DNA of 63,986 nucleotides from a virus. The notes beneath the pieces are model-generated. The model saw only the letters and a list, made by a program, of their open reading frames with translations. It did no database searches and had not been told where the DNA came from. Shown one piece after another: positions 1 to 63,986 of this stretch. Numbering within the stretch: position 1 is the first letter of the stretch; the number at the start of each line of letters is the position of its first letter. The position numbers and the translations under genes were made by a program. The stretch covers positions 1 through 63,986 of the IMG/VR virus record IMGVR_UViG_3300043392_000024. One strand, written 5' to 3'.

Positions 1-127
1 CCCGAAGGGGCTGTTGTTTTAACTCCTAAAGAAATTAAATAGGCAATACCTTTATAACATCTTCTGCTAAAATACCCCTGTGGCATTCAAATTGTCTAGG
101 GGTATTTTTATGTCGAGGGCACCAATC
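1..127. repeat. Terminal direct repeat, left copy (circular contig overlap)
   Basis: These 127 bases are identical to 63860-63986. The fibre-operon gene at the right end runs through the junction and its stop codon is seen in both copies (about 40 and 63901). The exact length of 127 is a common maximum k-mer in de Bruijn assembly. I therefore infer a circular or circularly permuted genome of 63859 bp, not a biological terminal repeat. Confidence 0.95.
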
Positions 128-2071
128 CCAGTCTGACTTATCAAATTTTAATTCAGGATCGTTCCAGCATCCATTGCATACATCTTTGTTAGTTACTCTA
201 ATGCAGTTGCTTACGAATTCATGCCCTTCCTTAGAGAAGTTTGCAATCATAACTGTCTTAACTCCAAGTCCCCAAGCAAGCCAACTTACTCCAGATCCTA
301 ATCCAATAAAGAAGTCGCTATTTTTTATCAAAGACATCGTGTCATTTATGTCTTGGTTTATTATCTGCTCGCAATTATCGAATGGATTTTCTTCTAGCGA
401 TACATTAATCACCTTGCATCCTTTCTCGTGTAGGTAGTTAATCACTCCTTGCCATCCCTCCTTAGTCCAAAATTTGCATCCTGCTGTAGAATTTGTAGCT
501 ATGGTAACAATTTTTTTAGCAAATATGCCAATAGGGGCTTTTGTTGGTTTGTATTTTAGTTTAGGCTTAATCTCTTCAAATTCTAACCCTAAAATATTAG
601 TCGCAGCTTGCTGTAGTGGTATAGTATTAGGCAATGCCGGCTCCTTGTTTGAGTCGTAGAACCAACCGATGTTATATTGTGCTGCGATGTTATGAACAGT
701 TGTTCCAGGCTCTACCATTTCTATCTCAGGAATGTCCAGTATTTTGTTCCAAAAACTTGACAAAATAACTTTGCAATCATGCTTCTTTTGAAACTCTAAA
801 GCATATGGAGCCCAAGCGATTGTATCTCCAAGTGATTTACTATCAATAGAAATCAAAACACGCTTTCCTTTCAAATCAAGCGTACTTTCGTAAACCTTCT
901 CCCCTTTCTCGTATACTTCAAGCGACCATTTCTCGTAGTATTGTCTGTTTAATTTAGCCCAAGAATTGTTTTGAATTGTGTTCTCATAAACAACTTCACC
1001 TGTACCTGTTTTCCATACTAGGTGGAACCAACATTTGGCATGAGATTTTATCTCGATAAAAGGTCCGTTAACATTATGCTCTATAATCTGAACATCTTGA
1101 TCCTCTATTGGATTTTCTAATGTTATCTTGTATAAGTCTGATAGTCTCTTCTTAAACCATTCAGATGTTTGATCTCTTGGTGTAATATAATTAGCCTTGA
1201 TTGTATTTAAGTCTGTATCGATAGGTTGAATATATTGTGCATAACGACCATAATATTGTGGCAAGTTATGAGCAATGATTGGCAAGTTGTATTCAATAGC
1301 CTCACGCAACGCAAGTGGGTTGCATTCAATTGTACTATTGAACATAAAGACATGAGCACTTTTAAGGGAATCATCTACGTCATCTCGCTCACCAGCCACA
1401 ATTACATTCTCTGGCAAATCTTTCATCAAAGGCTCCCAATACTCTTGAAAATTTCCTGCTTGATTACCTATGAATATAAACTTCCAATCAGGGTTCTTTC
1501 TTGCAATCTCAATCCCCTCTGCTTGATTCTTACCTGGTGTCCACAATCCAACATTAACTACATTTTTTGTTTTTATCTTTTTAGATTCTTTAGGATCAAT
1601 CGGGAATTCAATTACATACTTTGCCTTAGTAGGCATATCCTTAAATGTAACCGCTTTGTGGTAAACTGAGCAGAATGCATATGCATCAGGATGGAACTTG
1701 CGTTCTTTGTCAGGATTAAAGAACACATCATGGCAAGTCTCAACAATTCTGTATGTACGAGACGTATTATACAACTCACACATAGTGTCGTAGTCAAATC
1801 TCTCAGCCACATCGTGAAGATGTATAATGTCGGGATTAATAATCGATACGATATCCAATAGTTCCGATTTGGTATCACCAAGAGTATATACTTTGTTACC
1901 AAGTATCTCTTTGATTGCATTGCGATGCACCACAAAATCCGCTGTGTAGAACTGATATTCTACTACGTGGATGTCAAATATTTCGTTTAGTAACTCTACT
2001 TGTTTTAAAAGAAAAGATGGCATACCACCGGTAGATAGGTGTGGTGCTAGGTAGAGAATTTTGGATTTCAT
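35..2071 (-). CDS. Two-domain glycosyltransferase: GT4-like N-terminus, TibC/BAHT-like C-terminus
   Basis: A 678-residue protein with two glycosyltransferase halves. The first half (about 1-310) is a GT-B fold of the GT4 type: a Gly-rich start with STGGMPS, the DIIHLHD segment, and an EX7E motif (ECNPLALRE) that in the family contacts the sugar nucleotide. A short beta-rich linker follows. The second half (about 400-678) resembles heptosyltransferases (GT9), with SKSLGDTIAW near its start and GLGSGVSWLAWGL near the end. It ends in four Cys, C632, C635, C651 and C663. Their first three spacings (2 and 15) match the iron-finger of TibC-type autotransporter heptosyltransferases as I recall it. 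It reads leftward and converges on the fibre genes across the circle junction. Its 3' end contains the antisense terminator hairpin. I infer protein or fibre glycosylation; modification of host surface glycan or phage DNA are alternatives. Confidence 0.8.
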   Translation of the reverse strand: MKSKILYLAPHLSTGGMPSFLLKQVELLNEIFDIHVVEYQFYTADFVVHRNAIKEILGNKVYTLGDTKSELLDIVSIINPDIIHLHDVAERFDYDTMCELYNTSRTYRIVETCHDVFFNPDKERKFHPDAYAFCSVYHKAVTFKDMPTKAKYVIEFPIDPKESKKIKTKNVVNVGLWTPGKNQAEGIEIARKNPDWKFIFIGNQAGNFQEYWEPLMKDLPENVIVAGERDDVDDSLKSAHVFMFNSTIECNPLALREAIEYNLPIIAHNLPQYYGRYAQYIQPIDTDLNTIKANYITPRDQTSEWFKKRLSDLYKITLENPIEDQDVQIIEHNVNGPFIEIKSHAKCWFHLVWKTGTGEVVYENTIQNNSWAKLNRQYYEKWSLEVYEKGEKVYESTLDLKGKRVLISIDSKSLGDTIAWAPYALEFQKKHDCKVILSSFWNKILDIPEIEMVEPGTTVHNIAAQYNIGWFYDSNKEPALPNTIPLQQAATNILGLEFEEIKPKLKYKPTKAPIGIFAKKIVTIATNSTAGCKFWTKEGWQGVINYLHEKGCKVINVSLEENPFDNCEQIINQDINDTMSLIKNSDFFIGLGSGVSWLAWGLGVKTVMIANFSKEGHEFVSNCIRVTNKDVCNGCWNDPELKFDKSDWDWCPRHKNTPRQFECHRGILAEDVIKVLPI
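70..107 (+). terminator. Hairpin terminator of the fibre operon
   Basis: A 10-bp perfect stem (AAATACCCCT at 70-79, AGGGGTATTT at 98-107) is followed by T-rich DNA. Rightward transcripts from the fibre genes reach it across the circle junction. It lies inside the 3' coding end of the convergent glycosyltransferase. The same hairpin is seen again at 63929-63966. It could work in both directions. Confidence 0.75.
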
Positions 2072-2095
2072 TTTTTAATTAATTAGATTAGCAAA

Positions 2096-2103
2096 CAAAT
2101 ATA
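2096..2103 (-). promoter_or_regulatory. Bacteroidota -7 element for the glycosyltransferase
   Basis: Minus-strand TATATTTG matches TAnnTTTG and lies about 25 bases before the glycosyltransferase ATG. It is divergent to the plus-strand element at 2116-2123. No clear -33 TTTG is seen. Confidence 0.6.
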
Positions 2104-2115
2104 AAAGGAAAATGC

Positions 2116-2123
2116 TAAATTTG
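2116..2123 (+). promoter_or_regulatory. Bacteroidota -7 element for the packaging operon
   Basis: TAAATTTG matches TAnnTTTG and lies 23 bases before the first rightward gene. The spacing between the two divergent -7 elements is only 12 bases, so RNA polymerase binding at the two may compete. Confidence 0.6.
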
Positions 2124-2146
2124 CATATTACTTTAATAAAATAACA

Positions 2147-2401
2147 ATGAAAAAATTAGAAGAAGAAGAATTAACTCGCCTTAACGAAGTAACTAAAAGC
2201 CTTCGTGAAGCACGCACAACAATTGCAGATATTGAGCTTTCTTTAAATCGATTAAAGACTCAAAAGCAGTCAGTATTATTTAATGCTGAGAAATTCGCTG
2301 AAGAACTAAACAACATCCAGGGGGAAATGCATCAGAAATATGGTAACGTATTGATCGATATCGTAACTGGGGAAATCAAAGAACAAAATGCTGATTCGTA
2401 A
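2147..2401 (+). CDS. Small coiled-coil protein
   Basis: An 84-residue, charged, helical protein. Heptad-like spacing of Leu, Ile and Val runs through about residues 1-60. It is the first gene of the rightward packaging/virion operon and its 3' end overlaps the next gene by 14 bases. I do not recognise a family. A head or packaging accessory role would fit the position, but nothing in the sequence proves it. Confidence 0.7.
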   Translation: MKKLEEEELTRLNEVTKSLREARTTIADIELSLNRLKTQKQSVLFNAEKFAEELNNIQGEMHQKYGNVLIDIVTGEIKEQNADS

Positions 2402-2606
2402 AATATCTATTGGTCCCGATTATAAGAATGCGATGAACTATACTCATGGGCAAGAAGTCCTTGATAAGTCTTATCGTATTCATTTGATCACACAAAAGGA
2501 CGATGGTGCGGTTAGTATTTTTATTGAGAAGAATACTGAAATTATTCTTTGGAAATGTATTGGTGCAACCACCCCATTTGTCCTCGAGTATAATATCGAG
2601 TTCTAA
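2388..2606 (+). CDS. Hypothetical protein, 72 aa
   Basis: A 72-residue protein rich in beta-forming residues (for example VSIFIEKNTEIIL). It is tightly packed between the coiled-coil gene (14-base overlap) and the GroES-like gene (its last base is the first base of the next ATG). Translational coupling is likely. No family recognised. Confidence 0.65.
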   Translation: MLIRKISIGPDYKNAMNYTHGQEVLDKSYRIHLITQKDDGAVSIFIEKNTEIILWKCIGATTPFVLEYNIEF

Positions 2607-3190
2607 TGAAATCTCCATTTTATTTTATCGTAAAGCCAAAAGATGGTAAGCGATATGATGATGAGCGTAATGGCATCATCTTATCCACGTCTAAGGAAGA
2701 TTACAAGACAGCCACACGTGAGGCTATTGTAATCGAAACGCCTATTGGATACGAAGGTCCTATTCAGGTTGGCGATACTGTCATTGTACATCACAACACA
2801 TTTAAGTATTACTATGATATGCGTGGGCGTGAGAAGTCATCGTGGAATTATTTCCGTGATGATTTGTTTTTCATTGATGATCCGTACGCATACAAGCATG
2901 AGTGTGATACATGGAAAGGAATCGGCCGATACGTATTCATTGAGCCTGTTGAGAACGACCATACAGGCATTACTACAATTGATGCAGAAAAGCCTCTTGT
3001 AGGCAAGATAAAGTATGCGAATGATGAAGTACTAGACCTTGGTCTTAAAGTGGGCGATATGGTCACATTTGAGCCCGAATCGGAGTATCCTTTTTGGATT
3101 GATAATCAGAAGGTTTATCGTATGTACACAAAGAACCTAACCATCATATTAGATGAGCAAGATAACCGAGTTAAAGAAGCGAATAATTGA
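2606..3190 (+). CDS. GroES/Cpn10-like protein, possibly a tandem two-domain form
   Basis: A 194-residue protein whose first half resembles a co-chaperonin beta-barrel: FYFIVKPKDG, then GIILSTS (mobile-loop region), a TATREAIV strand and QVGDTVIVHHNTF. The second half repeats the pattern with GRYVFIEPV, LVGKIKYAN and LKVGDMVTFEPES, so it may be two Cpn10-like folds in tandem. A classical phage GroES also exists at 57124-57381. Its place just before the terminase suggests a virion-assembly role, as with T4 gp31, but this is inference from a weak fold resemblance. Confidence 0.55.
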   Translation: MKSPFYFIVKPKDGKRYDDERNGIILSTSKEDYKTATREAIVIETPIGYEGPIQVGDTVIVHHNTFKYYYDMRGREKSSWNYFRDDLFFIDDPYAYKHECDTWKGIGRYVFIEPVENDHTGITTIDAEKPLVGKIKYANDEVLDLGLKVGDMVTFEPESEYPFWIDNQKVYRMYTKNLTIILDEQDNRVKEANN

Positions 3191-3434
3191 TTCAGGCTAC
3201 CGAGCTGTAGAAGAATTAATTAAGGTTGCCGAGGAAAAGATTGTCACTCATGCTGAGGATGATTTAACTGCAGACAAACTAAAGAATGCTGCACAGGCTA
3301 AGAAGCTTGCTATCATGGATGCTTTTGAAATCCTTAAGCGTATTGAAGAGGAGGATAATATCATTCAAGGTGTTGTCAATAACCAAGTGAATACTAACCG
3401 GGGATTTGCGGAGTCTAGAGCAAAAGCAAAATGA
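3153..3434 (+). CDS. Probable terminase small subunit
   Basis: A 93-residue, mostly helical, charged protein. Its start overlaps the upstream gene by 38 bases and its end overlaps the terminase large subunit start by 4 bases (ATGA type). TerS proteins are usually small helical oligomers that bind DNA and sit directly before TerL, and both points hold here. No diagnostic motif is visible, so the call rests on position, size and composition. Confidence 0.55.
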   Translation: MSKITELKKRIIDSGYRAVEELIKVAEEKIVTHAEDDLTADKLKNAAQAKKLAIMDAFEILKRIEEEDNIIQGVVNNQVNTNRGFAESRAKAK

Positions 3435-5644
3435 GTTTACACAAAGTCTTAACTGATATCGTTCCACAAAAAATACTTGACAAGAAAAATGCCAAGAAAG
3501 AATGGGAGTATGGATATAATCCAGAGTTTGACATGGTGGTTATTTCTAAAGATGGAACTATTGGTGATATATATGATATTCAAAATCTTAGAGTAGCTTT
3601 ACCTAGCACGCCAAACAAAGTAAATTATAAGGGTGATAAGTGGGAACCGATTGAGTTGCCACGTGAACTATCTCGTATCAAAACAATCTTTGATTGGAAT
3701 AGACGTGATAACACATTTAAAAACCAATGGGTAGACTTTATTGAACAAGAGTTCGATCGAAGAGAATATGGCTATTGGTTTATAAATAATGGCGTAGAGA
3801 CTTATATATCTGGCCACCATTATATGTACCTTACTTGGTCTAAGACTGACGTTGGTCATCCTGACTTTCGTGAATCAAACAGAATATTCTTTTTATTTTG
3901 GGAGGCTTGCAAGGCTGATAGCCGTTGCTTTGGGATGTGCTATCTAAAGAATAGACGTTCCGGATTTTCTTTTATGGCATCATCCGTATCGGTTGATATT
4001 GCTACGTTAGCTAAAGATGCTCGTGTGGGTATGGTATCTAAAACAGGACCCGATGCGAAGAAGATGTTTACCGATAAGGTAGTTCCGATTGCCAACAACT
4101 ATCCGTTCTTCTTTCAGCCTGTGCGTGATGGTATGACCACACCAAAGACTGAACTTGCTTTTCGTGTTCCTGCAGAAAAGATTACACGCAAGAATATGGA
4201 TCAAGAGAAGGATGAGGAGATGGATGGATTGGATACATCGATTGACTGGCGTAACACAGCAGACAACTCATACGATGGTGAGAAGCTTCGTTTCTTAATT
4301 GAGGACGAGGCTGCTAAATTAGAGAAGCCAATGAACATCGAGAATGGTTGGCGTATTCGTAAGACTTGTCTTCGTCTAGGTGCCAGGATCATTGGTAAGT
4401 GTATGATGGGTTCAACTTCGAACGCATTGGATAAGGGTGGTGAAAACTATAAAAAATTATACTATGATTCAGACGTCACGAAAAGAAACAAAAATGGCCA
4501 GACGATATCGGGTCTTTATTCGCTCTTTATACCGATGGAGTATAACTTTGAGGGATACATTGATCAGTACGGTCACGCAGTATTAGAGAAGCCTGACAAG
4601 CCTGTTAAGTCGGCTGAGGGTACTTGGATAATGGAAGGTGTTATTGAGTATTGGAATAATGAGGTTTCCTCATTAAAAGCAAACCCTGATGCACTCAACG
4701 AATTCTATCGTCAGTTCCCAAGAACAGAGTCTCACGCATTCCGTGATGAGACAAAGTCCTCTATCTATAACTTGACTAAAATCTATCAGCAGATTGACTA
4801 CAATGATGGGCTGATCCAGGATCACGTGTTGACAAAAGGTTTCTTTCATTGGAAGAACGGAGAGAAAGATACAGAAGTTGTTTGGACCCCTGATAAGAAC
4901 GGAAGATTCTTGGTGTCATGGATACCTGAAGTAGCATTGCGTAATAATTTTGTAACTAAAAATGGAACACGTTATCCTCTCAACGAACACATTGGGGCTT
5001 TTGGATGTGACCCTTATGATATTTCGGGTGCTACTTTTGGTGGTTCGAATGGCTCTCTTCATGGTCTCACTAAGTTTAATATGGCGAATGCTCCATCAAA
5101 TGCGTTCTTCTTAGAATACATTGCTCGTCCACAGACAGCAGAGATATTTTTTGAAGAGGTGTTGATGGCTTGCGTATTTTATGGAATGCCAATACTTGCT
5201 GAGAATAACAAAGCCCGATTGCTATATCACTTTAAGAATCGTGGCTATCGTGGTTTCTCAATGAACAGACCGGATAAGCACAAGGCAAAGTTGTCGTTTA
5301 CTGAACTTGAGATTGGGGGTATACCATCTTCGAGTGAGGATATGAAACAGGCTCACGCAGCTGGAATCGGTACTTACATCGAGAAGTATGTAGGATACGA
5401 TTTAGAAGGAACATATAGAAATCCAGATGAAATTGGAGATATGCCTTTCACGAGAACTCTACAGGATTGGTCTAAATTCAATGTTAATGATAGAACAAAG
5501 TATGATGCTTCTATTAGTTCGGGATTAGCTATTATGGCTAATCAGAAACATATTTATCTGCCCGAGAAAAAAGAGTCAAAAATTAGCATTAAATTTGCAA
5601 GATACGATAACAGCGGTTCAGCGAGTAGACTGAAAAATATATGA
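3431..5644 (+). CDS. terL: Terminase large subunit (TerL)
   Basis: A 737-residue packaging motor that cuts concatemeric DNA and pumps it into the prohead. The ATPase domain has a deviant Walker A, LKNRRSGFSF (about 172-181). There the usual GK[ST] Lys is replaced and a Lys lies upstream, the arrangement known from lambda gpA. Walker B with its catalytic Glu is FLIEDEA (about 287-293). The RNase H-like nuclease domain starts with GCDPYD (Asp about 526), and AENN (about 590) supplies a second acidic cluster. The length is long for TerL but normal for podovirus-like phages of Bacteroidota, including crAss-like ones. It overlaps the portal start by 4 bases. Confidence 0.9.
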   Translation: MSLHKVLTDIVPQKILDKKNAKKEWEYGYNPEFDMVVISKDGTIGDIYDIQNLRVALPSTPNKVNYKGDKWEPIELPRELSRIKTIFDWNRRDNTFKNQWVDFIEQEFDRREYGYWFINNGVETYISGHHYMYLTWSKTDVGHPDFRESNRIFFLFWEACKADSRCFGMCYLKNRRSGFSFMASSVSVDIATLAKDARVGMVSKTGPDAKKMFTDKVVPIANNYPFFFQPVRDGMTTPKTELAFRVPAEKITRKNMDQEKDEEMDGLDTSIDWRNTADNSYDGEKLRFLIEDEAAKLEKPMNIENGWRIRKTCLRLGARIIGKCMMGSTSNALDKGGENYKKLYYDSDVTKRNKNGQTISGLYSLFIPMEYNFEGYIDQYGHAVLEKPDKPVKSAEGTWIMEGVIEYWNNEVSSLKANPDALNEFYRQFPRTESHAFRDETKSSIYNLTKIYQQIDYNDGLIQDHVLTKGFFHWKNGEKDTEVVWTPDKNGRFLVSWIPEVALRNNFVTKNGTRYPLNEHIGAFGCDPYDISGATFGGSNGSLHGLTKFNMANAPSNAFFLEYIARPQTAEIFFEEVLMACVFYGMPILAENNKARLLYHFKNRGYRGFSMNRPDKHKAKLSFTELEIGGIPSSSEDMKQAHAAGIGTYIEKYVGYDLEGTYRNPDEIGDMPFTRTLQDWSKFNVNDRTKYDASISSGLAIMANQKHIYLPEKKESKISIKFARYDNSGSASRLKNI

Positions 5645-8070
5645 ACGACCCTTTAATAATGATTAATCCGACCAACTTCCCAACACAGTTGGCAACGGAT
5701 GCAGAGAAAGCATCTCAAGAGTTTGGATTAAAAGTAGGACAAAGTATCATGTGGGAATGGTTTGCCAAGACAGGTAACAACTGTCGGTACTATTCTCAAT
5801 GGATTGACTTTCACCGTATTAGGCTATATGCTCGTGGAGAGCAACCTATTGCTAAATACAAAGAGCAGTTTCAGGTTGATGGGGATATGTCTCATATTAA
5901 CTTAGACTGGACACCTGTGCCAATCATTCCTAAGTTTGTTGATATCGTTGTTAACGGAATGAATGATCGTCTTTTCGAGGTTAAAGCATATGCACAAGAT
6001 GCTATGTCTATGGAGAAGAGAACTCAGTTTCAGGAGATGGTTGAGGCTGATATGGTTTCAAAGGATTTTTTACTTCAAACTAAACAAGAGTTTGGTATTG
6101 ATGCATTCAATGTGCCACCTCAGGATTTACCTGAAAACGAACAAGAACTCAATCTGTTTATGCAGCTTAAATATAAGCCTGCTATTGAGATTGCAGAAGA
6201 AGAAGCTATTAATACTATTCTAGATGTTAATCACTATAGTGATGTACGAAAAAGATTTGATTATGATATCGCTACTATTGGTATTGGTATGGTCAAGCAT
6301 TCTTTTGTTCCAGGAACAGGAGTCCGAGTAGAATATGTCGATCCTGCTAACATGGTGTATAGTTACACAGAGTCACCTACGTTTGACGATTGCTTCTATT
6401 TCGGAGAAGTTAAGCAAGTGCCTATTACTGAACTTATTAAAATTAAGCCCGATATTACAAATGAAGAGTTGGCGGAAATTCAGCAGCTTGGTACAGCTTG
6501 GTATAATTACTATGGCGTACTTCGTCCTTATCGCAGCGACTTGTTTAATAGAGACGTTGTTACATTATTGTATTTTAACTATAAAACCGACAAGACGTAC
6601 GTCTACAAAAAGAAATACACAGACAACGGAGGATCAAAAGTAATTGAGAAAGACGAAAACTTCAAAGTACCAGAAGGTATGGAGGAGCGTTTTGAGCGTA
6701 TTGAAAAACGTATCGATGTTTGGTACGAAGGTGTAATGGTTATGGGATCAAGTTACTTGCTTAAGTGGGAACTTGCTAAGAACATGGTTAGACCTAAGTC
6801 TGCATCTCAATATGCATTGCCTCAGTATATTGCTGTGGCACCACGTATGTACAAAGGAGTTATTGAGTCATTGACTCGTAGAATGATTCCTTTTGCCGAC
6901 TTGATTCAACTTACCCATTTAAAACTACAACAAGTATTACAGCGTGTTGTGCCTGATGGTGTTTACATTGATGCCGATGGTATTAATGAGGTTGACTTGG
7001 GGACTGGTGCTGCGTACAATCCAGAAGATGCTTTGCGTTTATACTTCCAAACAGGTAGTGTAATTGGTAGAAGCATGACCGTGGATGGCGATCTTAACCA
7101 CGGTAAAATACCTATTCAAGAACTTAACACTAATAGTGGTCAAGGAAAAATTACCGCATTAATTAATGCGTACAATCAGTACCTATCAATGATCAGGGAT
7201 GTTACCGGGTTAAATGAAGCTAGAGATGCATCAACTCCAAACCCTGATGCATTGGTAGGTGTACAAAAACTTGCAGCCCTTAATTCAAATACAGCTACAC
7301 GTCACATCTTAGAAGGAAGCTTATTTATTACTAAGCGTTTGTCTGAAGCTATTTCTTGTCGTGTTGCCGATATCTTAGAATACTCTGACTTCAAAGAAGA
7401 GTTCACTATGCAAATTGGCAAATATGCAGTTGGAGTTCTTGATGAAATCAAAGATTTGTACCTGCACGATTTTGGCGTATTTATTGAAGTGTCACCTGAT
7501 GAAGAGCAACAAGCACAATTAGAAGCTAATATTCAAATGGCCTTACAGAGGGATCAGATTAGTTTGGAAGATGCTATTGATATTAGACAGATGAAGAATC
7601 TTAAGTTGGCTAACGAATTGCTTAAGCTGAAGCGTAAGAAGAAGCAAGAGGATGACATGAAGAATGAGCAGGCTAAGATTCAAATGCAAACTCAAGGTAA
7701 TATTCAGTCTTCTCAAGCATCTGCTCAGGCTGCATTGCAAAAGGTTCAAGCAGAGGCTCAGGCAAAAGCACAACTTGCACAATCGCAAATGGAGTTTGAT
7801 ATTCAGCGTATGCAAGCCGAGGCTCAGATTAAGCAACAATTAATGCAGGTTGAGTTTGAGTACAATATGCAGTTGCGTGGTATGGAGGTTGAGAAGGTTA
7901 AGCAATTAGACATGGATAAAGAGAAGGCTAAGGATAATAGAACAAAACTCCAGGCAACTCAGCAGTCTAAGCTAATTGAGCAACGCCAAAAAGACTTGCC
8001 TGCTATGAACTTTGAGTCTGAGGAAGACTCGTTAGATGGGTTCGATTTGGAGCAGTTTAATCCAAGATAA
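5641..8070 (+). CDS. Portal protein
   Basis: An 809-residue protein directly after TerL, the usual place of the portal that forms the dodecameric vertex channel. The middle part (about 200-620) has portal-like features such as WYEGVMVMGSSYLLKWE, GVIESLTRRMIPFADLIQLT and a long helix with VTGLNEARDASTPNPDALVG. About residues 670-790 form a long Gln/Ala/Lys-rich coiled coil, unusual in classical portals but seen in large podovirus portals. It ends in an acidic tail. The next gene follows a promoter, so TerL and portal appear to close a transcription unit. Confidence 0.85.
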   Translation: MNDPLIMINPTNFPTQLATDAEKASQEFGLKVGQSIMWEWFAKTGNNCRYYSQWIDFHRIRLYARGEQPIAKYKEQFQVDGDMSHINLDWTPVPIIPKFVDIVVNGMNDRLFEVKAYAQDAMSMEKRTQFQEMVEADMVSKDFLLQTKQEFGIDAFNVPPQDLPENEQELNLFMQLKYKPAIEIAEEEAINTILDVNHYSDVRKRFDYDIATIGIGMVKHSFVPGTGVRVEYVDPANMVYSYTESPTFDDCFYFGEVKQVPITELIKIKPDITNEELAEIQQLGTAWYNYYGVLRPYRSDLFNRDVVTLLYFNYKTDKTYVYKKKYTDNGGSKVIEKDENFKVPEGMEERFERIEKRIDVWYEGVMVMGSSYLLKWELAKNMVRPKSASQYALPQYIAVAPRMYKGVIESLTRRMIPFADLIQLTHLKLQQVLQRVVPDGVYIDADGINEVDLGTGAAYNPEDALRLYFQTGSVIGRSMTVDGDLNHGKIPIQELNTNSGQGKITALINAYNQYLSMIRDVTGLNEARDASTPNPDALVGVQKLAALNSNTATRHILEGSLFITKRLSEAISCRVADILEYSDFKEEFTMQIGKYAVGVLDEIKDLYLHDFGVFIEVSPDEEQQAQLEANIQMALQRDQISLEDAIDIRQMKNLKLANELLKLKRKKKQEDDMKNEQAKIQMQTQGNIQSSQASAQAALQKVQAEAQAKAQLAQSQMEFDIQRMQAEAQIKQQLMQVEFEYNMQLRGMEVEKVKQLDMDKEKAKDNRTKLQATQQSKLIEQRQKDLPAMNFESEEDSLDGFDLEQFNPR

Positions 8071-8080
8071 AATTTATTAC

Positions 8081-8088
8081 TACTTTTG
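8081..8088 (+). promoter_or_regulatory. Bacteroidota -7 element before the head genes
   Basis: TACTTTTG matches TAnnTTTG, 21 bases before the scaffold-like gene. It would give a separate transcript for scaffold and major capsid. No good -33 element is seen at 19-22 bases upstream. Confidence 0.6.
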
Positions 8089-8109
8089 CACAAATTAAAT
8101 TAAATAATA

Positions 8110-9231
8110 ATGGAAAATTTTCAAGTAAAACTGGTAGACTATGAAGAGAAGTCTGTCCAAGAAGTAGAAGAAACTCTACTTAAAGTACACGAGGAAAAAA
8201 CAGGCATTGAGCAATTTGATCAGTCCGAAGAAATTAAGTTAGATCTTTCTGCTGCACCCGACACAGCAGTTGATCAAGGGGAAGAGCAATCAACTCCTCA
8301 GTCATCGTTTGGCGATGAAGACGTTCTTTCATATTTGAAAAGCAAGTACAATAAAGAAGTTAACTCTTTAGATGATTTGTTTACACCTGTTGAGCCTCAA
8401 AAGGAATTGCTTCCTGAGGATGTTGAAGCGTTTTATCGTTTCAAGAAAGAAACAGGTCGTGGACTAGAAGACTTCTATCGTGTTAATCAAGATTTATCAA
8501 ATGAAAAACCAGAGCGTTTATTAGCAACATACATGAAGGAAATGAATCCTGATTTAGACGATGAGGATATTCAGTATGAATTGGGGGAATTATATTCTTA
8601 CGATGAAGAACTTGATGACGAGCGTGACATCAAAAAGAAAAAACTTGCATTTAAAAAAGAACTTACTAAGGCAACAAAGTATTTCGAGGAACAAAAAGAA
8701 AAGTACAGAGCACCACTCGAGTCGATTGGTACATCAGCTGTCTCTTCTGAGGACCAAGAGGCTTTGCGATCTTATAAGGAATATATGAGTACGCTTACTG
8801 CCCAACAGCAGGAGCAATCAAAGAAATCAGAATTCTTTGTGCAAAAGACTAATGAATTATTCTCTAATGAATTTGAAGGTTTCAAGTTCGGTATTGGAGA
8901 TAAGGATGTGTCTTGGAAACCAGCGAATCCTGAGGACTTGAAAAACAAACAAATGGATATCTCCAAGTTCTTCGGCAATTTTGTCGATGATAATGGTTAT
9001 ATCAAGGATGCTAAATCCTATCACAAGACGATAGCTGTAGCCATGAATCCAGATTCATTTGCGAAATTCTTTTATGAACAAGGTAAAGCCGATGCGATTG
9101 ACCAATCTGCTAAACAAAGCAAGAACATCGACATGGGCTCCGTTCGTACAACAGGACAACCAATTGACAAAGGTGGATTTAAGGTAACGGCTTTGGATAG
9201 TGATCATGGAAGTAGACTCCGGATTAAATAA
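8110..9231 (+). CDS. Scaffold-like acidic protein
   Basis: A 373-residue, very acidic protein (many Glu and Asp) with predicted helices and little hydrophobic core. It sits between portal and major capsid protein, the standard place for a scaffolding protein. The C-terminal part (about 270-373) turns more basic and ends GSRLRIK, as expected for a capsid-binding end. No protease gene is seen nearby. The call is from position and composition. Confidence 0.7.
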   Translation: MENFQVKLVDYEEKSVQEVEETLLKVHEEKTGIEQFDQSEEIKLDLSAAPDTAVDQGEEQSTPQSSFGDEDVLSYLKSKYNKEVNSLDDLFTPVEPQKELLPEDVEAFYRFKKETGRGLEDFYRVNQDLSNEKPERLLATYMKEMNPDLDDEDIQYELGELYSYDEELDDERDIKKKKLAFKKELTKATKYFEEQKEKYRAPLESIGTSAVSSEDQEALRSYKEYMSTLTAQQQEQSKKSEFFVQKTNELFSNEFEGFKFGIGDKDVSWKPANPEDLKNKQMDISKFFGNFVDDNGYIKDAKSYHKTIAVAMNPDSFAKFFYEQGKADAIDQSAKQSKNIDMGSVRTTGQPIDKGGFKVTALDSDHGSRLRIK

Positions 9232-9260
9232 TTTTAAAACCAAAACCAAATTTTTAAACA

Positions 9261-10676
9261 ATGGCTGGATCAGTTCAAGATACCCCGGGTTTTCAATTAC
9301 AACCCTCAGCGGTAAAGGCAACATTGCCTACTAACTACATTACCAACTTCGACTTCATGAACCAGTATCTTCCAGATACTTATGAGAAAGAATTCGAGCG
9401 TTATGGTAATCGCTCTATTGCATCTTTCTTACGTTTAGTAGGAGCAGAGATGCCATCTAACTCTGACTTAATTAAGTGGGCAGAGCAAGGTCGTTTACAC
9501 ACAAAATATGTTAACGTAACAACTACAGCTGTAGCTGGTGCTGATACTGCAACATGGACTGTGAATGATTCAAACGTATCAGTTAACTTCCGTGTTAACC
9601 AAACTGTATTCTTATCTGCGAACTCAGGTTCTGCTTCAGATAAAGCTATCATTACTGCAGTTGACTCTGCTAACGATACATTTACTGTAGCTTACTACGC
9701 AGGTGGTGGACAAACAATTGCTGCATCTACTGTATCAACTGCTTTCGTTTACGGTTCTGAATACACTAAAGGATCTACTGGAATGGTTGGTTCATTAGAA
9801 TCAGAAGACATTTTCTTCGAAAACAAGCCTATTATCATCAAGGACAAGTACACAGTTTCTGGTTCTGATATGGCTCAAATCGGATGGGTTGAAGTAACTT
9901 CTGAGAATGGTGCTACAGGATACTTATGGTACATCAAATCTGAGCACGAGACTCGTTTACGTTTCGAAGATTACTTAGAGATGTCAATGGTTGAAGGTGT
10001 TCCTGCTGAATCAGGTTCAGGTGCTTTGACTTACTTGACAGTTGCTGCTTCTAACGTACAACCTGGTGCTGCTGGTACTGATGGTTTGTTTGAGACAGTT
10101 GCTTCTCGTGGTAACGTTTGGGCTGGTGGTAATCCAACTACTTTGTCTGACTTCGATTCAATCATCCAACGCTTAGACAAGCAAGGAGCTATCCAAGAGA
10201 ACGTAATTTTCTTGAATCGTCAATTCTCATTCGATATCGATGATATGTTGGCATCTCAAAACTCTTACGGTACTAACGGTACTTCTTATGGTTTGTTTAA
10301 CAACGATGAGAACATGGCGTTGAACTTAGGTTTCAAAGGCTTCAAGCGTGGTTATGACTTCTACAAGACTGACTGGAAATACTTGAACGATGCAACTCTT
10401 CGTGGTGGAATCGTAGGTGGAGCTATCAACGGTATCTTGGTACCTGCAGGTTCTACTTCAGTATACGATCAAATCATGGGTAAAAACGCTAAACGTCCGT
10501 TCTTACACGTTCGTTACCGTGCTTCTGAGACTGAAGATCGTCGTTACAAGACTTGGATCACAGGTTCTGCTGGTGGTGCTCAAACTAGCGACCTAGATGC
10601 AATGGAGGTTAACTTCTTATCTGAGCGTGCTTTATGTACACTTGGTGCGAATAACTTCTTCTTGTTCGAAGCTTAG
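9261..10676 (+). CDS. Major capsid protein
   Basis: A 471-residue protein that would form the icosahedral shell, probably with the HK97 fold. Reasons: its position after portal and scaffold; strong compositional bias with uniform codon choice typical of very highly expressed genes; and its own strong downstream terminator. An insertion of about 90 residues (about 85-175, Thr/Ala/Val-rich with TATWTV and DTFTVAYY) looks like a beta-rich surface domain. Residues near the end (FLHVRYRASETEDRRYKTW) look like shell core. No catalytic feature is expected. Confidence 0.85.
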   Translation: MAGSVQDTPGFQLQPSAVKATLPTNYITNFDFMNQYLPDTYEKEFERYGNRSIASFLRLVGAEMPSNSDLIKWAEQGRLHTKYVNVTTTAVAGADTATWTVNDSNVSVNFRVNQTVFLSANSGSASDKAIITAVDSANDTFTVAYYAGGGQTIAASTVSTAFVYGSEYTKGSTGMVGSLESEDIFFENKPIIIKDKYTVSGSDMAQIGWVEVTSENGATGYLWYIKSEHETRLRFEDYLEMSMVEGVPAESGSGALTYLTVAASNVQPGAAGTDGLFETVASRGNVWAGGNPTTLSDFDSIIQRLDKQGAIQENVIFLNRQFSFDIDDMLASQNSYGTNGTSYGLFNNDENMALNLGFKGFKRGYDFYKTDWKYLNDATLRGGIVGGAINGILVPAGSTSVYDQIMGKNAKRPFLHVRYRASETEDRRYKTWITGSAGGAQTSDLDAMEVNFLSERALCTLGANNFFLFEA

Positions 10677-10685
10677 TAAAATATT

Positions 10686-10716
10686 GGGGAGGAGCAATCC
10701 TCCCCTTATTTCTTTT
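10686..10716 (+). terminator. Rho-independent terminator after the major capsid gene
   Basis: An 8-bp perfect stem (GGGGAGGA, loop GCAA, TCCTCCCC) is followed by a T-rich tract ending TCTTTTTT. It lies 10 bases after the capsid stop codon. It should limit read-through of the very strong capsid transcript. Confidence 0.9.
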
Positions 10717-10738
10717 TTAAAATTTAAATTATAATCAA

Positions 10739-11485
10739 ATGTCAAAATTAGTGCTCGAGGACAAAGTCTATGTCCTAAAAAGAAAAACATTCCCAATGTC
10801 GTTAATGTTGAATTCGAGAAATACAGCTCGTAAGCCATTATTATATTTCGACGAGGAGACAGGACAGAATCGTCCATTGCGTTACGCACGTAATCAGAAA
10901 TCACCATTTGAAGATGAGCAAGATGGCCACGCTATCTTAGAACCAATTATCTTTGAAGATGGTGTACTTACTGTACCAAAAAATAATCAAGTATTACAAA
11001 AATTCTTAGCATATCACCCAGACAATGGCGTTTTATTTCAAGAGTTAGACACTAGAAAAGATGCAACTGAGCAGATCGATTGGATGATGGTTCAATTAGA
11101 GGCACAAAATGTTGCTATGGGATTAGACATCTCTACACGTGAAGCTATCGGTCGCATCGTATTAGGTGCTCGTGTTGATCGTTTGTCAAGCGAAGAGCTG
11201 AAGCGTGATATATTAATGTACGCACGTAACAATCCTGAGGAGTTCTTGCAAATGACTAACGATCCTGAGTTGCGTTTACAAAATATTGCTGCTAAAGCAT
11301 TACAGGATAACTTGTTTGTATTAAAGAACAATAGACGTGATATCTACTTTAATTTACCAGACAACAAAAAGAAACTAATGGGTATTCCTTTTGGAGATGA
11401 CCCAATCAAATTGTTGACTGCTTATCTACAAAGCGATGATGGTATTGAATTATACAAAGTTATCGAGAAGAGATACACCAAGTAA
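10739..11485 (+). CDS. Head-associated protein downstream of the capsid gene, 248 aa
   Basis: A 248-residue, mostly helical protein (about 60-248) with a basic N-terminus. It is enclosed by its own pair of terminators, one after the capsid gene and one immediately after its stop. No family is recognised with certainty. Phages with this gene order often have a head-completion or minor head protein here. Its expression probably depends on read-through past the capsid terminator. Confidence 0.7.
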   Translation: MSKLVLEDKVYVLKRKTFPMSLMLNSRNTARKPLLYFDEETGQNRPLRYARNQKSPFEDEQDGHAILEPIIFEDGVLTVPKNNQVLQKFLAYHPDNGVLFQELDTRKDATEQIDWMMVQLEAQNVAMGLDISTREAIGRIVLGARVDRLSSEELKRDILMYARNNPEEFLQMTNDPELRLQNIAAKALQDNLFVLKNNRRDIYFNLPDNKKKLMGIPFGDDPIKLLTAYLQSDDGIELYKVIEKRYTK

Positions 11486-11491
11486 TAAGAG

Positions 11492-11516
11492 GGAGGACAA
11501 AAGTCCTCCTTTTTTT
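11492..11516 (+). terminator. Rho-independent terminator
   Basis: A 7-bp stem (GGAGGAC / GTCCTCC, loop AAAA) is followed directly by seven T. It starts 7 bases after the preceding stop codon and is followed within 2 bases by a promoter element. Confidence 0.9.
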
Positions 11517-11517
11517 A

Positions 11518-11525
11518 TATCTTTG
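11518..11525 (+). promoter_or_regulatory. Bacteroidota -7 element for the pseudoknot RNA and homing endonuclease
   Basis: TATCTTTG matches TAnnTTTG and abuts the terminator T-run. A transcript from here would begin near 11532, just before the first pseudoknot strand. Confidence 0.6.
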
Positions 11526-11537
11526 TCATGTAGTTAC

Positions 11538-11617
11538 CATCTCACAATACGTAACTTAAAAATATAAATGGTCTTATTAATGAAGCCGAGGTGAGATGCG
11601 GTGGATTTAGTAAGACC
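11538..11617 (+). ncRNA. Possible pseudoknot RNA leader before the HNH gene
   Basis: Two interlocked helices are visible. An 11-bp helix joins 11570-11580 to 11607-11617 (GGTCTTATTAA with TTAGTAAGACC, one G-U). Its 26-base loop contains GTGAGATG (11591-11598), which is perfectly complementary to CATCTCAC at 11538-11545. The strand order makes an H-type pseudoknot. It lies between a promoter and an HNH gene and has no coding potential. It may be a regulatory leader, a ribozyme, or a remnant of the mobile element that carries the endonuclease. I do not match it to a known RNA class. Confidence 0.5.
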
Positions 11618-11627
11618 TATTTTTATT

Positions 11628-12116
11628 ATGGAAATTTGGAAAGATATACCCGGTTACAAAGGATTGTATCAAGTAAGTAATTTAGGTAGCGTAAAAAGAT
11701 TAAATAAAAACAATGAAAAAATCCTAAAGAACAGGATTCGTGATGGATATTTTGCTGTATCGTTATCTAAGAATGGAATAAGAAAAGATGGAAAAATATC
11801 TAGAATGGTAGCCATTGCTTTTGTTGATAATCCTTTTAATTATAATATCGTTAACCATATAGATGGCAACAAGCAAAATAATAATTATGAAAATTTAGAA
11901 TGGGTTTCAAATAGGGAGAATATACACCATTATCATTTAAGTAAAAATGCTACAACAAAACATTCTTGCATATATGATAAAAAATACGGATTTGTAGTCC
12001 AGGTTAGTTTTGAAGGTAAAAGACATTATTTAGGTTATTATAAAAATTTAAATAATGCTATTGAGGCAAGAAATTGTTTTTTAAAATCAAATAATATTGT
12101 TAATAAGTATATATAG
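11628..12116 (+). CDS. HNH homing endonuclease (NUMOD4-HNH-AP2-like)
   Basis: A 162-residue site-specific endonuclease of the phage homing type. The start is placed at MEIWKDIPGYKG because the NUMOD4 motif W-x-DIPGY-x-G-x-YQVS begins there. HNH follows with the signature NIVNHIDGNKQNN and YENLEWVS (about 72-100). The C-terminus (about 118-155) has an AP2-like DNA-binding segment with GKRHYLGYYKN. It is free-standing between structural genes, AT-richer than its neighbours, and preceded by the pseudoknot RNA. It is a selfish element and not needed for the virion. Confidence 0.85.
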   Translation: MEIWKDIPGYKGLYQVSNLGSVKRLNKNNEKILKNRIRDGYFAVSLSKNGIRKDGKISRMVAIAFVDNPFNYNIVNHIDGNKQNNNYENLEWVSNRENIHHYHLSKNATTKHSCIYDKKYGFVVQVSFEGKRHYLGYYKNLNNAIEARNCFLKSNNIVNKYI

Positions 12117-12137
12117 TTTTCAATAAAAAAATATGCT

Positions 12138-12145
12138 TATTTTTG
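12138..12145 (+). promoter_or_regulatory. Bacteroidota -7 element before the neck/tail genes
   Basis: TATTTTTG matches TAnnTTTG, 27 bases before the next ATG. It would restore transcription of the tail genes downstream of the inserted homing endonuclease. Confidence 0.5.
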
Positions 12146-12172
12146 TAGGATAATATATGTAAATTATTTTAT

Positions 12173-12859
12173 ATGATTAATTCTGTCCGAAATACGGTAA
12201 TGTCTATCCTGAATAAGGACAATAATGGATATATAACACCTGAGGAATTTAATTCATTTTGTAAGCAAGCTCAACTTGAAATCTTCAATCAATACTTTGT
12301 GGACTTTAAGAACTCAAAGCTTTTGGATTTCAAGGGTATGGAAACGTCAGGTTATTCTGATGTTACAAAACAAATGGACCAAACTATCGATTATTTCTCT
12401 AAGAATATCGATTTAGTATATGCTGCAGGAAAGTTTTCTATGCCTACAGATTGGTTCTTAATGAACGCTCTGTACTACAATCAAAAGGAGATTGAGCACG
12501 TAGATCAACTTAAGGTTTATAAGCTGTTACAATCAAATCTAACGGCACCTACGGAGTTGTACCCGGCATATGTTATGCAAGGAAATGATATTACAGTATA
12601 CCCATTAACAATTGTTGACAACGTAGAGACGTATTATGTACGGTATCCATACGACCCTAAGTGGACATATACAGTTGTGAACGGTAGCCCTCTATTTAAT
12701 CAGAGTGCATCCGATTATCAAGACTTTGAATTAACATCATCTGACTTTCCAAAGTTAGTTGTAAAGATATGTGAGTACGCAGGAACAAGTATCCGTGAGC
12801 AAGAAGTTGTGGCTGCTGCCAAACAAGAAGAAATGTACATGGATCAAACGGCACAATAA
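12173..12859 (+). CDS. Neck/tail ring protein (tail tubular A-like)
   Basis: A 228-residue protein. The N-terminus (about 1-45) is a helix-loop segment with LNKDNNGYITPEEFNSFCKQA, common at the start of head-tail connector proteins of podovirus-like Bacteroidota phages. A mixed alpha/beta region with TDWFLMNALYYN follows, with helices at the end. It precedes a second ring-like gene with a 1-base overlap and the giant hub. This resembles the T7 gp11-gp12 order and the ring proteins of crAss-like phages. The function is inferred from order and size. Confidence 0.65.
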   Translation: MINSVRNTVMSILNKDNNGYITPEEFNSFCKQAQLEIFNQYFVDFKNSKLLDFKGMETSGYSDVTKQMDQTIDYFSKNIDLVYAAGKFSMPTDWFLMNALYYNQKEIEHVDQLKVYKLLQSNLTAPTELYPAYVMQGNDITVYPLTIVDNVETYYVRYPYDPKWTYTVVNGSPLFNQSASDYQDFELTSSDFPKLVVKICEYAGTSIREQEVVAAAKQEEMYMDQTAQ

Positions 12860-13755
12860 TGACTCAAGAAGAATATTACACCAATGGGGGGACTGCCCCT
12901 ACCGACAAAAACTGGGGTACATACCAAAATGTTACATTAAAGGAGATTGTTAACAACTTCCAATTAATGTACATGGACGATGGCGATTTGTTGAATAATA
13001 TCAATCGCTACAAAATTCTATTTCACGCTAAACGTGGATTGCAAGAATTACAATACGATGGCAATCGTGTGGTTAACGCTTTGCAATTAAATGTTGGAGA
13101 TGACCTTAAGTTTGTGTTGCCTCCTGACTATGTCAATTGGGTTCGTATTTCTTTGTTCTGCGGAGGGGTATTGTATCCGATGCACGAGAACTTGCAGGCT
13201 AACTCAGCTACAGAATATTTACAGGATAGCACATATGCTATAACATTTGATGAAGATGGCAATGCATTAATTGTTACATCTAAGTTAGACGAGTCTCGCC
13301 TAATTGGATTGAACCAATGCTACTGCGAACAGAACGACCAATGGGGTTGGTACTTGGATGGATTGTGGTATTTTAATTACCCAGGAGGTCAGTATTACGG
13401 ATTGAATACTGAGGCCGCTACAGCCAACCCCACGTTTACTATCAATAAAACTGAAGGCGTTATTAACTTCAGCACAGGTGTTCATCGCCAATCGGTGGTA
13501 TTAGAGTATATTTCTGATGGATTGTACGGATTAACAGATGATCAAATCCCTGTGCCTAAATTAGCAGAAGAGTATTTATACTCTTATATTAAGTGGGCTA
13601 TCTTAAACACAAAGGCTAATCAAGCTGAGTATGTTATTAATAGAGCTCGTAAAGAGAAGGTTTCAAATTGGAGAAACGCTAAAATCAGATTAAGTAATTT
13701 ACATCCTGGTCGCTTGTTAATGAACATGAGAGGCCAATCTAAGTGGATAAAATAA
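12859..13755 (+). CDS. Neck/tail ring protein 2
   Basis: A 298-residue protein with a helical N-terminal half and a beta-rich middle (about 75-215, with LKFVLPPDYVNWVRISLF). The C-terminus is basic and helical, with RARKEKVSNWRNAKIRLSN. It overlaps the upstream gene by one base and abuts the hub gene without a gap, so the three are translated together. The PPDYVNWVR segment is one I associate with tail connector proteins of Bacteroidota podovirus-like phages. A neck or tail-tube ring role is likely but not proved. Confidence 0.6.
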   Translation: MTQEEYYTNGGTAPTDKNWGTYQNVTLKEIVNNFQLMYMDDGDLLNNINRYKILFHAKRGLQELQYDGNRVVNALQLNVGDDLKFVLPPDYVNWVRISLFCGGVLYPMHENLQANSATEYLQDSTYAITFDEDGNALIVTSKLDESRLIGLNQCYCEQNDQWGWYLDGLWYFNYPGGQYYGLNTEAATANPTFTINKTEGVINFSTGVHRQSVVLEYISDGLYGLTDDQIPVPKLAEEYLYSYIKWAILNTKANQAEYVINRARKEKVSNWRNAKIRLSNLHPGRLLMNMRGQSKWIK

Positions 13756-16700
13756 ATGGCAGAATTACAAAGACACTTCCTACAGGGGATAATGAACAAG
13801 GACTTAGATCCTCATTTTCTACCTGATGGTCAATATCGTGATGCACTAAATATTATTGTTGCTGACTCAGATGGTACGTTTAGTACCGGAGATGGACAGC
13901 ATAATGGCGTTGCTCAGAATTACCTTGGTAATATTCAAATGAGCGATTCATTAGGATTATCTCCTAGTGCATTATGTATTGGAGCGTTGTCTAACCCTGC
14001 TCAAAACACTATCTATTGGATGATAGCATCAGATGAGTTTGATGCCGTTGTTGAGTACAATGAGGAGTTTGATGTAACGTCATTCATATTGAAGGCTACT
14101 AAAAATAGCCCAACGACTCCATCTATCTTAAATTTTAATAAGAACTATAGAATAACAGGAATAAACTACATTAATGGATTATTATTTTGGACAGATAACT
14201 ACAATCCTCCAAGAAAGATAAACATTGAGCGTTGTCGTAATTATGCTGTAGATGGTTTTACCGAGGATGACATTAGTGTTATTGTCAAGCCACCAATCGC
14301 ATCTCCTGCAATATCATTTCCAGATGTTGAAGACACTCTTCCAAATAACTTGGAGAATAAGTTTTTGTACTTCTCATATAGATATAAGTATTTAGATGAT
14401 GAATATAGTTCATTATCTCCATTCTCTCCTGTAGCATTCTTTCCTAAGCCATTTGCTTATGACTATGGTGTATCTGAGAATATATCAATGGTCAACAGCA
14501 AGAGTGCTGTAGATATCGAATACAATACAGGAGGGGCCAATGTAAAAGAGATTCAGTTAGTGTTTATTGACACATTAAGCACAAATGCTTATGTGATTGA
14601 TAATATTAATAAGCAGGATAATAATTTTGCAGATAACACAAATCATACATTTACTTTCCAAAACAATAAAGTATACACGATATTGCCTGCGGATCAAGTA
14701 AATAGATTGTTCGATAACGTGCCATTAAGAGCTCAGGCTCAAGACTTAATTGGCAGTCGATTGATATATGGTAATTATACACAATTCTTTGATCTTGTCG
14801 ATTCGAATGGTGCTAACATAAACCCTGCTTTTTCTTTATCGCTAGAGGGATCAGTAATTACTGACAATCTTCCTCATGCTACATTTAAAAGTAATCGTGA
14901 TTACGAGGTTGGTATTGTTTATTTAGATGACTACGGCCGATCAACTACGGTAATTGTCCCTACATTAAATACTAATACTTTATTTATTCCTGCCGATAGA
15001 GCAAATTATGCGAATGACATAAGAGTTGAAATAGATAAAGATTTTGCTCCTCCGGCATTTGCTACATATTATCGTTTTGTTTTAAAGCAGAATAAGCAGG
15101 AGTATTATAATATATTTCCATTGACTTATTTTTCAGATGGTCAATTTAAGTGGTTCTTGATTAACCAAGCAGATGTTGACAAAATATCTGTTGGGTCATA
15201 TTTATACATTAAGAATGTTGGAAGTAATAATGATATTCAAATAAAAGTATTGGATATTGAATCTAAGGCTTCCAATTTTTTAAATAATGATTCATCTCAA
15301 CCAGCAGGCGTTTATTTTAAAGTTAAAATAAATTCAAGTTTACTTCCCGATGTATTTAATTATCTAGGAGGAGGTATTGCTAGTTCTGGTAATGCTGCAC
15401 TTACTGGCATATTTCAAGTTGCAGAAAAATCAATATTTTACGGATATGGTAATAATGATTTAGAAACATCTAATTTAAATATTTACACAACAACAATTAT
15501 AACTGCTGGGTCTTGGCCACGACCAGATGCAAGATTTTATATAGAAATTGAATCGACTAATTCAGTTGCCGATAAATTCAATTATTACATAATGGCTGGT
15601 GGCAAAGGAAAGCAGTTAGTATCAACTACACCTATAACTATAGTCGCTGGTGCTGACGTATTATTAACTTATACTGGATATTTTAATTCGGCATTAGGTA
15701 CTTCTTTTCAAGCAACAGTTTCCTGTACTATAAAATTTGATGCTGCCATAGGTCACAAAAAATACGATTATTGGGTTGTAAATTGTAGAGCTTTAGCTAA
15801 CTCAACATTAAATGGTCCATTAAATATATTTGGGGCGTATTACCCTTTGTACTCAAGTAGCTGGACTGTATACGGAACCACAGATACATGGAGTGTAAAC
15901 TCTTCATATGATTCAGATCGCCCAATTAATGCAGGTACCATACTTAAGTTTACAACCAAATATAATGGTGGTAGCCCAAATGAATTAACTTTAATTTCTT
16001 CTGCTAATTATAAAAATATAGAAGAATGGTTTATAGAGGACAACGCATATGATAAATTCTCAACAATATTAGACATTAGTGAATTTGATAGTGGTAACGC
16101 AGTCCCTGTGTTATTTAGAAGAGTGTCTTTATTCCCGGATAATACACCAAATCAAACAGCAAATCAGGGTGGAGTTATAAGTGATACTACATTGAACTAT
16201 CCTGTAGCAATGATGCTTTTGGATACACAAACATCAAAAACTACATTTCAAGTTATATTAAATGTTACTCAGTCTGAATCTCCTATATTATTTGAAACCG
16301 TCCCAACTGATACTAACCAAGATATTTATTATGAATTAACTAATACATATCCAATTGTAAATAATAGTCATACGACAAACTTTACAAACCAAGTATTGGG
16401 TGAGTCTTCTGGATTTGCATATTTAAATAGAGATGATAGCTTTTCGTACCCAAACTACGACTTTAATGCATTTGCTTGGAGTAATGGTGTGGAAAGCTTT
16501 AGAATAAGAGATGACTGGAATGCAGCTACAATGCAGTTTAGCCCACGTGCCAATTCTACTATAGAAGGATATGCGGAGCAGACACTTGTTCAAGCTTTGA
16601 CATATAGTGGCGTATACCAACAAACAACAGCAATCAATCGATTGAATGAATTCAACTTATCTCTTGGTAACTTTAAGTACCTGGATCGATTCTTTGGTTC

Positions 16701-19056
16701 AATTCAAAAGTTACACGCACGTGATACAGATTTAGTTGTCTTACAAGAAAATAAGACATCCAAAGTTCTTTATGGTAAGAACCTAATAAGCGACTCTGTA
16801 GGAGGTGGCACAATTGCTTCAATTCCTGAGGTTCTTGGTACTCAAATTGCTTATACAGGTGAATATGGTATTAGTGAAAACCCTGAGAGTTTTACTACTT
16901 GGGGTAATAACATGTATTTTACTGATGCGAGACGTGGTGCTGTAATGCAGTTGTCTGAAGCAGGTTTGTTTGAAATATCTTCAAATGGAATGAAGAACTG
17001 GTTTAAAGCTAATCTAAATCAACCTACTGTAAAGATTGGTATGATGGATCCGTACTTCGAGCATTATGTTTTAAGTATTAATAACGATCGCCCAATTAGT
17101 ACTTGTCAGTTAAGTGTATCATCTGATGACGTTGTTGTTTCGAATATTGCAAATATTAATCAATTTGCTTTTGCTATTGAGTCTAATAGCCAATGGTCTA
17201 TTGTGGTTCCTGATAATGATTGGCTTACAGTTAATACAAGATTTGGCAATGGGAATGGACAGGTGTCTGTAACTACAACAGAAACAGAAGAAGCTAGAAG
17301 TGTAGTTGTTACTGTAGTAGGATGTAATACTGATATTGACGTTATAATTAGACAATCGGCCGCACCTCCTGTATTACCTACTACATGGTATTCGTTAAAA
17401 AAATGTTCTGATAACACTAATCATTTTTCTCAAGGTTATGAGGCACCAACTATTTTCTTCCCTAACGAAAGGGTAACTTCAGGCAGTTCAACATATATCA
17501 TATTGCAAGGTTACTCTGAGGACCCTGGTGGAACTCAGTTACCTATAACAGCAACAGGATTTGATTATTGTCCATCAATACCACCTACACAAGAGTGGTA
17601 CAATTTGATTAATTGTAGTACTAGTGCAACAGCAACTTCTATTGCTTATCCTATTAACACATTCGCAATAAATGCTCGTGTTACATCAGGTGGAGTTACT
17701 TACAGAATAAGTGCTAAAACAACCACAAATCCTGGAGGAACTCAAATTGCTATTACATCAACAGGATTTAGCGGATGTCCTACTGTTCCTACACAAGAAT
17801 GGTATAAACTATACAATTGTTCCACAGGTGATTTTGCATTTTCTGATGCATCGCCTATTGGAGAATTCCTTGTAGGGGATCGTGTCACATCAACAACAAG
17901 TTATACATATACTATTTACCAAGTATTAACTTCGCAGCCAATTGGTACATTGTTAGAATTGGCTGGAACAGGAGAGGTTGGTTGCCCAACTACTTTTACA
18001 TTCTACGCTTTAACAGGATCAGAATCTACTACATCTACAAAGTGGTACAGATTGTATAATTGTTCTACAGGTGCTACCGCATATTCAGTCGGATATCCTG
18101 ATACAATAGCATACAACATAAATGACCGAGTAACATCAGGAGGAGTAAACTATACAATTTCTTACATTTACTCAACTGATCCAGGTGGAACACAAATATC
18201 AATAACAGCAACAGGTATTGTTGGATGTCCGACAGTAGCCCAAGAATGGTATTACTTAACAAATTGCACTACAGGCGGAACAGCATATTCAATAGCGTAT
18301 CCTCCTGGTACATTCCCGGTTGATAGAAGGGTTTCTAATCTTTCAGCCACATATGTAATTACATCTGTATTGCCATCAGATCCAGGTGGAACTCAGTTAA
18401 CACTTTTAGATGAAGGCGTATCAGGTTGTCCTGCGATTTACCCTACAACTTGGTACACATTAAGAAGATGTTCTGATAATGCACAGCGTTGGTCTCAAGG
18501 ATATACCTCACCTACATTCTTTTCTCCTAACGAAAGGGTAACCTCTGGAGGATCAACATATATTGTATTACAGGGGTATTCTGAAGACCCAGGTGGAACT
18601 CAGTTACCTATAACATCAACAGGAGAATTCTATTGTCCATCAATACCGCCTACACAGGAGTGGTATATTGTTGAGAAATGTTCAGATGGTTTATTCTCAA
18701 ATACAATAGCATATAACATAGGCAGTTTCTCTGTGAACGATAGAGTGACTTCTGGTTCAGACACGTATCGTGTTTCGTCTGTATTGTCAAGTAATCCTGG
18801 AGGAACTCAAATATCTATAACAGATACAGGAGAGGTGGGGTGTCCTGCACCTCCTGCTCAGGAGTGGTATAAGTTGTATATTTGTGAAACAGGTCAAATT
18901 AAATATTCTTTACCATATAACTTAGGTACTTTTGTATTAAATGAAAGGGTTTTAACAGAAACTGATTTAATTGCCACAGTATCTGAAGTGTTAACAATAG
19001 AGCCTTCATTCCTTAAATTAGCAATTTCTTATACTGGATTTTTTAATTGCCCATAA
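13756..19056 (+). CDS. Giant tail hub / stabilization protein with BACON domain and eight Cys-paired repeats
   Basis: A 1766-residue virion protein. Residues 1-1110 are beta-rich and begin like the tail stabilization proteins of crAss-like and related phages (HFLQGIMNKDLDPHFLPDG). About residues 1116-1205 form a BACON domain, seen from WSIVVPDNDWLTV, GNGNGQVSVTT and VDVIIRQ-like strands. BACON domains bind glycans or mucin in Bacteroidota and are known in crAssphage. From about 1210 to the end there are eight repeats of about 68 residues, each with WY near the start, one Cys after it, RVTSG in the middle, PGGTQ and a closing GCP. They look like small disulfide- or metal-free beta modules on the virion tip. 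The role is tail hub plus surface or glycan binding. Confidence 0.75.
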   Translation: MAELQRHFLQGIMNKDLDPHFLPDGQYRDALNIIVADSDGTFSTGDGQHNGVAQNYLGNIQMSDSLGLSPSALCIGALSNPAQNTIYWMIASDEFDAVVEYNEEFDVTSFILKATKNSPTTPSILNFNKNYRITGINYINGLLFWTDNYNPPRKINIERCRNYAVDGFTEDDISVIVKPPIASPAISFPDVEDTLPNNLENKFLYFSYRYKYLDDEYSSLSPFSPVAFFPKPFAYDYGVSENISMVNSKSAVDIEYNTGGANVKEIQLVFIDTLSTNAYVIDNINKQDNNFADNTNHTFTFQNNKVYTILPADQVNRLFDNVPLRAQAQDLIGSRLIYGNYTQFFDLVDSNGANINPAFSLSLEGSVITDNLPHATFKSNRDYEVGIVYLDDYGRSTTVIVPTLNTNTLFIPADRANYANDIRVEIDKDFAPPAFATYYRFVLKQNKQEYYNIFPLTYFSDGQFKWFLINQADVDKISVGSYLYIKNVGSNNDIQIKVLDIESKASNFLNNDSSQPAGVYFKVKINSSLLPDVFNYLGGGIASSGNAALTGIFQVAEKSIFYGYGNNDLETSNLNIYTTTIITAGSWPRPDARFYIEIESTNSVADKFNYYIMAGGKGKQLVSTTPITIVAGADVLLTYTGYFNSALGTSFQATVSCTIKFDAAIGHKKYDYWVVNCRALANSTLNGPLNIFGAYYPLYSSSWTVYGTTDTWSVNSSYDSDRPINAGTILKFTTKYNGGSPNELTLISSANYKNIEEWFIEDNAYDKFSTILDISEFDSGNAVPVLFRRVSLFPDNTPNQTANQGGVISDTTLNYPVAMMLLDTQTSKTTFQVILNVTQSESPILFETVPTDTNQDIYYELTNTYPIVNNSHTTNFTNQVLGESSGFAYLNRDDSFSYPNYDFNAFAWSNGVESFRIRDDWNAATMQFSPRANSTIEGYAEQTLVQALTYSGVYQQTTAINRLNEFNLSLGNFKYLDRFFGSIQKLHARDTDLVVLQENKTSKVLYGKNLISDSVGGGTIASIPEVLGTQIAYTGEYGISENPESFTTWGNNMYFTDARRGAVMQLSEAGLFEISSNGMKNWFKANLNQPTVKIGMMDPYFEHYVLSINNDRPISTCQLSVSSDDVVVSNIANINQFAFAIESNSQWSIVVPDNDWLTVNTRFGNGNGQVSVTTTETEEARSVVVTVVGCNTDIDVIIRQSAAPPVLPTTWYSLKKCSDNTNHFSQGYEAPTIFFPNERVTSGSSTYIILQGYSEDPGGTQLPITATGFDYCPSIPPTQEWYNLINCSTSATATSIAYPINTFAINARVTSGGVTYRISAKTTTNPGGTQIAITSTGFSGCPTVPTQEWYKLYNCSTGDFAFSDASPIGEFLVGDRVTSTTSYTYTIYQVLTSQPIGTLLELAGTGEVGCPTTFTFYALTGSESTTSTKWYRLYNCSTGATAYSVGYPDTIAYNINDRVTSGGVNYTISYIYSTDPGGTQISITATGIVGCPTVAQEWYYLTNCTTGGTAYSIAYPPGTFPVDRRVSNLSATYVITSVLPSDPGGTQLTLLDEGVSGCPAIYPTTWYTLRRCSDNAQRWSQGYTSPTFFSPNERVTSGGSTYIVLQGYSEDPGGTQLPITSTGEFYCPSIPPTQEWYIVEKCSDGLFSNTIAYNIGSFSVNDRVTSGSDTYRVSSVLSSNPGGTQISITDTGEVGCPAPPAQEWYKLYICETGQIKYSLPYNLGTFVLNERVLTETDLIATVSEVLTIEPSFLKLAISYTGFFNCP
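17385..19053 (+). repeat. Eight tandem coding repeats of about 68 residues (about 205 bp each)
   Basis: Units start at each WY segment and end at GCP or YCP. Units 1 (about 17385-17590) and 6 (about 18450-18665) are much closer to each other than to their neighbours in both protein and DNA, for example the shared CTAACGAAAGGGTAAC. This points to block duplication of a multi-unit segment. Unit 3 is followed by an extra linker and unit 8 is the most diverged (lacks PGGTQ). Confidence 0.85.
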
Positions 19057-19070
19057 TAATATAAAATAAT

Positions 19071-21500
19071 ATGTCATTTACATCATTAGAAGATGCTAGA
19101 AATAGAGTTACAAACCCAGAGTTAGACGAAGGGTCTGTAATTCTATACGCAAACAATACTTTATTAGATTCAAGTACAATATTTTACACTAATGTAGAAA
19201 AGACAGCATTAGCTCCTGCTGGCAATTATGTTATACCTTCACCTCAGTTCAAATCATATTATGTTACGCTAGGTAGTGATGGTAAAATTGTAGGTAGTAA
19301 ACAAAACTTATTATTAAGTACTACTGATGTTAGTTGGGTTGATGACTCAATTATGCAGTATATTCAGGGTATTCAAGTGCCAAGTGATTATTATGGTAAC
19401 TTTATTGGAGGAACTTCAATATCTATAACCAATAATCAAATAACGGATGCATATTGGACATCTAGGCCATATACTCATGCTAAAAAGTGGCAGGTTGATT
19501 ATGGTGTTATTTATGACACGGCCATGACAAATATCGATTTGTCTGATATGAAAGGGTATGACCTTAAGCTTACTACAGGTGAATGGTATGGTAATACATG
19601 GCCGAATGGAGATTTTATTCCAGGATTCACAGCGAACAATTTTACCAATCCAATTGTGCATATTGCCGCTGATCCTAATAGAACTGTGTCTGTAGGTGAT
19701 TTGAATTACTACTTTAGACCCGATTATTTTTACCCAAAGGCTACTGTTGAATACGAATCTTCTTTTAGGAGACTACCTGACAACTTGCCTATTTATGATG
19801 AAAATGGAACTGAAAAATTATTCCTAACTACACACAATCCTTTATTTGATGCAATTGTAAAAGATAGCGGAGTGTTTCAATCCGTCTCAAGAACATTTAG
19901 GGATTCTACTCGTGGATTAAAAGGCGAGTCTCTATTAAATCCGTTATATTTAAAAAATTATGTTGATGGTGTTCCTTCAAATCCGGGATACTATATGCGT
20001 AAAGAGGAAAATGGTGCTAGTTCAAACAACATATTGCAAGTAGTTCCATATGCTGATCGACATATATTTAATGGCGACACGTGGATAAGAGGTGCTAGTG
20101 CTTTTGCAAGAGGAATACCTTATACTAGTGTAACACAAAGTAATACTGACGTATCATATGTTTGTGGATTATTATTATCATTAGGTGTCCCTGTAGAAGA
20201 AAGGGATACTTGGACATTTAATGTGGTTGGAGTAGGCACAAGAACATACGCACAAATTAATCCATACACATGGACGACTGTTCCCTACGAAGGGTCATAT
20301 AGTTATGCTGCTCCGGCTACAAGCTTCCTTGGATTCTTTAATCCAAACGGAACTAGTGTGAACCCAAATAATGAATCTCATGCAGCACAAGTTCAATTTG
20401 ATTTCGAGTATGTTGCTACATATGGACGAGATAGCTATGGGGTTGGTGAAATCTATCAAGAAATTTGGGATAATTGTAAGGCATGGTCAATAGCACAAGA
20501 TTGGGCATCTTCAGGAGGAGTGATACCTAAGCTTAGTAATTATGCAGAAGGTTTATATAACTCTAACTACTATGGAGTTCCTGGTGCAGGATGGGATTCT
20601 GTTATGGATAAAACAATATCCGAGGCAAAGGCAACCGTTTTATTTGATGATTATAAGAATTACTATTTAAATGGCACTAAGAATTACAATGCTGTAAATT
20701 ATCACAGATTTTATCAAGCTGCGGTAGTGGCGTATGATTTATTCTTTGTTTCTAATTACATCACATTCAATCAGCCGTATTATTATTTCTACTCTCTTGT
20801 TCATAATTATGACATAACAAAGAAATTAATATCTCAGTTTTTGCCAACGAATGAGGCAAGCCAAAAAAGAGTTATGGGGTATTGCTGGAACTTCCAGGAA
20901 CCAAACTATTCAGACTTTTACTTTGGTAGGACAGGCGTACAAAATGGAGTAATGCAGGGGACTAGACCAACTACAGCCCCATCATTTAATCAGTCATTAG
21001 CAGTATGGTCTATGGCTTATGCAGATGGATTGTATATGTGGGACAATGTTCCAACAACAATTGGTGGAGAATACAATCATGAGAATTATAACGGAGATAG
21101 TTCTCTTATATACTATTGGGGGTATTTAAATACACTCAATAATGGATTGTTTGATTGGTGCCATATTGGTATTTGGCAGGTAATGCAAAATAGAGATATT
21201 GTCGGAGCAAACACATCTTGGGAGAAAACTGAATTGTATTGGAATGGGTCGTGGACATCTGATACAGATGCTAATAGCACAAACATACCTGTAATGCTTG
21301 CTCAAGCTCAAGCACCAATATCAGCATATAAATTATCTGACGATGGTACTCAAGCTTTATTAATCATCACATATCCATATAATAACGGTTATACTAAGTC
21401 TACTCATACGATCAGACTTCCAACTGTGGCTGGTGATCCTGAATACACAGTTGACACATGGGGACAATATACTTCGGTGATTAGAATTAATTTAACATAA
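19071..21500 (+). CDS. Large tail protein, possible receptor-binding protein or depolymerase, 809 aa
   Basis: An 809-residue protein very rich in Tyr, Trp and Asn, with aromatic surface patches typical of sugar-contacting proteins. Residues 1-110 look like a tail-attachment domain (LEDARNRVTNPELDEGSVILY). Residues about 430-720 are alpha-rich, with repeats of aromatic helices such as YYYFYSLVHNYD and GLYMWDN. This could be a glycosidase-like barrel, but I cannot name catalytic residues. It starts 14 bases after the hub gene. Receptor binding or glycan degradation is inferred from composition and position only. Confidence 0.55.
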   Translation: MSFTSLEDARNRVTNPELDEGSVILYANNTLLDSSTIFYTNVEKTALAPAGNYVIPSPQFKSYYVTLGSDGKIVGSKQNLLLSTTDVSWVDDSIMQYIQGIQVPSDYYGNFIGGTSISITNNQITDAYWTSRPYTHAKKWQVDYGVIYDTAMTNIDLSDMKGYDLKLTTGEWYGNTWPNGDFIPGFTANNFTNPIVHIAADPNRTVSVGDLNYYFRPDYFYPKATVEYESSFRRLPDNLPIYDENGTEKLFLTTHNPLFDAIVKDSGVFQSVSRTFRDSTRGLKGESLLNPLYLKNYVDGVPSNPGYYMRKEENGASSNNILQVVPYADRHIFNGDTWIRGASAFARGIPYTSVTQSNTDVSYVCGLLLSLGVPVEERDTWTFNVVGVGTRTYAQINPYTWTTVPYEGSYSYAAPATSFLGFFNPNGTSVNPNNESHAAQVQFDFEYVATYGRDSYGVGEIYQEIWDNCKAWSIAQDWASSGGVIPKLSNYAEGLYNSNYYGVPGAGWDSVMDKTISEAKATVLFDDYKNYYLNGTKNYNAVNYHRFYQAAVVAYDLFFVSNYITFNQPYYYFYSLVHNYDITKKLISQFLPTNEASQKRVMGYCWNFQEPNYSDFYFGRTGVQNGVMQGTRPTTAPSFNQSLAVWSMAYADGLYMWDNVPTTIGGEYNHENYNGDSSLIYYWGYLNTLNNGLFDWCHIGIWQVMQNRDIVGANTSWEKTELYWNGSWTSDTDANSTNIPVMLAQAQAPISAYKLSDDGTQALLIITYPYNNGYTKSTHTIRLPTVAGDPEYTVDTWGQYTSVIRINLT

Positions 21501-21507
21501 TTATATG

Positions 21508-21515
21508 TAAATTTG
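21508..21515 (+). promoter_or_regulatory. Bacteroidota -7 element, near-leaderless transcript
   Basis: TAAATTTG matches TAnnTTTG and ends 7 bases before the ATG at 21523. The transcript would have almost no 5' leader. Confidence 0.55.
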
Positions 21516-21522
21516 CAAGCAT

Positions 21523-22248
21523 ATGGCTAATTATACTCTTACATATTCTCCGGCTCAGACTGGGTGGACATCGTTCCACTCATATGTGCCTGACTGGATG
21601 GTTACAATGAATAACTATATGTATAGTTTTTACCAAGGTAATCTGTACAAGCATAATAGCAATCAAGTTCGGAATAATTATTATGGACAGTTGTATCCCT
21701 CAAAGATTACAACCGTTTTTAATAATGAGCCATCTCAGACTAAGCAGTTTAAGACAATTGCGACAAACTCCACAAAGCCGTGGAGCACAGTTGTAACATC
21801 TGACCAAGGAGATGGTTATATTGGTGCTTCAAATTATGCATTAAAAGAAGGCACACACTACGCTTACATTAGACGTAACGAAGATGATAATAATCTATCG
21901 ATGACGTCTGCTCAGGGGATTGGTGTGTTTTCATCATACGTCAATAACGTATTTACATTTCCGTTTAATATTGGATTTATTGTAAGTTCAGGGGATAAGC
22001 TGTATCGTGCAAATGGTAACAATATAGAATTAATTGGTATTATTGTTTCGCACACTTATAATTCAATCACAATTAATCAAATTGGAGCAACCCCACCATC
22101 TGGAAGCTTTTTATTGTACATTAAGAATAGTACAGCAGAGTCTACTCCAACTAGGGGGACCTACCTTGAGGTTGCGTTTGAATTAATTGATCCAGAGTAT
22201 ACCGAAATGTTTATGGTGAGCTCTGAAGTATTTAAATCATATTCTTAA
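21523..22248 (+). CDS. Tail-associated structural protein, 241 aa
   Basis: A 241-residue beta-rich protein beginning with a segment (WTSFHSYVPDWMVTMNNYMYSF) I associate with tail proteins of crAss-like and related Bacteroidota phages. The context is tail genes on both sides. It ends in LEVAFELIDPEYTEMFMVSS. It has its own -7 element with almost no leader. The exact role (tail fibre adaptor or tail tip) cannot be fixed from sequence. Confidence 0.65.
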   Translation: MANYTLTYSPAQTGWTSFHSYVPDWMVTMNNYMYSFYQGNLYKHNSNQVRNNYYGQLYPSKITTVFNNEPSQTKQFKTIATNSTKPWSTVVTSDQGDGYIGASNYALKEGTHYAYIRRNEDDNNLSMTSAQGIGVFSSYVNNVFTFPFNIGFIVSSGDKLYRANGNNIELIGIIVSHTYNSITINQIGATPPSGSFLLYIKNSTAESTPTRGTYLEVAFELIDPEYTEMFMVSSEVFKSYS

Positions 22249-22254
22249 TATAAC

Positions 22255-22262
22255 TATCTTTG
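22255..22262 (+). promoter_or_regulatory. Bacteroidota -7 element, probably leaderless
   Basis: TATCTTTG ends only 3 bases before the ATG at 22266. With the usual start about 7 bases downstream, the transcript would begin at or inside the start codon. Confidence 0.5.
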
Positions 22263-22265
22263 CAA

Positions 22266-22673
22266 ATGGAATTTAATATTAGGTTGCTAAACGACAGCGA
22301 CTATGATAACACGCTAGTTAAATGGTGGAGTAATTGGGATTGGACAGCACCAGGAAAAGAGTCTTTGCCATTAGGTGGCACAGGAGGATTTATGGTATCA
22401 AAGGGTGATGTAGATATTTGTGCAGGATTTGCATACTTTACCAACTCTAACATTGCTTGGTGTGAATTTATTATTTCCAATAAAGAGTACAAGGACAAAG
22501 ATCGTAATGATGCTATTGAGTATTTGATAAATTCTTTGTCTAAGTCTTGTGAAAATGCAGGATATAAGGTTATATTTACTAGCGTTTCACATCAAAATTT
22601 GATTAATAAGTACCAAAATTGTGGATTTATAAAAACACAAGAAGGTTCTACAGAGATGATAAAATTTTTATAA
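22266..22673 (+). CDS. GNAT-like N-acetyltransferase domain protein
   Basis: A 135-residue protein. The start is set at MEFNIRLL (an upstream TTG two codons earlier is less likely). The fold pattern is GNAT-like: a central strand CEFIISNKEYKDKDRNDAIE followed by a helix (the acetyl-CoA loop region, though the Q/RxxGxG/A motif is degenerate). A late strand KVIFTSVSHQNLINKYQNCGF matches the typical GNAT end with xxNxxxxxxyxxxGF. Such proteins occur among tail genes of many podoviruses, with unknown targets. It may modify a virion or host protein. Confidence 0.65.
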   Translation: MEFNIRLLNDSDYDNTLVKWWSNWDWTAPGKESLPLGGTGGFMVSKGDVDICAGFAYFTNSNIAWCEFIISNKEYKDKDRNDAIEYLINSLSKSCENAGYKVIFTSVSHQNLINKYQNCGFIKTQEGSTEMIKFL

Positions 22674-22674
22674 G

Positions 22675-23526
22675 ATGGCAATAGGAACAGCAACAGCAAT
22701 AGGATTAGGTATATCTGCTATAGGGTCTGCTACTCAGATTATACAAGGTGCTAATGCAAAAGCAGAAGCTGATCAAGCCGCTAAAAACGCAGCTAATGAT
22801 TTAGCACGGATTCAGGAGGCTGATAGATTTAAGGCACTACAGGTCCCAACACTTGGACTTGGGTTGGCTCAACAAAACATACAAGCTAGACAAGCACAAG
22901 AATTACAAGGTCTTCAAGATATTGGTGCCGCTGGCGTATTGGGTGGATTAACTAAATTAGAAACACAAGGTCGTGCTCAAGATTTAGAATTAGCTGCACA
23001 AGCAGACCAGATGCAATATCAAAGAGATGCTATGTTGGCACAAAATGCACAACAACTTGAGCAGAATAGAGCACAAAGAGAAGGGGCTTTAGCATCTTCA
23101 AGATTGCAAGGTGCACAAATGTCTTCAGCTCAAAATGCGGCAAATGTACAAGCTGGTATTGCTGGACTAGGTCAATTGGGTGGGCAGTTTGCTTTAGCTG
23201 CTTATAAGAATCAACCTTTATATGATTCGGCTACTCAAACAGGATACAATGCTAATGGCACCGTAACTCCAGACCAAGCAGCAGCTAATGCTCAGAAGGC
23301 GTTTGCACCACAAATTGCTTCCATGAAGCCAAATGTCCCATCCCCTGGTAGTGTTGCACCACAATTGCAAGCTAACAAAATGGCAGGATTGAGAGCAGCA
23401 CAAGGTCAGTATGATACAATGCAGGCAGACAGATTAGATGGCCTTAGAAGAATACAGGGTATGTATGATTCAGAATACAAGTGGGATCCGATCAATAACC
23501 AATGGATTCAAAATGCACCTTATTAA
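22675..23526 (+). CDS. Internal virion (ejection) protein, T7 gp14-like
   Basis: A 283-residue protein with a hydrophobic, small-residue N-terminus (about 1-25: GTATAIGLGISAIGS). A long Ala/Gln-rich helical region (about 30-165) with many AQ repeats follows. This composition is typical of internal virion protein B (gp14) of podoviruses, which forms a pore for DNA ejection. It is the first of three genes in gp14-gp15-gp16 order. It starts 2 bases after the upstream stop, so translation is coupled. Confidence 0.75.
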   Translation: MAIGTATAIGLGISAIGSATQIIQGANAKAEADQAAKNAANDLARIQEADRFKALQVPTLGLGLAQQNIQARQAQELQGLQDIGAAGVLGGLTKLETQGRAQDLELAAQADQMQYQRDAMLAQNAQQLEQNRAQREGALASSRLQGAQMSSAQNAANVQAGIAGLGQLGGQFALAAYKNQPLYDSATQTGYNANGTVTPDQAAANAQKAFAPQIASMKPNVPSPGSVAPQLQANKMAGLRAAQGQYDTMQADRLDGLRRIQGMYDSEYKWDPINNQWIQNAPY

Positions 23527-23536
23527 TTAATAACGA

Positions 23537-25114
23537 ATGGCAGAATTTGCAGGATATATAGGTAATCAATATCCCCCAACAGATTGGGGTAAGATTGGTA
23601 GTAGCCTTTTAGAACAATTTGATAGAGAAAATCAAAGAAGAAAAGAGGAGAAGACGAAAATTGATGATGATTATGCTGACTCGTTTGCTAAAATTGGCGA
23701 ATACGAGCAGACTACTGACCAAGATGTCAACGAATTTATATATAAAGGCGTAGACGAAGTTCGTAATGGCATTAAGACTCAATATGATTTACTGAAAAAA
23801 GGTGCTATCACCATGGCTGATTATAAACTGTATAAAAATACAGCTATGTCAGATTGGTCTAACCTGAACAAAGCAGTAAAAGGATTTGGTGCAACTATTG
23901 AAGCAAGCCAAAAACTTATTACAGAAGGCAAAATGTCTGGTCTTGGCCAATACAACTCATTGAACTTTGCTAAGTTAGGTGATTTGAAAACGGCTAAGGT
24001 AATGGTTAATCCACAAACAGGTCGCATCTATAGAACAAATATTGATCCTGCAACTGGAAAGATTGCATCTCCTAACGATGTTTATAGCCCATCGGCTATG
24101 ATTAATCCTGCGAATTTAGTAGATTTAAAAGTTAATTTGGATGACCAAATTGACCCTTTCTTGAAGCGTTTAGAAAAGGTAGGTGTTGCTAAGAACTTAG
24201 GCAATGGTGTTATTGAGGTTGATGAGTCAGCACGGAATAACCCTGCATTTAAATCGGCACTTGAGGCTCAGATAAATGCAGTTACTGCTACTCCTCGATC
24301 AACAACTAGCATCTTAACTGACTATGTTGGAGACTACCAATTCTTTGAGTCTGAGGCTCAGAAAAAAGAGTTGATAGCAAAAGGTACACCTGCGGATAGA
24401 TTGATCCAGGTGCAGCGAAAAAATGGCATTGCTGAGCCAATTTTAACTGAGGATCAAGAGAAAGTGGCGAAAGATTTTGTTCGCAACCAAATTGAGGTTG
24501 GGGTTGGTGGTAAAGAGTCATTGACTAAACCTTTTGCACCTAAAACTCCAAGGTCAAGTGGAGGATCAGGAAGACCAGAGAAACTAACGCAAGGCGAGGA
24601 AGCAATATTAGCTGAAGGCGATACAGTCATGAGTGTGATAGATGATATTAGATTGCGAGGAGCAAACACACAATATACTAAAGATATATTAAATGGGTTA
24701 TTAGATTTAGGGTATGCGTTAGATGAAGGAACTAAGCTTAGGTTAAACTTGAGTGGTGGTCTAGATGCTATTAATAGTAAAGGTCAAAAGGTTGCAAGCC
24801 TAAATGATGACGTTGATTATTGGAGAGTAATATCTGGAAAAAATAGAGCACAGGCTGGTTCTGCTTATAATAGATATAGTCAACTTAGCCAAGGTGCAAT
24901 GGGATATACTAGCACAAGAGGAGGTCAGGAGCCTGCACCTGCACCAAAGGCGGTACCTCAAGCAAAGCCAACTCCTAAACCAGGTGGTGATGTAAAAATA
25001 GTTCCATTGAATATGGTAAAACAAAAGTTGGGTAAAAATGCAACTCCAGAACAAATTGATGCATATATAAAACAACTTGAATCAAGTGGTAAATTTAAAG
25101 TAGAAGGAAAGTAA
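23537..25114 (+). CDS. Internal virion (ejection) protein, T7 gp15-like by position
   Basis: A 525-residue, charged, mostly helical protein. Residues 250-345 carry alternating charged helices. A Ser/Gly linker follows (about 340-350, PRSSGGSGRP), then a proline-rich stretch (APAPKAVPQAKPTPKPGG, about 465-485). It lies between the gp14-like protein and the 2139-residue protein, like gp15 in T7. Sequence similarity to T7 is not evident by eye, so the name is positional. Confidence 0.65.
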   Translation: MAEFAGYIGNQYPPTDWGKIGSSLLEQFDRENQRRKEEKTKIDDDYADSFAKIGEYEQTTDQDVNEFIYKGVDEVRNGIKTQYDLLKKGAITMADYKLYKNTAMSDWSNLNKAVKGFGATIEASQKLITEGKMSGLGQYNSLNFAKLGDLKTAKVMVNPQTGRIYRTNIDPATGKIASPNDVYSPSAMINPANLVDLKVNLDDQIDPFLKRLEKVGVAKNLGNGVIEVDESARNNPAFKSALEAQINAVTATPRSTTSILTDYVGDYQFFESEAQKKELIAKGTPADRLIQVQRKNGIAEPILTEDQEKVAKDFVRNQIEVGVGGKESLTKPFAPKTPRSSGGSGRPEKLTQGEEAILAEGDTVMSVIDDIRLRGANTQYTKDILNGLLDLGYALDEGTKLRLNLSGGLDAINSKGQKVASLNDDVDYWRVISGKNRAQAGSAYNRYSQLSQGAMGYTSTRGGQEPAPAPKAVPQAKPTPKPGGDVKIVPLNMVKQKLGKNATPEQIDAYIKQLESSGKFKVEGK

Positions 25115-25117
25115 AAT

Positions 25118-28100
25118 ATGGCAAAACAACCTGTTAAACAGAAAGTAGCAACATTAGATGAATTACCTGCTTTTGAAACAGCTACATTAGAAGAACTACC
25201 TGATTTTGGTGCACCTGAGGCTCAAAAAAAAAATCCAAACCCCACTCCTCAGTCGGTAAAAAAGCCTACGGCTTTACCCTCTGCTTCAAAAACTACGAAG
25301 CCTTCTTCGGATTTGCTTGGTCAGGTAGTAAGTGGACCTTCGGCATCATTTGTAGCCGCACCAACTAAAAAGAAAGAAGCACCCAAGCCTGTCACTCAAA
25401 GTGAGGGTACTTTATTGCAACCATCTAAAACTAAAGAAGGGTTAGATGTTGCAGGGAGATTTGACGTCCTAAAAAAAGGATGGAAGAATCTTGATACAGA
25501 TATCTCAACAAATGTTAATCGTCAGCGTGAGTTGCAACAAACTCAATTAAAGGACTTAACATATTCTGCTAACAAATTAGAGCAGGATAAGAATAAATTT
25601 CAGCAAAAAATCTCTCAGTTTGAGGCAGATTATAATGCCGATAAAAGCAATCCTGAGTTAATTAAAAGACAAAAGGAATTACAGCAAGAGCAAGAGAGAC
25701 TTAATTCTCGTTTAGATTCATTTAAGTTTCAAAAAGATGCATTAGATAAAAGTGATGCTGTTGTTTCTCAAACGATTAAGGATAAGAATGCTACAATTAG
25801 CGAACTAGATAACTTTGGAAGACAACTTATAGGAGCAGGAGCAAAAGCTATTTCTGCATTTGATGCAATCCCTATGCTTGCATTTAATGGTTATTTAGAT
25901 TTAACCATGGCTGCAACTGGTAAAAGCGATGAATTTAATAAATTACCTGCGGCAGCAAAACAAGAACTACGCAAACAGCTGATGGCTAATCTGAAAGGAA
26001 CTGGCACTAGCGAGATGTTTGAAAACTCTGAAATGCTTTCTAATTATTGGGATAAATTCTCAAGTAAGGTGTTAGAGGATACTATCGAGCAAGAAGGCGA
26101 TACGTTTGACGATATGGCTAAATTTGTATCTCAGCCATCTGCAGAAAATGCGGGGAACTTATTACGCAGAGGTACTACGGGATTAGCACAAGCAATCCCT
26201 TATATGCTACAATCAATGATGCCTGGTGGATTATTTACCTTAGCTGCTTCATCTGCCGCTGGTAAAAGAATGGACGATGTTAGGGAAGATGGTAATGTTG
26301 GACTTGGATATCTGTTTACTGCTGGTGTTACCGGTGGTGCTGAAGCTATATTTGAAGGTAAAACAAATGAGATTTTAAAGCGTGTTAGTTCTAGAATTAT
26401 TGGCAAACCTAAAGCTGTTAAAGATTTAACAGAAAGTTTGTTTAAAGAGATAGCAAAAGATTTTAACGAAGAAGGTATATCTGAAGGATTAACTACTTTA
26501 TTTCAAGACACTCAAGATAAAATAAATAAAGGAGAGCCTATTGATCTTAGAAAACTTGCTCGTAAAATTGGAGAAAGTTATTTAATGGGAGGTGCCATTG
26601 GTGGTGGACTTACTGGTGGTGGTGCTCTAGTATCTAGTACTTTTAATAAAGCAAAAGAATCTCCAGCAGGTAAAAATTTACTTACTAATGCTTTGATCAC
26701 GGCTGAAGATAAAAAGCGACTTGAGGAGATTAGAGATACAACACAAGATTTAGGGACTCAAAAAGCTGACGATAACGATCCTGTTGTAAATGAAGTTATT
26801 GATAAAAAGTTAGAAGATTTAAACTCAGAGTATGGTCAGATAATGGCTAAATATGACGAGGCTATTAATGGACTTGATGAAAATCAGGCTCGTGATTTAT
26901 TTAACATTGATGATAAAATTGATGAGATAAGAACACGTGCTGAAGCAGTAAAGAACGACCCTAATCTAACGGACGATGCCAAGAAATTATTGTGGCAAGA
27001 ATTAAAGAAAGAGTTTGAACCATTAAAACAACAAAGAGATGCCATTCAAGAGCAAGCAACAGGTAAAGTATCTATTCAGCCAAAAGCCGGAACTAGCCTC
27101 CAAGTGGCGGAAGGAGAACCCCAAGCAGAATCTCAAGTCCCTACCCAAGAAGGTAAAGTCGAAAAAGTAGGTCAAGCTTTAGATGCCGATAATACATTTA
27201 CCATGCGTGGCAATGAGGGTAACCTTTTTGTTGATGACAACGGTCAAGTATTATTTGAGTCAGGAGATGAGATTGTTGAACTTGGGAACATTGCCGACAT
27301 AAGCGAGTCGGATCTTAAGGACTTTGGCTTAGAACCTAAGGAGCCTGTAGCTATTGAGATTGGCGAAGATGGATCGATCCAGGTTGCAGGAAAGAAATAT
27401 GTCAATGTTGCTGAGGCACCAATGGATGCAATCACATTTGACGAAGATGGAAATGTTAAGGCAGTAAGATTAGAAACTGAGAATGGTCAAAGCCGCTACT
27501 TTAGAGGTAAACGTGCTGAGTCTATTGCTTATCAATACACATTACAAAATTTTGAGAATAATGCAACAGACGATCAAATCGACAATGCCATCAACCAGGC
27601 AAGAGAAATTGAAACAACTGAAGGACCAGTTGAGCAAGTTACAACTGAAGGACCAGTTGAGGTTGTTGAGCCTACCGAAGAAGTCGTAGTAGAAGAAGGT
27701 AAACAAAAATCACCACCATCGGCTAAAAAGATTTTAGGTATCAAACCTAAAAAAGTCACAGTAGATGAGATGGCATCCTTAAAGGGCCAATTAAGACTTC
27801 AAGCAAAAGCAGCTAAGACTGCTTATGACTTTGCTGAAGCGGCACGCAAACTTGTTGCAACATACATTAAGAACAATGTTCAAGGTGCACTTTCTCCTGC
27901 TGATCAAAAAGCTATCTTCCGTGCAATGGAGGGTAAACTTGATACGCCTGAGAACAAAAAGAAAATGATCGATAAGATCACAGGAATCTTGCAAGCATCA
28001 GAGGGTAAGATTGCAATCAAGGAGCTTGATGCTTTGGGGCGTATGCTTAAGTCTATGGAGAAAGGTTCCAAGTTAGGGGCCAAGGCTGTTGCTGACCAAA

Positions 28101-31100
28101 TAAAATCCGTTGTCGATACAATTAAAGCAATGGGTGTTAAGAATAGACTTAAACCTGCACAAGTAAGATTGTTGCTTAATGGCATGAAGAAGAATTTGAT
28201 GAACGCAACTGTGCGTGAAAAATTCCTAGAAAGTGCAAGACGAGTTCTTAATAATGCAGCATATGCAGAGCAAGTTGCTAATGCTCAAAAGTTAAGAGGT
28301 AAATTACGTAAGATGCTAAAGACAGGCAAGGAGATTGCTGAAGTTGAGCAGACAGTTCGTAATTTCTTGAAACTTGACCCTAAGATGGTTGAGGATCTTG
28401 ACGAGTACATGGACTATGCAACAGAAGTATTTGATGCTATCAGAAATGTACAGGTTAAAGATGGTAAGGCACAAGGTAAACGTGCTGCTGTATTATCTAA
28501 TCTTAATGCATACGCTGCTGAGCAGAATGCAATTCAAGATGAGATTAATAAAAATATGCTACTTGATGAATACCAATATCTAGTAGATGCCGGATTAATA
28601 TCAGGAGATATGTCATTTGATGAAATCAATGATTACATCAACTCAGTAGAAAATGATCCAAGTTCAGCAGACTCTACAAAGTCAGACATTGTAAGAGAAT
28701 ATGCTAAAGAGGCTTTTTCAGGATTCGCACAGACAGCGAAAGATATGCTTGAGGAAGGTGAGTACGATGAGCAAGATGTTGACTTTAACATGATTAATGA
28801 TTTCATTAACATGGACATCGAATCTCTACCTTTAGAGCAACAATTGCGAGCGGTAGAATCTTTGGAAAACTTTATTGTAAATGGTACCACTAGTAGAATG
28901 GGGGCTGTTTTGCAAACTTATAAAGGGAATACTCTTTCTGCAAAAGATGCTGAAGGAGGAATGAAGGCTCGGCCATTATCTTATGGACTAATTGGTAGAT
29001 TGGCTTATTTGAAGAAAATAAGTAACAAAGGAATAATTGGTAACATATTAGGTGGTATTGCTTCGGTAGGTGATTTATACAATAACTTAGAGGCAATTTA
29101 TATCGCAAAAACAGATTCATTAATTGCTGGCTTATTTAGAAGCACAACAACAGGCATCAGGTTCCTTAAGAATTCTGGATTTGCAGGTGTTGTCCGTGGA
29201 TTTGTTGAAGGCAAGAGAATTGCTAATGAGTTTGCCAAAAAGTATTCAGATAAGTTTGATGGATCGAAGCCTAATGGCATGGACTTCAAATCTGCGTTTA
29301 ATATATTTGAGCGTGGTATTTTTGCTGACTTATCTAGAACAATTCTAAATGGCACTCCTGAGCAGATTAAGAAAGAGTTTGATCGTAAGATGGAGCAATT
29401 GCAACTTACAATTGAAACACTTCGTAAGACAGGAAAGCAGGAGTTGATTGATAAGGCAGATCTTTATGATTCGATTTATCAGAAGATAAAGAATGCTAAA
29501 GATATCAATGATGTCAAGAAGAATATCGATCCAATCAATCAAGCTGCAGTAGGTGAGATGCAGGATATGTGGAGAAAATACTATCCTGAGTTCAAAAGAA
29601 TGGCCGCTGATTATTACAACATCATCTTAGATGAGGATGCGAACTATGTGCCTGATATGTATGAGAAGTTAATGGAAGATGTTTCTGATGACTTGCTAGT
29701 AAAAGGTGCATTCAAGATGGCATTTGATGTTGTAAGTACAGAGAAAGTAGGAACATTAAAAAAGAATAAGAAGAAGAAAGGCTTACCGGTAAATGAGAAA
29801 ACCAAGGAAGTTAATCGAGTTAGAGATTATGACTTTGATTTTAACAACATATCAGCATTGGAGAAAACAATTGTTGATGTAAGAACAACTCCTTTTGTTC
29901 AGCAATTTATGGGTTATACAAACTCTGCATCATTCAGAGAAATATTCCCAGACTTCGATGACAGACAAATGGTATTAAAGCGTTTAAACTTTAATATCAA
30001 TGCATTGCGTGAACGTCAAGACACTTACTCGTCTAGAGAAGCTAAGAAGTTTAATAAGTTTGTTACGGCATTAAGTAAATATGGTACACGTATTGGATTA
30101 GGATCATTAGCATCTGCACCTAAGCAATCTATACCAATGGTAGCCAATACAGCAATAAACCTTATTAACGACTTGGGTAGCTTTGGAATGGGTATATCTG
30201 ATTTCTGGAATGATGATGCAATTAATTTCTTGGAAAATTCAGGATATGGTATCTCATTACGTGGTGCTGAATCTCAGACATCTATTGATTTTGCTGAAAA
30301 ATTAATTGAACGAGCAAATCAAGGTAAGGCAGGAAATATTAGCGAGGCACTATCTAAATTAGGAGATATGTACATTGAGAAGTTCTTAAAGAACCCCGAT
30401 GTTACTGTTGCGAATATGGCTTGGCTTGGTTACTACAGAAGTAAACTAAAGTCAATGGGTGTTGATATGAACACATTTGATTGGAAGAATCATGAACTAA
30501 ATGAAGAGGCTGCTGACTACGCAGAATTTATGGTCCAGGATCAGCAGAACATGAACATCTCTGAATTGGGTGGTAAGTTGTTAGCTTCTAAAGATGCTAC
30601 GACTAAAATTATTCGTCAGTTACTTTTCCCTTTTGCTTCTTATCAGTTCAACTTAAAAGACAAGAACAACAGAAACATCACAATGCTTACTTCTAAGACA
30701 TCAAGTGTTGAGGAGAAAGTAAATGCAACTAAATCTTTGGCAGCTGGTCTTGTTGAGGCATACACATTCCAAACTATTCAATCATTGATTGGAGGATTGT
30801 TATTGACAGCTGCATATTCAGCCATAGGATATGATGAGCCAGAAGAAGAAAAAACAAGTGGATATCTAGATGCTTTAGCAAAGGCAATGCCATTTATGCG
30901 ATCCAAATCTGCAAGTGAGAAGTGGAACGATTCAATATTTACAGGTAAAAGTATTTTTGAATTTGTAGCACCAATCCCTAATCAACTTGAGTATGTTACA
31001 TTGATTGGACTTAATAGCTTGATGGACTATGTTCAGGGTGGTACACCAGATGAGCAAATTAAAGCGAAGAAAGAAGAAGAGAAACAAGAGAAAACTTTGT

Positions 31101-31537
31101 TTGGTCGCAAGACTAAAAGAAGAAAGAAAACTTTTGGTGCTCCTGTTGTAGATAAGAAAGCTGAAGCCTTGAAAGAGAAAATGGATCAACCATTTAGATT
31201 CTTTGCTAAAGAGGAGTTGCCTGTAACGCAGGTTGTTGGAGATATAATGGGTGGTGTTCCTAGTGTGGGTATTGAGTCGGTTGTCGATATGGGTACTCGT
31301 GCAGGTGAAGCTTTTGATGGTGGATATACAGATAAGTATGGAAATACTTACGAGTATACAGATGAGCAAAAGAAGATACTTAAAACATCTTTGATTCCTC
31401 GTGCTATGGTAGCTATGAATATTGCACCACGTGAATTCTTAACTATCTCTAACAACATTGTCAAGGCTGTAAATAAAAAGGCCAAAGATGATGCTAAGGC
31501 TGAGAAGGAAAAGGCTAAGAGAAACGTGAGATTCTAA
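25118..31537 (+). CDS. Giant internal virion (ejection) protein, 2139 aa
   Basis: The largest gene of the genome and last of the virion operon, in the place of T7 gp16. The N-terminus has a duplicated acidic motif (ATLDELPAFE and ATLEELPDFG, about 12-32), then a low-complexity Pro/Lys linker. Long coiled coils occupy about 140-230 and 530-670. A hydrophobic segment (about 350-420) with TLAASSAAG and LGYLFTAGVTGG could insert in membranes. Another hydrophobic stretch is near 1890 (SLIGGLLLTAAYSAIG). Most of the rest is helical and Lys/Glu-rich. I do not see a lytic transglycosylase motif. The presumed role is ejection into the host and forming a conduit across the envelope. It is followed by a terminator. 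Confidence 0.75.
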   Translation: MAKQPVKQKVATLDELPAFETATLEELPDFGAPEAQKKNPNPTPQSVKKPTALPSASKTTKPSSDLLGQVVSGPSASFVAAPTKKKEAPKPVTQSEGTLLQPSKTKEGLDVAGRFDVLKKGWKNLDTDISTNVNRQRELQQTQLKDLTYSANKLEQDKNKFQQKISQFEADYNADKSNPELIKRQKELQQEQERLNSRLDSFKFQKDALDKSDAVVSQTIKDKNATISELDNFGRQLIGAGAKAISAFDAIPMLAFNGYLDLTMAATGKSDEFNKLPAAAKQELRKQLMANLKGTGTSEMFENSEMLSNYWDKFSSKVLEDTIEQEGDTFDDMAKFVSQPSAENAGNLLRRGTTGLAQAIPYMLQSMMPGGLFTLAASSAAGKRMDDVREDGNVGLGYLFTAGVTGGAEAIFEGKTNEILKRVSSRIIGKPKAVKDLTESLFKEIAKDFNEEGISEGLTTLFQDTQDKINKGEPIDLRKLARKIGESYLMGGAIGGGLTGGGALVSSTFNKAKESPAGKNLLTNALITAEDKKRLEEIRDTTQDLGTQKADDNDPVVNEVIDKKLEDLNSEYGQIMAKYDEAINGLDENQARDLFNIDDKIDEIRTRAEAVKNDPNLTDDAKKLLWQELKKEFEPLKQQRDAIQEQATGKVSIQPKAGTSLQVAEGEPQAESQVPTQEGKVEKVGQALDADNTFTMRGNEGNLFVDDNGQVLFESGDEIVELGNIADISESDLKDFGLEPKEPVAIEIGEDGSIQVAGKKYVNVAEAPMDAITFDEDGNVKAVRLETENGQSRYFRGKRAESIAYQYTLQNFENNATDDQIDNAINQAREIETTEGPVEQVTTEGPVEVVEPTEEVVVEEGKQKSPPSAKKILGIKPKKVTVDEMASLKGQLRLQAKAAKTAYDFAEAARKLVATYIKNNVQGALSPADQKAIFRAMEGKLDTPENKKKMIDKITGILQASEGKIAIKELDALGRMLKSMEKGSKLGAKAVADQIKSVVDTIKAMGVKNRLKPAQVRLLLNGMKKNLMNATVREKFLESARRVLNNAAYAEQVANAQKLRGKLRKMLKTGKEIAEVEQTVRNFLKLDPKMVEDLDEYMDYATEVFDAIRNVQVKDGKAQGKRAAVLSNLNAYAAEQNAIQDEINKNMLLDEYQYLVDAGLISGDMSFDEINDYINSVENDPSSADSTKSDIVREYAKEAFSGFAQTAKDMLEEGEYDEQDVDFNMINDFINMDIESLPLEQQLRAVESLENFIVNGTTSRMGAVLQTYKGNTLSAKDAEGGMKARPLSYGLIGRLAYLKKISNKGIIGNILGGIASVGDLYNNLEAIYIAKTDSLIAGLFRSTTTGIRFLKNSGFAGVVRGFVEGKRIANEFAKKYSDKFDGSKPNGMDFKSAFNIFERGIFADLSRTILNGTPEQIKKEFDRKMEQLQLTIETLRKTGKQELIDKADLYDSIYQKIKNAKDINDVKKNIDPINQAAVGEMQDMWRKYYPEFKRMAADYYNIILDEDANYVPDMYEKLMEDVSDDLLVKGAFKMAFDVVSTEKVGTLKKNKKKKGLPVNEKTKEVNRVRDYDFDFNNISALEKTIVDVRTTPFVQQFMGYTNSASFREIFPDFDDRQMVLKRLNFNINALRERQDTYSSREAKKFNKFVTALSKYGTRIGLGSLASAPKQSIPMVANTAINLINDLGSFGMGISDFWNDDAINFLENSGYGISLRGAESQTSIDFAEKLIERANQGKAGNISEALSKLGDMYIEKFLKNPDVTVANMAWLGYYRSKLKSMGVDMNTFDWKNHELNEEAADYAEFMVQDQQNMNISELGGKLLASKDATTKIIRQLLFPFASYQFNLKDKNNRNITMLTSKTSSVEEKVNATKSLAAGLVEAYTFQTIQSLIGGLLLTAAYSAIGYDEPEEEKTSGYLDALAKAMPFMRSKSASEKWNDSIFTGKSIFEFVAPIPNQLEYVTLIGLNSLMDYVQGGTPDEQIKAKKEEEKQEKTLFGRKTKRRKKTFGAPVVDKKAEALKEKMDQPFRFFAKEELPVTQVVGDIMGGVPSVGIESVVDMGTRAGEAFDGGYTDKYGNTYEYTDEQKKILKTSLIPRAMVAMNIAPREFLTISNNIVKAVNKKAKDDAKAEKEKAKRNVRF

Positions 31538-31546
31538 AATAAAAAT

Positions 31547-31568
31547 GGGGACCAGAAGTCCCCTTTTT
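31547..31568 (+). terminator. Rho-independent terminator ending the virion operon
   Basis: A perfect 6-bp stem (GGGGAC, loop CAGAA, GTCCCC) is followed by five T, starting 10 bases after the ejection-protein stop. It separates the rightward virion genes from the convergent leftward early genes. Confidence 0.9.
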
Positions 31569-31595
31569 ATAATTATCAACCTTACGCAAAATGTA

Positions 31596-31949
31596 TTATG
31601 AAAGAAAACGCAACTTGTAAATTGTAGTGTTAATTAACTCAAGCATATTGTCAACTAATTGTTGCAAGTAACCTTCAGTTAGCATGCCACGATATTTCTC
31701 AATCTCGTCAGCTTTACCTTTTAAGTAGCTAACCATATCACCACCTTCAATAATCTTGAAACTCTTGTATCCTTTAACGATACCGTACTCTCCTTGGTAT
31801 GCCTCTGCATACGCATCTAGCTGATCCTCAATGCCATCATACAACTCGTTCAAAGCTTGATGCTCAGCATAAGAGGTTGTCTGAAGGTGAGCAATGTGAG
31901 ATACAACTGTAATCTCAAATAATGAGCTTAAAAATTCTCCGCAATTCAT
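31596..31949 (-). CDS. Ferritin/Dps-like helical protein, 117 aa
   Basis: A 117-residue, all-helical protein. The segment SHIAHLQTTSYAEHQALNELYD followed by IEDQLDAYAEAYQGEYG resembles the start of Dps/ferritin-like four-helix proteins (a His, a helix, then D and E). I recall a phage family of this type of unknown function. Metal-binding residues are only partly present, so iron storage is uncertain. It is the last gene of the leftward early region. Its ATG shares one base with the upstream stop. Confidence 0.55.
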   Translation of the reverse strand: MNCGEFLSSLFEITVVSHIAHLQTTSYAEHQALNELYDGIEDQLDAYAEAYQGEYGIVKGYKSFKIIEGGDMVSYLKGKADEIEKYRGMLTEGYLQQLVDNMLELINTTIYKLRFLS

Positions 31950-32167
31950 TAGTCTAATAGTTTTGATATGATACCTCTCTCGATGATATCTTCTTTGTTT
32001 TTCTTGGCACGAACAATAGCATTGTTCAGCTCAACATTGGATAACATTAATGGAATTTCAGCTCCTGAAATCTCACTCTTTACCCAAACAAAATGATAAT
32101 TCTCAGCCTCTGAGGATTTCTTATTTTTGTTATTGATATAATGTAAACGTCCTGTTCTTGTTTTCAT
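31949..32167 (-). CDS. Hypothetical protein, 72 aa
   Basis: A 72-residue basic protein with a beta-rich first half (GRLHYINN, YHFVWVKSEI) and a helical second half. It is translationally coupled to the ferritin-like gene (TAATG-type junction). A -7 element lies just upstream, inside the end of the phosphoesterase gene. No family recognised. Confidence 0.6.
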   Translation of the reverse strand: MKTRTGRLHYINNKNKKSSEAENYHFVWVKSEISGAEIPLMLSNVELNNAIVRAKKNKEDIIERGIISKLLD

Positions 32168-32171
32168 GTTA

Positions 32172-32179
32172 CAAATTTA
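32172..32179 (-). promoter_or_regulatory. Bacteroidota -7 element, probably leaderless
   Basis: Minus-strand TAAATTTG lies 4 bases before the ATG of the 72-residue gene and overlaps the last bases of the phosphoesterase coding region. A separate short transcript for the last two genes is possible. Confidence 0.45.
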
Positions 32180-33373
32180 CAATTTCTTTTTTAAATCGAA
32201 GTAATAATCTGTATGGGATATCTCTCCGCTAAATTTTGGAATAGTCTGAACAGAATACCCACTATAGCGGTCCCCGAAATTGTGGGCTACCCAGGCCGAT
32301 GGGGGTGCAAAGGTCATATAGTTTCGGTAGTCAAATTTCTTTGTCCTATCGTAACCTACCCGGTGCAAGTCCCCTTTCTCGACATGGATGTATTTACTGT
32401 TGATGTTGTAATGGTCGATGTAGTCATTAATGAATGACACAGCCTTGTCGTTCAGATTATAAGGCAAGCCTTTGAACATATGCTTAGCATCCTTGCCGTG
32501 AGTCAAAATAAATGTATGGTCCCCATATTGGAAGTGCTCCATGAACCTGTTAAGGATGTGGAACTTAACGTCCTCCTTCGAGTATGTTCGATCAAGTAGC
32601 ATTTGGATCGTCATGTTAGCAATCGATGCAAAGCTACCCGAGTGGTTATCATTTGCTACATTCCGAACAATAACCTCGTTAGCGATCCCAGCTCTAATGC
32701 AATTCTCAATAAGTGCAAGTTTGCCTTCAACAAAAACTCTAAACATTTCTTCATTGGACATATTCTGATCTAAAGGATGACCGCCTCGAGTAGTATGGCC
32801 GTTCCAACCATCAAGACCATCGCCAAGATCATCAATGACAAGTATATCAAATCTTCCATTATTATCGAATTCCTTACAGATCGAGTTAAATACTTTGTCA
32901 AGATTTTGTTTGAAAATGGTTTCATTATACTCATATGCAAATAAAGATGTACCTCCTGGGTTAGGTTCCAAGCCAACGTGCATATCTGACACGGTTGCTT
33001 TAATTGCCACAGGAGAGTCGATTTTAATTTTCTGAATAGATTGTATCTTCTCAGGATTATAATTGCTCACGATGTCAGCGACAGCGTTTAAAATTGATTG
33101 CGTTTGCTCTTCTTGAGATACGTTAACAAATGCTGAATGGGTTTTAGTTTTAACCCAATAATGCGACACACCGGTGATTGGTGCACCCACGTTATCACAC
33201 TCATCTTTGAGTCCTGAGTGTTCTGCTTCAATAATCTTTCTTGAAATTCTTTTTCGTAATGTCTCGAGATCCGAGTCGAGGTTAAACTTAGTCTTTACCT
33301 CTCGTGCGATTTGGGCTTTAGTGCGTGTCCCCTCTTGGTACAACTCTAGAGCGTACTTGATGTAATCTGTCAT
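32177..33373 (-). CDS. Calcineurin-like metallophosphoesterase with N-terminal HTH
   Basis: A 398-residue protein. Residues 16-46 look like a helix-turn-helix (KAQIAREVKTKF with a following recognition helix). The metallophosphoesterase core has the metal motifs: SDMHVG (D130, H132), DDLGDGLDGW (D185 region), NDNHS (the GNHD/E equivalent, H244), THGKD and GDLHRVG. The likely activity is metal-dependent phosphodiester or phosphomonoester hydrolysis, of nucleic acid or a nucleotide signal. The HTH suggests DNA binding. Phages of Bacteroidota often carry such proteins near their recombination genes. The start overlaps the upstream small gene by 56 bases. Confidence 0.8.
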   Translation of the reverse strand: MTDYIKYALELYQEGTRTKAQIAREVKTKFNLDSDLETLRKRISRKIIEAEHSGLKDECDNVGAPITGVSHYWVKTKTHSAFVNVSQEEQTQSILNAVADIVSNYNPEKIQSIQKIKIDSPVAIKATVSDMHVGLEPNPGGTSLFAYEYNETIFKQNLDKVFNSICKEFDNNGRFDILVIDDLGDGLDGWNGHTTRGGHPLDQNMSNEEMFRVFVEGKLALIENCIRAGIANEVIVRNVANDNHSGSFASIANMTIQMLLDRTYSKEDVKFHILNRFMEHFQYGDHTFILTHGKDAKHMFKGLPYNLNDKAVSFINDYIDHYNINSKYIHVEKGDLHRVGYDRTKKFDYRNYMTFAPPSAWVAHNFGDRYSGYSVQTIPKFSGEISHTDYYFDLKKKL

Positions 33374-33527
33374 TTTGTAGTTTGGTTAAATATTCGATTA
33401 GGATTTGGGTAGAGTCGTAGAGATCCTCGTACTCTTTGTCGATTAGAGATTCATAAATTTCATCAGTTAGTTTATTGATGAAATTCATTGTTGTATTTGT
33501 AAATTCTATATGTTCTTTATCCTTCAT
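33318..33527 (-). CDS. Small acidic helical protein, 69 aa
   Basis: A 69-residue protein, helical and acidic through residue 50, with a basic tail that overlaps the phosphoesterase start by 56 bases. Its ATG lies 5 bases after the T-run of a leftward terminator, so its promoter must lie within or just after that hairpin or depend on read-through. No family recognised. Confidence 0.55.
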   Translation of the reverse strand: MKDKEHIEFTNTTMNFINKLTDEIYESLIDKEYEDLYDSTQILIEYLTKLQNDRLHQVRSRVVPRGDTH

Positions 33528-33532
33528 TAATC

Positions 33533-33575
33533 AAAAAAAATAGGGAGACTGTAAACGAAAAAACCAGCCTCCCTA
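33533..33575 (-). terminator. Leftward terminator after the tRNA-like block
   Basis: Minus-strand stem of 11 bp (arms 33565-33575 and 33541-33551; one G-U in RNA, which is a mismatch on the plus strand) followed by eight U. It ends the minus-strand RNA that contains the tRNA-like elements. Confidence 0.85.
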
Positions 33576-33666
33576 ACTAATCGCATTTAACCCGGATAAA
33601 TTTAACAAATATTTTAATAGGTTGTATGCTTATTTAATAAAAATGTTGTAAAAATCCACCATTATA

Positions 33667-33723
33667 ATACCCTTTAAGGTATAATGTTGAGAAATCTCAT
33701 CATATTTGTACCTATAAGGGTAT
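33667..33723. promoter_or_regulatory. Paired inverted repeats TACC-N6-GGTA, possible operators
   Basis: Two copies of the same inverted repeat are seen, ATACC-CTTTAA-GGTAT (33667-33682) and GTACC-TATAAG-GGTAT (33708-33723). Their centres are 41 bp apart, about four helical turns. They lie between the terminator and the first tRNA-like element. The rest of 33576-33730 shows no gene. Confidence 0.45.
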
Positions 33724-33730
33724 AAATTAG

Positions 33731-33834
33731 TCGAGCAGATGGGATTCGAACCCACAATGTAGTCTTAGCCTAAGAATCCTACCGTTTGGACTTTCTCATA
33801 CTTTATCAGTCTGCAACATATCTACTACTGCTCA
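33731..33834 (-). tRNA. tRNA-like element A, non-canonical (104 nt)
   Basis: Minus strand: a clear T-arm GTGGG-TTCGAAT-CCCAT leads to 3' acceptor CTGCTCG plus A. The 5' acceptor TGAGCAG pairs over 7 bp (one G-U) but lies 104 nt away, against the usual 72-90. A D-arm-like hairpin (GTCC-AAACGGTA-GGAT) starts about 46 nt in. The anticodon-arm position holds TCTTA-GGC-TAAGA, a stem with only a 3-base loop. The anticodon cannot be assigned. It is either an interrupted tRNA or a tRNA-like RNA. Confidence 0.45.
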
Positions 33835-33837
33835 TAA

Positions 33838-33999
33838 CTGAGATATATGGAATCGAACCATATTGATGACCGCTTATACATCCTATACTTTCTTGGTAGC
33901 TAATCCAAGTACGTTACAAAGTTCGGTGTACTTCCTGTATTTGCAGTTTAATCATCAGACTTCCCACGAAGCCAGCGTTACCCAATCCGCCTTATCTCA
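33838..33999 (-). tRNA. tRNA-like element B, interrupted (162 nt)
   Basis: The 5' part is tRNA-like through base 26: acceptor TGAGATA, AG, and a D-arm GCG-GATTGGGTAA-CGC. Then comes GGCTTC-GTGG-GAAGTC where the anticodon arm should be. The 3' part has a perfect T-arm TATGG-TTCGATT-CCATA and acceptor TATCTCA, which pairs perfectly with the 5' acceptor. About 88 extra bases lie between, closed by TGATGA/TCATCA and containing AAGTAC/GTACTT and CTTGG/CCAAG hairpins. This looks like a structured insertion at the variable-loop side. Anticodon unassigned. Confidence 0.45.
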
Positions 34000-34097
34000 A
34001 TATTTGCTGTCTTTCCAGCTGTCACCATACCTCGCACTCCACCATTGGACACCTTTCGTACCTCTAAGGCTTATGGAAGTATCGACTCTTCCGTACA

Positions 34098-34122
34098 TTA
34101 TGGATGTGGATTCGAACCACTC
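34098..34122 (-). other. Isolated tRNA 3'-half-like element C
   Basis: Minus-strand AGTGG-TTCGAAT-CCACA followed by TCCATAA looks like a T-arm and acceptor 3' strand. It starts only 3 bases after the acceptor end of element D, so no normal 5' half fits. The closest pairing partner (TAATGGA near 34205, 6 of 7 pairs) lies inside element D. It could be a fragment or part of a larger fold. Confidence 0.4.
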
Positions 34123-34125
34123 TCG

Positions 34126-34244
34126 TAGTTGTGTCAGGATTCGAACCTGCAAGCCACCGTGACAATGACCATGTAGTGATTACGCTCACTCACCTCTGGA
34201 TGCGAATCCATTACCATGGTGTATACCAATTCCACTACACAACT
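34126..34244 (-). tRNA. tRNA-like element D, interrupted (119 nt)
   Basis: Minus strand: acceptor AGTTGTG pairs perfectly with CACAACT 118 nt away, discriminator A. A D-arm-like segment follows the 5' acceptor (TA, then GTGGAATTGGTATACAC). The T-arm is GCAGG-TTCGAAT-CCTGA, four of five pairs. About 44 extra bases lie between two copies of ATGGT. Removing one copy and the segment between leaves exactly 74 nt, a normal tRNA length. TTGTCAC near the 3' half resembles a tRNA-Asp anticodon loop, but its stem does not pair well, so identity is left open. Confidence 0.45.
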
Positions 34245-34246
34245 AT

Positions 34247-34278
34247 ATAACCAAGCTCACACCAACTTGCTTGGCTAT
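34247..34278 (-). other. 10-bp RNA hairpin before the tRNA-like block
   Basis: Minus-strand arms ATAGCCAAGC and GCTTGGTTAT pair over 10 bp with one G-U. The G-U is a mismatch on the plus strand, which supports minus-strand RNA. The 12-base loop separates it from the acceptor of element D by 2 bases. It may be a processing signal. I see no gene between it and 34336. Confidence 0.5.
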
Positions 34279-34335
34279 GTTTTGCTCTCCTCCCTATTCA
34301 CACCGAGACTTCGTGCTTTCGGTCAATGGTGATTT

Positions 34336-34476
34336 TTACTGAATGCTCACGATAAACTCTAACGTCTCAATGATTTTATCAATGCTCATGCCTGTTGTTA
34401 GTATATCAAACTCAGCAACATATCCATTCTCGTGAACAACACGGAAGTAAATACTATTTCTTTTTCCTTTGGACAT
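34336..34476 (-). CDS. Small protein, 46 aa
   Basis: A 46-residue protein starting MSKGKRNSIYFRV. It has a basic start, a short beta hairpin, and a helix near the end (IDKIIETLEFIVS). It overlaps the stop of the next upstream gene by 23 bases and is the last coding gene before the tRNA-like block. No family recognised. Confidence 0.5.
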   Translation of the reverse strand: MSKGKRNSIYFRVVHENGYVAEFDILTTGMSIDKIIETLEFIVSIQ

Positions 34477-34738
34477 TTTTAGATGCGAGCATAAACTCAG
34501 TTAAAGATTGGATGTCATCAAAGTAGAACTCATCGTAATCGAATAACTCCACCTTCCATTTAGAATTTATAACCTCATCATTAGCATTAGAGATTAAACA
34601 CGGCCCATCGCCATCAAACAAATTGGTCACATAGTAATAGAAATCATTCTCTCCCCCATGCTCATGCTTGCTCACTATTACTAACTTGAAGTCAAGGTCT
34701 ATCAGATCCTGCTCTTCGATTTCTCTAGTGCCTATCAT
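34454..34738 (-). CDS. Hypothetical acidic protein, 94 aa
   Basis: A 94-residue acidic alpha/beta protein with a basic end (NVQRKKK). It overlaps the MazG-like gene by 4 bases (ATGA), so it is coupled to it. The segment FKLVIVSKHEHGGENDFYYYV is beta-rich. No family recognised. Confidence 0.6.
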   Translation of the reverse strand: MIGTREIEEQDLIDLDFKLVIVSKHEHGGENDFYYYVTNLFDGDGPCLISNANDEVINSKWKVELFDYDEFYFDDIQSLTEFMLASKNVQRKKK

Positions 34739-35040
34739 TCCTTTATAAATACACCATTGGTTGTCTTGCCTTTGCGATCCTTAATCTCGTTCCAGGCTAC
34801 ACCTAATACATAAGCCGGATCATACCCCATTTGCATCGTAAGGATAATTAGCGTTACAAAGGTATCTCCTAATCCATCAACAATCAATAAAGATTGCCCT
34901 TTATTTATAGCAGAACAGGTCTCGCCAAACTCCTCAACAACTTTCATTATTTGTTTAGGTGCATTCTGATGTTTCAGTAGGTCTTTTTGTTCAGCCCACC
35001 CACGTACGTTTTCAATCAATTGGTCAAATGTCAATTCCAT
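34735..35040 (-). CDS. MazG-like nucleotide pyrophosphohydrolase
   Basis: A 101-residue all-alpha NTP pyrophosphatase. The family's metal-binding motif is visible as EEFGE (about 36-40) followed by DGLGDTFVTL (about 55-64), the EExxE...D..GD pattern. Members hydrolyse nucleoside triphosphates to monophosphates. In phages they may lower ppGpp or clean the nucleotide pool. It is part of a tight leftward operon with 4- to 17-base overlaps. Confidence 0.8.
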   Translation of the reverse strand: MELTFDQLIENVRGWAEQKDLLKHQNAPKQIMKVVEEFGETCSAINKGQSLLIVDGLGDTFVTLIILTMQMGYDPAYVLGVAWNEIKDRKGKTTNGVFIKE

Positions 35041-35380
35041 AAGTCTTTAATAATATATTTAATTGTGTGTCAAATCCTTTTACTTTTAACTCATCAAGCT
35101 CCTGAAGCTTCAGGCCAATCTTAAAGAACTCCTTCATTCTATCAGCGGCATCTATGTGTTGCTCTACTGCGTTGTCCCAATCTGGCTTGGTGCAATCCTC
35201 CATCGGTAAGACTTTGGATATCTGCTTATTAAGCGTACGTGTTAATTCCCACGTACGTTCCTTAATGATTGGTTTGTCAAACGGCTTGGCTTTGAAGTCT
35301 ATATCATCAGCCATCTCATATGTTGCTTGAAGCAATGCTAAGAACATTAGCGTGTTCTCCTTCTCAGTCTTGTTTAGCAT
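35024..35380 (-). CDS. Helical hypothetical protein, 118 aa
   Basis: A 118-residue all-helical protein. The start MLNKTEKENTLMF is preferred to a longer one 7 codons upstream because it gives a 17-base overlap like the neighbours. It has charged amphipathic helices and no motif. It overlaps the MazG-like gene by 17 bases, and may be a nucleotide-metabolism partner by position only. Confidence 0.6.
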   Translation of the reverse strand: MLNKTEKENTLMFLALLQATYEMADDIDFKAKPFDKPIIKERTWELTRTLNKQISKVLPMEDCTKPDWDNAVEQHIDAADRMKEFFKIGLKLQELDELKVKGFDTQLNILLKTYGIDI

Positions 35381-35591
35381 ATTTCTCAACAAGTTTATCA
35401 AACTGAGCTTTAGTAATTTTGACGTGATTTCTTCTGATGAAGAACGCTTCGATGCGGTCAGTTGCTGCCCCTAGGCACCATCTCTTTACACCTTCTTTAG
35501 TGTAGTGATCGTGGTACAATCGATCGTAATTAATCTCGATTGCTTCGTTACCATCTTCCGTTTTGTAATAGATTAAATGGGTCTTTTTCAT
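35364..35591 (-). CDS. Hypothetical protein, 75 aa
   Basis: A 75-residue basic protein with an N-terminal beta hairpin (HLIYYKTEDGNEAIEINYD) and C-terminal helix (FDKLVEKYAKQ). It overlaps both neighbours (17 and 4 bases). No family recognised. Confidence 0.6.
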   Translation of the reverse strand: MKKTHLIYYKTEDGNEAIEINYDRLYHDHYTKEGVKRWCLGAATDRIEAFFIRRNHVKITKAQFDKLVEKYAKQD

Positions 35592-35962
35592 AATAAACTG
35601 TAGTTAAGTAAAATTCGTTTTAAATCTTTATTTTTAATTATTTGATTACCTGCTAATACATTGTCAAGAAACTCATCGACGTCAATCTTGGATAGCATAT
35701 CGATGACATACATATCTCGATCGCCAACCTCCTCATCGAGTTCAATGAACCCATGTCCAACCTGCATCTTGTAATACTCAGGCTTATCGCCTATAGTAGC
35801 AAACACAATGATTGCCTCCTCTTCAAATTGATTGTCAAAATGAGTTAATGCATCCATCACCTGATCCATCTTTTCATCATCGAATGACTCGACCCATTTG
35901 AAAAGACTAGATGGGATTGCCACCAAATCAGTTTCCTCTAAAAACTTCAACGCTAAATCCAT
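35588..35962 (-). CDS. Hypothetical acidic protein, 124 aa
   Basis: A 124-residue acidic protein. The start is set at MDLALKFLEETD. The reading frame stays open 56 codons further upstream, but that part is antisense-free shadow of the VRR-NUC gene and is basic and unlike the rest. The region DQVMDALTHFDNQFEEEAIIVFATIG suggests an alpha/beta fold. It overlaps the nuclease gene by 35 bases. No family recognised. Confidence 0.6.
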   Translation of the reverse strand: MDLALKFLEETDLVAIPSSLFKWVESFDDEKMDQVMDALTHFDNQFEEEAIIVFATIGDKPEYYKMQVGHGFIELDEEVGDRDMYVIDMLSKIDVDEFLDNVLAGNQIIKNKDLKRILLNYSLL

Positions 35963-36173
35963 AATCCTGTAATTCTTTGAGTCTAAATTCCTGTAATTTT
36001 GATAATCTGCCTGTAGGCGTTTTGACTTCGGAGAATAAGACTCCCTTGTCAGGGTGAAGAGCCAAGATATCAGGAAGGCCGTTCTTGTTTGCCTTGATAA
36101 TCTTGATGACATAGTATCCTTCTTGCTCAAGTTGCTTGATTCTTTTGGATTGTATTTGCTGTTCGGTTGCCAT
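35928..36173 (-). CDS. VRR-NUC domain nuclease, minimal form
   Basis: An 81-residue stand-alone VRR-NUC nuclease, a PD-(D/E)XK-type fold found in phages and in FAN1. The core is visible: a conserved Glu/Gln helix at the start, GLPDILAL (catalytic Asp), FSEVKTPTGRLSKLQ (E-x-K with the following helix), then FRLKELQDYGFSVEVF. The likely function is structure-specific DNA cleavage in replication or recombination. It lies next to the SF2 helicase (8-base gap), a pairing common in phages. Confidence 0.85.
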   Translation of the reverse strand: MATEQQIQSKRIKQLEQEGYYVIKIIKANKNGLPDILALHPDKGVLFSEVKTPTGRLSKLQEFRLKELQDYGFSVEVFRGN

Positions 36174-36180
36174 TGCTTCG

Positions 36181-37413
36181 CTAAATTAGAAAATCTTTTT
36201 TGAAATACGACAATGTATAATCCTTTTTTTCTTGAACGGTCTCGTAAATCTTCTCCTCAATACCTCCCTTAGCAAATATCCAATAGACATCATTAAACTT
36301 TCTATCGATGGTTGTCATCCTATCTCTTGATTGCCAATAAGATACAGCCGAGAAGTCAATATTAAAGTAGACCAACACGTCTGCATTGCGTAGGCTGATG
36401 CCTTCTCTGCCACTAACAATCTGAAGGGCTATGTTCTTATCGGTTGAATTAAATACCTCAAGATCATCGGTCAATGCATCTCCGTAAACCTCCTTAAGCA
36501 AATCCCATTCGGCCTTAAACTTATAGAAGATACCAATCTTTTTGCCACGGAAAGTGTTAGCAATAAACTGAGCCTTTGAGTCATCGAGTACTTGTCTTTT
36601 ACCTGACTCAAGGATAATCGTTCCGCTATACATCTGATGCAACTTGTTCATAAGTTTTGCACCTGTATCAGCAAGGATCACATCGTCCTTACCCTGAATG
36701 ACTAAGTCTTTCTTTAGTCTTTCGCATAGTGCGTAGGTCGAAGTTGACATGGGAACCTTGTAAACAATTTCGTTTATCTTCGATTCAAATCCTGCTGCCT
36801 CCTGAGTGTAGGTGATCATTAAAGGATTAACCTTCTCCATAATCTTATCCTTCAAAGCACCTGAGTAGTCATTGACTTTCATCGCACCGATATACTTAAT
36901 CTTAACCTTGACATAGTCATTCGCCCAACGATAAAAGTTTATGTGTTCTTTGAATGGGTTACTTGGGTGAACATAAAGCTGATGGTATATCTGACTATGT
37001 GACTCAGGGGTAGGAGTGCCTGACAAGAATATAACTTTTGATTTATACTTCTTTACCAAGTCTTTGACCTGTTTAGCACGCTTGCTTGGTTTCGGGAAAG
37101 CACCTAAAGTATGTGCCTCATCACAAATAATTACATCAAAATTTAAACCTTCAAGTTTATGTAATGACTCATAATTTATACACATAAGTTTAAACTTTGC
37201 ACCTAAATCTTTGTGATCTTTTTGTATACCTGGCACAACTTTAAGTTTAGTGATAAACAAAACGTCCTTACATTTTAACTCGTCGCATATAGCCAATGAT
37301 GTCAAGGTCTTACCAACACGAACTTGTAAAGCCAAGTATAATAGTCCATGCTTATTAAGAATATCAACACCTTCTTTAGCAATTCTTTTTTGATAATCCC
37401 TTAATTCAAACAT
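36181..37413 (-). CDS. SF2 helicase (SNF2-like)
   Basis: A 410-residue DNA helicase or translocase. Motif I is QVRVGKT (about 30-36), motif II CDEAH (97-101), and motif III SGTPT (131-135). Motifs V and VI are at VSGREGISLRNADVLVYF and YWQSRDRM near residue 340-375. The architecture of two RecA domains without extra domains matches the short SNF2-like phage helicases paired with VRR-NUC. Presumed role: fork restart or recombination. It overlaps the HNH gene upstream by 8 bases. Confidence 0.9.
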   Translation of the reverse strand: MFELRDYQKRIAKEGVDILNKHGLLYLALQVRVGKTLTSLAICDELKCKDVLFITKLKVVPGIQKDHKDLGAKFKLMCINYESLHKLEGLNFDVIICDEAHTLGAFPKPSKRAKQVKDLVKKYKSKVIFLSGTPTPESHSQIYHQLYVHPSNPFKEHINFYRWANDYVKVKIKYIGAMKVNDYSGALKDKIMEKVNPLMITYTQEAAGFESKINEIVYKVPMSTSTYALCERLKKDLVIQGKDDVILADTGAKLMNKLHQMYSGTIILESGKRQVLDDSKAQFIANTFRGKKIGIFYKFKAEWDLLKEVYGDALTDDLEVFNSTDKNIALQIVSGREGISLRNADVLVYFNIDFSAVSYWQSRDRMTTIDRKFNDVYWIFAKGGIEEKIYETVQEKKDYTLSYFKKDFLI

Positions 37414-37963
37414 AGTATTTACCTTTTAAAACATTTAGTATTGTGCTTCTATTAACATCGTATTTAAAGGCATACTCATCTACATTACCCCTATTAGATT
37501 GGTTAACCCCTTTTATTGCATTGGCCTTTATATCATCAAGATCGCTGAGGGTAAGCTTTCTGATTGGATTAACCTTTCCTAACTCATCGTAAGAGTGCCT
37601 TTCGTTTTCACTATATGTACACCACTCAAGGTTAAGTATTACATTGTCGGCCTTATCGCCATTCTTATGATTAACACAAGGCTTTTTTTCAGGATTAAGT
37701 ATGAAATGTATTGCAACCAATCTGTGAACTTGAAATCTTTTTACTTTACCATTCATGGATAATGACACTCGCTTATAGCCTTTTACTAATTCTTGAGTAA
37801 TAAATTTGCCTGATCGAACAGACCATATTTCGCCATCAGCATAAAGTCTATATAATCTATCATACCCATTAACATATGTATATCTCATATCCATATGGTC
37901 TAACATTTTTCTTGTCTGGCTATTAGTAGTGCCAGGCTCTTCTTTTATTTTTGTTTTCATCAT
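37406..37963 (-). CDS. HNH homing endonuclease with C-terminal HTH
   Basis: A 185-residue homing endonuclease. A NUMOD4-like segment YRLYADGEIWSVRSGKFI leads to HNH with FQVHRLVAIHFILNP, PCVNHKNGDKADN and LEWCTYSEN. The C-terminus (about 135-185) has a resolvase-type HTH, KLTLSDLDDIKANA and YDVNRSTILNVLKG. It sits between a small Cys-rich gene, which it overlaps by 41 bases, and the helicase. Insertion may have changed the 3' end of that small gene. Confidence 0.85.
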   Translation of the reverse strand: MMKTKIKEEPGTTNSQTRKMLDHMDMRYTYVNGYDRLYRLYADGEIWSVRSGKFITQELVKGYKRVSLSMNGKVKRFQVHRLVAIHFILNPEKKPCVNHKNGDKADNVILNLEWCTYSENERHSYDELGKVNPIRKLTLSDLDDIKANAIKGVNQSNRGNVDEYAFKYDVNRSTILNVLKGKYYV

Positions 37964-38117
37964 CGTTATTTAAGGGCCAAAATGATTCACATCTTTCTTC
38001 ACCATCTTTTGGTTGGTAGTCAGAATACCATTGGTATTCACTTGGTTCAGCTGTGTATCTGTGACACACATTCCGTGCTAAACATTCTTCGTTCATGCAT
38101 TTTGATATATCAGGCAT
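37923..38117 (-). CDS. Small Cys-rich protein, end possibly altered by HNH insertion
   Basis: A 64-residue protein with C-x4-C-x5-C near the start (KCMNEECLARNVCHRY) and one later Cys. I know similar small Cys-rich proteins from many Bacteroidota phages; those usually end soon after the aromatic FW motif (here SFWPL). The last 15 residues are basic and fall within the overlap with the homing endonuclease, so the natural end may have been lost. Function unknown; a zinc site is possible. Confidence 0.65.
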   Translation of the reverse strand: MPDISKCMNEECLARNVCHRYTAEPSEYQWYSDYQPKDGEERCESFWPLNNDDENKNKRRAWHY

Positions 38118-38370
38118 CTAAGTATCTGTTTATAGCGTTAGTCAATTGATTGTAGTCTAAGGCGTAAGCCGTTTTGATATCAAAGTATTTTGTTTTCTCA
38201 TTAAACTTTGGGGGCATATCAAAGAATTGGATAGCCAAGTAATGATACGATCCTGCTGACCTGAGAACTAAAATATTCTTTGAGTCTTCAATGTTTATAA
38301 ACGGAAGGTCATTGTCTTTCAAATACTTCCGTATCTTTTCGATAAACGATAGTGTTATTCTAGTTGCCAT
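38110..38370 (-). CDS. Hypothetical protein, 86 aa
   Basis: An 86-residue alpha/beta protein: an N-terminal helix (LSFIEKIRKYLKDN), strands with LVLRSAGSYHYLAIQF, then a C-terminal helix. It is coupled to the Cys-rich gene by an 8-base overlap. No family recognised. Confidence 0.6.
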   Translation of the reverse strand: MATRITLSFIEKIRKYLKDNDLPFINIEDSKNILVLRSAGSYHYLAIQFFDMPPKFNEKTKYFDIKTAYALDYNQLTNAINRYLDA

Positions 38371-38371
38371 C

Positions 38372-38617
38372 TTAATATTCTTTAATTACTTTACAAGTTT
38401 CTTTCTCACTTTGAAATTCAATTAATCGTTCAGCTTGCTCTATTGAATAACAATTCTTGAATTTATGCCACCTTTTTATTAAACCAAAAAATTCCTTTTC
38501 GCAACGCTCTACATGGTATTCATACCTATAAAAAATCTCAGGGATAAAGTCTATTTCATGTTTATGGTTATATTCTAGTTCAGGGAACTTAACTTCTACT
38601 ATTCTATATTTTGCCAT
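38372..38617 (-). CDS. Hypothetical protein, 81 aa
   Basis: An 81-residue protein of a type common in Bacteroidota phages: an N-terminal strand (YRIVEVKFPELEY), an aromatic middle and a helix with SIEQAERLIEFQ. The start is preceded by the recurrent leader AACAAGACAATG. Function unknown. Confidence 0.65.
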   Translation of the reverse strand: MAKYRIVEVKFPELEYNHKHEIDFIPEIFYRYEYHVERCEKEFFGLIKRWHKFKNCYSIEQAERLIEFQSEKETCKVIKEY

Positions 38618-38849
38618 TGTCTTGTTGCATATAAGTTTCTTTGTAATATTGTTCTGGGGTCATCAATTTACCTATAGCCATAGCTACAACAGAATTATGA
38701 AAATCATTTTTTATCTGCTTTTTCTCAACTTCAAGAAGCTCTATGGCTTTTTCTTGGCATAGGACTGCGTGCATTTTGCTTTCGTAGTTTTCACCTAAAG
38801 TATGAATGAACTCAAGCATTTGCATCATTGCTGTTTGTTTATTTTCCAT
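38604..38849 (-). CDS. KQTA-family small protein, copy 1
   Basis: An 81-residue helical protein beginning MENKQTAMMQMLEFI and ending with EQYYKET. It is paralogous to the proteins at 43732 and 46306 (shared start KQTA, internal Glu/Lys helix and, in two of them, EQYY near the end). The family is frequent in Bacteroidota phages and has no known function. It overlaps the next gene by 14 bases. Confidence 0.7.
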   Translation of the reverse strand: MENKQTAMMQMLEFIHTLGENYESKMHAVLCQEKAIELLEVEKKQIKNDFHNSVVAMAIGKLMTPEQYYKETYMQQDNGKI

Positions 38850-39174
38850 TGTCTCTTTCTTTTATTTCAGTTTTTGCTGAATGAATTCCGTATGCTACTA
38901 TGTTTTTTAATAATCTCATCTCCATAAATAGTAAGCCGTACTCAATCTGCCTACCTTCTAAAACTGACACTTCTTTAAATACCCATTTATTAGGATTTAT
39001 TACGCCTATATGGTCCTTTATACCCATAGTAACTTCGTACTCTCCATCTCTATATGGCTTAACCGAATATTCAAACTTAATATTCTCGAATTCTTTCTGA
39101 TATTGTAGCGACGATATGATTGATTCAAGATCAGTATTAGCAGGCCGTGTCTTTTCTAGCTTATAATTTTCCAT
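38839..39174 (-). CDS. Hypothetical protein, 111 aa
   Basis: A 111-residue protein with a helix, a beta hairpin (FEYSVKPYRDGEYEVTMGI) and a C-terminal helix. The start carries the repeated leader AAACAACAAGACAATG, preceded by an intercistronic hairpin. No family recognised. Confidence 0.6.
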   Translation of the reverse strand: MENYKLEKTRPANTDLESIISSLQYQKEFENIKFEYSVKPYRDGEYEVTMGIKDHIGVINPNKWVFKEVSVLEGRQIEYGLLFMEMRLLKNIVAYGIHSAKTEIKERDNGK

Positions 39175-39187
39175 TGTCTTGTTGTTT

Positions 39188-39233
39188 AAGGCTATAACCT
39201 GATTTTTAAATTTAATTTTAAGGGCATAGCCTT
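39188..39233 (-). promoter_or_regulatory. Intercistronic hairpin with shared leader, site 2
   Basis: 8-bp inverted repeat AAGGCTAT / ATAGCCTT with a 30-base AT-rich loop lies between the primase-helicase stop and the leader AAACAACAAGACA of the next gene. The same design and related sequence recur at 46732-46775. It may stabilise or stop the long early transcript, or be an mRNA processing site. Confidence 0.5.
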
Positions 39234-41604
39234 ATAAAAGTTCTAATTGTTCTTTGTATTGAATTAACATCCACTTTCCAGCTGCATCACGACCCTCCTC
39301 AGGGTTATGACCTGTCTTATGCAAAGCATATGTGCGTAGCCACGAGTTGAAGCGTTGCTTGGAAAGCATTCTGAACATCCCATTGTTGTCAATGATAAAC
39401 TTATCGAACGCCTTATCAGGTCTGAACTTCTCATTGAACGGAACCACGGTAGCACCGAACTCAGCGATCCACTCAACGAACTCTGAGTTAGTCTCAGCTC
39501 TGAACTTACGCTCCTTAAGGTTGACAAACTCACAACGGATTAAGCCAGTATGCAAGTAACTCTGAAGCAATTTCATCATGTAGTTATCGAACGCACACCA
39601 ATCATCAGCACCCCAATCATTGAAAAGCAATCGTCCGAACTCATCCTGTGGCGTGAAGTCTTTGGAGTAAAACTGCTTGAACTCCATCTCCCATTTACGT
39701 CTCTCGAAGGAGTTACCCTTACCCTGAATAGCGTAGTTAGTTGTGATGACAACCTTAGGTGACTTATGAAATGGAATCTTTATTGCATCCTTGTTCTTAC
39801 GCTCGATCGTGATACCCTCAGTAATAACCGAGAACAATCGCTCGAAGTCAAAGTTCTTCTTGACATCATCGAACACCAACACCTGGGTGTCAGTAGTTAC
39901 CAACTGATAGGCAAAAGACTTATCGAAGGAGAATGACTTACCATCAATGGTGACCAACTTCTTCATGCGACTAACTCCGTTCATGAACAAGCCCTTACCT
40001 GTACCACCCTCAGGGTTCTCAGATATCACCTCATCGTTAATGATGACAGCCGGGCAATAACCTCCGTTCTTAAATGCGTGCAACAAGAATCCAATTGTTG
40101 ATTCAATCGATGCGATGCGTTTGTCATCGTTGCCACCAATGTTGCGAATGAACTGCTTGTAATCACACTCATCTGAGGGGCAGAAGATGAAGTCACGCTG
40201 AATGACTTGGTCTGCCCAAATGTATCCACCGAGATCCTCATAGTTCAGTAGCGTAGCCGAGTCTTTAGTTACCTTGACCACACCATTGCGATAGTATAGG
40301 TACGCCTCATCCTTGGTGTCCTCAACAAAGTAAATGCTCACCGAGTCAAGCATAGACAAGAAGTCTTCACGGAAGAACCGAGTCTTGTCAGCAAAGTAAT
40401 TGTATACGCTCAGGTCTTGAAAGTTAGTAAGGATATGGTTAAGCACAAAGTCTTTGATGTCATCCTCAGTACACATCTCGATCAAGTTCTGATTGATGCG
40501 AACAAAGATGAAACCTTTGTTGCCCTCAGGAACATACTTGCGATACCCATTCTCTTCCAAGAATCTTTTAAGGTCGTAGTGCACTAATGTAACCACACCC
40601 TTATCGCTCTTAGTCCAGAATATGTTCTTGCTTTCCTCCTCTTCAATCTTTGTTAAGACTGAGTCAATTGTTCCATCCTCAAACCCGGAGGCTTTAAGTT
40701 GAGAACGGACATCCTTTTTTGGCACACCACGATTAAGCTGCACCTTCACCTCGTTGACTCTTTGTGTGTCCTCGAAGTACTTTGTTGCGTGTTGATCCTT
40801 TAACTTGTACGCTGACTCAACAATTGACTTGACCTCTGATTGAGGGAAGTCTTCAGACACAAATCCAGCGAATCTAAACATTGCCTCAGACTTACTTACT
40901 CCGTACTGATTGAACGCAGATGCCAAGATGAAAAGATTGTTGTTCCTTGAGCCACTAACAAAGCCATACTTATTCTCCCACCATTTAGCAAGGCGTGAGA
41001 TAATCTCATCCTCATCATCAATGGGAATGGTAGGTCGCTGATCTTTAGTAACATGATCAATCTCTCCCTCATCTATCTGATTCCAAATATGTGAGTTTAG
41101 ATTAACAAAGATTGTAGGATCGTAAGACTCGTAGCATACACGAGATATATTCTTAGATGTCTTATCAAACTCTTGGCAGTTGTAGTACAACTCAAGGGCA
41201 TTGAAGTATGCCTTATGCTTCTCAGGATTCTCAGGTATCTTAACCAATACCTTAAGTCCATTTCCCGATGGAGAAACAAATACAGAGAATGTATATTGGT
41301 CAGCTGACAATTCCTCCTTCTTAGCCAACATCTCAGCGTGAGAAGGGAAGTTATCGAAGTCCAAACAAATAAGCCCACTATGCTTAAGCAATGAACCATC
41401 ATCACGCTTAGAGAACTTACCGGAGAAACAAATAGCAGGTAAGTCCTGCTTAAGTTTGTTCCGAGTCTCCTTATCTTTTTCCAACCTGATCTTACGAACC
41501 AGGTCTTTCGATTTCCCATCCTTGATGCGAACAAGTATATCAAGCACATCTTTGTGGAAGGGAACCGAAGTCTCTTTTATATTGCGAAAGATTGTAACTT
41601 CCAT
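39232..41604 (-). CDS. Primase-helicase (BT4734-type N-terminus, SF3/P4-like helicase)
   Basis: A 790-residue replication protein. The N-terminal part (about 1-170) matches BT4734/VirE-like prim-pol related domains: ICLDFDNFPSH supplies paired acidic residues, then SPSGNGLKVLVKI and SRVCYESYDP. The helicase part has Walker A GGTGKGLF (about 528-535), Walker B VLVFDDVKK (about 573), a motif C-like VVITTNYAI (about 615) and Arg-rich FERRKWEMEF. The C-terminus (about 730-790) is a winged-helix-like domain with LSKQRFNSWL, shared with the protein at 54829. It probably unwinds and primes DNA for the host polymerase. Its start faces the regulatory region at 41641. Confidence 0.85.
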   Translation of the reverse strand: MEVTIFRNIKETSVPFHKDVLDILVRIKDGKSKDLVRKIRLEKDKETRNKLKQDLPAICFSGKFSKRDDGSLLKHSGLICLDFDNFPSHAEMLAKKEELSADQYTFSVFVSPSGNGLKVLVKIPENPEKHKAYFNALELYYNCQEFDKTSKNISRVCYESYDPTIFVNLNSHIWNQIDEGEIDHVTKDQRPTIPIDDEDEIISRLAKWWENKYGFVSGSRNNNLFILASAFNQYGVSKSEAMFRFAGFVSEDFPQSEVKSIVESAYKLKDQHATKYFEDTQRVNEVKVQLNRGVPKKDVRSQLKASGFEDGTIDSVLTKIEEEESKNIFWTKSDKGVVTLVHYDLKRFLEENGYRKYVPEGNKGFIFVRINQNLIEMCTEDDIKDFVLNHILTNFQDLSVYNYFADKTRFFREDFLSMLDSVSIYFVEDTKDEAYLYYRNGVVKVTKDSATLLNYEDLGGYIWADQVIQRDFIFCPSDECDYKQFIRNIGGNDDKRIASIESTIGFLLHAFKNGGYCPAVIINDEVISENPEGGTGKGLFMNGVSRMKKLVTIDGKSFSFDKSFAYQLVTTDTQVLVFDDVKKNFDFERLFSVITEGITIERKNKDAIKIPFHKSPKVVITTNYAIQGKGNSFERRKWEMEFKQFYSKDFTPQDEFGRLLFNDWGADDWCAFDNYMMKLLQSYLHTGLIRCEFVNLKERKFRAETNSEFVEWIAEFGATVVPFNEKFRPDKAFDKFIIDNNGMFRMLSKQRFNSWLRTYALHKTGHNPEEGRDAAGKWMLIQYKEQLELL

Positions 41605-41640
41605 TGTACTTTTTTAAGATTGATTGTATTATTTATAAAG

Positions 41641-41762
41641 TTGTACATTTTTGTGCACAAAAAGTGTACAAATTATTTTAAAGTTTGCATAGATAACTAA
41701 TTGATTATTAGTTATTTATATTCTTTAGTGTACAAAATGTACAAAATAAGAGTAATAATTAC
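41641..41762. promoter_or_regulatory. Regulatory/origin-like region R1
   Basis: Between the primase-helicase start and the HNH gene there is a gene-free stretch. It has a perfect 16-bp palindrome TTTTTGTGCACAAAAA (41648-41663) nested in TTGTACA...TGTACAA; GTGTACAA at 41664 and again at 41728; AAGTTTGCA (41681); and a 9-bp inverted repeat ATAACTAAT/ATTAGTTAT around TGATT (41693-41715). The same elements in the same order occur at 54453-54580 (R2). They look like protein-binding sites or an origin. The remainder to 41834 is AT-rich without a gene. Confidence 0.65.
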
Positions 41763-41834
41763 AAAAAAATAAAAACACACATGGTATTAATTATATATAG
41801 TAAGTAAGTAGCTCCTATTTTGTACATCTTTGTA

Positions 41835-42353
41835 TTAGTCTTCTTTGTTTTCTATGCAGAATAAAATAAATGACTCATGCTTTTCTTTTGTGTCAAGTAA
41901 CTCATTGGTATCATATCTGCGATACATCATTCTTTCTTGATCGTAAACAATGAAGCGGTGAGCTTTCATGTGTTGCTTCTTTGTTATGAATATCAAGTCC
42001 TTATAATGATCCTCATTGTATGACCAATGGTGTTTCTCGAGTCCAGGTTGTGGTGGTTTAATCTTGCCAGACATAGTAGAAGCCCTCTTCTTTTCAGGAT
42101 ATAATAAATGATATCTTAATAAGTTTTTAGGTTTAGCTTTCCCTGTCCCCTCATACAACCTATGGTATTTTTCACGACCTCTCTTCCTTTCCTTTTCAAC
42201 AAACATATTATCTGACGATAATTCAGTATATCGAATCTTAACATCATTCTTAGTGCAATCAATGCACTTATTTAGATGACCATCAAGCATTTGTTTGTGT
42301 TTATAAAAATCTGATAGTTCTTTTTCAATACCACACTTAAAACATTTTTTCAT
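41835..42353 (-). CDS. HNH endonuclease-like zinc protein
   Basis: A 172-residue protein. The N-terminus has two Cys pairs typical of phage zinc fingers, MKKCFKCGIEK and LNKCIDCTKN. A basic helix follows. The C-terminal half has an HNH-like core, LEKHHWSYNEDHYKDLIFI and KKQHMKAHRF, with three His in nuclease positions. It is likely a free-standing HNH nuclease; a role in recombination or genome integrity is possible given its operon with SSB and exonuclease. Its promoter TATCTTTG-type element follows upstream. Confidence 0.7.
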   Translation of the reverse strand: MKKCFKCGIEKELSDFYKHKQMLDGHLNKCIDCTKNDVKIRYTELSSDNMFVEKERKRGREKYHRLYEGTGKAKPKNLLRYHLLYPEKKRASTMSGKIKPPQPGLEKHHWSYNEDHYKDLIFITKKQHMKAHRFIVYDQERMMYRRYDTNELLDTKEKHESFILFCIENKED

Positions 42354-42373
42354 ATTATTTACTTTTGTTTCTA

Positions 42374-42381
42374 CAAAGGTA
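42374..42381 (-). promoter_or_regulatory. Bacteroidota -7 element for the HNH gene
   Basis: Minus-strand TACCTTTG matches TAnnTTTG and ends 20 bases before the HNH start. Confidence 0.55.
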
Positions 42382-42408
42382 ACTAAAATAAACTAAAAAA
42401 CTTCCATT

Positions 42409-42726
42409 TTAAAAGGGGAGCTCATCACCCTCCTCAACTACCGGGGCAGCTGCAGGAGGAGGCGTTGGCGTAGATGGTGCTGCCTTTGCAGTAGAGCCAC
42501 CTTCTGATGACCATACTAACTTTCCATTAGCCAAGTAAATTTTAGATGCCTTAGCCTCACGCTCTTCCTGTGTTTGCGACTCGGTAATGGTCAAGATATT
42601 TCCGTATTGATCCGGCTCATCGTTAATAGAGATAGTTACATTTGCGTAAGTACCCTTTTGTCCTTTGACAAATTTGTCTTTAGTGAATTTTGTTACATCA
42701 ATAGATGCTGAGAATAATTGTGCCAT
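42409..42726 (-). CDS. Single-stranded DNA-binding protein (SSB-like)
   Basis: A 105-residue protein. The first 75 residues are beta-rich as in a small OB fold (SIDVTKFTKDKFVKGQKGTYANVTI). A disordered Pro/Ala linker (TPTPPPAAAPV) follows, then a final acidic tip EEGDELPF. The tip with terminal Phe is the typical SSB C-terminus that recruits partner proteins. It is shorter than bacterial SSB. It is in one operon with the exonuclease and annealing protein, so it probably coats ssDNA during recombination and replication. Confidence 0.75.
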   Translation of the reverse strand: MAQLFSASIDVTKFTKDKFVKGQKGTYANVTISINDEPDQYGNILTITESQTQEEREAKASKIYLANGKLVWSSEGGSTAKAAPSTPTPPPAAAPVVEEGDELPF

Positions 42727-42738
42727 TTTATTTATTGT

Positions 42739-43011
42739 TTAATTGTTTAACTTTTCTATTTCTTGTTTAACTTTTATGTAATGATCTAGATTGATATTTA
42801 CTCGTGTCATTGAATCTTCATCGTAAGAATATGGGGCTACATTCCAGGATATAAAATCTATTATTTTATCTACTGCTAGAATTGCACATTGTTTAGCTTT
42901 TGCCTTGTCAATTCCTTCGATACCTGTATTTTCAGCAATTCCTAAGTTGTCTTCATACTCAAATAGTGATACCAAATCTTTAGCTTCTTTTATTGGGTTC
43001 ATGTATCTCAT
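42739..43011 (-). CDS. QEIEKL-family small protein, copy 1
   Basis: A 90-residue helical protein with AKQCAILAVDKIIDF in the middle and YIKVKQEIEKL at the end, the marks of a small family present three times here. The start at 43011 is supported by an ATGA overlap with the exonuclease stop. The family is frequent in Bacteroidota phages; function unknown. Confidence 0.7.
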   Translation of the reverse strand: MRYMNPIKEAKDLVSLFEYEDNLGIAENTGIEGIDKAKAKQCAILAVDKIIDFISWNVAPYSYDEDSMTRVNINLDHYIKVKQEIEKLNN

Positions 43012-43742
43012 AAAGTTTCCGATTTAAAAAACTGAGTGATGTCATCGGTAGCATTTGCTCCGAAGAACTTTTGATAGACCTCGATAGCCTTGTATACTTT
43101 CTCTCGGCCACGATCCATGAACTCATCGCTACATTCAAATAAACCTGTGCGACAGGTATCTTTTTCAACAGCGATGAATACCATAGGCTTACCGAACAAT
43201 TGATTGTATATATATGCTTGACTATCGTAATTATATTTGCGTGCCGAAAAGCGAAAATCATCAAGGTTACCAGTCGTTTTGAGATCAATGAGTAACTCAC
43301 TACCGACTATATCCGACTTGCCTTTCCATTGCACACCACCAATCTCTCCAATAGCAGGCACCTCGTACTCGTTGTCAGCATCACGAATCATATCGTAGAA
43401 GGTGAAGTTACCAAGCAAAGCCTTGACCATTCGATCGATGTCCTCAGCTTCTTTCTGAAGCAATAACATGTCCACACCATGAGATGCGATAGCCTCCTTA
43501 TAAATGTTAGTCGTGCGTGTCGATGCCTCTACTCGTGGGAAGTTAATGATCTTCTCAGGCTCCAGGATCGATGCGTGGAAATAAGACCCAGCAAGCATAG
43601 CCGGAGTCTTATCCTTGTCCTTACCAAACTGCATGGGATTGTATAACAATGCACCGATGTCTGAGTTAGATAAGTAGTTCTTGCCAACACCTGAGTAGTA
43701 CTCGGTGTCGTTGCGTAGGGTTTCTAAAATCTTATTTTCCAT
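43008..43742 (-). CDS. PD-(D/E)XK exonuclease (RecE/YqaJ-like)
   Basis: A 244-residue 5'-3' exonuclease of the PD-(D/E)XK superfamily. The start is set at MENKILETL; an earlier ATG would add 9 residues. Motifs are an early GSYFHASILEPE (the GxxxHxxxLEP seen in RecE-like nucleases), GKSDIV (catalytic Asp), LLIDLKTT (D-x-K) and the helix YDSQAYIYNQ. It belongs with the annealing protein two genes upstream, a two-component recombination system analogous to lambda Exo-Beta or RecE-RecT. Confidence 0.85.
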   Translation of the reverse strand: MENKILETLRNDTEYYSGVGKNYLSNSDIGALLYNPMQFGKDKDKTPAMLAGSYFHASILEPEKIINFPRVEASTRTTNIYKEAIASHGVDMLLLQKEAEDIDRMVKALLGNFTFYDMIRDADNEYEVPAIGEIGGVQWKGKSDIVGSELLIDLKTTGNLDDFRFSARKYNYDSQAYIYNQLFGKPMVFIAVEKDTCRTGLFECSDEFMDRGREKVYKAIEVYQKFFGANATDDITQFFKSETL

Positions 43743-43959
43743 AATTTTCGTTGTAATATTGTTCTGCATCTAATTTGCATTCTATACCCTCAGGGACATT
43801 TGATTGCCAGCATTCTACAAATGCATCTTTTATTTGCTCCTTCTCCATTTGTTTGGCTTGTTCAAATAGCAAATTTTGTTCTTCTGATGTCATATAATCC
43901 CAATAAGTTCTTGTTATTTGGTCATAAAACCATTCTACTGCCGTTTGTTTAGTTTCCAT
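43732..43959 (-). CDS. KQTA-family small protein, copy 2
   Basis: A 75-residue protein (METKQTAVEWFYDQI...), with QAKQMEKEQIKDAF in the middle and EQYYNENYG at the end. Start chosen at the family-typical MxxKQTA; an ATG five codons earlier exists. It overlaps the exonuclease and the upstream gene by 11 bases each. Function unknown; the family is repeated at 38604 and 46306. Confidence 0.7.
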   Translation of the reverse strand: METKQTAVEWFYDQITRTYWDYMTSEEQNLLFEQAKQMEKEQIKDAFVECWQSNVPEGIECKLDAEQYYNENYGK

Positions 43960-44311
43960 TTTCGTATTGTTCAATTATCATTTTATTTGCAATATTATAT
44001 ACATCAAAGAAGCAATCTAAATCATCTTTAGTTAGTGCAAGTAATCTCGAACCAACACTTCTTAAATCAACGTCAGGTTCTTTGTGATTATAATCTAACA
44101 AAGCAATCACATAACATAATTCTTCACTTTCAAATATTGTAGATTGTATCCTATGGTTATCAGATTGAACAAATCCATCTTCTTCTACATATCCTTTGTT
44201 TAAATAATCATTCTTAAGTCCGTAATATGTATTAGGAAACCATTTTAATATTTCATACCTATCAGTAGTACCACAACTACGACATTGAATACTATTAATC
44301 CTTATGTTCAT
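43949..44311 (-). CDS. Hypothetical protein with N-terminal Cys pair, 120 aa
   Basis: A 120-residue protein starting with CRSCGTTDRYEI, a half zinc ribbon. The rest is mixed alpha/beta and ends in a helical, acidic segment. It starts on the stop codon of the annealing protein (shared base), so it is coupled. No family recognised. Confidence 0.6.
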   Translation of the reverse strand: MNIRINSIQCRSCGTTDRYEILKWFPNTYYGLKNDYLNKGYVEEDGFVQSDNHRIQSTIFESEELCYVIALLDYNHKEPDVDLRSVGSRLLALTKDDLDCFFDVYNIANKMIIEQYENGN

Positions 44312-44913
44312 TACTTGCGTAGTTTATTGATTGCTTTCTTAGTTGCCTCTGAGATGTCGTACTTAACCGACAACTTTTTGATCACCTCCTCGGTGCTTAG
44401 TCCCATATTGTCAATGACAAAGTTGGACACCTTCTGCCAATTAGCATCGCCTTCTACTAAGGCTACCTTAGATGTAGTCTTAGGCTGTGCCTTAACAGCT
44501 TGCATACTTGAGTCAGACTCCGATGGGAAGTCCTCCTTAGCGTAGATGTTCAACGCCAAGCCATGCAATGCCAACGCCTTCACCGTAGATCGTTGAATAG
44601 TCTTGTTAACCTGCATCGAAGTGATGTTAGCCAAAGGCACAGACTGATTACGCATGTCCATCACAGGTAGGTAGTCAATATGCTCCTGGCCTTGAATCGT
44701 TACACCAACCTTGACCCAAGCAGTTGAGCCATCCGTGAAGTAGTTCATGTGCGTATCACTCTCATAAACTGTGCGAGACATATCAGGAAATAACTTCTTG
44801 CATTCTGCCCAAGCGTGAGCCCAAGATAAGTAGGTTAAGTTACCTCTCTTTTCCGTTTTAGATGAGAGGTTGAGAGCAGACAATTGCTCGAATACTGATT
44901 TTTCTTTTGACAT
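44311..44913 (-). CDS. Single-strand annealing protein (DUF1071-like)
   Basis: A 200-residue recombinase. The N-terminal core matches the DUF1071 type of phage annealing proteins: LTYLSWAHAWAECKKLFPD, then TDGSTAWVKVGVTIQGQEH and the invariant-looking NKTIQRSTVKALALHGLALNIY. The core is shared with Rad52/Erf-like SSAPs. A C-terminal helical domain (about 155-200) resembles a small helix-hairpin. It pairs complementary ssDNA made by the exonuclease and is probably used in repair and concatemer formation. It is the first gene of an operon with its own promoter upstream. Confidence 0.8.
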   Translation of the reverse strand: MSKEKSVFEQLSALNLSSKTEKRGNLTYLSWAHAWAECKKLFPDMSRTVYESDTHMNYFTDGSTAWVKVGVTIQGQEHIDYLPVMDMRNQSVPLANITSMQVNKTIQRSTVKALALHGLALNIYAKEDFPSESDSSMQAVKAQPKTTSKVALVEGDANWQKVSNFVIDNMGLSTEEVIKKLSVKYDISEATKKAINKLRK

Positions 44914-44937
44914 AATTGAATTGGATTAAATGTTCGA

Positions 44938-44945
44938 CAAAGATA
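44938..44945 (-). promoter_or_regulatory. Bacteroidota promoter of the recombination operon
   Basis: Minus-strand TATCTTTG lies 24 bases before the annealing-protein ATG. A TTTG (minus strand, 44971-44968) stands 22 bases upstream as a possible -33 element. Confidence 0.65.
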
Positions 44946-44978
44946 AAATTAATTTTGATATACACAACAAAGTTCTTT

Positions 44979-45479
44979 TTAGTGTGCAAGAAGTTCTTTT
45001 AATAGTACAACTTTGTATTCAAGTTCAACTAAAGAACCGGCATTTGGTATGATGATATCCGACATACTCCATATGTCAACATCGAAAGATTCTCGAGGTT
45101 CCAATGGTTTCATTGGGTCGAACACACCAATCACCAAATCAAAGATGCCATCATGAGTGCAAGCCTCGAGCTCACGATTGCTACGCATCCCTGTGTAGAT
45201 GTCGTTGTTGTCCATGATGTACTTAGCCAATTGACCTGGATAGTCTTGATTGTACTCACAAATCATATCGAACCACTCAGCTCTGTGGTTCACCCGATCC
45301 TCGAAGCATTCCTCAGGAGTCTTGTACCCATACTTGTCCTTCAATGCATCGTACAGGAATAAGCGTGAGGCAGCTTGCGAACTGCTCTCACTCTTGTATC
45401 CAAAATGCTTATTCATAAATTCTGCGACCGTGTCCTTACCATGACGTGCGTGGCCGATGATACATATTTTCTTTTTCAT
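44979..45479 (-). CDS. P-loop deoxynucleoside monophosphate kinase-like protein
   Basis: A 166-residue P-loop protein with an N-terminal Walker A variant ICIIGHARHGKDT (GxxxxGKD/T) as in phage dNMP kinases, then a helix with EFMNKHFGY. An Arg-rich region NHRAEWFDMI and YTGMRSNRELEA may bind phosphates; the last third contains DIIIPNAGSLVELE typical of the fold. It would phosphorylate dNMPs from host DNA breakdown. It is coupled to the next small genes by 4-base overlaps. Confidence 0.75.
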   Translation of the reverse strand: MKKKICIIGHARHGKDTVAEFMNKHFGYKSESSSQAASRLFLYDALKDKYGYKTPEECFEDRVNHRAEWFDMICEYNQDYPGQLAKYIMDNNDIYTGMRSNRELEACTHDGIFDLVIGVFDPMKPLEPRESFDVDIWSMSDIIIPNAGSLVELEYKVVLLKELLAH

Positions 45480-45667
45480 AGCTTCTCTATTTCTTGTTTA
45501 ACTTCATCTAAATATTTATTGTAACCATCTGTATTCAATGGGTTTTCTCTTGCAAATCCAACCGCAATTAATGCACATTGTTTAGCTTCATAAATTCCTG
45601 TGTAATTTGGTACCATAAATTGGTAATACTTTCCAACTAATTCTTCTGCTTTTTCTTTCTGTGTCAT
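45476..45667 (-). CDS. QEIEKL-family small protein, copy 2
   Basis: A 63-residue protein (MTQKEKAEELVGKYYQ..., AKQCALIAVGFA, VKQEIEKL at the end). It is clearly paralogous to 42739 and more distantly to 45664. Four-base overlaps on both sides. Function unknown. Confidence 0.7.
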   Translation of the reverse strand: MTQKEKAEELVGKYYQFMVPNYTGIYEAKQCALIAVGFARENPLNTDGYNKYLDEVKQEIEKL

Positions 45668-45876
45668 ATATTAAATAATTCTTGTTCAACTTGTTCTAAA
45701 TAAGGTTGCGATTCTACATCGCACCACTCAATCATTTTTCTTACTGTACAATGGACGCATAACTTTACTGCATATTTTCTGGAAAATTCATCGTAAATCT
45801 CGTCCATTAATAATGAATTATAATGATCGATTAATTCGTGTGCCATTTCTTTTGGCGTTATATCTTTTGTCCCCAT
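45664..45876 (-). CDS. QEIEKL-family small protein, copy 3
   Basis: A 70-residue, more diverged member (PKEMAHELIDHY, CTVRKMIEWC, LEQVEQELF). It is adjacent to copy 2, consistent with tandem duplication. Overlaps the zinc-ribbon gene by 19 bases. Function unknown. Confidence 0.65.
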   Translation of the reverse strand: MGTKDITPKEMAHELIDHYNSLLMDEIYDEFSRKYAVKLCVHCTVRKMIEWCDVESQPYLEQVEQELFNI

Positions 45877-46322
45877 CTGTTGATTCCTTTTTTATTGTAT
45901 TTATAATAATAAACATACAGGTTATAAAACCCATTCTGATTTCTGCGAAGGATTAACTTGTCCTTACACGCATCGCATTGGTAGCTTACCGACTGCGTGT
46001 TCTTAGATCGCATGAAAACTTTGTCAGCATCACACTCATCGTTCTTATGCCCACACTTAGGGCAGTTCAATCGATGCTCAAGGAAGCCTGACCTTACTCG
46101 CTCATCGCCATACTCAGGATCGGTTGGCTTAGCCTTGTAAACCTTAACGAATCCTTTCCGGGTTCTTCTGAATACTAATCTTCTCTCGCATCCAGCACAT
46201 TTGCCGTTCGCTCGCTCTTGCTCATCTTCCGTTCGATCAAAAATATTAATCGCATAGTCGAGGTCAGATTCGTGGCCACAATGTGGGCAGTCAAGCGTGT
46301 TCTTTCTAATAGTGTATCCCAT
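45858..46322 (-). CDS. Double zinc-ribbon protein, 154 aa
   Basis: A 154-residue protein. The start is set at MGYTIRKNTLDCPHCGHE; the frame is open further upstream but only as a shadow of the preceding gene. Two similar halves carry CPHCGHESD with CAGC about 35 residues later, and CPKCGHKND with CDAC. Each half is a four-Cys zinc ribbon followed by LVFRRTRKGFVKVY or LILRRNQNGFYNLY. This is an internal duplication. A nucleic acid- or protein-binding adaptor is likely. Confidence 0.7.
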   Translation of the reverse strand: MGYTIRKNTLDCPHCGHESDLDYAINIFDRTEDEQERANGKCAGCERRLVFRRTRKGFVKVYKAKPTDPEYGDERVRSGFLEHRLNCPKCGHKNDECDADKVFMRSKNTQSVSYQCDACKDKLILRRNQNGFYNLYVYYYKYNKKGINRWGQKI

Positions 46323-46527
46323 TGATAATTTCTTTAAATTTTTTGTACAAATATTCTGCGGACTCATTCCAACCTTTCTTGTATTGTTTGGCCATTTGAT
46401 CTTGCTCCATTTCTTTGGCTTGTTTGAAAGATTCTTCATACATATTTCTTAATTGTTCGGAATCAAAACTAACAATACCCAATAGGTGTATGTATAGTCT
46501 ATCTACTGCCGTTTGTTTATTTGCCAT
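46306..46527 (-). CDS. KQTA-family small protein, copy 3
   Basis: A 73-residue helical protein (MANKQTAVDRLYIHL..., SFKQAKEMEQDQMAKQY). Leader is AAACAACAAGACAATG. It is paralogous to 43732 and 38604. It overlaps the zinc-ribbon gene by 17 bases. Function unknown. Confidence 0.7.
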   Translation of the reverse strand: MANKQTAVDRLYIHLLGIVSFDSEQLRNMYEESFKQAKEMEQDQMAKQYKKGWNESAEYLYKKFKEIINGIHY

Positions 46528-46714
46528 TGTCTTGTTGTTTAAACTGAGAGTTCATAAGGTTTCGCATTCTCTTCTTGTAGGCATTCTTCCTCATAGATTT
46601 TTCTTGTTGTTTTGTGAATGGATGACTACTAAAAAAGTTTCCGCACGAGGAGATATATCCTCTAAACTCCTTCATATCTGAGCCATCAGATGATTTACCT
46701 GTGTATAGTGCCAT
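46517..46714 (-). CDS. Small basic protein, 65 aa
   Basis: A 65-residue, strongly basic protein (SMRKNAYKKRMRNLMN). Leader is again AAACAACAAGACAATG, with an intercistronic hairpin before it. Nucleic acid binding is possible. No family recognised. Confidence 0.6.
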   Translation of the reverse strand: MALYTGKSSDGSDMKEFRGYISSCGNFFSSHPFTKQQEKSMRKNAYKKRMRNLMNSQFKQQDNGK

Positions 46715-46731
46715 TGTCTTGTTGTTTAATA

Positions 46732-46775
46732 AGGTTATACCCTTAAAGTTTTTTAAAAAAATCAGGATATAACCT
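46732..46775 (-). promoter_or_regulatory. Intercistronic hairpin with shared leader, site 1
   Basis: 8-bp inverted repeat AGGTTATA / TATAACCT with a 28-base AT-rich loop, just before the AAACAACAAGACA leader of the next gene. It overlaps the stop of the upstream gene. Loop words (CCTTAAA, AAATCAGG) match the site at 39188-39233. Confidence 0.5.
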
Positions 46776-46992
46776 GTTGTTTAATGTGATTAATTGTCCA
46801 CTCCACACCAAACTTAAATATTGCATCAAATTCAAATGAATAGCTTGAGTCTTCTATTTTATCGTCTATTTCAAATTCACTTGGTAGTTCGATGGGAGTG
46901 TAATCCCCTAATAAAAAATCTGTAGTTAGCCAAGGAGAAATCCTAGCTTCAATCATTGCGTGCTTTACTTGTTCTTCTGTATATAATTTCAT
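46762..46992 (-). CDS. Hypothetical protein, 76 aa (MKLYTEEQV family)
   Basis: A 76-residue acidic protein starting MKLYTEEQVKHAMIEAR, a start I know from many small Bacteroidota phage proteins of unknown function. The end is a helix (FGVEWTINHIKQQV). It overlaps the upstream gene by 4 bases. Confidence 0.65.
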   Translation of the reverse strand: MKLYTEEQVKHAMIEARISPWLTTDFLLGDYTPIELPSEFEIDDKIEDSSYSFEFDAIFKFGVEWTINHIKQQVIS

Positions 46993-47393
46993 TTGTCTTG
47001 TTGTTTACAGATTGAAATAAGTTTATCTATACAAGCATTCTCTGCTTCTTCGTAGGTATAATAACCTAGTGGACTTTCATCAACTACCCATTCTTCTTGT
47101 TCATTAATAATTATCTCCCAAGAATATCTATATCCTTCTTTATCAGATGCAGTTATTTTTAGCGGGAATACACTAGTGTGAAGTATATTGTGCTTCTCCC
47201 TAAACCATCTAAATACTTGTTGTTTAAGTGGTGCAAGAGTGTGATATGTAGGATTGAATAATACACCATCATCTGTACTAAACCCAATATATAGTTTACC
47301 AAAATCTTCATCATACCCAGCCATACATTTCTCATCAAAGCCAAGGTACATTAGTGCTACTGCTTGATCAAAGCTTACAAATTCTTCGCTCAT
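46989..47393 (-). CDS. Hypothetical protein, 134 aa (widespread Bacteroidota phage family)
   Basis: A 134-residue protein with FVSFDQAVALMYLGFDEKC at the start, APLKQQVFRWFREKHNI in the middle and YTYEEAENACIDKLISI at the end. These marks belong to a family that I recall from many Bacteroidota phages and prophages. Its role is unknown. The start overlaps the lipoprotein stop as ATGA, so the two are coupled. Confidence 0.7.
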   Translation of the reverse strand: MSEEFVSFDQAVALMYLGFDEKCMAGYDEDFGKLYIGFSTDDGVLFNPTYHTLAPLKQQVFRWFREKHNILHTSVFPLKITASDKEGYRYSWEIIINEQEEWVVDESPLGYYTYEEAENACIDKLISICKQQDK

Positions 47394-47536
47394 TTCTTAT
47401 AAGGTTTATAGTCAGGATACTTTTTATGTATCGCCTTCCGTGTGATTTTAGATTGTTTTGACTTCTTGACATAGCATCCCCTATCGCAAGAACTTAGGCC
47501 AATGGCCAACATTAAAATGATTAAACTATATTTCAT
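47390..47536 (-). CDS. Small lipoprotein, 48 aa
   Basis: A 48-residue protein with a signal peptide and lipobox: MKYSLIILMLAIGLSSC, so Cys17 would be lipidated after signal peptidase II cleavage. The mature part is basic (KKSKQSKITRKAIHKKYPDY). It would lie in the outer or inner membrane. It is part of a chain of overlapping microproteins. Superinfection exclusion is one possible job for phage lipoproteins of this size. Confidence 0.65.
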   Translation of the reverse strand: MKYSLIILMLAIGLSSCDRGCYVKKSKQSKITRKAIHKKYPDYKPYKK

Positions 47537-47636
47537 ATCTCGGTCGGTATAAAAACGCAGCGATTATCGCCACAGGTAAAATAAGTAGCACGGCTATCGT
47601 GCCAAACAATGTAAAGGCTATCAAATTAATAGCCAT
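47526..47636 (-). CDS. Single-pass membrane microprotein, 36 aa
   Basis: A 36-residue protein with one hydrophobic segment (about 4-29, LIAFTLFGTIAVLLILPVAI) and a short basic tail (YRPRYEI). Overlaps both neighbours by 11 bases. No other features. Confidence 0.55.
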   Translation of the reverse strand: MAINLIAFTLFGTIAVLLILPVAIIAAFLYRPRYEI

Positions 47637-47850
47637 GTCGCTTAAGCTCTGCTTCATAAGACTTCTTAGTTTTGGTGAAATTAACTATGCCTAACTTGTC
47701 AACATAGGTCGAGTCAAATGACTCATCCCAATTCTGATCCTGCAGGTTCACTCTCACGATTCTTGGTGAGGGTTTTGTCGAGCCTGGCTTCGAGCCAATC
47801 ACGATTAATAATACCCCCAAGCTTATTGTAGTTAGCAACATTTTTCTCAT
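47626..47850 (-). CDS. Exported or membrane-anchored small protein, 74 aa
   Basis: A 74-residue protein; start set at MRKMLLTTISLGVLLIVIG, an N-terminal signal or anchor without a Cys lipobox. The rest is polar. It overlaps the DnaA-like gene by 128 bases in another frame. The signal-like start argues that the frame is real. Confidence 0.5.
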   Translation of the reverse strand: MRKMLLTTISLGVLLIVIGSKPGSTKPSPRIVRVNLQDQNWDESFDSTYVDKLGIVNFTKTKKSYEAELKRHGY

Positions 47851-48094
47851 TTGATTTAAATTTTTTAATTCCATACAAAACTGATGCGTGATCTATAGGA
47901 TACCCATATCTCTCGCAGTACCTCTGAATCTCGCACACCTTTATACCTGCATCCTTGCACAGGTAATAAAAGTGATGCCGAGCGTTCACCACCGGAAAGG
48001 CTTTCGTATTTCGAAACATATCAAGCTTCTTAATACGATGGCGATATATAATTTTCTTTGCGATCTCATCGATCAACTCTACATTAGTAATCAT
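47723..48094 (-). CDS. DnaA domain IV-like DNA-binding protein
   Basis: A 123-residue protein. Residues about 28-85 resemble DnaA domain IV: NARHHFYYLCKDAGIKVCEI, then YGYPIDHASVLYGIKKF, the counterpart of the DnaA signature GRDHSTVLHAVRKI, with His and Ala/Ser in the DNA-reading positions. There is no ATPase domain. It could recognise a DnaA-box-like origin or compete with host DnaA. The last 40 residues overlap another gene and may be loosely constrained. Confidence 0.7.
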   Translation of the reverse strand: MITNVELIDEIAKKIIYRHRIKKLDMFRNTKAFPVVNARHHFYYLCKDAGIKVCEIQRYCERYGYPIDHASVLYGIKKFKSNEKNVANYNKLGGIINRDWLEARLDKTLTKNRESEPAGSELG

Positions 48095-48174
48095 CTACAA
48101 AAAATTAAGATTAAAATAACAAACACTACCCATGTAACAATGGTGAATACACCTCCAGCTTGCTTATCGCTCAT
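48091..48174 (-). CDS. Membrane microprotein, 27 aa
   Basis: A 27-residue protein, MSDKQAGGVFTIV then a hydrophobic end with VFVILILIFCR. ATGA overlaps at both ends (with the DnaA-like gene and the next microprotein). It is very short, so the call rests on coupling and composition. Confidence 0.45.
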   Translation of the reverse strand: MSDKQAGGVFTIVTWVVFVILILIFCR

Positions 48175-48266
48175 ACCTTATAAATAAAATGTGCCAACCA
48201 AAAAATAACTATACTGAATACAAGCCATAACCCTACGGCTAATAAGATTCTATTTCTTTCTTCCAT
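48171..48266 (-). CDS. Membrane microprotein, 31 aa
   Basis: A 31-residue protein (MEERNRILLAVGLWLVFSIV...) with one transmembrane segment. ATGA overlap with the next gene, and overlap with the upstream 47-residue gene. Confidence 0.45.
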   Translation of the reverse strand: MEERNRILLAVGLWLVFSIVIFWLAHFIYKV

Positions 48267-48393
48267 AATAAATTAAGATTAAGATTAAAATATAACACAA
48301 TAAAAACAATAACGCTGGTAGCATCAAGCCTATGTTAGCACAAATAATTGCAGCAAACATAAAAGCAAAGGGCATATACATTAGTCTATGCAT
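48250..48393 (-). CDS. Membrane microprotein, 47 aa
   Basis: A 47-residue protein with two hydrophobic segments (FAFMFAAIICANIGLMLP and LLFLLCYILILILIYY) and a basic tail (GRKK). It overlaps the preceding gene by 13 bases and the following by 17 bases. Confidence 0.5.
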   Translation of the reverse strand: MHRLMYMPFAFMFAAIICANIGLMLPALLFLLCYILILILIYYGRKK

Positions 48394-48626
48394 AAGTATT
48401 CATTTATAAGGTCATCAAATTGTTTAAGTAATCTCTCACGGTCGTTATCGTACGATGTGAATAACCAAGTCGCATTCTCGTAAGCCTGCAGTATATACTT
48501 GGTAGTTATCGGGTCACGATCTAATGTTAGTTGCAGATGACTCCAATTGCTCAATGGCAGTATAAGTCTTCCCTTCTTTTTGCCCGAAAGGATTAATTCG
48601 CGAAAAGGTTCGAGGTGCTGTCTCAT
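48381..48626 (-). CDS. Hypothetical protein, 81 aa
   Basis: An 81-residue alpha/beta protein (GRLILPLSNWSHLQLTLD, then helices). Its first 113 bases overlap the end of the 136-residue gene in another frame. Since the overlap is long, a start inside could be correct. No family recognised. Confidence 0.45.
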   Translation of the reverse strand: MRQHLEPFRELILSGKKKGRLILPLSNWSHLQLTLDRDPITTKYILQAYENATWLFTSYDNDRERLLKQFDDLINEYLCID

Positions 48627-48924
48627 ATAATTTTTGTCTTGCGATTGATAATTGGAACTCTAAATTGTCATGCCATTGCTTAGGAGCATAGGCTATGTTA
48701 AATTGTACCGATCTAAATTCATTCTCGAATTCACGAAAGTTTAAACGATCCTCGGCATACATACATAGCTTACTATAACTGTAGTTATGTTTGTCTGAGT
48801 ACCATATACTAAAATCTGAGATCGCCTCAAGGATGTACTCCTCTCGGTACTCCTTAATATCGCCTACACGAATAGCATTAAGGATAAAATTACGGCAGTC
48901 GATTAAAAAATCTTGCTTATTCAT
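48514..48924 (-). CDS. Hypothetical protein, 136 aa
   Basis: A 136-residue, mostly helical protein (DFLIDCRNFILNAIRVGD at the start). Its C-terminal 35 residues lie in the overlap with the next gene and look less ordered. No family recognised. Confidence 0.55.
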   Translation of the reverse strand: MNKQDFLIDCRNFILNAIRVGDIKEYREEYILEAISDFSIWYSDKHNYSYSKLCMYAEDRLNFREFENEFRSVQFNIAYAPKQWHDNLEFQLSIARQKLYETAPRTFSRINPFGQKEGKTYTAIEQLESSATNIRS

Positions 48925-48974
48925 TTGGTAAGGGGGTTAAATTTCGGTTGAAAGTTAGTAGAATTAATTGGCAT

Positions 48975-49655
48975 TTACAACACCTTGCTCCATTGGTTTG
49001 CGATCGCTTTAGCCATTCCCTGAAATGTTTTGCTTCTCAAAGTTCTACGCTCCGCAGGAGTTTTAGCCTGACTTAAAGCCTTGTAATACCACATCGGCTG
49101 TCGCTTTACTTTCCCACTCTTGCCATCAACCCATTCAAAAAATTCTCCCTTATCTACAATGTCAGTAGGAGTGATCAATGGTAGATTTTTAAGCCACAAA
49201 CAAGTAGACTTATTTGCTGAATCACCAAACATCCAAGGCTGAATGATCTGATCGGGTTTACGCCATGCAGTTGATAATGATCCAATAGGATTCTCAATTG
49301 CGATCCGAGGAATATTCGACTCATAAAGTTTTATAACAAACTCAATCGCTGACTGCCGATCACACTCACGATTTGGATATCTTGGGTGAGGTCTACGCTC
49401 ATTACTTGGCAAGTGCTTATCATCGGGATGGTAGTACCATGCAGCCCCACTTGAGGACAAAAATGTGCAAGGTGGGTGAGCGATCATAAGATCCCAGTTC
49501 TGATCAATCACACCAAACACATCGCCTTGTATGTGCCACTCGGGGTGACCTCCCGAGCAAGGCAAGATGTCGCAACTGAATGCCTCATGACCTAAGGCCC
49601 TAAACTCTTTTGTGATCGCTTGACTTTCCTCGCAAGCTATTAATACTTTTGCCAT
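48975..49655 (-). CDS. C5 cytosine DNA methyltransferase-like protein
   Basis: A 226-residue protein. The start is set at MAKVLIACEESQA, the usual beginning of this phage family; an in-frame ATG 21 codons earlier lies in the next gene. Motif I is VLIACEESQ, followed by HEAFSCDI (SAM-binding acidic residue). Motif IV is AHPPCTFLSSSG with the catalytic PPC Cys. A later ENP-type motif is IAIENPIGSL. It is short for an m5C methyltransferase and lacks an obvious target-recognition domain. It may mark phage DNA against host restriction. Confidence 0.75.
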   Translation of the reverse strand: MAKVLIACEESQAITKEFRALGHEAFSCDILPCSGGHPEWHIQGDVFGVIDQNWDLMIAHPPCTFLSSSGAAWYYHPDDKHLPSNERRPHPRYPNRECDRQSAIEFVIKLYESNIPRIAIENPIGSLSTAWRKPDQIIQPWMFGDSANKSTCLWLKNLPLITPTDIVDKGEFFEWVDGKSGKVKRQPMWYYKALSQAKTPAERRTLRSKTFQGMAKAIANQWSKVL

Positions 49656-49668
49656 TTTAAATTTCGTT

Positions 49669-50010
49669 TTAATATCCGTAAAAAAATCCTTGTTCATCGC
49701 ATCGCTTAGGCTCTTCATTTCGCCAATCTATTGACCGATCTTCATCAATGTTAGGCCAAATAATATCAGATCTATTTTCAGTAGAGTATGCTAGTTCAAT
49801 ACCCGCACTTCGATCTGATCCAAGGCCGTTCATTTCAGCAAGCAACTCATAAAAGTCTTTGTTATCAAACTTTCCGTAGCCCTCATATAAAGGCTCATGC
49901 CATACGTTCCCTTGATTATCCTTTAGGTATACATTCAAAGCCCCTCGAACTGAATGTACATTTGATACGCTCTTATTGGTATCGTTAGTTATGAATGAAT
50001 GAAATCCCAT
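49669..50010 (-). CDS. Hypothetical protein, 113 aa
   Basis: A 113-residue protein. The N-terminus is beta-rich (TNDTNKSVSNVHSVRGALNVY), followed by YGKFDNKDFYELLAEMNG and acidic C-terminal residues. I recall similar short proteins in phages but no function. Leader is AAACGAAAATTAAAATG, shared with its neighbours. Confidence 0.6.
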   Translation of the reverse strand: MGFHSFITNDTNKSVSNVHSVRGALNVYLKDNQGNVWHEPLYEGYGKFDNKDFYELLAEMNGLGSDRSAGIELAYSTENRSDIIWPNIDEDRSIDWRNEEPKRCDEQGFFYGY

Positions 50011-50027
50011 TTTAATTTTCGTTTAAG

Positions 50028-50537
50028 TTATTTTGCTAGTAAAGTTTTTAAATGCTTTTTGAATATATACATATCAAACACTTCATTTACATCATTAAAA
50101 TAACATCCATTAAAATACACTTTGAATCCTTTTAATTTTAAATATGATCGCCCTAATATGGTTTCATAATCACTTCGCATTTCATACTTCCAAACTAATG
50201 CATTGCCATCATGATAGCCATTCCCTATACAACTTCCGTTTTGATGTCTTATTTGAAAATAGTTATCATGATCTTTGTACGGCAAAAGTTCAAGTCCAAT
50301 TTCACGAAGCATATCGCCGTACTTCTTATTATCTTCTGCCATTTGCAAGTTCATCGCCTCTCTGATCGCAATATTACTTGCACCTATTTCTCGAATGCGA
50401 ATTTCATCTTTCTCCACCTCATCACACAAATGAGCAAAGATATTATCAGCTGATCCGATTGCATGATCATTAATTTTCGCAAACTCATTTACTAAGTTTG
50501 AAATAATTTCGTTTTGTTTTGGGGTTAAATTTTCCAT
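50028..50537 (-). CDS. Hypothetical protein, 169 aa
   Basis: A 169-residue protein: a helical first half (LTPKQNEIISNLVNEFAKI) and a beta-rich second half (GFKVYFNGCYFNDVNEVF). The leader is TTAAACGAAAATTAG. No family recognised. Confidence 0.55.
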   Translation of the reverse strand: MENLTPKQNEIISNLVNEFAKINDHAIGSADNIFAHLCDEVEKDEIRIREIGASNIAIREAMNLQMAEDNKKYGDMLREIGLELLPYKDHDNYFQIRHQNGSCIGNGYHDGNALVWKYEMRSDYETILGRSYLKLKGFKVYFNGCYFNDVNEVFDMYIFKKHLKTLLAK

Positions 50538-50538
50538 T

Positions 50539-50736
50539 CTAATTTTCGTTTAAATTTTGTGTCGTAAATATTTCTATAAAATCAGTGTAAAATTCATCGG
50601 CATTAAATACCTCAATGTAGTTACACAATACATCGTTTTTCTCATCATATTGATTATCTGCATTATATCGAATAATCACCTCAGCATTCGGGTTTGGATG
50701 CTGATTTAAAATTTGAATTAAGTCTTTGATCGTCAT
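50539..50736 (-). CDS. Hypothetical acidic protein, 65 aa
   Basis: A 65-residue protein starting MTIKDLIQILNQHPNPNAEV, a pattern common in small phage proteins (a helix, then Pro and VIIRYN strand). It is one base from the next gene. Function unknown. Confidence 0.6.
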   Translation of the reverse strand: MTIKDLIQILNQHPNPNAEVIIRYNADNQYDEKNDVLCNYIEVFNADEFYTDFIEIFTTQNLNEN

Positions 50737-50737
50737 T

Positions 50738-50947
50738 TTAATTTTGGTTTAAATAGTTTAAAATTGGTTCTACTTTCTTTGTATACTGCTCCACGTAATC
50801 TGCCAGGCTATCGTCAATTTCCGTAAAAATTGAGTTTTCGATCTGCTCCTTTGTATTCCGATCGTATACTTTGATAATGATCACACCGCTTATTGACTTG
50901 ATAATATGCAGGGAATAATCGCCTGCCTTAATTATTTTCTTGCTCAT
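50738..50947 (-). CDS. Hypothetical protein, 69 aa
   Basis: A 69-residue protein with a beta-rich start (YSLHIIKSISGVIIIKVYD) and a helical end. It overlaps the upstream small membrane gene by 20 bases. No family recognised. Confidence 0.55.
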   Translation of the reverse strand: MSKKIIKAGDYSLHIIKSISGVIIIKVYDRNTKEQIENSIFTEIDDSLADYVEQYTKKVEPILNYLNQN

Positions 50948-51083
50948 CTAATTCTGATTTTAAAAAGGTTAAAAAATTGATTAGTAAAATGCCACCGCCT
51001 AAGAATGTCCAAAATCCGTTTGGCTGATCAACCTCAATAAATAAAAATGAGATTGCTATTAAATTTGCTATTGATCGTTTCAT
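50928..51083 (-). CDS. Small membrane protein, 51 aa
   Basis: A 51-residue protein with two hydrophobic stretches (about 6-16 and 23-41, with GFWTFLGGGILLINFLTF), and an acidic end. Overlaps both neighbouring genes (20 and 4 bases). Confidence 0.5.
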   Translation of the reverse strand: MKRSIANLIAISFLFIEVDQPNGFWTFLGGGILLINFLTFLKSELDEQENN

Positions 51084-51484
51084 ATTAATTTATTTACAAT
51101 TTGATCCCATTCCTTTTTACTGATAGCACCATCAATATTTTTGTAGTATTCCGTGTAGAATTCCATTGTATGCAATTTTTTAAGCAACTGAGTAACCACA
51201 TACAAATACTGATGCTTTTGTGCCTCAAGATCACACTCACTTCTGAGTTCGAAAAAATCGCCATCTGAGTTATACTCATTTCCGTTCTCATCAAAATATT
51301 GAATTTGAACATCTACCAAATTTTCTTCGCCCTCAAATTGAGGTGATGCCCACAACTTAAGATCACCATTTGACCAACAGATCGCACCCGTTTGGATATC
51401 TCTTTCTAAATTGAAGCAATCTATTTTAGTCACTCCAAAATCTACATTTTTGTAATTGATATACTTTTGCATATTAGTCTTCAT
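51080..51484 (-). CDS. Hypothetical protein, 134 aa
   Basis: A 134-residue acidic, mixed alpha/beta protein (GVTKIDCFNLERDIQTGAI and DGDFFELRSECDLE). Overlaps the next gene by 11 bases. No family recognised. Confidence 0.55.
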   Translation of the reverse strand: MKTNMQKYINYKNVDFGVTKIDCFNLERDIQTGAICWSNGDLKLWASPQFEGEENLVDVQIQYFDENGNEYNSDGDFFELRSECDLEAQKHQYLYVVTQLLKKLHTMEFYTEYYKNIDGAISKKEWDQIVNKLI

Positions 51485-51731
51485 AATAGTTTATAATTCT
51501 TTCAATTTTCTCATTTATAATGCTTGTAACATTGTTAATGTTTGAGTCAATAGCACGCTTCAGAATGGCCTTAAATTGATCGGCTTCTATAACTATCTGC
51601 TCATCGTCTGCACGATCGTCATTCACTTCATCTAGAATATTTTCTACATCGTATACGCTAAACAATAGATCTGTATTGTAGCCTCTTTTTTTAAGCTCTT
51701 GAATTAATTCAAATGTCTCTATCTTTTCCAT
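51474..51731 (-). CDS. Hypothetical helical protein, 85 aa
   Basis: An 85-residue protein, mostly helical, acidic in the middle (DEVNDDRADDEQ). The end has IINEKIERIINYYED. No family recognised. Confidence 0.55.
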   Translation of the reverse strand: MEKIETFELIQELKKRGYNTDLLFSVYDVENILDEVNDDRADDEQIVIEADQFKAILKRAIDSNINNVTSIINEKIERIINYYED

Positions 51732-51764
51732 TTTATTTAAATTTTCTTAATTTCCAGTTTTACA

Positions 51765-52319
51765 CTATTTTTTATTTTTTACCTTTTTAAACTCAGCAAT
51801 TAAACATTCCGTTAAATATTCGATCCGCTCAAATGTAGCTTTGTCGTTTTTCATTGTTTCGACAAACTCTTGATTATCGTACATCTGATAAACTAGTTCG
51901 CTTACCTTATGCTGTGCTACAATATCGTTATATGTAGGTATCAGCGTTTCAATATTATCAATGATCTCGTAAACTTGTTTCCGCCAAATTTCTTTTTGTT
52001 TCTCAATGTCTCCAAAATATGGCTTGATATCTACTTCAATCACTTCGCCTAAAATATCGCCAAAACCGCCATTTCCATAAATATCATTTACACTAAAGTA
52101 GATCGTACCCCAATCATTTTCGAAGCATGGCGAACAATACAATTCTAGACCCGTTTTAGGATCAACAAAATATCTTGCATCTGTATGGCGATCGCTACCA
52201 AATTGCCAACCTTTATAGTCACACTCACCTTTGAGTTTATCGTCTGTTAAAAATCCGCTGTTTAAAATATCATTAGATAATTCGCGTAGATCAATATAAA
52301 TTCTATTTAAGTTTTCCAT
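51765..52319 (-). CDS. Hypothetical protein, 184 aa
   Basis: A 184-residue protein with a beta-rich middle (YFVDPKTGLELYCSP and NDWGTIYFSVNDIYG) and helical ends. It shares the general plan and the stretch about a DPKTG/ETG-like region with the 134-residue protein at 51080, which might be a distant paralogue. Function unknown. Confidence 0.55.
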   Translation of the reverse strand: MENLNRIYIDLRELSNDILNSGFLTDDKLKGECDYKGWQFGSDRHTDARYFVDPKTGLELYCSPCFENDWGTIYFSVNDIYGNGGFGDILGEVIEVDIKPYFGDIEKQKEIWRKQVYEIIDNIETLIPTYNDIVAQHKVSELVYQMYDNQEFVETMKNDKATFERIEYLTECLIAEFKKVKNKK

Positions 52320-52368
52320 TTTAAATTTGATCCGATATTATTGCCTCGGATCTACGGCTTTAGGTTTA

Positions 52369-52599
52369 TTACTTAATTGCGTTTAAAATATATCCTTTAA
52401 TTTCCTCAGCCTTACTGTCACATAAACGTTGACACAAAAAGCTATCTAAATATTGCGTTTCAAATTCGATATATTTTGGATTTCCAAAATAAAAATTTAT
52501 CTCCTCGTCTCCTGTTTTTATGGTGGTTAATTTGCTACGCTCTTTTATATATACTTTGTAGCTATCTCCTTTTAAGTTTAATTTAAATGTCTTTTTCAT
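52369..52599 (-). CDS. Hypothetical protein, 76 aa
   Basis: A 76-residue basic protein with a beta-rich first half (FKLNLKGDSYKVYIKERSK) and a Cys pair (FLCQRLCDSK) near the end. No family recognised. Confidence 0.5.
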   Translation of the reverse strand: MKKTFKLNLKGDSYKVYIKERSKLTTIKTGDEEINFYFGNPKYIEFETQYLDSFLCQRLCDSKAEEIKGYILNAIK

Positions 52600-52630
52600 G
52601 ATCTTTTATTTTTAAAGGTTGATTAATTTA

Positions 52631-53341
52631 TTATCTTACTACAAAGCCCGTTGTATCCGCTTTTGCTTTTGATCCTTTAGCCTTTAGCCCTAATATTTTT
52701 CCGCTCAATTCCAACATAAGATCGTCCGCTTTATCGCCGTCAATTACTTCAGCACCCAAGTAGGTTTTAGGCATCGGCTTTTTATGATCGAATACTACAG
52801 AAACATTAGCACCAATTGATAGGGCTTTTTTTGCATCGGCTTCATTAATTTCAGATCGGCTAAAAGTTAAAATATAATTTGTCCCTTTGTACTTCATTAC
52901 TTTGCCCAAAACTTTAGTGTAATCGTAAAAAATTAAGTTAGGAAAATCCGCTAAAATATCTTTATTCAATCTGTTTTTAATGATCGCAATAAAATCTAGA
53001 TCGGATGTTCCGTTTAATCTTACTTCAATTTTGCCGTTTTTCTTAATTGCTTTTTTGTTCAGCAAAAACAATTCATGGTAAATTTTTTCGCAAAAGGCTG
53101 TTCGATCTGTAATGTACATTTCAGTTCTACGTGATCTAGCTTGATTGATTGTAGCATATACAGACGCAAGCCCTGAATTTACCAAACAGCCGTTTATACA
53201 GCCGTCGGAAGCATTTGTACAAATATTGACCCATTTGCTGTTTTGATTATATGGAAGCATATACAATATATGCGTTTCCAAACTGTTTTTAACTGTTTTA
53301 GCGTTATTTGATCCTTTCGAAATTAATTTTGCAGTTGACAT
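52631..53341 (-). CDS. Gp88-like phage protein, 236 aa
   Basis: A 236-residue protein resembling the phage gene-product-88 family. The segment NICTNASDGCINGCLVNSG holds three Cys, and RLNGTSDLDFIAI and FYDYTKVLGKVMKY follow, then LTFSRSEINEADAKKAL. In this family, the Cys-rich start and FYDYTK motif are conserved; I know no proven function, though a radical or nucleotide-modifying enzyme fold has crossed my mind. Lys/Ala-rich tail. Confidence 0.7.
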   Translation of the reverse strand: MSTAKLISKGSNNAKTVKNSLETHILYMLPYNQNSKWVNICTNASDGCINGCLVNSGLASVYATINQARSRRTEMYITDRTAFCEKIYHELFLLNKKAIKKNGKIEVRLNGTSDLDFIAIIKNRLNKDILADFPNLIFYDYTKVLGKVMKYKGTNYILTFSRSEINEADAKKALSIGANVSVVFDHKKPMPKTYLGAEVIDGDKADDLMLELSGKILGLKAKGSKAKADTTGFVVR

Positions 53342-53363
53342 AATAGTAATATTTTAAGGTTGA

Positions 53364-53579
53364 TTAATAATTGAATTCGATTTTATCTAATTTTAAGTTC
53401 CATTCATTTGTAAGGTCTACAATTGTTTGGCTGTGCCATTCATTCAAAGGTGCTAAATTTTTAGCTTTGATCTTTGCGCCTCTTATTGACTTGCATAATA
53501 CTACAGCCGTAAACATAATTTCAAATTCGCCATGGCTGTTTAATTTTTTGAATGTTATTCTAAATTTCTTCATGATCAT
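53364..53579 (-). CDS. Hypothetical basic protein, 71 aa
   Basis: A 71-residue protein with beta-alpha elements (FRITFKKLNSHGEFEIMF, RGAKIKAKNLAPLNEW). It resembles in its overall plan the 78-residue neighbour, with a strand and an Ala-rich helix (RFSAYGKATILALRIN). The two may be diverged tandem copies. Function unknown. Confidence 0.55.
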   Translation of the reverse strand: MIMKKFRITFKKLNSHGEFEIMFTAVVLCKSIRGAKIKAKNLAPLNEWHSQTIVDLTNEWNLKLDKIEFNY

Positions 53580-53585
53580 TTATAT

Positions 53586-53822
53586 TTAAAAGTGATAAAT
53601 AGTTTTTTCTAATTCGACTAGATCTAAATTTGAATTAATACGTAAGGCTAAAATAGTCGCCTTTCCATATGCTGAAAAACGGCTATTGGCTTTAACTGTA
53701 ATTTGCTGTTTTGGTGATCCTAAAAAATAAGCGTTAAAAATGTACGTATCCATGAGCGTAATATTTAAAAGGTTTTTGTTTGAATGCGATTGCAAGTAAT
53801 AAAGGATTTTTTTATTATGCAA
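53586..53822 (-). CDS. Hypothetical protein, 78 aa (first early leftward gene)
   Basis: A 78-residue protein; the real start may be the internal MDTYIFNAYFLG (codon 24), which gives 55 residues and a closer match to the 71-residue neighbour. It is the first leftward gene from the central non-coding region. Confidence 0.5.
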   Translation of the reverse strand: MHNKKILYYLQSHSNKNLLNITLMDTYIFNAYFLGSPKQQITVKANSRFSAYGKATILALRINSNLDLVELEKTIYHF

Positions 53823-54039
53823 ATATTTTTGTTGAATTCATGTAGAATTTTTTTGATCGCAAAGGTTTGGGTTAACCTGGAATTATAGATTTTGTCCTAT
53901 AAAAAATTGCGATTCAAGAAAGCCAGGGCACATTAAGCCGTAAAATTATTCGATAAATACAATAAAAATATGTTGAAAACTTTTTTTCAGATCAATGAAA
54001 TATTTTTAAAAAGGATTGAAAAAGTAGAAAATTTTGGGC

Positions 54040-54300
54040 TGTGGCAAGCCGTGAAGTCACGGCGATTTATCGCAAATATTTTTGGCTTTTTTGTTTTGCG
54101 ATCGGATCAAAAAAGGTATTGATCGGATCGGATTTTTGTAATGGAAACGGCTGTAGATCTGTTGCAATTGGATCGGCAAAAGTGTAAACTAATTTGATCG
54201 GTTTATTAGTTAATTAGACAAACATCTAATTGCAAAATGTAGATAGTTAGTCAAGCATCTAATTAGCAATGTGGCTAATTAGCCGAACGGCTAAATAAGA
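54040..54300. other. Candidate replication origin core: hairpin, GATC cluster, iterons
   Basis: The stretch 53823-54828 has no convincing gene. Inside lie a 7-bp inverted repeat GCCGTGA-AG-TCACGGC (54048-54063) and seven GATC sites in 100 bases (54100-54199), four of them as two GATCGGATC pairs. Two related direct repeats of about 33-bp period follow (CATCTAATTGCAA at 54223 and CATCTAATTAGCAA at 54256), then AT-rich DNA. A GC-rich patch (CACCCCCCGGGGTC) is near 54340. These features together resemble an origin; no experimental mark is visible. Confidence 0.5.
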
Positions 54301-54452
54301 AAAAGCCAAAAAGTTCCGAGCCTTTAGTCCAATCCGCACCCCCCGGGGTCAAAAAAAGATCGTTTCCCCTGGATCGCCGCCGGTGTAAAATGATGGGGTT
54401 ATCCAAAATCCATTTTTATCTAACATAAATTTCTACCCTATTCATGAACTCA

Positions 54453-54580
54453 GTGTACAAAGTGATGTACAAGTGTAGAAGTTTGCAAACTTTGATTTTA
54501 AAGTATGTAATCCTAACTTATTGATTATTAATAAGTTATATTTATTTTTATGAATAGTGCTTAAAATGTATAAAATAATA
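54453..54580. promoter_or_regulatory. Regulatory/origin-like region R2, related to R1
   Basis: In the same order as R1 there are GTGTACAA (54453), a second TGTACAA (54466), the palindrome AGTTTGCAAACT (54480-54491), a 9-bp inverted repeat TAACTTATT/AATAAGTTA around GATTATT (54514-54538), then GTGCTTAAAATGTATAAAATAA. The 10-mer TTGATTATTA is identical in both inverted repeats. A-tracts follow to 54640. The region precedes the winged-helix gene at 54829. Confidence 0.6.
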
Positions 54581-54773
54581 GAGAAAAATAAAAAAAAATA
54601 AAATATATAGAAATAGAAAAATATATATAGAAGTATATAGGCAAAAAAGTTTGCAAGTTTACATAGGTCATTATTTATTGTTACAACAAAAAGTATATCA
54701 ATATGTTACGATTACATACTGTCGAATTGGCTTTTACAAACTGTAAACATTTCCTACACTCGTTCATTAAAAG

Positions 54774-54805
54774 TTTGCATATATTCATGCTATTAGTTAT
54801 ATTTG
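54774..54805 (+). promoter_or_regulatory. Full Bacteroidota promoter before the chaperonin operon
   Basis: TTTG (54774-54777), 20 bases, then TATATTTG (54798-54805). This matches the -33/-7 layout closely and is the best promoter in the window. The next ATG is 24 bases downstream. The TTTG lies within another AAGTTTGCA copy, the same word as in R1 and R2, so a regulator that binds this word could block the promoter. Confidence 0.75.
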
Positions 54806-54828
54806 TACATAATTTAAATATATTCAAT

Positions 54829-55326
54829 ATGGTAATACCTGAAAAGTTTAACAAATGGAAAACTGGCATAATGTTCAGGCCAGGAACGAAGATTAGAGGC
54901 ATTCATATGTATCGAGACTTTGTTAGCTCTTGCAATGGGAGCTTTAAGCGTTTAAGCAAAAGCATTTTTTATGATTGGCTACGTGCTGACTTTGATGACC
55001 TAAGTGAGGGGACTGATGCTCGTGGGTTGTGGTTCATGTTGGGGGATGCTTTGCCTAAGGATGGCGAGCAGATTAGCAAGCAGCAATTGCGTAGGCTGAC
55101 GTCAAATGAGTTCGTGGATTGGTTCGATGACAAGTATGAGTCATTGCTATATTCAAAGTATCACTTAAGTGAGATTAGGGCATGGTTTCTAAATGCCAAT
55201 TCTGCTAATGAGTTTTTGGTCACACGTCAGCGGTTCAATAAGTGGGTCGATTATGGCGTGAACTATAAGGGTGGTGTCATCGAGAAGAAGCGTGACATGG
55301 ATGGGATTTTTATTGTGATCTCATAG
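54829..55326 (+). CDS. Tandem winged-helix protein related to the primase-helicase C-terminus
   Basis: A 165-residue protein; start at MVIPEKFNKWKTG because it follows the promoter; the frame is open 42 codons earlier but includes the promoter. Two similar halves are visible: FKRLSKSIFYDWLRADF then GLWFML, and LVTRQRFNKWVDYG then GIFIVI. Both match the end of the primase-helicase (MFRMLSKQRFNSWL, then GKWMLI). Such C-terminal domains in D5/P4-type primases are winged helices. It is a probable DNA-binding protein, candidate regulator or replication initiator, lying just after R2 and just before groEL. Confidence 0.6.
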   Translation: MVIPEKFNKWKTGIMFRPGTKIRGIHMYRDFVSSCNGSFKRLSKSIFYDWLRADFDDLSEGTDARGLWFMLGDALPKDGEQISKQQLRRLTSNEFVDWFDDKYESLLYSKYHLSEIRAWFLNANSANEFLVTRQRFNKWVDYGVNYKGGVIEKKRDMDGIFIVIS

Positions 55327-55346
55327 GATGGCACAGAAGTTGTAAG

Positions 55347-55354
55347 TAAGTTTG
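55347..55354 (+). promoter_or_regulatory. Bacteroidota -7 element before groEL
   Basis: TAAGTTTG matches TAnnTTTG, 20 bases before the groEL ATG. No good -33 element. It would allow groEL-groES to be expressed apart from the upstream gene. Confidence 0.5.
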
Positions 55355-55374
55355 TAACAAATTAAATTAATAAG

Positions 55375-56916
55375 ATGATAGTTAAAAATGTAGAGTCTGG
55401 CGAAATTGCTAGACAAAAATTAATTAAAGGTGTTGATACGGTTGCAAATGCTGTAGGATCTACTCTTGGTGCCAGAGGTCGCACAGTTCTGATGGAATCG
55501 GAGAACCATGTTGGTGGCATTATTGTCACAAAAGATGGCGTTTCGGTATCGAAAGGTGTAAATCTTATGGATCCTACCGAGAACCTAGCGGTGATGATCA
55601 TGCGTGAGGCATCAGAGAAGACTGCTAACTCAGCAGGCGATGGGACAACGACAAGTATGGTGCTGGCACAGGCCATCATCCATGAGGCCATGGACCAAAT
55701 TGAGCCGAGCGACAACTTAACGCAAGTATTGCGTGACATCCAAGAGGCGAGCACAGAGGTGCTGACAAAGTTAGATGAGATGTCGGTCGAGATTACTGAT
55801 GACAAGCTTCAGTCTGTTGCTACAATCTCTGCTAATGGGGACACGGACACAGGGTCAATTATCGCTGATGCGTACAGTAAGGTGGGGCTGACAGGTGTGG
55901 TGACAGTAGAGCCATCCAAGGATGCGTTGACATACTCGGAGATTATTAGTGGGATGAAGGTGGACAGAGGGTACACGAGCAAGTATTTTGTGACTGACCA
56001 TAAGAAGCAAGAGTGTGTGCTAGATGACCCATATATTTTGGTGACTGACCAACCTATTAGCCACATTAATGACATCTTCCCAATACTTGAGTATATACTT
56101 GAGGGCAACAAGTCATTATTAATCATTGGCGAGTTGGAGGAGAATGCTCTGAACACGCTGAACGCCAACAAGATTAAGGCTAAGTTAAAGGTGTGCACAA
56201 TTATGCCTCCACAGTTTGGCTACAAGAAGCATCAGTTGATGCAGGACATAGCGACATCGGTTGGGGCTAAGTATTTTAGTGAGCAAACAGGGGACAACTT
56301 GGCGATGGTGAGCATCGATGACCTGGGCCGTGCCAAGAAAGTAATCAGCGGTCGGTTCAACACACTTATCCGTGAGCCGGGTGGCTTGGTGGACGAGCGA
56401 GTGGCTGAGCTGCAAGAGCAATTAAACGTGGAGACGAGTGCGATCGAGAAAGAATTCTTAAAAGAGCGGATCGCTAACTTGGGCGGTGGCGTGGCTGTCA
56501 TTTATGTTGGTGCTCAGTCTGACATTGAGCAGAAGGAGAAGAAGGACAGAGTAGACGATGCGGTGTGTGCTGTGAGAGCTGCATTGGAGGAGGGTATCCT
56601 GCCAGGTGGTGGGGTGGCACTAAAAGATGTTGCTACTTCAACAAATATAAAAAATAAAGGGGCAGATATATTAATGCGTGCTTTGATGGCACCTATGATC
56701 AAGATTATTCAGAATGCAGGTGGGGCAAAAGAAAATTTGGACGTATGCTCTAAAGAAGGCGTTGGGATCAATGTGGTGAACATGGCCACGGCTAACATGA
56801 TGGACATCGGGATCATCGACCCAACGAAGGTGACAAAAGAGGCTGTGAGAAATGCAGTCAGCGTAGCAACTACGTTGCTGTCAACAGATACGGTCATCAC
56901 TAATATTCGGGCATGA
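55375..56916 (+). CDS. groEL: Phage GroEL-like chaperonin (Cpn60)
   Basis: A 513-residue group I chaperonin, against about 545 in bacteria. The ATP site is intact: TKDGVSV, GDGTTTSMV (the GDGTTT loop), the catalytic-Asp region RVDDAVCAVRAALEEG followed by LPGGGVAL. The apical domain is complete (RGYTSKYFVT, LLIIGELEENAL). The flexible GGM tail of bacterial GroEL is missing; it ends in VITNIRA. It folds proteins in an ATP-driven ring and is followed by a matching groES. It diverges clearly from typical host GroEL. It likely folds large phage proteins such as capsid, portal or hub. Confidence 0.95.
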   Translation: MIVKNVESGEIARQKLIKGVDTVANAVGSTLGARGRTVLMESENHVGGIIVTKDGVSVSKGVNLMDPTENLAVMIMREASEKTANSAGDGTTTSMVLAQAIIHEAMDQIEPSDNLTQVLRDIQEASTEVLTKLDEMSVEITDDKLQSVATISANGDTDTGSIIADAYSKVGLTGVVTVEPSKDALTYSEIISGMKVDRGYTSKYFVTDHKKQECVLDDPYILVTDQPISHINDIFPILEYILEGNKSLLIIGELEENALNTLNANKIKAKLKVCTIMPPQFGYKKHQLMQDIATSVGAKYFSEQTGDNLAMVSIDDLGRAKKVISGRFNTLIREPGGLVDERVAELQEQLNVETSAIEKEFLKERIANLGGGVAVIYVGAQSDIEQKEKKDRVDDAVCAVRAALEEGILPGGGVALKDVATSTNIKNKGADILMRALMAPMIKIIQNAGGAKENLDVCSKEGVGINVVNMATANMMDIGIIDPTKVTKEAVRNAVSVATTLLSTDTVITNIRA

Positions 56917-57119
56917 GAAAGATATTAGCAGAAGACAAGGCGTTGGAGCTAGAAGAGTTCTTTCTGCCTCACCTGAATAGAGATGAAGAACTTAATAAAT
57001 CTCTTGCTTGCTATTTTGGAGCAAAAGTAGCTCATGAGGTGGCAGAGAATTGTCAGATATTTAGCGAAGAGCAAATGTACTGGTTTGATGTAAAAGGAAT
57101 TTTAAAAAGAAAAATGTAA
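56913..57119 (+). CDS. Small protein between groEL and groES, 68 aa
   Basis: A 68-residue acidic helical protein (EDKALELEEFFLPHLNRDEE). It overlaps groEL by 4 bases and ends 4 bases before groES, so the three are made together. It might be a chaperonin-specific substrate or adaptor; nothing in the sequence shows it. No family recognised. Confidence 0.65.
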   Translation: MRKILAEDKALELEEFFLPHLNRDEELNKSLACYFGAKVAHEVAENCQIFSEEQMYWFDVKGILKRKM

Positions 57120-57123
57120 TACA

Positions 57124-57381
57124 ATGCGAGTAATAGGAAATAATATTTTAATCGTCCCTTTTGAAGAAGAGACAAAATCAAAAGGGGGCTTATTGATGTC
57201 AGCATCTGACACAAAAGAGCTAAGATACAAAAAAGCAACTGTGGTTGCTGTTGGTGATCTTGCCACGAGTGTTAAGCCTGGTAACTTTATCTACTTTGAT
57301 AAGGCAGCAGGGCATAGCATCCGTGTAAATGAGGACATCTACACGGTGATACGCTTGCAGGATGTGGTAGTTGTGCTATAA
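57124..57381 (+). CDS. groES: Phage GroES-like co-chaperonin (Cpn10)
   Basis: An 85-residue co-chaperonin. MRVIGNNILIVPFEEE gives the first strand, the mobile loop region is KSKGGLLMSA (compare GGI/VL in bacteria), followed by KKATVVAVGDLATSVKPGNFIYFDK and EDIYTVIRLQDVVVVL. The length is a little under bacterial GroES (about 95). With the phage GroEL it probably makes a complete chamber. Its last 6 bases overlap the convergent winged-helix gene. Confidence 0.9.
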   Translation: MRVIGNNILIVPFEEETKSKGGLLMSASDTKELRYKKATVVAVGDLATSVKPGNFIYFDKAAGHSIRVNEDIYTVIRLQDVVVVL

Positions 57382-57864
57382 TCCAAAATCAGTCTTGGAC
57401 TTCTGATCTTTAAAGTCCTCATTGGCCCGCTTTGCTACTCTATTGAACTGACGTTCGGAGTACTTAGTGGGCCTTTTTATTTCTGTAATAGGCTTCTCTC
57501 CTAAAAGTCGAGCGTAAACATCACGCATAATCGCTCTGCCCTTGGCAGATAGTTCATACATCGGAACAGTTCGGTACGATCCTGGTCTGAATACGTGAAT
57601 CAGACCCATGTCAATCATATCTTTACGCTTTTTTGGAGCAAATCCGAGAATCTGGTTGTACTTTTCGATTGATTTGACGTTAAATATACCTTCCGAGTGT
57701 AAAAAACAGAGCATTTGGAAGTAAGGTGCCGAGAGTCCGTAGTGCCTAAGTACATATTTCTGCACGAGACCTATGTATTTTAGGAAGTCGTGCTGTATTT
57801 CCATCCGTGTAACTGGAGGATATTTCTTTGGTCGGTACACTTTTGGTACCATATATGTTTTCAT
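57376..57864 (-). CDS. Winged-helix (MarR-like) regulator candidate
   Basis: A 162-residue basic protein. Residues about 35-115 suggest a winged helix: LVQKYVLRHYGLSAPYFQML, then NQILGFAPKKRKDMIDMGL and a wing with VFRPGSYRTVPMYELSAKG (the YELSAKGR end is typical of MarR/PadR-like domains). The C-terminal 40 residues are basic and helical. It is transcribed away from a shared divergent promoter and could regulate it. Confidence 0.65.
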   Translation of the reverse strand: MKTYMVPKVYRPKKYPPVTRMEIQHDFLKYIGLVQKYVLRHYGLSAPYFQMLCFLHSEGIFNVKSIEKYNQILGFAPKKRKDMIDMGLIHVFRPGSYRTVPMYELSAKGRAIMRDVYARLLGEKPITEIKRPTKYSERQFNRVAKRANEDFKDQKSKTDFGL

Positions 57865-57880
57865 TGGATTTTATTTTTAA

Positions 57881-57888
57881 CAAATTTA
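57881..57888 (-). promoter_or_regulatory. Divergent -7 element, leftward
   Basis: Minus-strand TAAATTTG, 16 bases before the winged-helix gene. It is only 1 base from the rightward element at 57890. Confidence 0.6.
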
Positions 57889-57889
57889 C

Positions 57890-57897
57890 TATCTTTG
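57890..57897 (+). promoter_or_regulatory. Divergent -7 element, rightward
   Basis: TATCTTTG, 22 bases before the basic-protein gene at 57920. A TTG at 57864-57866 may be its -33. Because the two -7 elements are back to back, the two promoters cannot both be used at once. Confidence 0.65.
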
Positions 57898-57919
57898 CTT
57901 GATTTTTAATAATAAGAAA

Positions 57920-58252
57920 ATGGCAAAACAAAAAGGCGGTGCACCTAAAGCTAAGATTGGTGACCTTAAGAATGTAGTAAGCGGTTTGAAAGAAAGAACC
58001 GATAAGTTACAAGGTGATTACGTTAGAACAAAAGAGGACATTGCAGCAGGTCGTACAGTTGGACAACTAGGCATTGGCGATATGCAACGATTGCGTTCAC
58101 GTGAGATTCAGCATAACGCAGAAAAGATTAATCGTTATGGTCGTATTATCGACAGCACAACGATTGCTCACGATCGTGCTCGTTTGGCTGAGAAGCAAGC
58201 ACAATATAAGCGTGACTATCCATTGTCTCCAACATTTAAATCTAAGATGTAA
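57920..58252 (+). CDS. Basic helical protein, 110 aa
   Basis: A 110-residue, strongly basic protein; start at MAKQKGGAPKAK rather than the TTG 7 codons earlier. The middle is a long helix (LKERTDKLQGDYVRTKEDI), the end is Pro/Lys-rich. First of a run of small basic proteins that may be virion-associated or DNA-binding. No family recognised. Confidence 0.65.
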   Translation: MAKQKGGAPKAKIGDLKNVVSGLKERTDKLQGDYVRTKEDIAAGRTVGQLGIGDMQRLRSREIQHNAEKINRYGRIIDSTTIAHDRARLAEKQAQYKRDYPLSPTFKSKM

Positions 58253-58254
58253 TT

Positions 58255-58395
58255 ATGGCAAAGCAAGAAAAAACACCAATGACACGTCCAATGCCTCCTC
58301 AAATGATGGGTATTAGCAAGATTGTCGCAGCATCTAAGATGGTTGACTTAGTAAAGCAAGCAGCTACTCGTAAGATGGGTAAAAAAATGTGCTAA
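58255..58395 (+). CDS. Basic Met-rich small protein, 46 aa
   Basis: A 46-residue protein (TPMTRPMPPQMMG then a helix, ending RKMGKKMC). Two bases after the upstream stop and one base before the next ATG, so clearly in the operon. Eight of 46 residues are Met. Function unknown. Confidence 0.6.
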   Translation: MAKQEKTPMTRPMPPQMMGISKIVAASKMVDLVKQAATRKMGKKMC

Positions 58396-58396
58396 C

Positions 58397-58585
58397 ATGG
58401 AGGGCTTAGGAGATTTAGTTGCTAAAGTAACTGAGGCTACTGGCATCAAGGTAGTTGTTGAAGCAGTCGCACCAAATGGTGGATGCGGCTGTGCACAACG
58501 TCAACAGAAGTTAAACAACCTGTTCCCTTTTGGAACACCTAAGGATCAATACTACCAAGATAAGGTAAATGAAAGCAACCGCTAA
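58397..58585 (+). CDS. Small protein with Cys-x-Cys, 62 aa
   Basis: A 62-residue protein. The first half is a helix with TGIKVVVEAVAP, then NGGCGCAQRQQKLN. The CGCAQRQ motif with a following helix is known in several small phage proteins of virion operons. It overlaps the next gene by 17 bases. Function unknown. Confidence 0.65.
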   Translation: MEGLGDLVAKVTEATGIKVVVEAVAPNGGCGCAQRQQKLNNLFPFGTPKDQYYQDKVNESNR

Positions 58586-58847
58586 ATTTTATGCGACACA
58601 TCCGGAGGCTCGCAAAAAACGCTTAGAATATCAGGCTGAATATAACAAACGTGCTGATCAACTCAAAAAGCGTATCGAGTTAAACCGTGAGAACCGCAAG
58701 CGTGGCAGTTATGCTGACCATGATGGCAAGGACTTAGCTCACCAAAAAAATGGTAAGTTTATAGAGAAGTTGGCATCGAAGAATCGTGGCGATAAAAATG
58801 ATATGCCCGGGGACAAGCGTGCTCGTGGTACTAAAAAGAAAAAGTAA
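58569..58847 (+). CDS. Basic helical protein, 92 aa
   Basis: A 92-residue, very basic protein, Lys/Arg about a third of residues (KKRLEYQAEYNKRADQLKKR). The end is RGTKKKK. A DNA-binding or virion-packaged role is possible. It shares its last base with the start of the next gene. Confidence 0.6.
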   Translation: MKATAKFYATHPEARKKRLEYQAEYNKRADQLKKRIELNRENRKRGSYADHDGKDLAHQKNGKFIEKLASKNRGDKNDMPGDKRARGTKKKK

Positions 58848-59152
58848 TGGCTGATATTAAAAAGATGTTGGACCGCTATGGCCTTGAAGGAGTTAATAAG
58901 CCTAAACGCCAAACCTCAGGTGGTAAGTCGCACGTAGTGCTTGCTAAAGATGGAGACAATGTTAAGTTAATCCGTTTTGGTCAAGCAGGTGTAAAGACTA
59001 ATCAGACCGTTGGCCAGCGTGAGGCATTTAAATCTCGTCACGCAAAGAACATTGCAAAGGGTAAGATGTCGGCAGCTTATTGGTCCGATCGTGTCAAATG
59101 GTCTCCAAGCAAGACAGCATCTCCATCTAAAAAATGGGTTAAAGGATCTTAA
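58847..59152 (+). CDS. Conserved phage protein with FGQAGVK motif, 101 aa
   Basis: A 101-residue protein. The motif VKLIRFGQAGVKTNQTV followed by REAFKSRHAKNIAKGKMSAAYW is one I know from many phages, including marine podoviruses and myoviruses, usually near DNA packaging or virion genes. Basic, and ends in a Ser/Lys tail. It probably binds DNA or is a structural cement; function unproved. Confidence 0.7.
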   Translation: MADIKKMLDRYGLEGVNKPKRQTSGGKSHVVLAKDGDNVKLIRFGQAGVKTNQTVGQREAFKSRHAKNIAKGKMSAAYWSDRVKWSPSKTASPSKKWVKGS

Positions 59153-59153
59153 T

Positions 59154-59291
59154 ATGAAAAAACTAAATAAACTTGGAGTAGAAAACTCTTTGTGGAATAA
59201 CATAAGAGCGAGCAAAGGGTCAGGCAAAAAGCCTACGAAGGAGATGCTTAAGCAAGAGAAGAAGATTAAGAAACAAGAGAAAAAAAAGTAA
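59154..59291 (+). CDS. Basic small protein, 45 aa
   Basis: A 45-residue protein (MKKLNKLGVENSLWNNI..., ending in a run of Lys, Gln and Glu). Start at 59154, 1 base after the upstream stop. Function unknown. Confidence 0.6.
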   Translation: MKKLNKLGVENSLWNNIRASKGSGKKPTKEMLKQEKKIKKQEKKK

Positions 59292-59299
59292 TATCTTTG
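59292..59299 (+). promoter_or_regulatory. Bacteroidota -7 element before the lysis region
   Basis: TATCTTTG, 18 bases before the ATG at 59318. No -33 element visible. It would start the late transcript for head decoration, lysis and fibre genes. Confidence 0.6.
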
Positions 59300-59317
59300 T
59301 AACTATAAATAACAAAT

Positions 59318-59449
59318 ATGAAAAAGGTAACTAAAAAAACAGCGTTTGATATCAAAGAGGCAAGCAACCAAAAGTTGAAGCCAGGAGCTCGCAAGCACTA
59401 TGCTGAGAATGCACAGGCTGCAATGAAGAACCAAAAGAAAAAGAAATAA
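59318..59449 (+). CDS. Basic small protein, 43 aa
   Basis: A 43-residue basic protein (ASNQKLKPGARKHYAEN in the middle, ending KNQKKKK). One base before the next ATG. Function unknown; similar in style to the upstream small basic proteins. Confidence 0.6.
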   Translation: MKKVTKKTAFDIKEASNQKLKPGARKHYAENAQAAMKNQKKKK

Positions 59450-59450
59450 G

Positions 59451-59714
59451 ATGGGAGTTTTAAACTACACACAGTCTGGCCGTGCGGCAGCTGTAACACC
59501 ATCAAATACTGATAACATTCCTAGTGTATCAGGCGGTGAGAATACACAAGGCTGTATTCTTTACGTAGGTGGCACAGGAGTTTTAAAGGTATTGACAATT
59601 GGAGGAGACGAAGTTTTCTTTCATGGTGTACCAGCAGGAACAACACTTCAAGTAAGAGTTCTTCGTGTATTTTCCACAGGAACCACTGCTACTAACATCG
59701 TAGCTCTTTGGTAA
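59451..59714 (+). CDS. Small beta-rich virion protein, 87 aa
   Basis: An 87-residue protein starting MGVLNYTQSGRAAAVTPSNT with GCILYVGGTGVLKVLTIGGD and ending STGTTATNIVALW. I know this pattern from small head- or tail-associated proteins in diverse phages and from gene-transfer clusters. A trimeric or decoration protein is likely. Confidence 0.65.
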   Translation: MGVLNYTQSGRAAAVTPSNTDNIPSVSGGENTQGCILYVGGTGVLKVLTIGGDEVFFHGVPAGTTLQVRVLRVFSTGTTATNIVALW

Positions 59715-59715
59715 A

Positions 59716-59880
59716 ATGACTGACGAGGACTTGAAGATAGCATTTATTAATTCTGTGACATTTATCTTGTCATTCTCGACTCTTGAATCTTGGTTCAAGG
59801 TTATTCTACTTGGTGTGACCATTGGTTACACAATTACAAAGTGGGTGATGTTATTAAAAAACAAGAAAGCTGATGATTAG
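59716..59880 (+). CDS. Holin-like membrane protein, 54 aa
   Basis: A 54-residue protein. It has a charged start (MTDEDLK), a hydrophobic segment (about 8-22), a second segment (about 26-47, FKVILLGVTIGYTITKWVML) and a basic/acidic tail. It is the first gene of a lysis cassette, with an 8-base overlap to the next. Likely a holin or part of a two-part holin. Confidence 0.6.
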   Translation: MTDEDLKIAFINSVTFILSFSTLESWFKVILLGVTIGYTITKWVMLLKNKKADD

Positions 59881-60061
59881 CGACTTCTTTAAGTTCGAAG
59901 GACAGTATTCACACACGAGACTCATTTCACTAATTGGGTCTCTTGTTGTTTTCGGGAGTTTCTTATATAATCCTACCAATACAGGGTTGCAAAATTTGAT
60001 GGCGATCATTATATCTGGATCGCTAATAAATGCTACTGCATCTAAATTTACTAAAAAATGA
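59873..60061 (+). CDS. Second small membrane protein of the lysis cassette, 62 aa
   Basis: A 62-residue protein with two hydrophobic segments (about 16-32, RLISLIGSLVVFGSFLY, and 41-55, NLMAIIISGSLINA). It overlaps the endolysin start by 4 bases. Possibly the holin or antiholin partner. Confidence 0.65.
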   Translation: MISDFFKFEGQYSHTRLISLIGSLVVFGSFLYNPTNTGLQNLMAIIISGSLINATASKFTKK

Positions 60062-60504
60062 AATTATCAGAACATCTTGACCTAGTCGAAGTGACTCGGT
60101 CCGAGTATGCTAAAAGAAATGGCATTAATAATATGCCTAACCCACAGTATACAGAAAACTTGATCGAATTGGCTCAAAAGATATTCGAGCCAATTAGACA
60201 GCACTTTAATAAACCCATACACATATCAAGTGGGTTTAGGTCAAAAATTTTAAACGAAAAAATTGGAGGTGCTAAGAATTCTCAGCACACACTCGGTCAA
60301 GCACTTGATATAGATCAGGGTAATCGGAAGGATAATATAGAGATATTTGAGTTTATAAAAAATAACTTACCTTTCGACCAGTTAATAAACGAATATGGTT
60401 ATGATTGGGTTCATGTATCTTATAATCCTGATGGCAGACAGCGTGGTGAAGTGCTTGATGCGATCAAAGAAAAAGGGCAAACGAAATACGTAGCACACAA
60501 ATGA
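60058..60504 (+). CDS. Endolysin, M15-family peptidase
   Basis: A 148-residue cell-wall peptidase of the M15_3/VanY-like family. The zinc motif is SQHTLGQALDID (His and Asp ligands, H about 84, D about 91) and the late WVHVSYNPDG (His about 127). It also has HISSGFRSKILNEKIGG, the family's helix start. It cleaves peptide crosslinks in peptidoglycan. There is no signal peptide, so release depends on the holin. It overlaps the spanin gene by 4 bases. Confidence 0.9.
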   Translation: MKLSEHLDLVEVTRSEYAKRNGINNMPNPQYTENLIELAQKIFEPIRQHFNKPIHISSGFRSKILNEKIGGAKNSQHTLGQALDIDQGNRKDNIEIFEFIKNNLPFDQLINEYGYDWVHVSYNPDGRQRGEVLDAIKEKGQTKYVAHK

Positions 60505-60950
60505 GAAATCTAATATTTTTACTATTAATTTTTGCAGTATCATGCAAGCCGTTACAACCTGTAACGGTTTATCGAGATGTTGTCAAAGTAGACACAGTTC
60601 GTGATTACAAAGTAATTACAAAATTAAACGCTGTTCATGACACGCTAACAATCGACAATCCTTGCGATTCTTCTGGCATTTTAACGAGTTTCTATAGCCG
60701 GATAAGGATACCACAAGGAAAGGTTGTAGTTCGTTCAGTACAGGGCAAGATTCAGGCCACAGTAGACATCGATTCTATCGAGTCCGTGTATCGTGATAAG
60801 TATAAATCTCAACTTGCTACTGATACGTATAAAACTGAGAAAGTTATACGTACAAATGAGATACCTAAGTGGGTAATTTGGTTTATGGCTATTAGTGGTG
60901 TTTTGTCATTTTTATATGTTAGAGAGAAAGTTAGTATTTTTGTAAAATAA
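60501..60950 (+). CDS. Unimolecular spanin (u-spanin) candidate
   Basis: A 149-residue protein with an N-terminal signal and lipobox (MRNLIFLLLIFAVSC, Cys15), a periplasmic domain rich in beta strands with TVYRDVVKVDTVRDYKVI, and a C-terminal transmembrane segment (about 125-142, PKWVIWFMAISGVLSFLY). A lipid anchor at one end and an inner-membrane anchor at the other is the T1 gp11-type layout. It would join outer and inner membranes at the last step of lysis. It is the last gene of the lysis cassette. Confidence 0.75.
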   Translation: MRNLIFLLLIFAVSCKPLQPVTVYRDVVKVDTVRDYKVITKLNAVHDTLTIDNPCDSSGILTSFYSRIRIPQGKVVVRSVQGKIQATVDIDSIESVYRDKYKSQLATDTYKTEKVIRTNEIPKWVIWFMAISGVLSFLYVREKVSIFVK

Positions 60951-60968
60951 CTAGCAAACAAAAAGCCG

Positions 60969-63476
60969 ATGGCAAGAATTAGTACATATCCAAGTGACAA
61001 TAATGTTATAGGAGCAGATAAGTGGATTGGTTCCGATGCAAATAATAACAATCAAACCAAGAACTTTACAGCCGATGCAGTAGCAGCTTATTTTAATAAG
61101 GCTAGTGCTATCGATACAGGTCAATTCTCTTGGAATTTCGTTGCCTATTCAAGTACTGTTACTCAGTATGACAAAACATTTTCATTAGTTGGGTATACTA
61201 ATACAAGTATTGGTGTTAACCAGTTAGAAGGTATCTTAAAAGTATCTTTCTTAACTCTTGCAAATACAACTCCAGGCACATTTATTGCAGAGCAATGGCT
61301 AAATAAAATTATCCTTGTTCATATCCCTAATAACCCATCTTCTTACGGATTATATAGAATTACTAATATTTCTTTAGTTGGTGATTTTTATTATTTAACT
61401 ACTGACTTACAAGAGGCATCTACAGGAACTATTTTAGCAAACACTCCTGTTTCTTTTGGTCTTTTCGAAGGTGTATCAGGTACTAACGGAACATCCGGAA
61501 GCTCAGGAACGTCAGGGTCAAGCGGAATTAATGGTACTATGGGTACTTCAGGATCGTCAGGTACTACAGGTACTTCAGGATCGTCAGGCACCACAGGTAC
61601 TTCTGGAAGCTCAGGTACTACAGGTACATCAGGTACTACAGGTACTTCAGGATACTCTGGTGATAAATATCGTGGCACATCTACTACTTCATTTACATTA
61701 GGAAATGCAGGAACCATTACAACCCAAGTAGGGCTATCATATACTCCAGCACAATCTATTATCATTGTTTACAATGCTAATAATTTCCAAGAGTGCGAGG
61801 TTATAAGTTACGACTCTGGTAATGGATTACTAACATTTGCTGCACCAACACGAACTGTTGGTTCGGGTACATATACTTCTTGGACAATTAACTTGGATGG
61901 TGCAAGTGGTGGCGATGGATCTTCAGGTACTTCAGGTACATCAGGGGCAAATGGTACAAGTGGAATAAATGGTACGAGTGGTAGCTCAGGATTTAGCGGA
62001 ACTAGTGGTATAAGTGGAACCTCAGGTACGACAGGTACTTCGGGATCTAGCGGTATTAGTGGTACATCAGGAACAAGTGGGGTAGATGGTACATCCGGTA
62101 CAACAGGAACATCAGGATTTAATGGATCAAGTGGAACTACAGGTACATCAGGTACTAGTGGGTTAACAGGTACATCAGGTACATCAGGACAGAATGGTAT
62201 TTCTGCTGGTCGTACTTACTACTTTAATCAGTCGCAGTCTTCTAGCATTTCTCCATATAAAATTTTAGCAGAACAGCCTTCCGGTGCTATTCAGCAAGTT
62301 GTTACTACTAGCTTGTCTGGTAGTCAATCTGGTGCGTTGGTAAGCAGTTTTATTACTGAGGAGTTAGGGTTTCCTATTATCCCAAGTGGTATACAAAGGT
62401 TTAATCTACATTATTTAAAACCTGCATCTAACGATAACATTGAAGTATATGTTACGATACAACTGGCTGATTCTTCAGGAACGCCTATTGGACCTGTTAT
62501 ATCATCTGGCGTTGACTTAATTGGATGGGTAGATGCTTCGACTCCTGTAGACGTACCTATCGACATTGTGCTTCCAACAACAGGTATTGATCCTACATAT
62601 AGGATGATTGCTAAATTGTATTTAACAAATTTAGACAGCACATCACATAATGTTAGTTTTTACACAGAAGGTACTTCTTATTATTCTTTTGTTCTTACAT
62701 CGGTAGGTGCAGTTGGTGGAACTTCAGGAACCTCAGGTACAAGTGGTGTATCTGGTACATCTGGTGTTAGTGGGACTTCGGGCGTTAGTGGAACAAGTGG
62801 GATTGATGGAACAAGTGGTATAAATGGTGCCAATGGCACTAGTGGTGTCGATGGAACATCTGGAGTAAATGGTACGAGTGGCGTTAATGGTGCAAATGGT
62901 ACCTCAGGAGTAGATGGTACTAGTGGCGTAAGTGGTACGTCAGGAGTTTCAGGTACATCAGGTGTAAATGGAGCGAACGGAACATCAGGTGTAAGTGGTA
63001 CTTCAGGTACTAGCGGAGCAGCTGGAGCAAGTGGTACATCAGGAGTTAGTGGAACAAGTGGTGTGTCAGGTACAAGTGGTACTTCGGGTCCATCGTACAT
63101 CTCACTTTACTCAACTACTGTGACGATTAATAGTGCCGGTGGTTTTGCAGGTAACTACGGAACACTTATCCCAATTAACACGCTTACATATAACGGTGTT
63201 TATATTATCAGAATTAGATACGTATCATCTTATTCTCCATATTACATTAGTACTGTAATTACATATTGCCCTGCTAGTGGTAATGCTTCGGATCAGCAGA
63301 CAGGATTTGAGTTTTATTCATTAACATCTGCTGGTAATGGTACCGACTCTTACATGGGATTCTTAGGTAAGTCGGCAGGAAGTGGTGGTGTAGGTGGTAT
63401 ATATGCTAAATTCCCTTATGGTAACGTTAATGCCGGAGGAGGTACAGCATATGTCGATTGTTATAGAATATATTAA
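60969..63476 (+). CDS. Collagen-like tail fibre protein, 835 aa
   Basis: An 835-residue fibre. The N-terminal 165 residues are a mixed attachment domain (ISTYPSDNNVIGADKWIGSD at the start). Three Gly-X-Y blocks follow: about 168-231, about 310-413 and about 580-708. They are dominated by GTS, GSS, GTT, GVS, GVN and GAN, and contain almost no Pro. Between them lie globular beta domains. The last 125 residues (after GPSYISLYS) form a receptor-binding-like end. Gly at every third residue over long blocks indicates a trimeric collagen-like helix. Ser/Thr in X and Y positions could be glycosylated by the enzyme encoded downstream. Confidence 0.85.
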   Translation: MARISTYPSDNNVIGADKWIGSDANNNNQTKNFTADAVAAYFNKASAIDTGQFSWNFVAYSSTVTQYDKTFSLVGYTNTSIGVNQLEGILKVSFLTLANTTPGTFIAEQWLNKIILVHIPNNPSSYGLYRITNISLVGDFYYLTTDLQEASTGTILANTPVSFGLFEGVSGTNGTSGSSGTSGSSGINGTMGTSGSSGTTGTSGSSGTTGTSGSSGTTGTSGTTGTSGYSGDKYRGTSTTSFTLGNAGTITTQVGLSYTPAQSIIIVYNANNFQECEVISYDSGNGLLTFAAPTRTVGSGTYTSWTINLDGASGGDGSSGTSGTSGANGTSGINGTSGSSGFSGTSGISGTSGTTGTSGSSGISGTSGTSGVDGTSGTTGTSGFNGSSGTTGTSGTSGLTGTSGTSGQNGISAGRTYYFNQSQSSSISPYKILAEQPSGAIQQVVTTSLSGSQSGALVSSFITEELGFPIIPSGIQRFNLHYLKPASNDNIEVYVTIQLADSSGTPIGPVISSGVDLIGWVDASTPVDVPIDIVLPTTGIDPTYRMIAKLYLTNLDSTSHNVSFYTEGTSYYSFVLTSVGAVGGTSGTSGTSGVSGTSGVSGTSGVSGTSGIDGTSGINGANGTSGVDGTSGVNGTSGVNGANGTSGVDGTSGVSGTSGVSGTSGVNGANGTSGVSGTSGTSGAAGASGTSGVSGTSGVSGTSGTSGPSYISLYSTTVTINSAGGFAGNYGTLIPINTLTYNGVYIIRIRYVSSYSPYYISTVITYCPASGNASDQQTGFEFYSLTSAGNGTDSYMGFLGKSAGSGGVGGIYAKFPYGNVNAGGGTAYVDCYRIY

Positions 63477-63487
63477 TTTTTAAGAGA

Positions 63488-63901
63488 ATGGCAAATACAT
63501 ATAAGTTTGATATTGTCCAGGTATTTACATCTGACATAGAGTTGAATAGCAACAAAGATGAACTAGTTGAAAAGATTGAATTCTCTTTGATAGGTTATCG
63601 TGATAATCAGAATACATTTATTATTGAGGATGTAGATATTCCAACTTCTTCAGGAGATATAATTCCTTATAACCAATTGGATAAAGATATCTTCGTTAGT
63701 TGGGTTATAAACTTTGTAGGAGAAGACAGAATAAATAAGATGAAAGCAAAGATAGATGCTAAGTTAGAGGAAATGGTAAACCATTTTGCTCAATTCGATA
63801 ACATCGATCAAGAAAAAACTATTAAATCAACATTGCCCCCATGGGTAAGTCTTGAAATACCCGAAGGGGCTGTTGTTTTAACTCCTAAAGAAATTAAATA
63901 G
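63488..63901 (+). CDS. Fibre-associated protein, 137 aa
   Basis: A 137-residue protein, acidic, with an N-terminal beta domain (KFDIVQVFTSDIELNSNKDELVE, FIIEDVDIP) and a helical end with IDAKLEEMVNHF. It lies 11 bases after the fibre gene, in the place of a fibre chaperone or small tail protein. The stop codon is inside the 127-bp terminal overlap. Function inferred from position only. Confidence 0.6.
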   Translation: MANTYKFDIVQVFTSDIELNSNKDELVEKIEFSLIGYRDNQNTFIIEDVDIPTSSGDIIPYNQLDKDIFVSWVINFVGEDRINKMKAKIDAKLEEMVNHFAQFDNIDQEKTIKSTLPPWVSLEIPEGAVVLTPKEIK

Positions 63902-63986
63902 GCAATACCTTTATAACATCTTCTGCTAAAATACCCCTGTGGCATTCAAATTGTCTAGGGGTATTTTTATGTCGAGGGCACCAATC
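63860..63986. repeat. Terminal direct repeat, right copy
   Basis: Identical to 1-127. It holds the end of the fibre-associated gene and the terminator hairpin (63929-63966), and the 3' end of the glycosyltransferase (minus strand, 63894-63986). Confidence 0.95.

What the first reader, a model, noticed from the sequence alone, without database searches (positions are those of the whole stretch)
35..2071. Glycosyltransferase fused from GT4-like and TibC-like halves, convergent on a Ser/Thr-rich fibre
The gene couples a GT4 EX7E half with a heptosyltransferase-like half ending in C632-x2-C-x15-C-x11-C. The first two spacings match the TibC-family iron finger as I recall it. It is the only gene on the minus strand next to the collagen-like fibre (60969-63476), which has long runs of Gly-Ser/Thr triplets. 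TibC enzymes O-glycosylate repeated Ser/Thr-containing strands on autotransporters. A phage that sugar-coats its own fibre is plausible, and glycosylated Thr would also stabilise a Pro-poor collagen helix.
Basis: partly seen in the sequence, partly recalled or inferred. Interest (0 to 1): 0.8.

Follow-up and report, generated by a model that had tools for sequence, protein, structure and literature searches.

The report
Phage enzyme likely sugar-coating collagen-like fibres
A bacterial virus carries a two-headed sugar-attaching enzyme related to one that coats bacterial adhesins, and across many unrelated viruses such enzymes occur almost only alongside serine/threonine-rich, proline-free collagen-like fibres, which makes those fibres the probable target and suggests that many aquatic phages glycosylate their own fibres.

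Summary
The 678-aa minus-strand gene at 35-2071 is a GT4 domain (invariant E249-x7-E257) fused to a TibC-type domain: TIGR04414 at 249 bits (cut-off 200), PDB TibC at E=1.6e-46, Foldseek TibC at E=3e-29 (target-length TM 0.81-0.84). All four iron-finger cysteines have TibC's exact spacing. The catalytic Asp, Thr, Lys and Trp are kept. TibC's adenine-reading Arg and oligomerising thumb are lost across the family.

The inferred substrate link is strongly supported by comparative genomics. TIGR04414 occurs in 20/50 viral contigs chosen for GTSG-type collagen, 1/45 chosen for Pro-rich collagen (the one that also has true GTSG repeats) and 0/46 generic contigs. Conversely, 34/40 contigs with the fusion carry GTSG collagen (37/40 counting Ser-rich variants) against 0/46 generic. 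In this phage's lineage, fibres sharing the same N-terminal anchor have a Ser/Thr collagen shaft in 11/11 contigs with the enzyme and 0/25 without; two of those without have Pro-rich collagen.

Best reading: a phage protein O-glycosyltransferase dedicated to its own Ser/Thr-collagen fibre, probably building at least a disaccharide. Donor, actual modification and function remain unshown. An isolated phage, Microcystis phage Mel-JY01, carries the same pairing and could be tested directly.

The parts
35..2071 (-). Bifunctional GT4 - TibC-type glycosyltransferase, 678 aa
1097..2071 (-). GT4 half (residues ~1-325), E249-x7-E257
   Evidence: PF00534 E=3e-11; E249 and E257 invariant in 81/81
875..1096 (-). 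TibC-like N-terminal beta-barrel (residues ~326-399)
   Evidence: seven predicted strands at 327-397; Foldseek alignment spans ~370 of 381 TibC residues; Pfam PF21129 itself not detected
38..874 (-). TibC-like catalytic domain (residues ~400-678); D416, T529, K533, W597 kept; T578 in place of Arg286
83..178 (-). Four-cysteine iron finger C632-x2-C-x15-C-x11-C663
   Evidence: spacing as TibC C339/342/358/370
60969..63476 (+). Collagen-like fibre, 835 aa, proposed acceptor
   Evidence: PF01391 E=2e-38; phage tail-fibre PHROGs; 31% Ser/Thr overall, the most Ser/Thr-rich of the 20 window ORFs checked
61470..61667 (+). Ser/Thr collagen block 1, 22 triplets
61917..62204 (+). Ser/Thr collagen block 2, 32 triplets
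62718..63095 (+). Ser/Thr collagen block 3, 42 triplets
60969..61148 (+). Fibre N-terminal anchor shared with enzyme-less relatives
63488..63901 (+). 137-aa ORF (DUF7936 / phrog_7802) between fibre and enzyme; its 3' end overlaps the enzyme's by a few bases across the junction

Best explanation
The gene encodes a phage protein O-glycosyltransferase dedicated to the phage's own Ser/Thr-rich, Pro-free collagen-like fibre. The TibC-type half transfers the first sugar from a nucleotide-sugar onto Ser/Thr hydroxyls of the Gly-Thr-Ser repeats (Asp416 as base, iron finger as structural/acceptor-binding element), and the fused GT4 half probably adds a second sugar. Made separately from the late structural strand, it would act on fibre chains in the host cytoplasm before or during assembly, giving a densely glycosylated shaft. 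Shown: domain identity, kept catalytic residues, specific and lineage-controlled co-occurrence with Ser/Thr collagen. Inferred: acceptor, order of the two transfers, donor, timing, and purpose (stiffening or solubilising a Pro-free triple helix, or shielding/adhesion).
For: Family and structure. Forward association: 34/40 fusion-bearing viral records >=40 kb have GTSG collagen vs 0/46 generic; three of the six exceptions also have Ser/Thr collagen, as GSSG repeats or a stub at a contig end. Reverse association: TIGR04414 in 20/50 GTSG-collagen contigs, 1/45 Pro-collagen contigs, 0/46 generic (Fisher p=4e-6 and 2e-7); the single Pro-collagen case is the only one of the 45 with true GTSG repeats (38 matches). 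Among low-GC contigs, 18/44 vs 1/29. Lineage control: 17 terminase-family records without the enzyme have no GTSG. Same-anchor fibres: Ser/Thr collagen in 11/11 with enzyme, 0/25 without. Proximity: GTSG within 10 kb of the enzyme in 20/34 vs 8.7 expected. Named phages: Microcystis phage Mel-JY01 has a TIGR04414 protein (317 bits) about 2.5 kb from a GSSGTSG collagen frame; the 735-kb LR756501 has 965 GTSG matches.
Against: No direct evidence of modification. About 60% of GTSG-collagen contigs lack TIGR04414 (many are fragments; other transferases were not tested), so the enzyme is not universally required. Three of 40 fusion records and the 636-kb LR756504 show no Ser/Thr collagen. Loss of Arg286 and of the thumb means donor and quaternary structure cannot be carried over from TibC. 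Records are related by descent, so the p-values overstate independence, although TibC-type domains in the GTSG set fall into 10 clusters at 50% identity and at least three architectures.
Confidence: 0.77

Rival explanations
1. The enzyme modifies the host surface (LPS, capsule or a surface protein) for superinfection exclusion or receptor masking, and travels with collagen fibres only because both belong to adsorption modules of aquatic phages.
For: This is the usual reading of phage glycosyltransferases near tail fibres (PMC7029224; PMC10202952). GT4 and GT9 enzymes often act on LPS.
Against: The association is with Ser/Thr collagen specifically, not with collagen or fibres in general, and same-anchor fibres switch shaft type with the enzyme. 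The C half passes the curated cut-off of a protein O-glycosyltransferase family, whereas LPS heptosyltransferase I scores only 18 bits.
Confidence: 0.12
2. The enzyme is a true autotransporter-type heptosyltransferase acting on a beta-helical strand-loop-strand protein, and the collagen link is indirect.
For: TIGR04414 is named for that activity.
Against: No NCBIfam autotransporter-repeat hit in the fibre or in seven other large window ORFs scanned, mostly structural; the thumb and adenine-reading Arg are lost; Ser/Thr collagen accompanies the family in most phages.
Confidence: 0.05
3. The co-occurrence is a shared-ancestry or habitat effect: low-GC aquatic (mainly Bacteroidota) phages happen to have both traits.
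For: Most of these records are low-GC and the fusion family is well conserved.
Against: Same-lineage relatives without the enzyme lack GTSG (17/17) and similar-GC relatives have Pro-rich collagen instead (L113, L115, L117); low-GC controls give 1/29; the pairing spans genomes of 41 to 735 kb, a Microcystis phage and different enzyme architectures.
Confidence: 0.06

Closest known systems
TibC / AAH, bacterial autotransporter heptosyltransferases (BAHT; TIGR04414; PDB 4rap, 4rb4)
   Same: Same domain order in the C half (beta-barrel, GT-B catalytic core, four-Cys iron finger with identical spacing), same Asp base, Thr/Lys phosphate binders and Trp; acts on Ser in repetitive extracellular structures.
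   Different: Phage-encoded, fused to a GT4 domain, thumb deleted, Arg286 replaced by Thr, Pro300 replaced by Gly/Ser; associated with collagen-like fibres, not autotransporters.
SgtA/BclA3 of Clostridioides difficile
   Same: A transferase gene beside a collagen-like surface protein gene; adds O-linked GlcNAc to Thr/Ser of Gly-X-Y repeats (PMC7157674).
   Different: Not known to be of the TibC family; acceptor repeats are Pro-containing GPT; a spore protein, not a phage fibre; no fused second transferase domain reported.
Mycobacteriophage virion glycosylation (Freeman et al. 2023, as cited in PMC12619734)
   Same: Phage structural proteins carrying glycans.
   Different: Glycans on capsid and tail-tube C-termini, not on a collagen-like fibre; the paper itself was not held here, so its enzymes were not compared.
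Mimivirus collagen glycosylation (cited in PMC8968730)
   Same: A virus-encoded system modifying virus-encoded collagen-like protein.
   Different: Hydroxylation and glycosylation of collagen in a giant virus of amoebae; a different chemistry, to my knowledge on hydroxylysine rather than Ser/Thr.

Membership tests
TIGR04414 / BAHT (TibC, AAH) | Score above curated family cut-off | tested here: met
   249.4 vs 200 bits
TIGR04414 / BAHT (TibC, AAH) | Fold of TibC including N-terminal beta-barrel | tested here: met
   AlphaFold pLDDT 90.5; Foldseek 4rap E=3e-29, TMt 0.81-0.84 over ~370 columns
TIGR04414 / BAHT (TibC, AAH) | Iron finger: four Cys with x2, x15, x11 spacing | tested here: met
   C632/635/651/663; C663 in 79 of 79, the other three in 80 of 80 sequences covering them; metal binding itself not testable
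TIGR04414 / BAHT (TibC, AAH) | Catalytic Asp110 plus Thr226, Lys230, Trp305 | tested here: met
   D416, T529, K533, W597, invariant
TIGR04414 / BAHT (TibC, AAH) | Arg286 contacting the adenine of ADP-heptose | tested here: not met
   Thr in 76/80; Arg kept in some thumb-bearing phage members
TIGR04414 / BAHT (TibC, AAH) | Beta-hairpin thumb needed for dodecamer | tested here: not met
   Residues aligned with F265/V266 deleted
TIGR04414 / BAHT (TibC, AAH) | Dodecameric ring | not testable with these tools
   needs purification and microscopy
TIGR04414 / BAHT (TibC, AAH) | ADP-heptose as donor | not testable with these tools
   needs enzyme assay
TIGR04414 / BAHT (TibC, AAH) | Autotransporter strand-loop-strand acceptor in the genome | tested here: not met
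   no such NCBIfam hit in the fibre or in seven large ORFs; remaining smaller ORFs not scanned
GT4 glycosyltransferases (PF00534) | Profile match and EX7E motif | tested here: met
   E=3e-11; E249/E257 invariant
Collagen-like phage tail fibres | Gly-X-Y triplet blocks in a tail-fibre-type protein | tested here: met
   PF01391 and tail-fibre PHROGs; triple-helix formation not testable

The most novel reading that the evidence does not exclude
A widespread but undescribed phage system: TibC-type enzymes, often fused to GT4, GT2 or methyltransferase-like domains, repeatedly recruited by unrelated phages (about 40 to 735 kb) to hyperglycosylate Pro-free Gly-Thr-Ser collagen shafts. Glycosylated Ser/Thr would replace proline/hydroxyproline as the stabiliser of the triple helix, making this a distinct class of virus-encoded glycocollagen.
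Probability: 0.45. Interest if true: 0.88.

Novelty: new variant of a known kind. Interest (0 to 1): 0.77.

Why it matters
Phage glycosyltransferases are usually explained as DNA or host-surface modifiers; few are linked to a specific virion protein. Here sequence comparison alone points to one enzyme family and one protein class, across many phages and with an isolated example, so phage fibre glycosylation becomes directly testable. It would also give a natural route to proline-free collagen and an enzyme for making it, and explain a common Ser/Thr-rich repeat in aquatic phages. I found no paper in the held library that joins heptosyltransferase, collagen-like and phage.

Tried and rejected
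PHROGs has no family for the enzyme. The genome-collection scan found only one partial relative of the N half, in a Bacteroidetes MAG contig of 13.7 kb, so no cellular reservoir of the fusion was seen; that scan used two N-half peptide patterns only and would miss stand-alone TibC-type genes. The sigma-70 promoter scan near the gene gave no excess over shuffles. Mandatory opposite-strand arrangement was considered a defining feature (34/34 in the fusion family) and rejected as general because wider TIGR04414/collagen pairs include same-strand cases such as Mel-JY01. Amino-acid composition (low GC disfavouring Pro) was rejected because relatives of similar GC use Pro-rich collagen.

Full report
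What is there. The record is a complete unit with a 127-bp direct terminal repeat, so its ends join. Gene 35-2071 on the minus strand (678 aa) lies across the junction from a collagen-like fibre at 60969-63476 on the plus strand, with one 137-aa ORF between them. By terminase the phage belongs with podoviruses of Flavobacterium, Cellulophaga and Tenacibaculum, at about 44% identity to the Flavobacterium phages, and is closer (67%) to the uncultivated Podoviridae sp. MW202828. Bacteroidota hosts are therefore inferred, not shown.

The enzyme. Residues 161-270 match GT4 (PF00534, E=3e-11) and E249-x7-E257 is invariant in 81 sequences. Residues 347-675 pass the curated cut-off of TIGR04414, the TibC/AAH family, and match PDB TibC at E=1.6e-46. 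AlphaFold on a 30-sequence alignment gives mean pLDDT 90.5, and Foldseek's 21 best PDB hits are all TibC chains, with target-normalised TM 0.80-0.84 over roughly 350-370 columns, including the N-terminal beta-barrel. Mapping through the PDB alignment and the published residues (PMC4358343): Asp110, Thr226, Lys230, Trp305 and Cys339/342/358/370 correspond to D416, T529, K533, W597 and C632/635/651/663, all conserved in the family. Two features are not met. Arg286, which reads the adenine, is Thr in 76 of 80; and the beta-hairpin thumb that joins TibC dimers into a dodecamer is deleted. Position 300, which sets heptose stereoselectivity, is Ser or Gly. The donor therefore cannot be assumed to be ADP-heptose, nor the assembly a dodecamer.

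Distribution. A scan of viral contigs found 104 encoding this fusion (80 kept), nearly all full length. Only four annotated phage records encode the TibC half, and a genome-collection scan found one partial hit in a Bacteroidetes MAG contig (N-half patterns only). The fusion looks virus-specific, within the limits of those scans.

Is the fibre the partner? Four comparisons were made. (a) Given the enzyme: of 40 fusion-bearing records of at least 40 kb, 34 contain the DNA pattern for three consecutive Gly-Thr-Ser/Thr triplets, against 0 of 46 generic contigs of at least 20 kb. Of the six without it, two have GSSG-type Ser/Thr collagen and one ends in a five-triplet stub; three show none. (b) Given the fibre: contigs of at least 20 kb were taken by three DNA patterns. 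TIGR04414 was found in 20/50 with GTSG collagen, 1/45 with Pro-rich collagen and 0/46 with an unrelated ATPase motif. The one Pro-collagen exception is also the only one of those 45 with genuine GTSG repeats, 38 matches. With GC below 0.42 the contrast is 18/44 vs 1/29. (c) Same phage lineage: 17 terminase-family records without the enzyme contain no GTSG, whereas fusion records with a close (at least 78% identical) terminase all do. (d) Same fibre: fibres recognised by the window's N-terminal anchor carry a Ser/Thr collagen shaft in 11 of 11 contigs with the enzyme (12 rows, two from one contig) and in 0 of 25 without it; two of the 25 (L113, L115) have a Pro-rich collagen shaft, and the complete relative MW202828 has a non-collagen shaft. 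Some enzyme-less anchors match weakly (E up to 0.007), but those contigs hold both fibre and terminase, so the slot where the enzyme would lie is visible.

Caveats on the statistics. Records are related, so p-values overstate independence. Against a single shared event: TibC-type domains in the GTSG set form 10 clusters at 50% identity; architectures differ (stand-alone ~360-400 aa; GT4 fusions; one with methyltransferase-like and GT2 domains; a 1226-aa form in Mel-JY01); fusion records range from 41 to 326 kb with terminases from near-identical to undetectably related; and both a 735-kb phage and a cultivated Microcystis phage show the pairing. The enzyme lies within 10 kb of GTSG repeats in 20/34 records against 8.7 expected.

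Mechanism. Shown: a TibC-type protein transferase with intact catalytic residues, a second intact GT4 motif, and specific partnership with Ser/Thr collagen, which in this genome is the most Ser/Thr-rich of the ORFs checked. Inferred: the TibC half primes Ser/Thr of the Gly-Thr-Ser repeats and the GT4 half extends the glycan. The repeats have 71-77% Ser/Thr and about 0.5% Pro at X/Y positions, so glycosylation may stabilise or solubilise a helix that lacks proline. The nearest functional analogue is SgtA, encoded immediately upstream of bclA3, which adds O-GlcNAc to Thr/Ser of that collagen-like protein (PMC7157674). That is a likeness in operation, not family membership.

Verdict. It is a new variant of a known enzyme family with a newly indicated acceptor class; chemical proof is lacking.

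Noticed in passing
55375-56916, 57124-57381, 2606-3190 (+): The phage carries a GroEL-like gene (above a GroEL subfamily cut-off, below the GroEL equivalog cut-off), an 85-aa GroES-like ORF (read from its sequence and its position beside groEL, as in MW202828) and a second 194-aa GroES-like gene before the terminase.
   Followed up: partly
L579 (PP395634.1) 1-2300: In Microcystis phage Mel-JY01 the GenBank record annotates two minus-strand hypothetical proteins over a plus-strand GSSGTSGTRGTSG collagen frame, apparently antisense miscalls.
   Followed up: partly
L524, L525, L526, L541: Phage TibC-type proteins that keep Arg286 also keep a longer thumb region, while most thumbless ones have Thr or Val: the two traits seem to vary together.
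   Followed up: partly
61391-61765 and 62681-63100 (-): Pro/Val-rich minus-strand ORFs that look like antisense shadows of the collagen repeats, not genes.
   Followed up: partly
2071-2170 (-): TATATTTG, a match to the Bacteroidetes -7 box TANNTTTG as I recall it, about 30 bases upstream of the enzyme's start codon.
   Followed up: no
L539: A TibC-type domain fused to an FtsJ-like and a GT2 domain in a GTSG-collagen virus contig.
   Followed up: no
GTSG-collagen contigs G001-G050 without TIGR04414: Thirty of 50 Ser/Thr-collagen contigs lack the TibC-type enzyme; whether another transferase replaces it was not tested.
   Followed up: no

Follow-up and report, generated by a model that had tools for sequence, protein, structure and literature searches.

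P4 possesses two separate cis sites, ori1 and crr, an iteron with the sequence TGTTCACC and a small regulator, Cnr, that acts through the winged helix. According to PMC4234260 (citing Yeo 2002), the alpha protein of P4 joins a primase and a D5/SF3-type helicase to a C-terminal winged helix that binds the origin repeats, and the P4 primase is assigned to the TOPRIM type (PMC4234260). ORF904 of pRN1 likewise carries a primase, an SF3 helicase and a C-terminal winged helix and belongs to a replication operon with an upstream control region; the origin of pRN1 consists of a large stem-loop and has no iterons (PMC4234260).

The window analyzed here, i.e. the whole stretch of 63,986 bp of viral DNA, bears an identical direct repeat of 127 bp at both ends (1-127 and 63860-63986, detected with a whole-window repeat finder), which is what a complete genome assembled as a circle should show. 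Family searches (Pfam and PHROG) identified a terminase, a primase-helicase, an SNF2-like helicase, a Sak annealing protein, exonucleases, a collagen-like tail fibre and GroEL. No match to a DNA polymerase was obtained in these searches, in which several large ORFs were matchless and small ORFs were only partly covered. Relatives among annotated phage records point to Bacteroidota as the host group and, from the IMG/VR viral contigs, 80 primase relatives were kept for comparison. The primase-helicase contains a BT4734-like N domain, PriCT_1, DUF5906 (a D5-type helicase region) and a predicted C-terminal winged helix. As PF08800, PF08708 and PF19263 all scored above cut-off, the primase and the D5/SF3-type helicase reside in one polypeptide. 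The features considered below are listed in Table 1.

Table 1 Positions of the features considered in the window, with the basis of each assignment.
Feature	Position	Strand	Basis or remark
Primase-helicase, 790 aa	39232..41604	-	Pfam; PHROG 28855/18375
Predicted C-terminal winged helix of the primase	39262..39486	-	AlphaFold2 pLDDT 84, H-E-H-H-E-E order
Recognition helix SKQRFNSWLRTYAL and wing GRDAAGKWMLI of the primase winged helix			Each carries one covarying position
R1	41640..41762	.	Sequence; homologous to R2; conserved in ~17 relatives
R1 iteron-like sites, 5' part: GTTGTACA, TGTGCACA, GTGTACAAA, AAAGTTTGCA	41640, 41652, 41664, 41680		
R1 dyad TAACTAATTGATTATTAGTTATTTA	41694..41718	.	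Pattern TAACTNNTTGATNATYAANNAGTTA
R1 sites after the dyad: GTGTACAAA, ATGTACAAAATAA	41728, 41737		Followed by AT-rich DNA
HNH/endonuclease-VII-like gene	41835-42353	-	Beside R1, distal to the primase
DnaA-domain-IV-like small protein	47723..48094	-	Pfam Bac_DnaA_C E=1.4e-4, below curated cut-off
R2	54453..54580	.	Sequence; homologous to R1; clade-wide conservation upstream of groEL
R2 sites before the dyad: GTGTACAAA, ATGTACAA, AAGTTTGCAAACTT	54453, 54465, 54479		
R2 dyad TAACTTATTGATTATTAATAAGTTA	54514..54538	.	Also upstream of groEL in relatives with ~50% groEL identity
R2 site after the dyad: GTGCTTAAAATGTATAAAATAA	54558		Followed by AT-rich DNA
Putative Bacteroidota-type promoter of the 165-aa gene: TTTG, 20 bp, TATATTTG	54774..54805	+	Sequence
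165-aa protein	54829..55326	+	Primase C-terminal domain in two diverged copies, residues 13-72 and 82-164
Putative -7 element of groEL, TAAGTTTG	55347-55354		Sequence
groEL	55375..56916	+	Pfam/PHROG
groES	57124-57381		Recognised by eye
Small protein beside groES	57376..57864	-	PHROG 17028 (function unknown), no Pfam hit

The initial annotation had described two related regulatory regions, R1 and R2, and both are present where it had placed them. They are collinear over ~160 bp, and the two intergenic regions gave a best local alignment score of 87, against a maximum of 50 in 2000 Markov-shuffled pairs. Independently, the whole-window repeat finder paired 41726-41774 with 54555-54603 at 80%. 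Within the window, TTGATTATTA occurs at positions 41701 and 54521 only, and the 25-bp dyad pattern TAACTNNTTGATNATYAANNAGTTA has four matches, these being both strands of R1 and R2, with 0.06 expected and none elsewhere. The tract after the dyad reads GTGTACAAAATGTACAAAATAA in R1 and GTGCTTAAAATGTATAAAATAA in R2. It had also been claimed that the two regions hold the same elements in the same order. This is correct for the kind and order of the elements, but the sites differ base-for-base, as the best alignment pairs GTGTACAA of R1 with AAGTTTGCAA of R2, and AAGTTTGCA of R1 with AAGTATGTA of R2. Reading of both sequences revealed no DnaA boxes (TTATCCACA) in R1 or R2. R1 does adjoin the primase gene, just upstream of its start, but the domain shared with the 165-aa protein lies at the opposite end of the primase. 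The HNH/endonuclease-VII-like gene on the other side of R1 is possibly a mobile insertion. To the left of R2, a long noncoding stretch includes a GC-rich island at 54320-54400, and the cumulative GC skew reaches a late minimum near 53-54 kb, close to a switch in gene direction.

When R2 was compared by BLAST with 43 related records, most close relatives showed two strong places, situated upstream of the primase and of groEL, respectively, and a profile search confirmed both. The two regions persist together in ~17 close relatives, the alignment of which presents a fixed order of TGTACA/GTTTACA-type sites, the dyad, ATGTACAAAxTGxACAAAATA and A-rich DNA. Some relatives (e.g. G005 and G013) have another gene between R1 and the primase, with R1 staying upstream of that gene. 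In distant relatives (~50-60% primase identity), the same two places contain three direct repeats spaced 11 bp, the dyad and AT-rich DNA. These repeats belong to the family RTGTNNACTT (GTGTCGACTT, ATGTTGACTT and GTGCTTACTT), and the dyad then reads TAACTnnTTGATTATCAAnnAGTTA or a variant thereof. In all copies of R1 and R2 that we read, the dyad gives way to an AT-rich tract. Upstream of the primase of distant phages, the sites were missed by a generic dyad scan and found by template anchoring; a recognisable R1 is absent in some distant records, e.g. G016-G020 and G036-G042. Among recognisable sites, the 11-bp direct repeats 5' of the dyad were significant for R1 in 12 of 12 genomes (p<=0.003) and for R2 in 10 of 11, with lag-11 identities in distant relatives of 0.79 in R1 and 0.68 in R2. 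The iterons of the window's own clade are less regular (lag-11 identity 0.35-0.38). A search of annotated phages with R2 DNA yielded, among the matches listed, only short ones of low significance.

The flanks of R1 and R2 are more similar within genomes than between genomes, both in distant relatives (p=0.0004, n=7) and in all genomes together (p<0.0002, n=20). For close relatives alone, within- and between-genome similarities were no different (p=0.52), as is to be expected when all share one iteron type. Judged by sequence, the R1 and R2 of distant relatives have what would be the anatomy of an iteron origin, and they may act as such. We considered whether R1 and R2 are one duplicated replication element, read by the C-terminal winged helix of a primase-helicase that serves as an initiator of the P4 alpha or pRN1 kind, and we give this reading an even chance.

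It should be considered, against reading by the primase, that the matching of R1 to R2 could also arise by gene conversion, which would by itself yield within-genome similarity. R1 and R2 would in that case be paralogous copies that are kept alike, the dyad would be a terminator-like or host-factor hairpin and a shared phage reader would be unneeded. The dyad pattern is indeed common and intergenic in Bacteroidota/FCB genomes, often with outer arms and a T run. The exact dyad was found in at least 119 viral and at least 120 genome stretches and, among the genome matches listed, almost all came from Bacteroidota, Fibrobacter or Lentisphaerae; a dyad specific to the present lineage was accordingly ruled out. 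Copies in genomes were intergenic in 80 of 82 cases, many possessing complementary outer arms together with a T run, and some lying just after tRNA genes. We nonetheless hold conversion alone to be quite improbable, as none of the phage R1 and R2 dyads that we read has extended arms, as the order of iterons, dyad and AT-rich DNA is conserved and as residues of the primase, whose codons lie at a distance from both regions, track the iteron change described below.

As for the dyad itself, the 25-bp form TAACTnnTTGATTATCAAnnAGTTA was seen in L286-L365 (genome contigs) and L167-L246 (viral contigs), with many copies in one Microscillaceae MAG. Many chromosomal copies have, around a conserved core, the extended arms and T runs that are seen in intrinsic terminators, and the dyad could represent an element of the terminator-like or host-factor kind, adopted by the phages. 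Chromosomal copies look terminator-like, while in phage copies the outer arms are missing and the nn positions pair inconsistently; because of this inconsistent pairing, an RNA hairpin reading of the phage dyad was provisionally set aside. The literature searched held nothing relevant on the dyad core letters.

A structure search with the predicted winged helix of the primase returned weak, generic winged-helix hits, with the P4 origin-binding domain (1ka8) at E=1.5, and a PDB sequence search with the C-terminal profile gave chance hits only. The proposed link between this domain and the iterons is an indirect one, from natural variation within a clade of 12 genomes. In G026, G028, G029 and G032, the fourth iteron base, scored by eye and by automated count, is predominantly C, as against T in the others, with R1 of G032 being mixed (two RTGC and two RTGT). 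On a primase tree built without the C-terminal domain, the RTGC genomes fall into two separate lineages, and a single clade was rejected (AU p=0.0008). Only 2 of the 257 variable primase columns follow RTGC versus RTGT perfectly, namely a V versus S/H column in SRIRFNKWM[V]A, within helix 3 of the predicted winged helix, and a K versus R column in GRDxxG[K]WM, within its wing. A pair of columns of this kind in the helix 3-wing segment was obtained for 1 of 495 four-genome subsets, the RTGC one, although this fraction, like that given below for another protein, is a guide and not a preplanned test, as the trait was picked after the sequences had been seen. The covariation comprises two independent changes among the 12 genomes. 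As the helix-3 position is V also in the RTGT lineages G037 and G041, neither covarying residue alone sets the iteron base.

The same sites might instead be early-gene operators that coordinate the primase operon with the groEL region and are read by the DnaA-domain-IV-like (or the groES-adjacent) protein, with the covariation in the primase being coincidental. R1 lies within the upstream region of the primase gene, and half-sites are typical of dimeric regulators. The DnaA-domain-IV-like protein, our main candidate for a rival iteron reader, is found clade-wide, with homologues in each of the 12 distant genomes that were checked and one, annotated as dnaA, in MW202828, and presents one perfectly covarying column. 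At least one such column, however, arises in 12 of 495 subsets, as compared with 1 of 495 for the two columns clustered in the recognition surface of the primase. The groES-adjacent protein, a weaker candidate that is MarR-like as judged by eye, has no covarying column in 8 genomes, while groEL has two in the same number, both scattered. Moreover, a promoter-like element belonging to groEL itself lies ~200 bp from R2 in relatives, and direct iterons at helical spacing suit initiators better than simple operators. We thus consider operators of this kind rather unlikely. The groES-adjacent gene is convergent with groES and present across the clade, with relatives in groEL loci, and the groES neighbour in MW202828 is annotated as a repressor protein.

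The 165-aa protein had been proposed to consist of two copies of the primase C-terminal domain, and profile comparisons bear this out. A profile of 33 primase C-termini matches the ORF in two stretches with E=6.2e-10, the next-best ORF of the window being at 0.88. When the two halves were aligned with the primase domain by hhalign, as the initial annotation had suggested, the first reached a probability of 89% and the second 95%, while the best shuffles (150 each) reached 28% and 16%, respectively. Profile-profile comparison of the protein together with L183 and L279 (see below) against the primase domain raised the probability to 98% (E=1.6e-13). Structure prediction, which had likewise been suggested, returned a winged helix for the primase C-terminus, but the AlphaFold model of the 165-aa protein alone, from a single sequence, was poor (pLDDT 38). 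The Bacteroidota promoter consensus is TTTG/TANNTTTG, and a putative promoter of this type precedes the gene.

With the 165-aa protein as query, no match was obtained in Pfam, PHROGs, phage records, viral contigs or genome contigs. That the protein is unique was nonetheless ruled out when a C-terminal profile search of all ORFs in the fetched, dyad-bearing loci gave two homologues, L183 (38% identical) and L279 (~20%), both stand-alone, two-domain proteins encoded between the R2 dyad and groEL. Since these loci were obtained through the dyad pattern, sampling partly accounts for the closeness of the two genes to R2, but not for their closeness to groEL. No additional members emerged from further scans of viral contigs or from one of genome contigs. 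The R2-groEL slot (e.g. L107:1179-1454, L110) is variable, holding a two-domain protein, a member of a 91-105 aa MK(L/P)Y...IRVNI family, an HNH endonuclease or nothing, and in G003 and G013, close relatives without the 165-aa gene, R2 directly precedes groEL. The 165-aa gene is accordingly no fixed neighbour of R2, contrary to the pairing that was first described, although diverged homologues do recur in the same slot.

The absence of the protein from close relatives, and the presence in the slot of an unrelated ORF family or an HNH gene, would fit an unrelated cargo regulator that arrived there by chance and makes no contact with R1 or R2. Such an explanation is compatible with the initiator model but, given three diverged two-domain proteins in one slot, all homologous to the initiator's C-terminal domain, we find it unlikely. 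More plausible, if still tentative and somewhat short of probable, is that the lineage repeatedly acquired or kept a stand-alone tandem duplicate of its initiator's origin-reading domain beside one of the two sites, where it would serve specifically to restrain replication.

For the preferred reading, in which the primase-helicase acts as initiator, the following sequence of events can be proposed. R1 and R2 would be two copies of a cis-acting element composed of an iteron array, a palindrome and an AT-rich stretch, and the C-terminal winged helix of the primase-helicase would recognise the iterons at both. The protein would then load and unwind DNA as a D5/SF3-type hexamer and subsequently prime synthesis, with the DNA polymerase probably being supplied by the host. 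Because R1 and the primase control region overlap, binding at R1 would be autoregulatory as well. The 165-aa protein would offer the same DNA-reading domain as a spare pair, without primase or helicase, and would most probably either compete for iterons or pair with the domain of the initiator, in both cases braking initiation. The three diverged versions in the same R2-groEL slot make it plausible that a Cnr-like brake has been made out of the initiator's own domain. The replication-initiation circuit that was originally suggested retains its shared domain and its duplicated, iteron-like element that tracks the primase C-terminal domain, but not the 165-aa gene as a constant partner of R2.

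No description of this system was found in the literature searched. If the proposal is true, it would provide a concrete model of replication initiation for an uncultured, widespread lineage of Bacteroidota phages, in which the iterons and the residues that read them are named from natural covariation, together with an example of a small regulator derived from the very domain with which the initiator binds the origin. The system also offers a ready test of winged-helix specificity, with V/S and K/R set against C/T.

Among known systems, the poxvirus D5 and VirE-type primase-helicases share the architecture of the DUF5906 helicase region and the position of the C-terminal domain. We know of no iteron-type origin for poxvirus D5 and, to our knowledge, neither D5 nor the VirE-type proteins have a small two-domain paralogue. 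Iteron plasmid origins (of the RepC of RSF1010 type) resemble R1 and R2 in having direct repeats spaced by about one helical turn beside AT-rich DNA, but in the present phages the reader is fused to the primase-helicase and the element is duplicated, with one copy next to a chaperonin gene. As in pRN1, primase, helicase and C-terminal winged helix are united in one protein, although iterons and a palindrome, in two copies, are found here. By analogy, P4 alpha would be a close counterpart, having one primase/helicase/winged-helix protein, two distant iteron sites and a small regulator, with the binding in the present case being predicted. It differs in that the primase here is BT4734-like/PriCT_1 and not TOPRIM, that a palindrome lies here between the iterons and the AT-rich DNA and that the candidate small regulator, present in some members, repeats the initiator's own domain in tandem.
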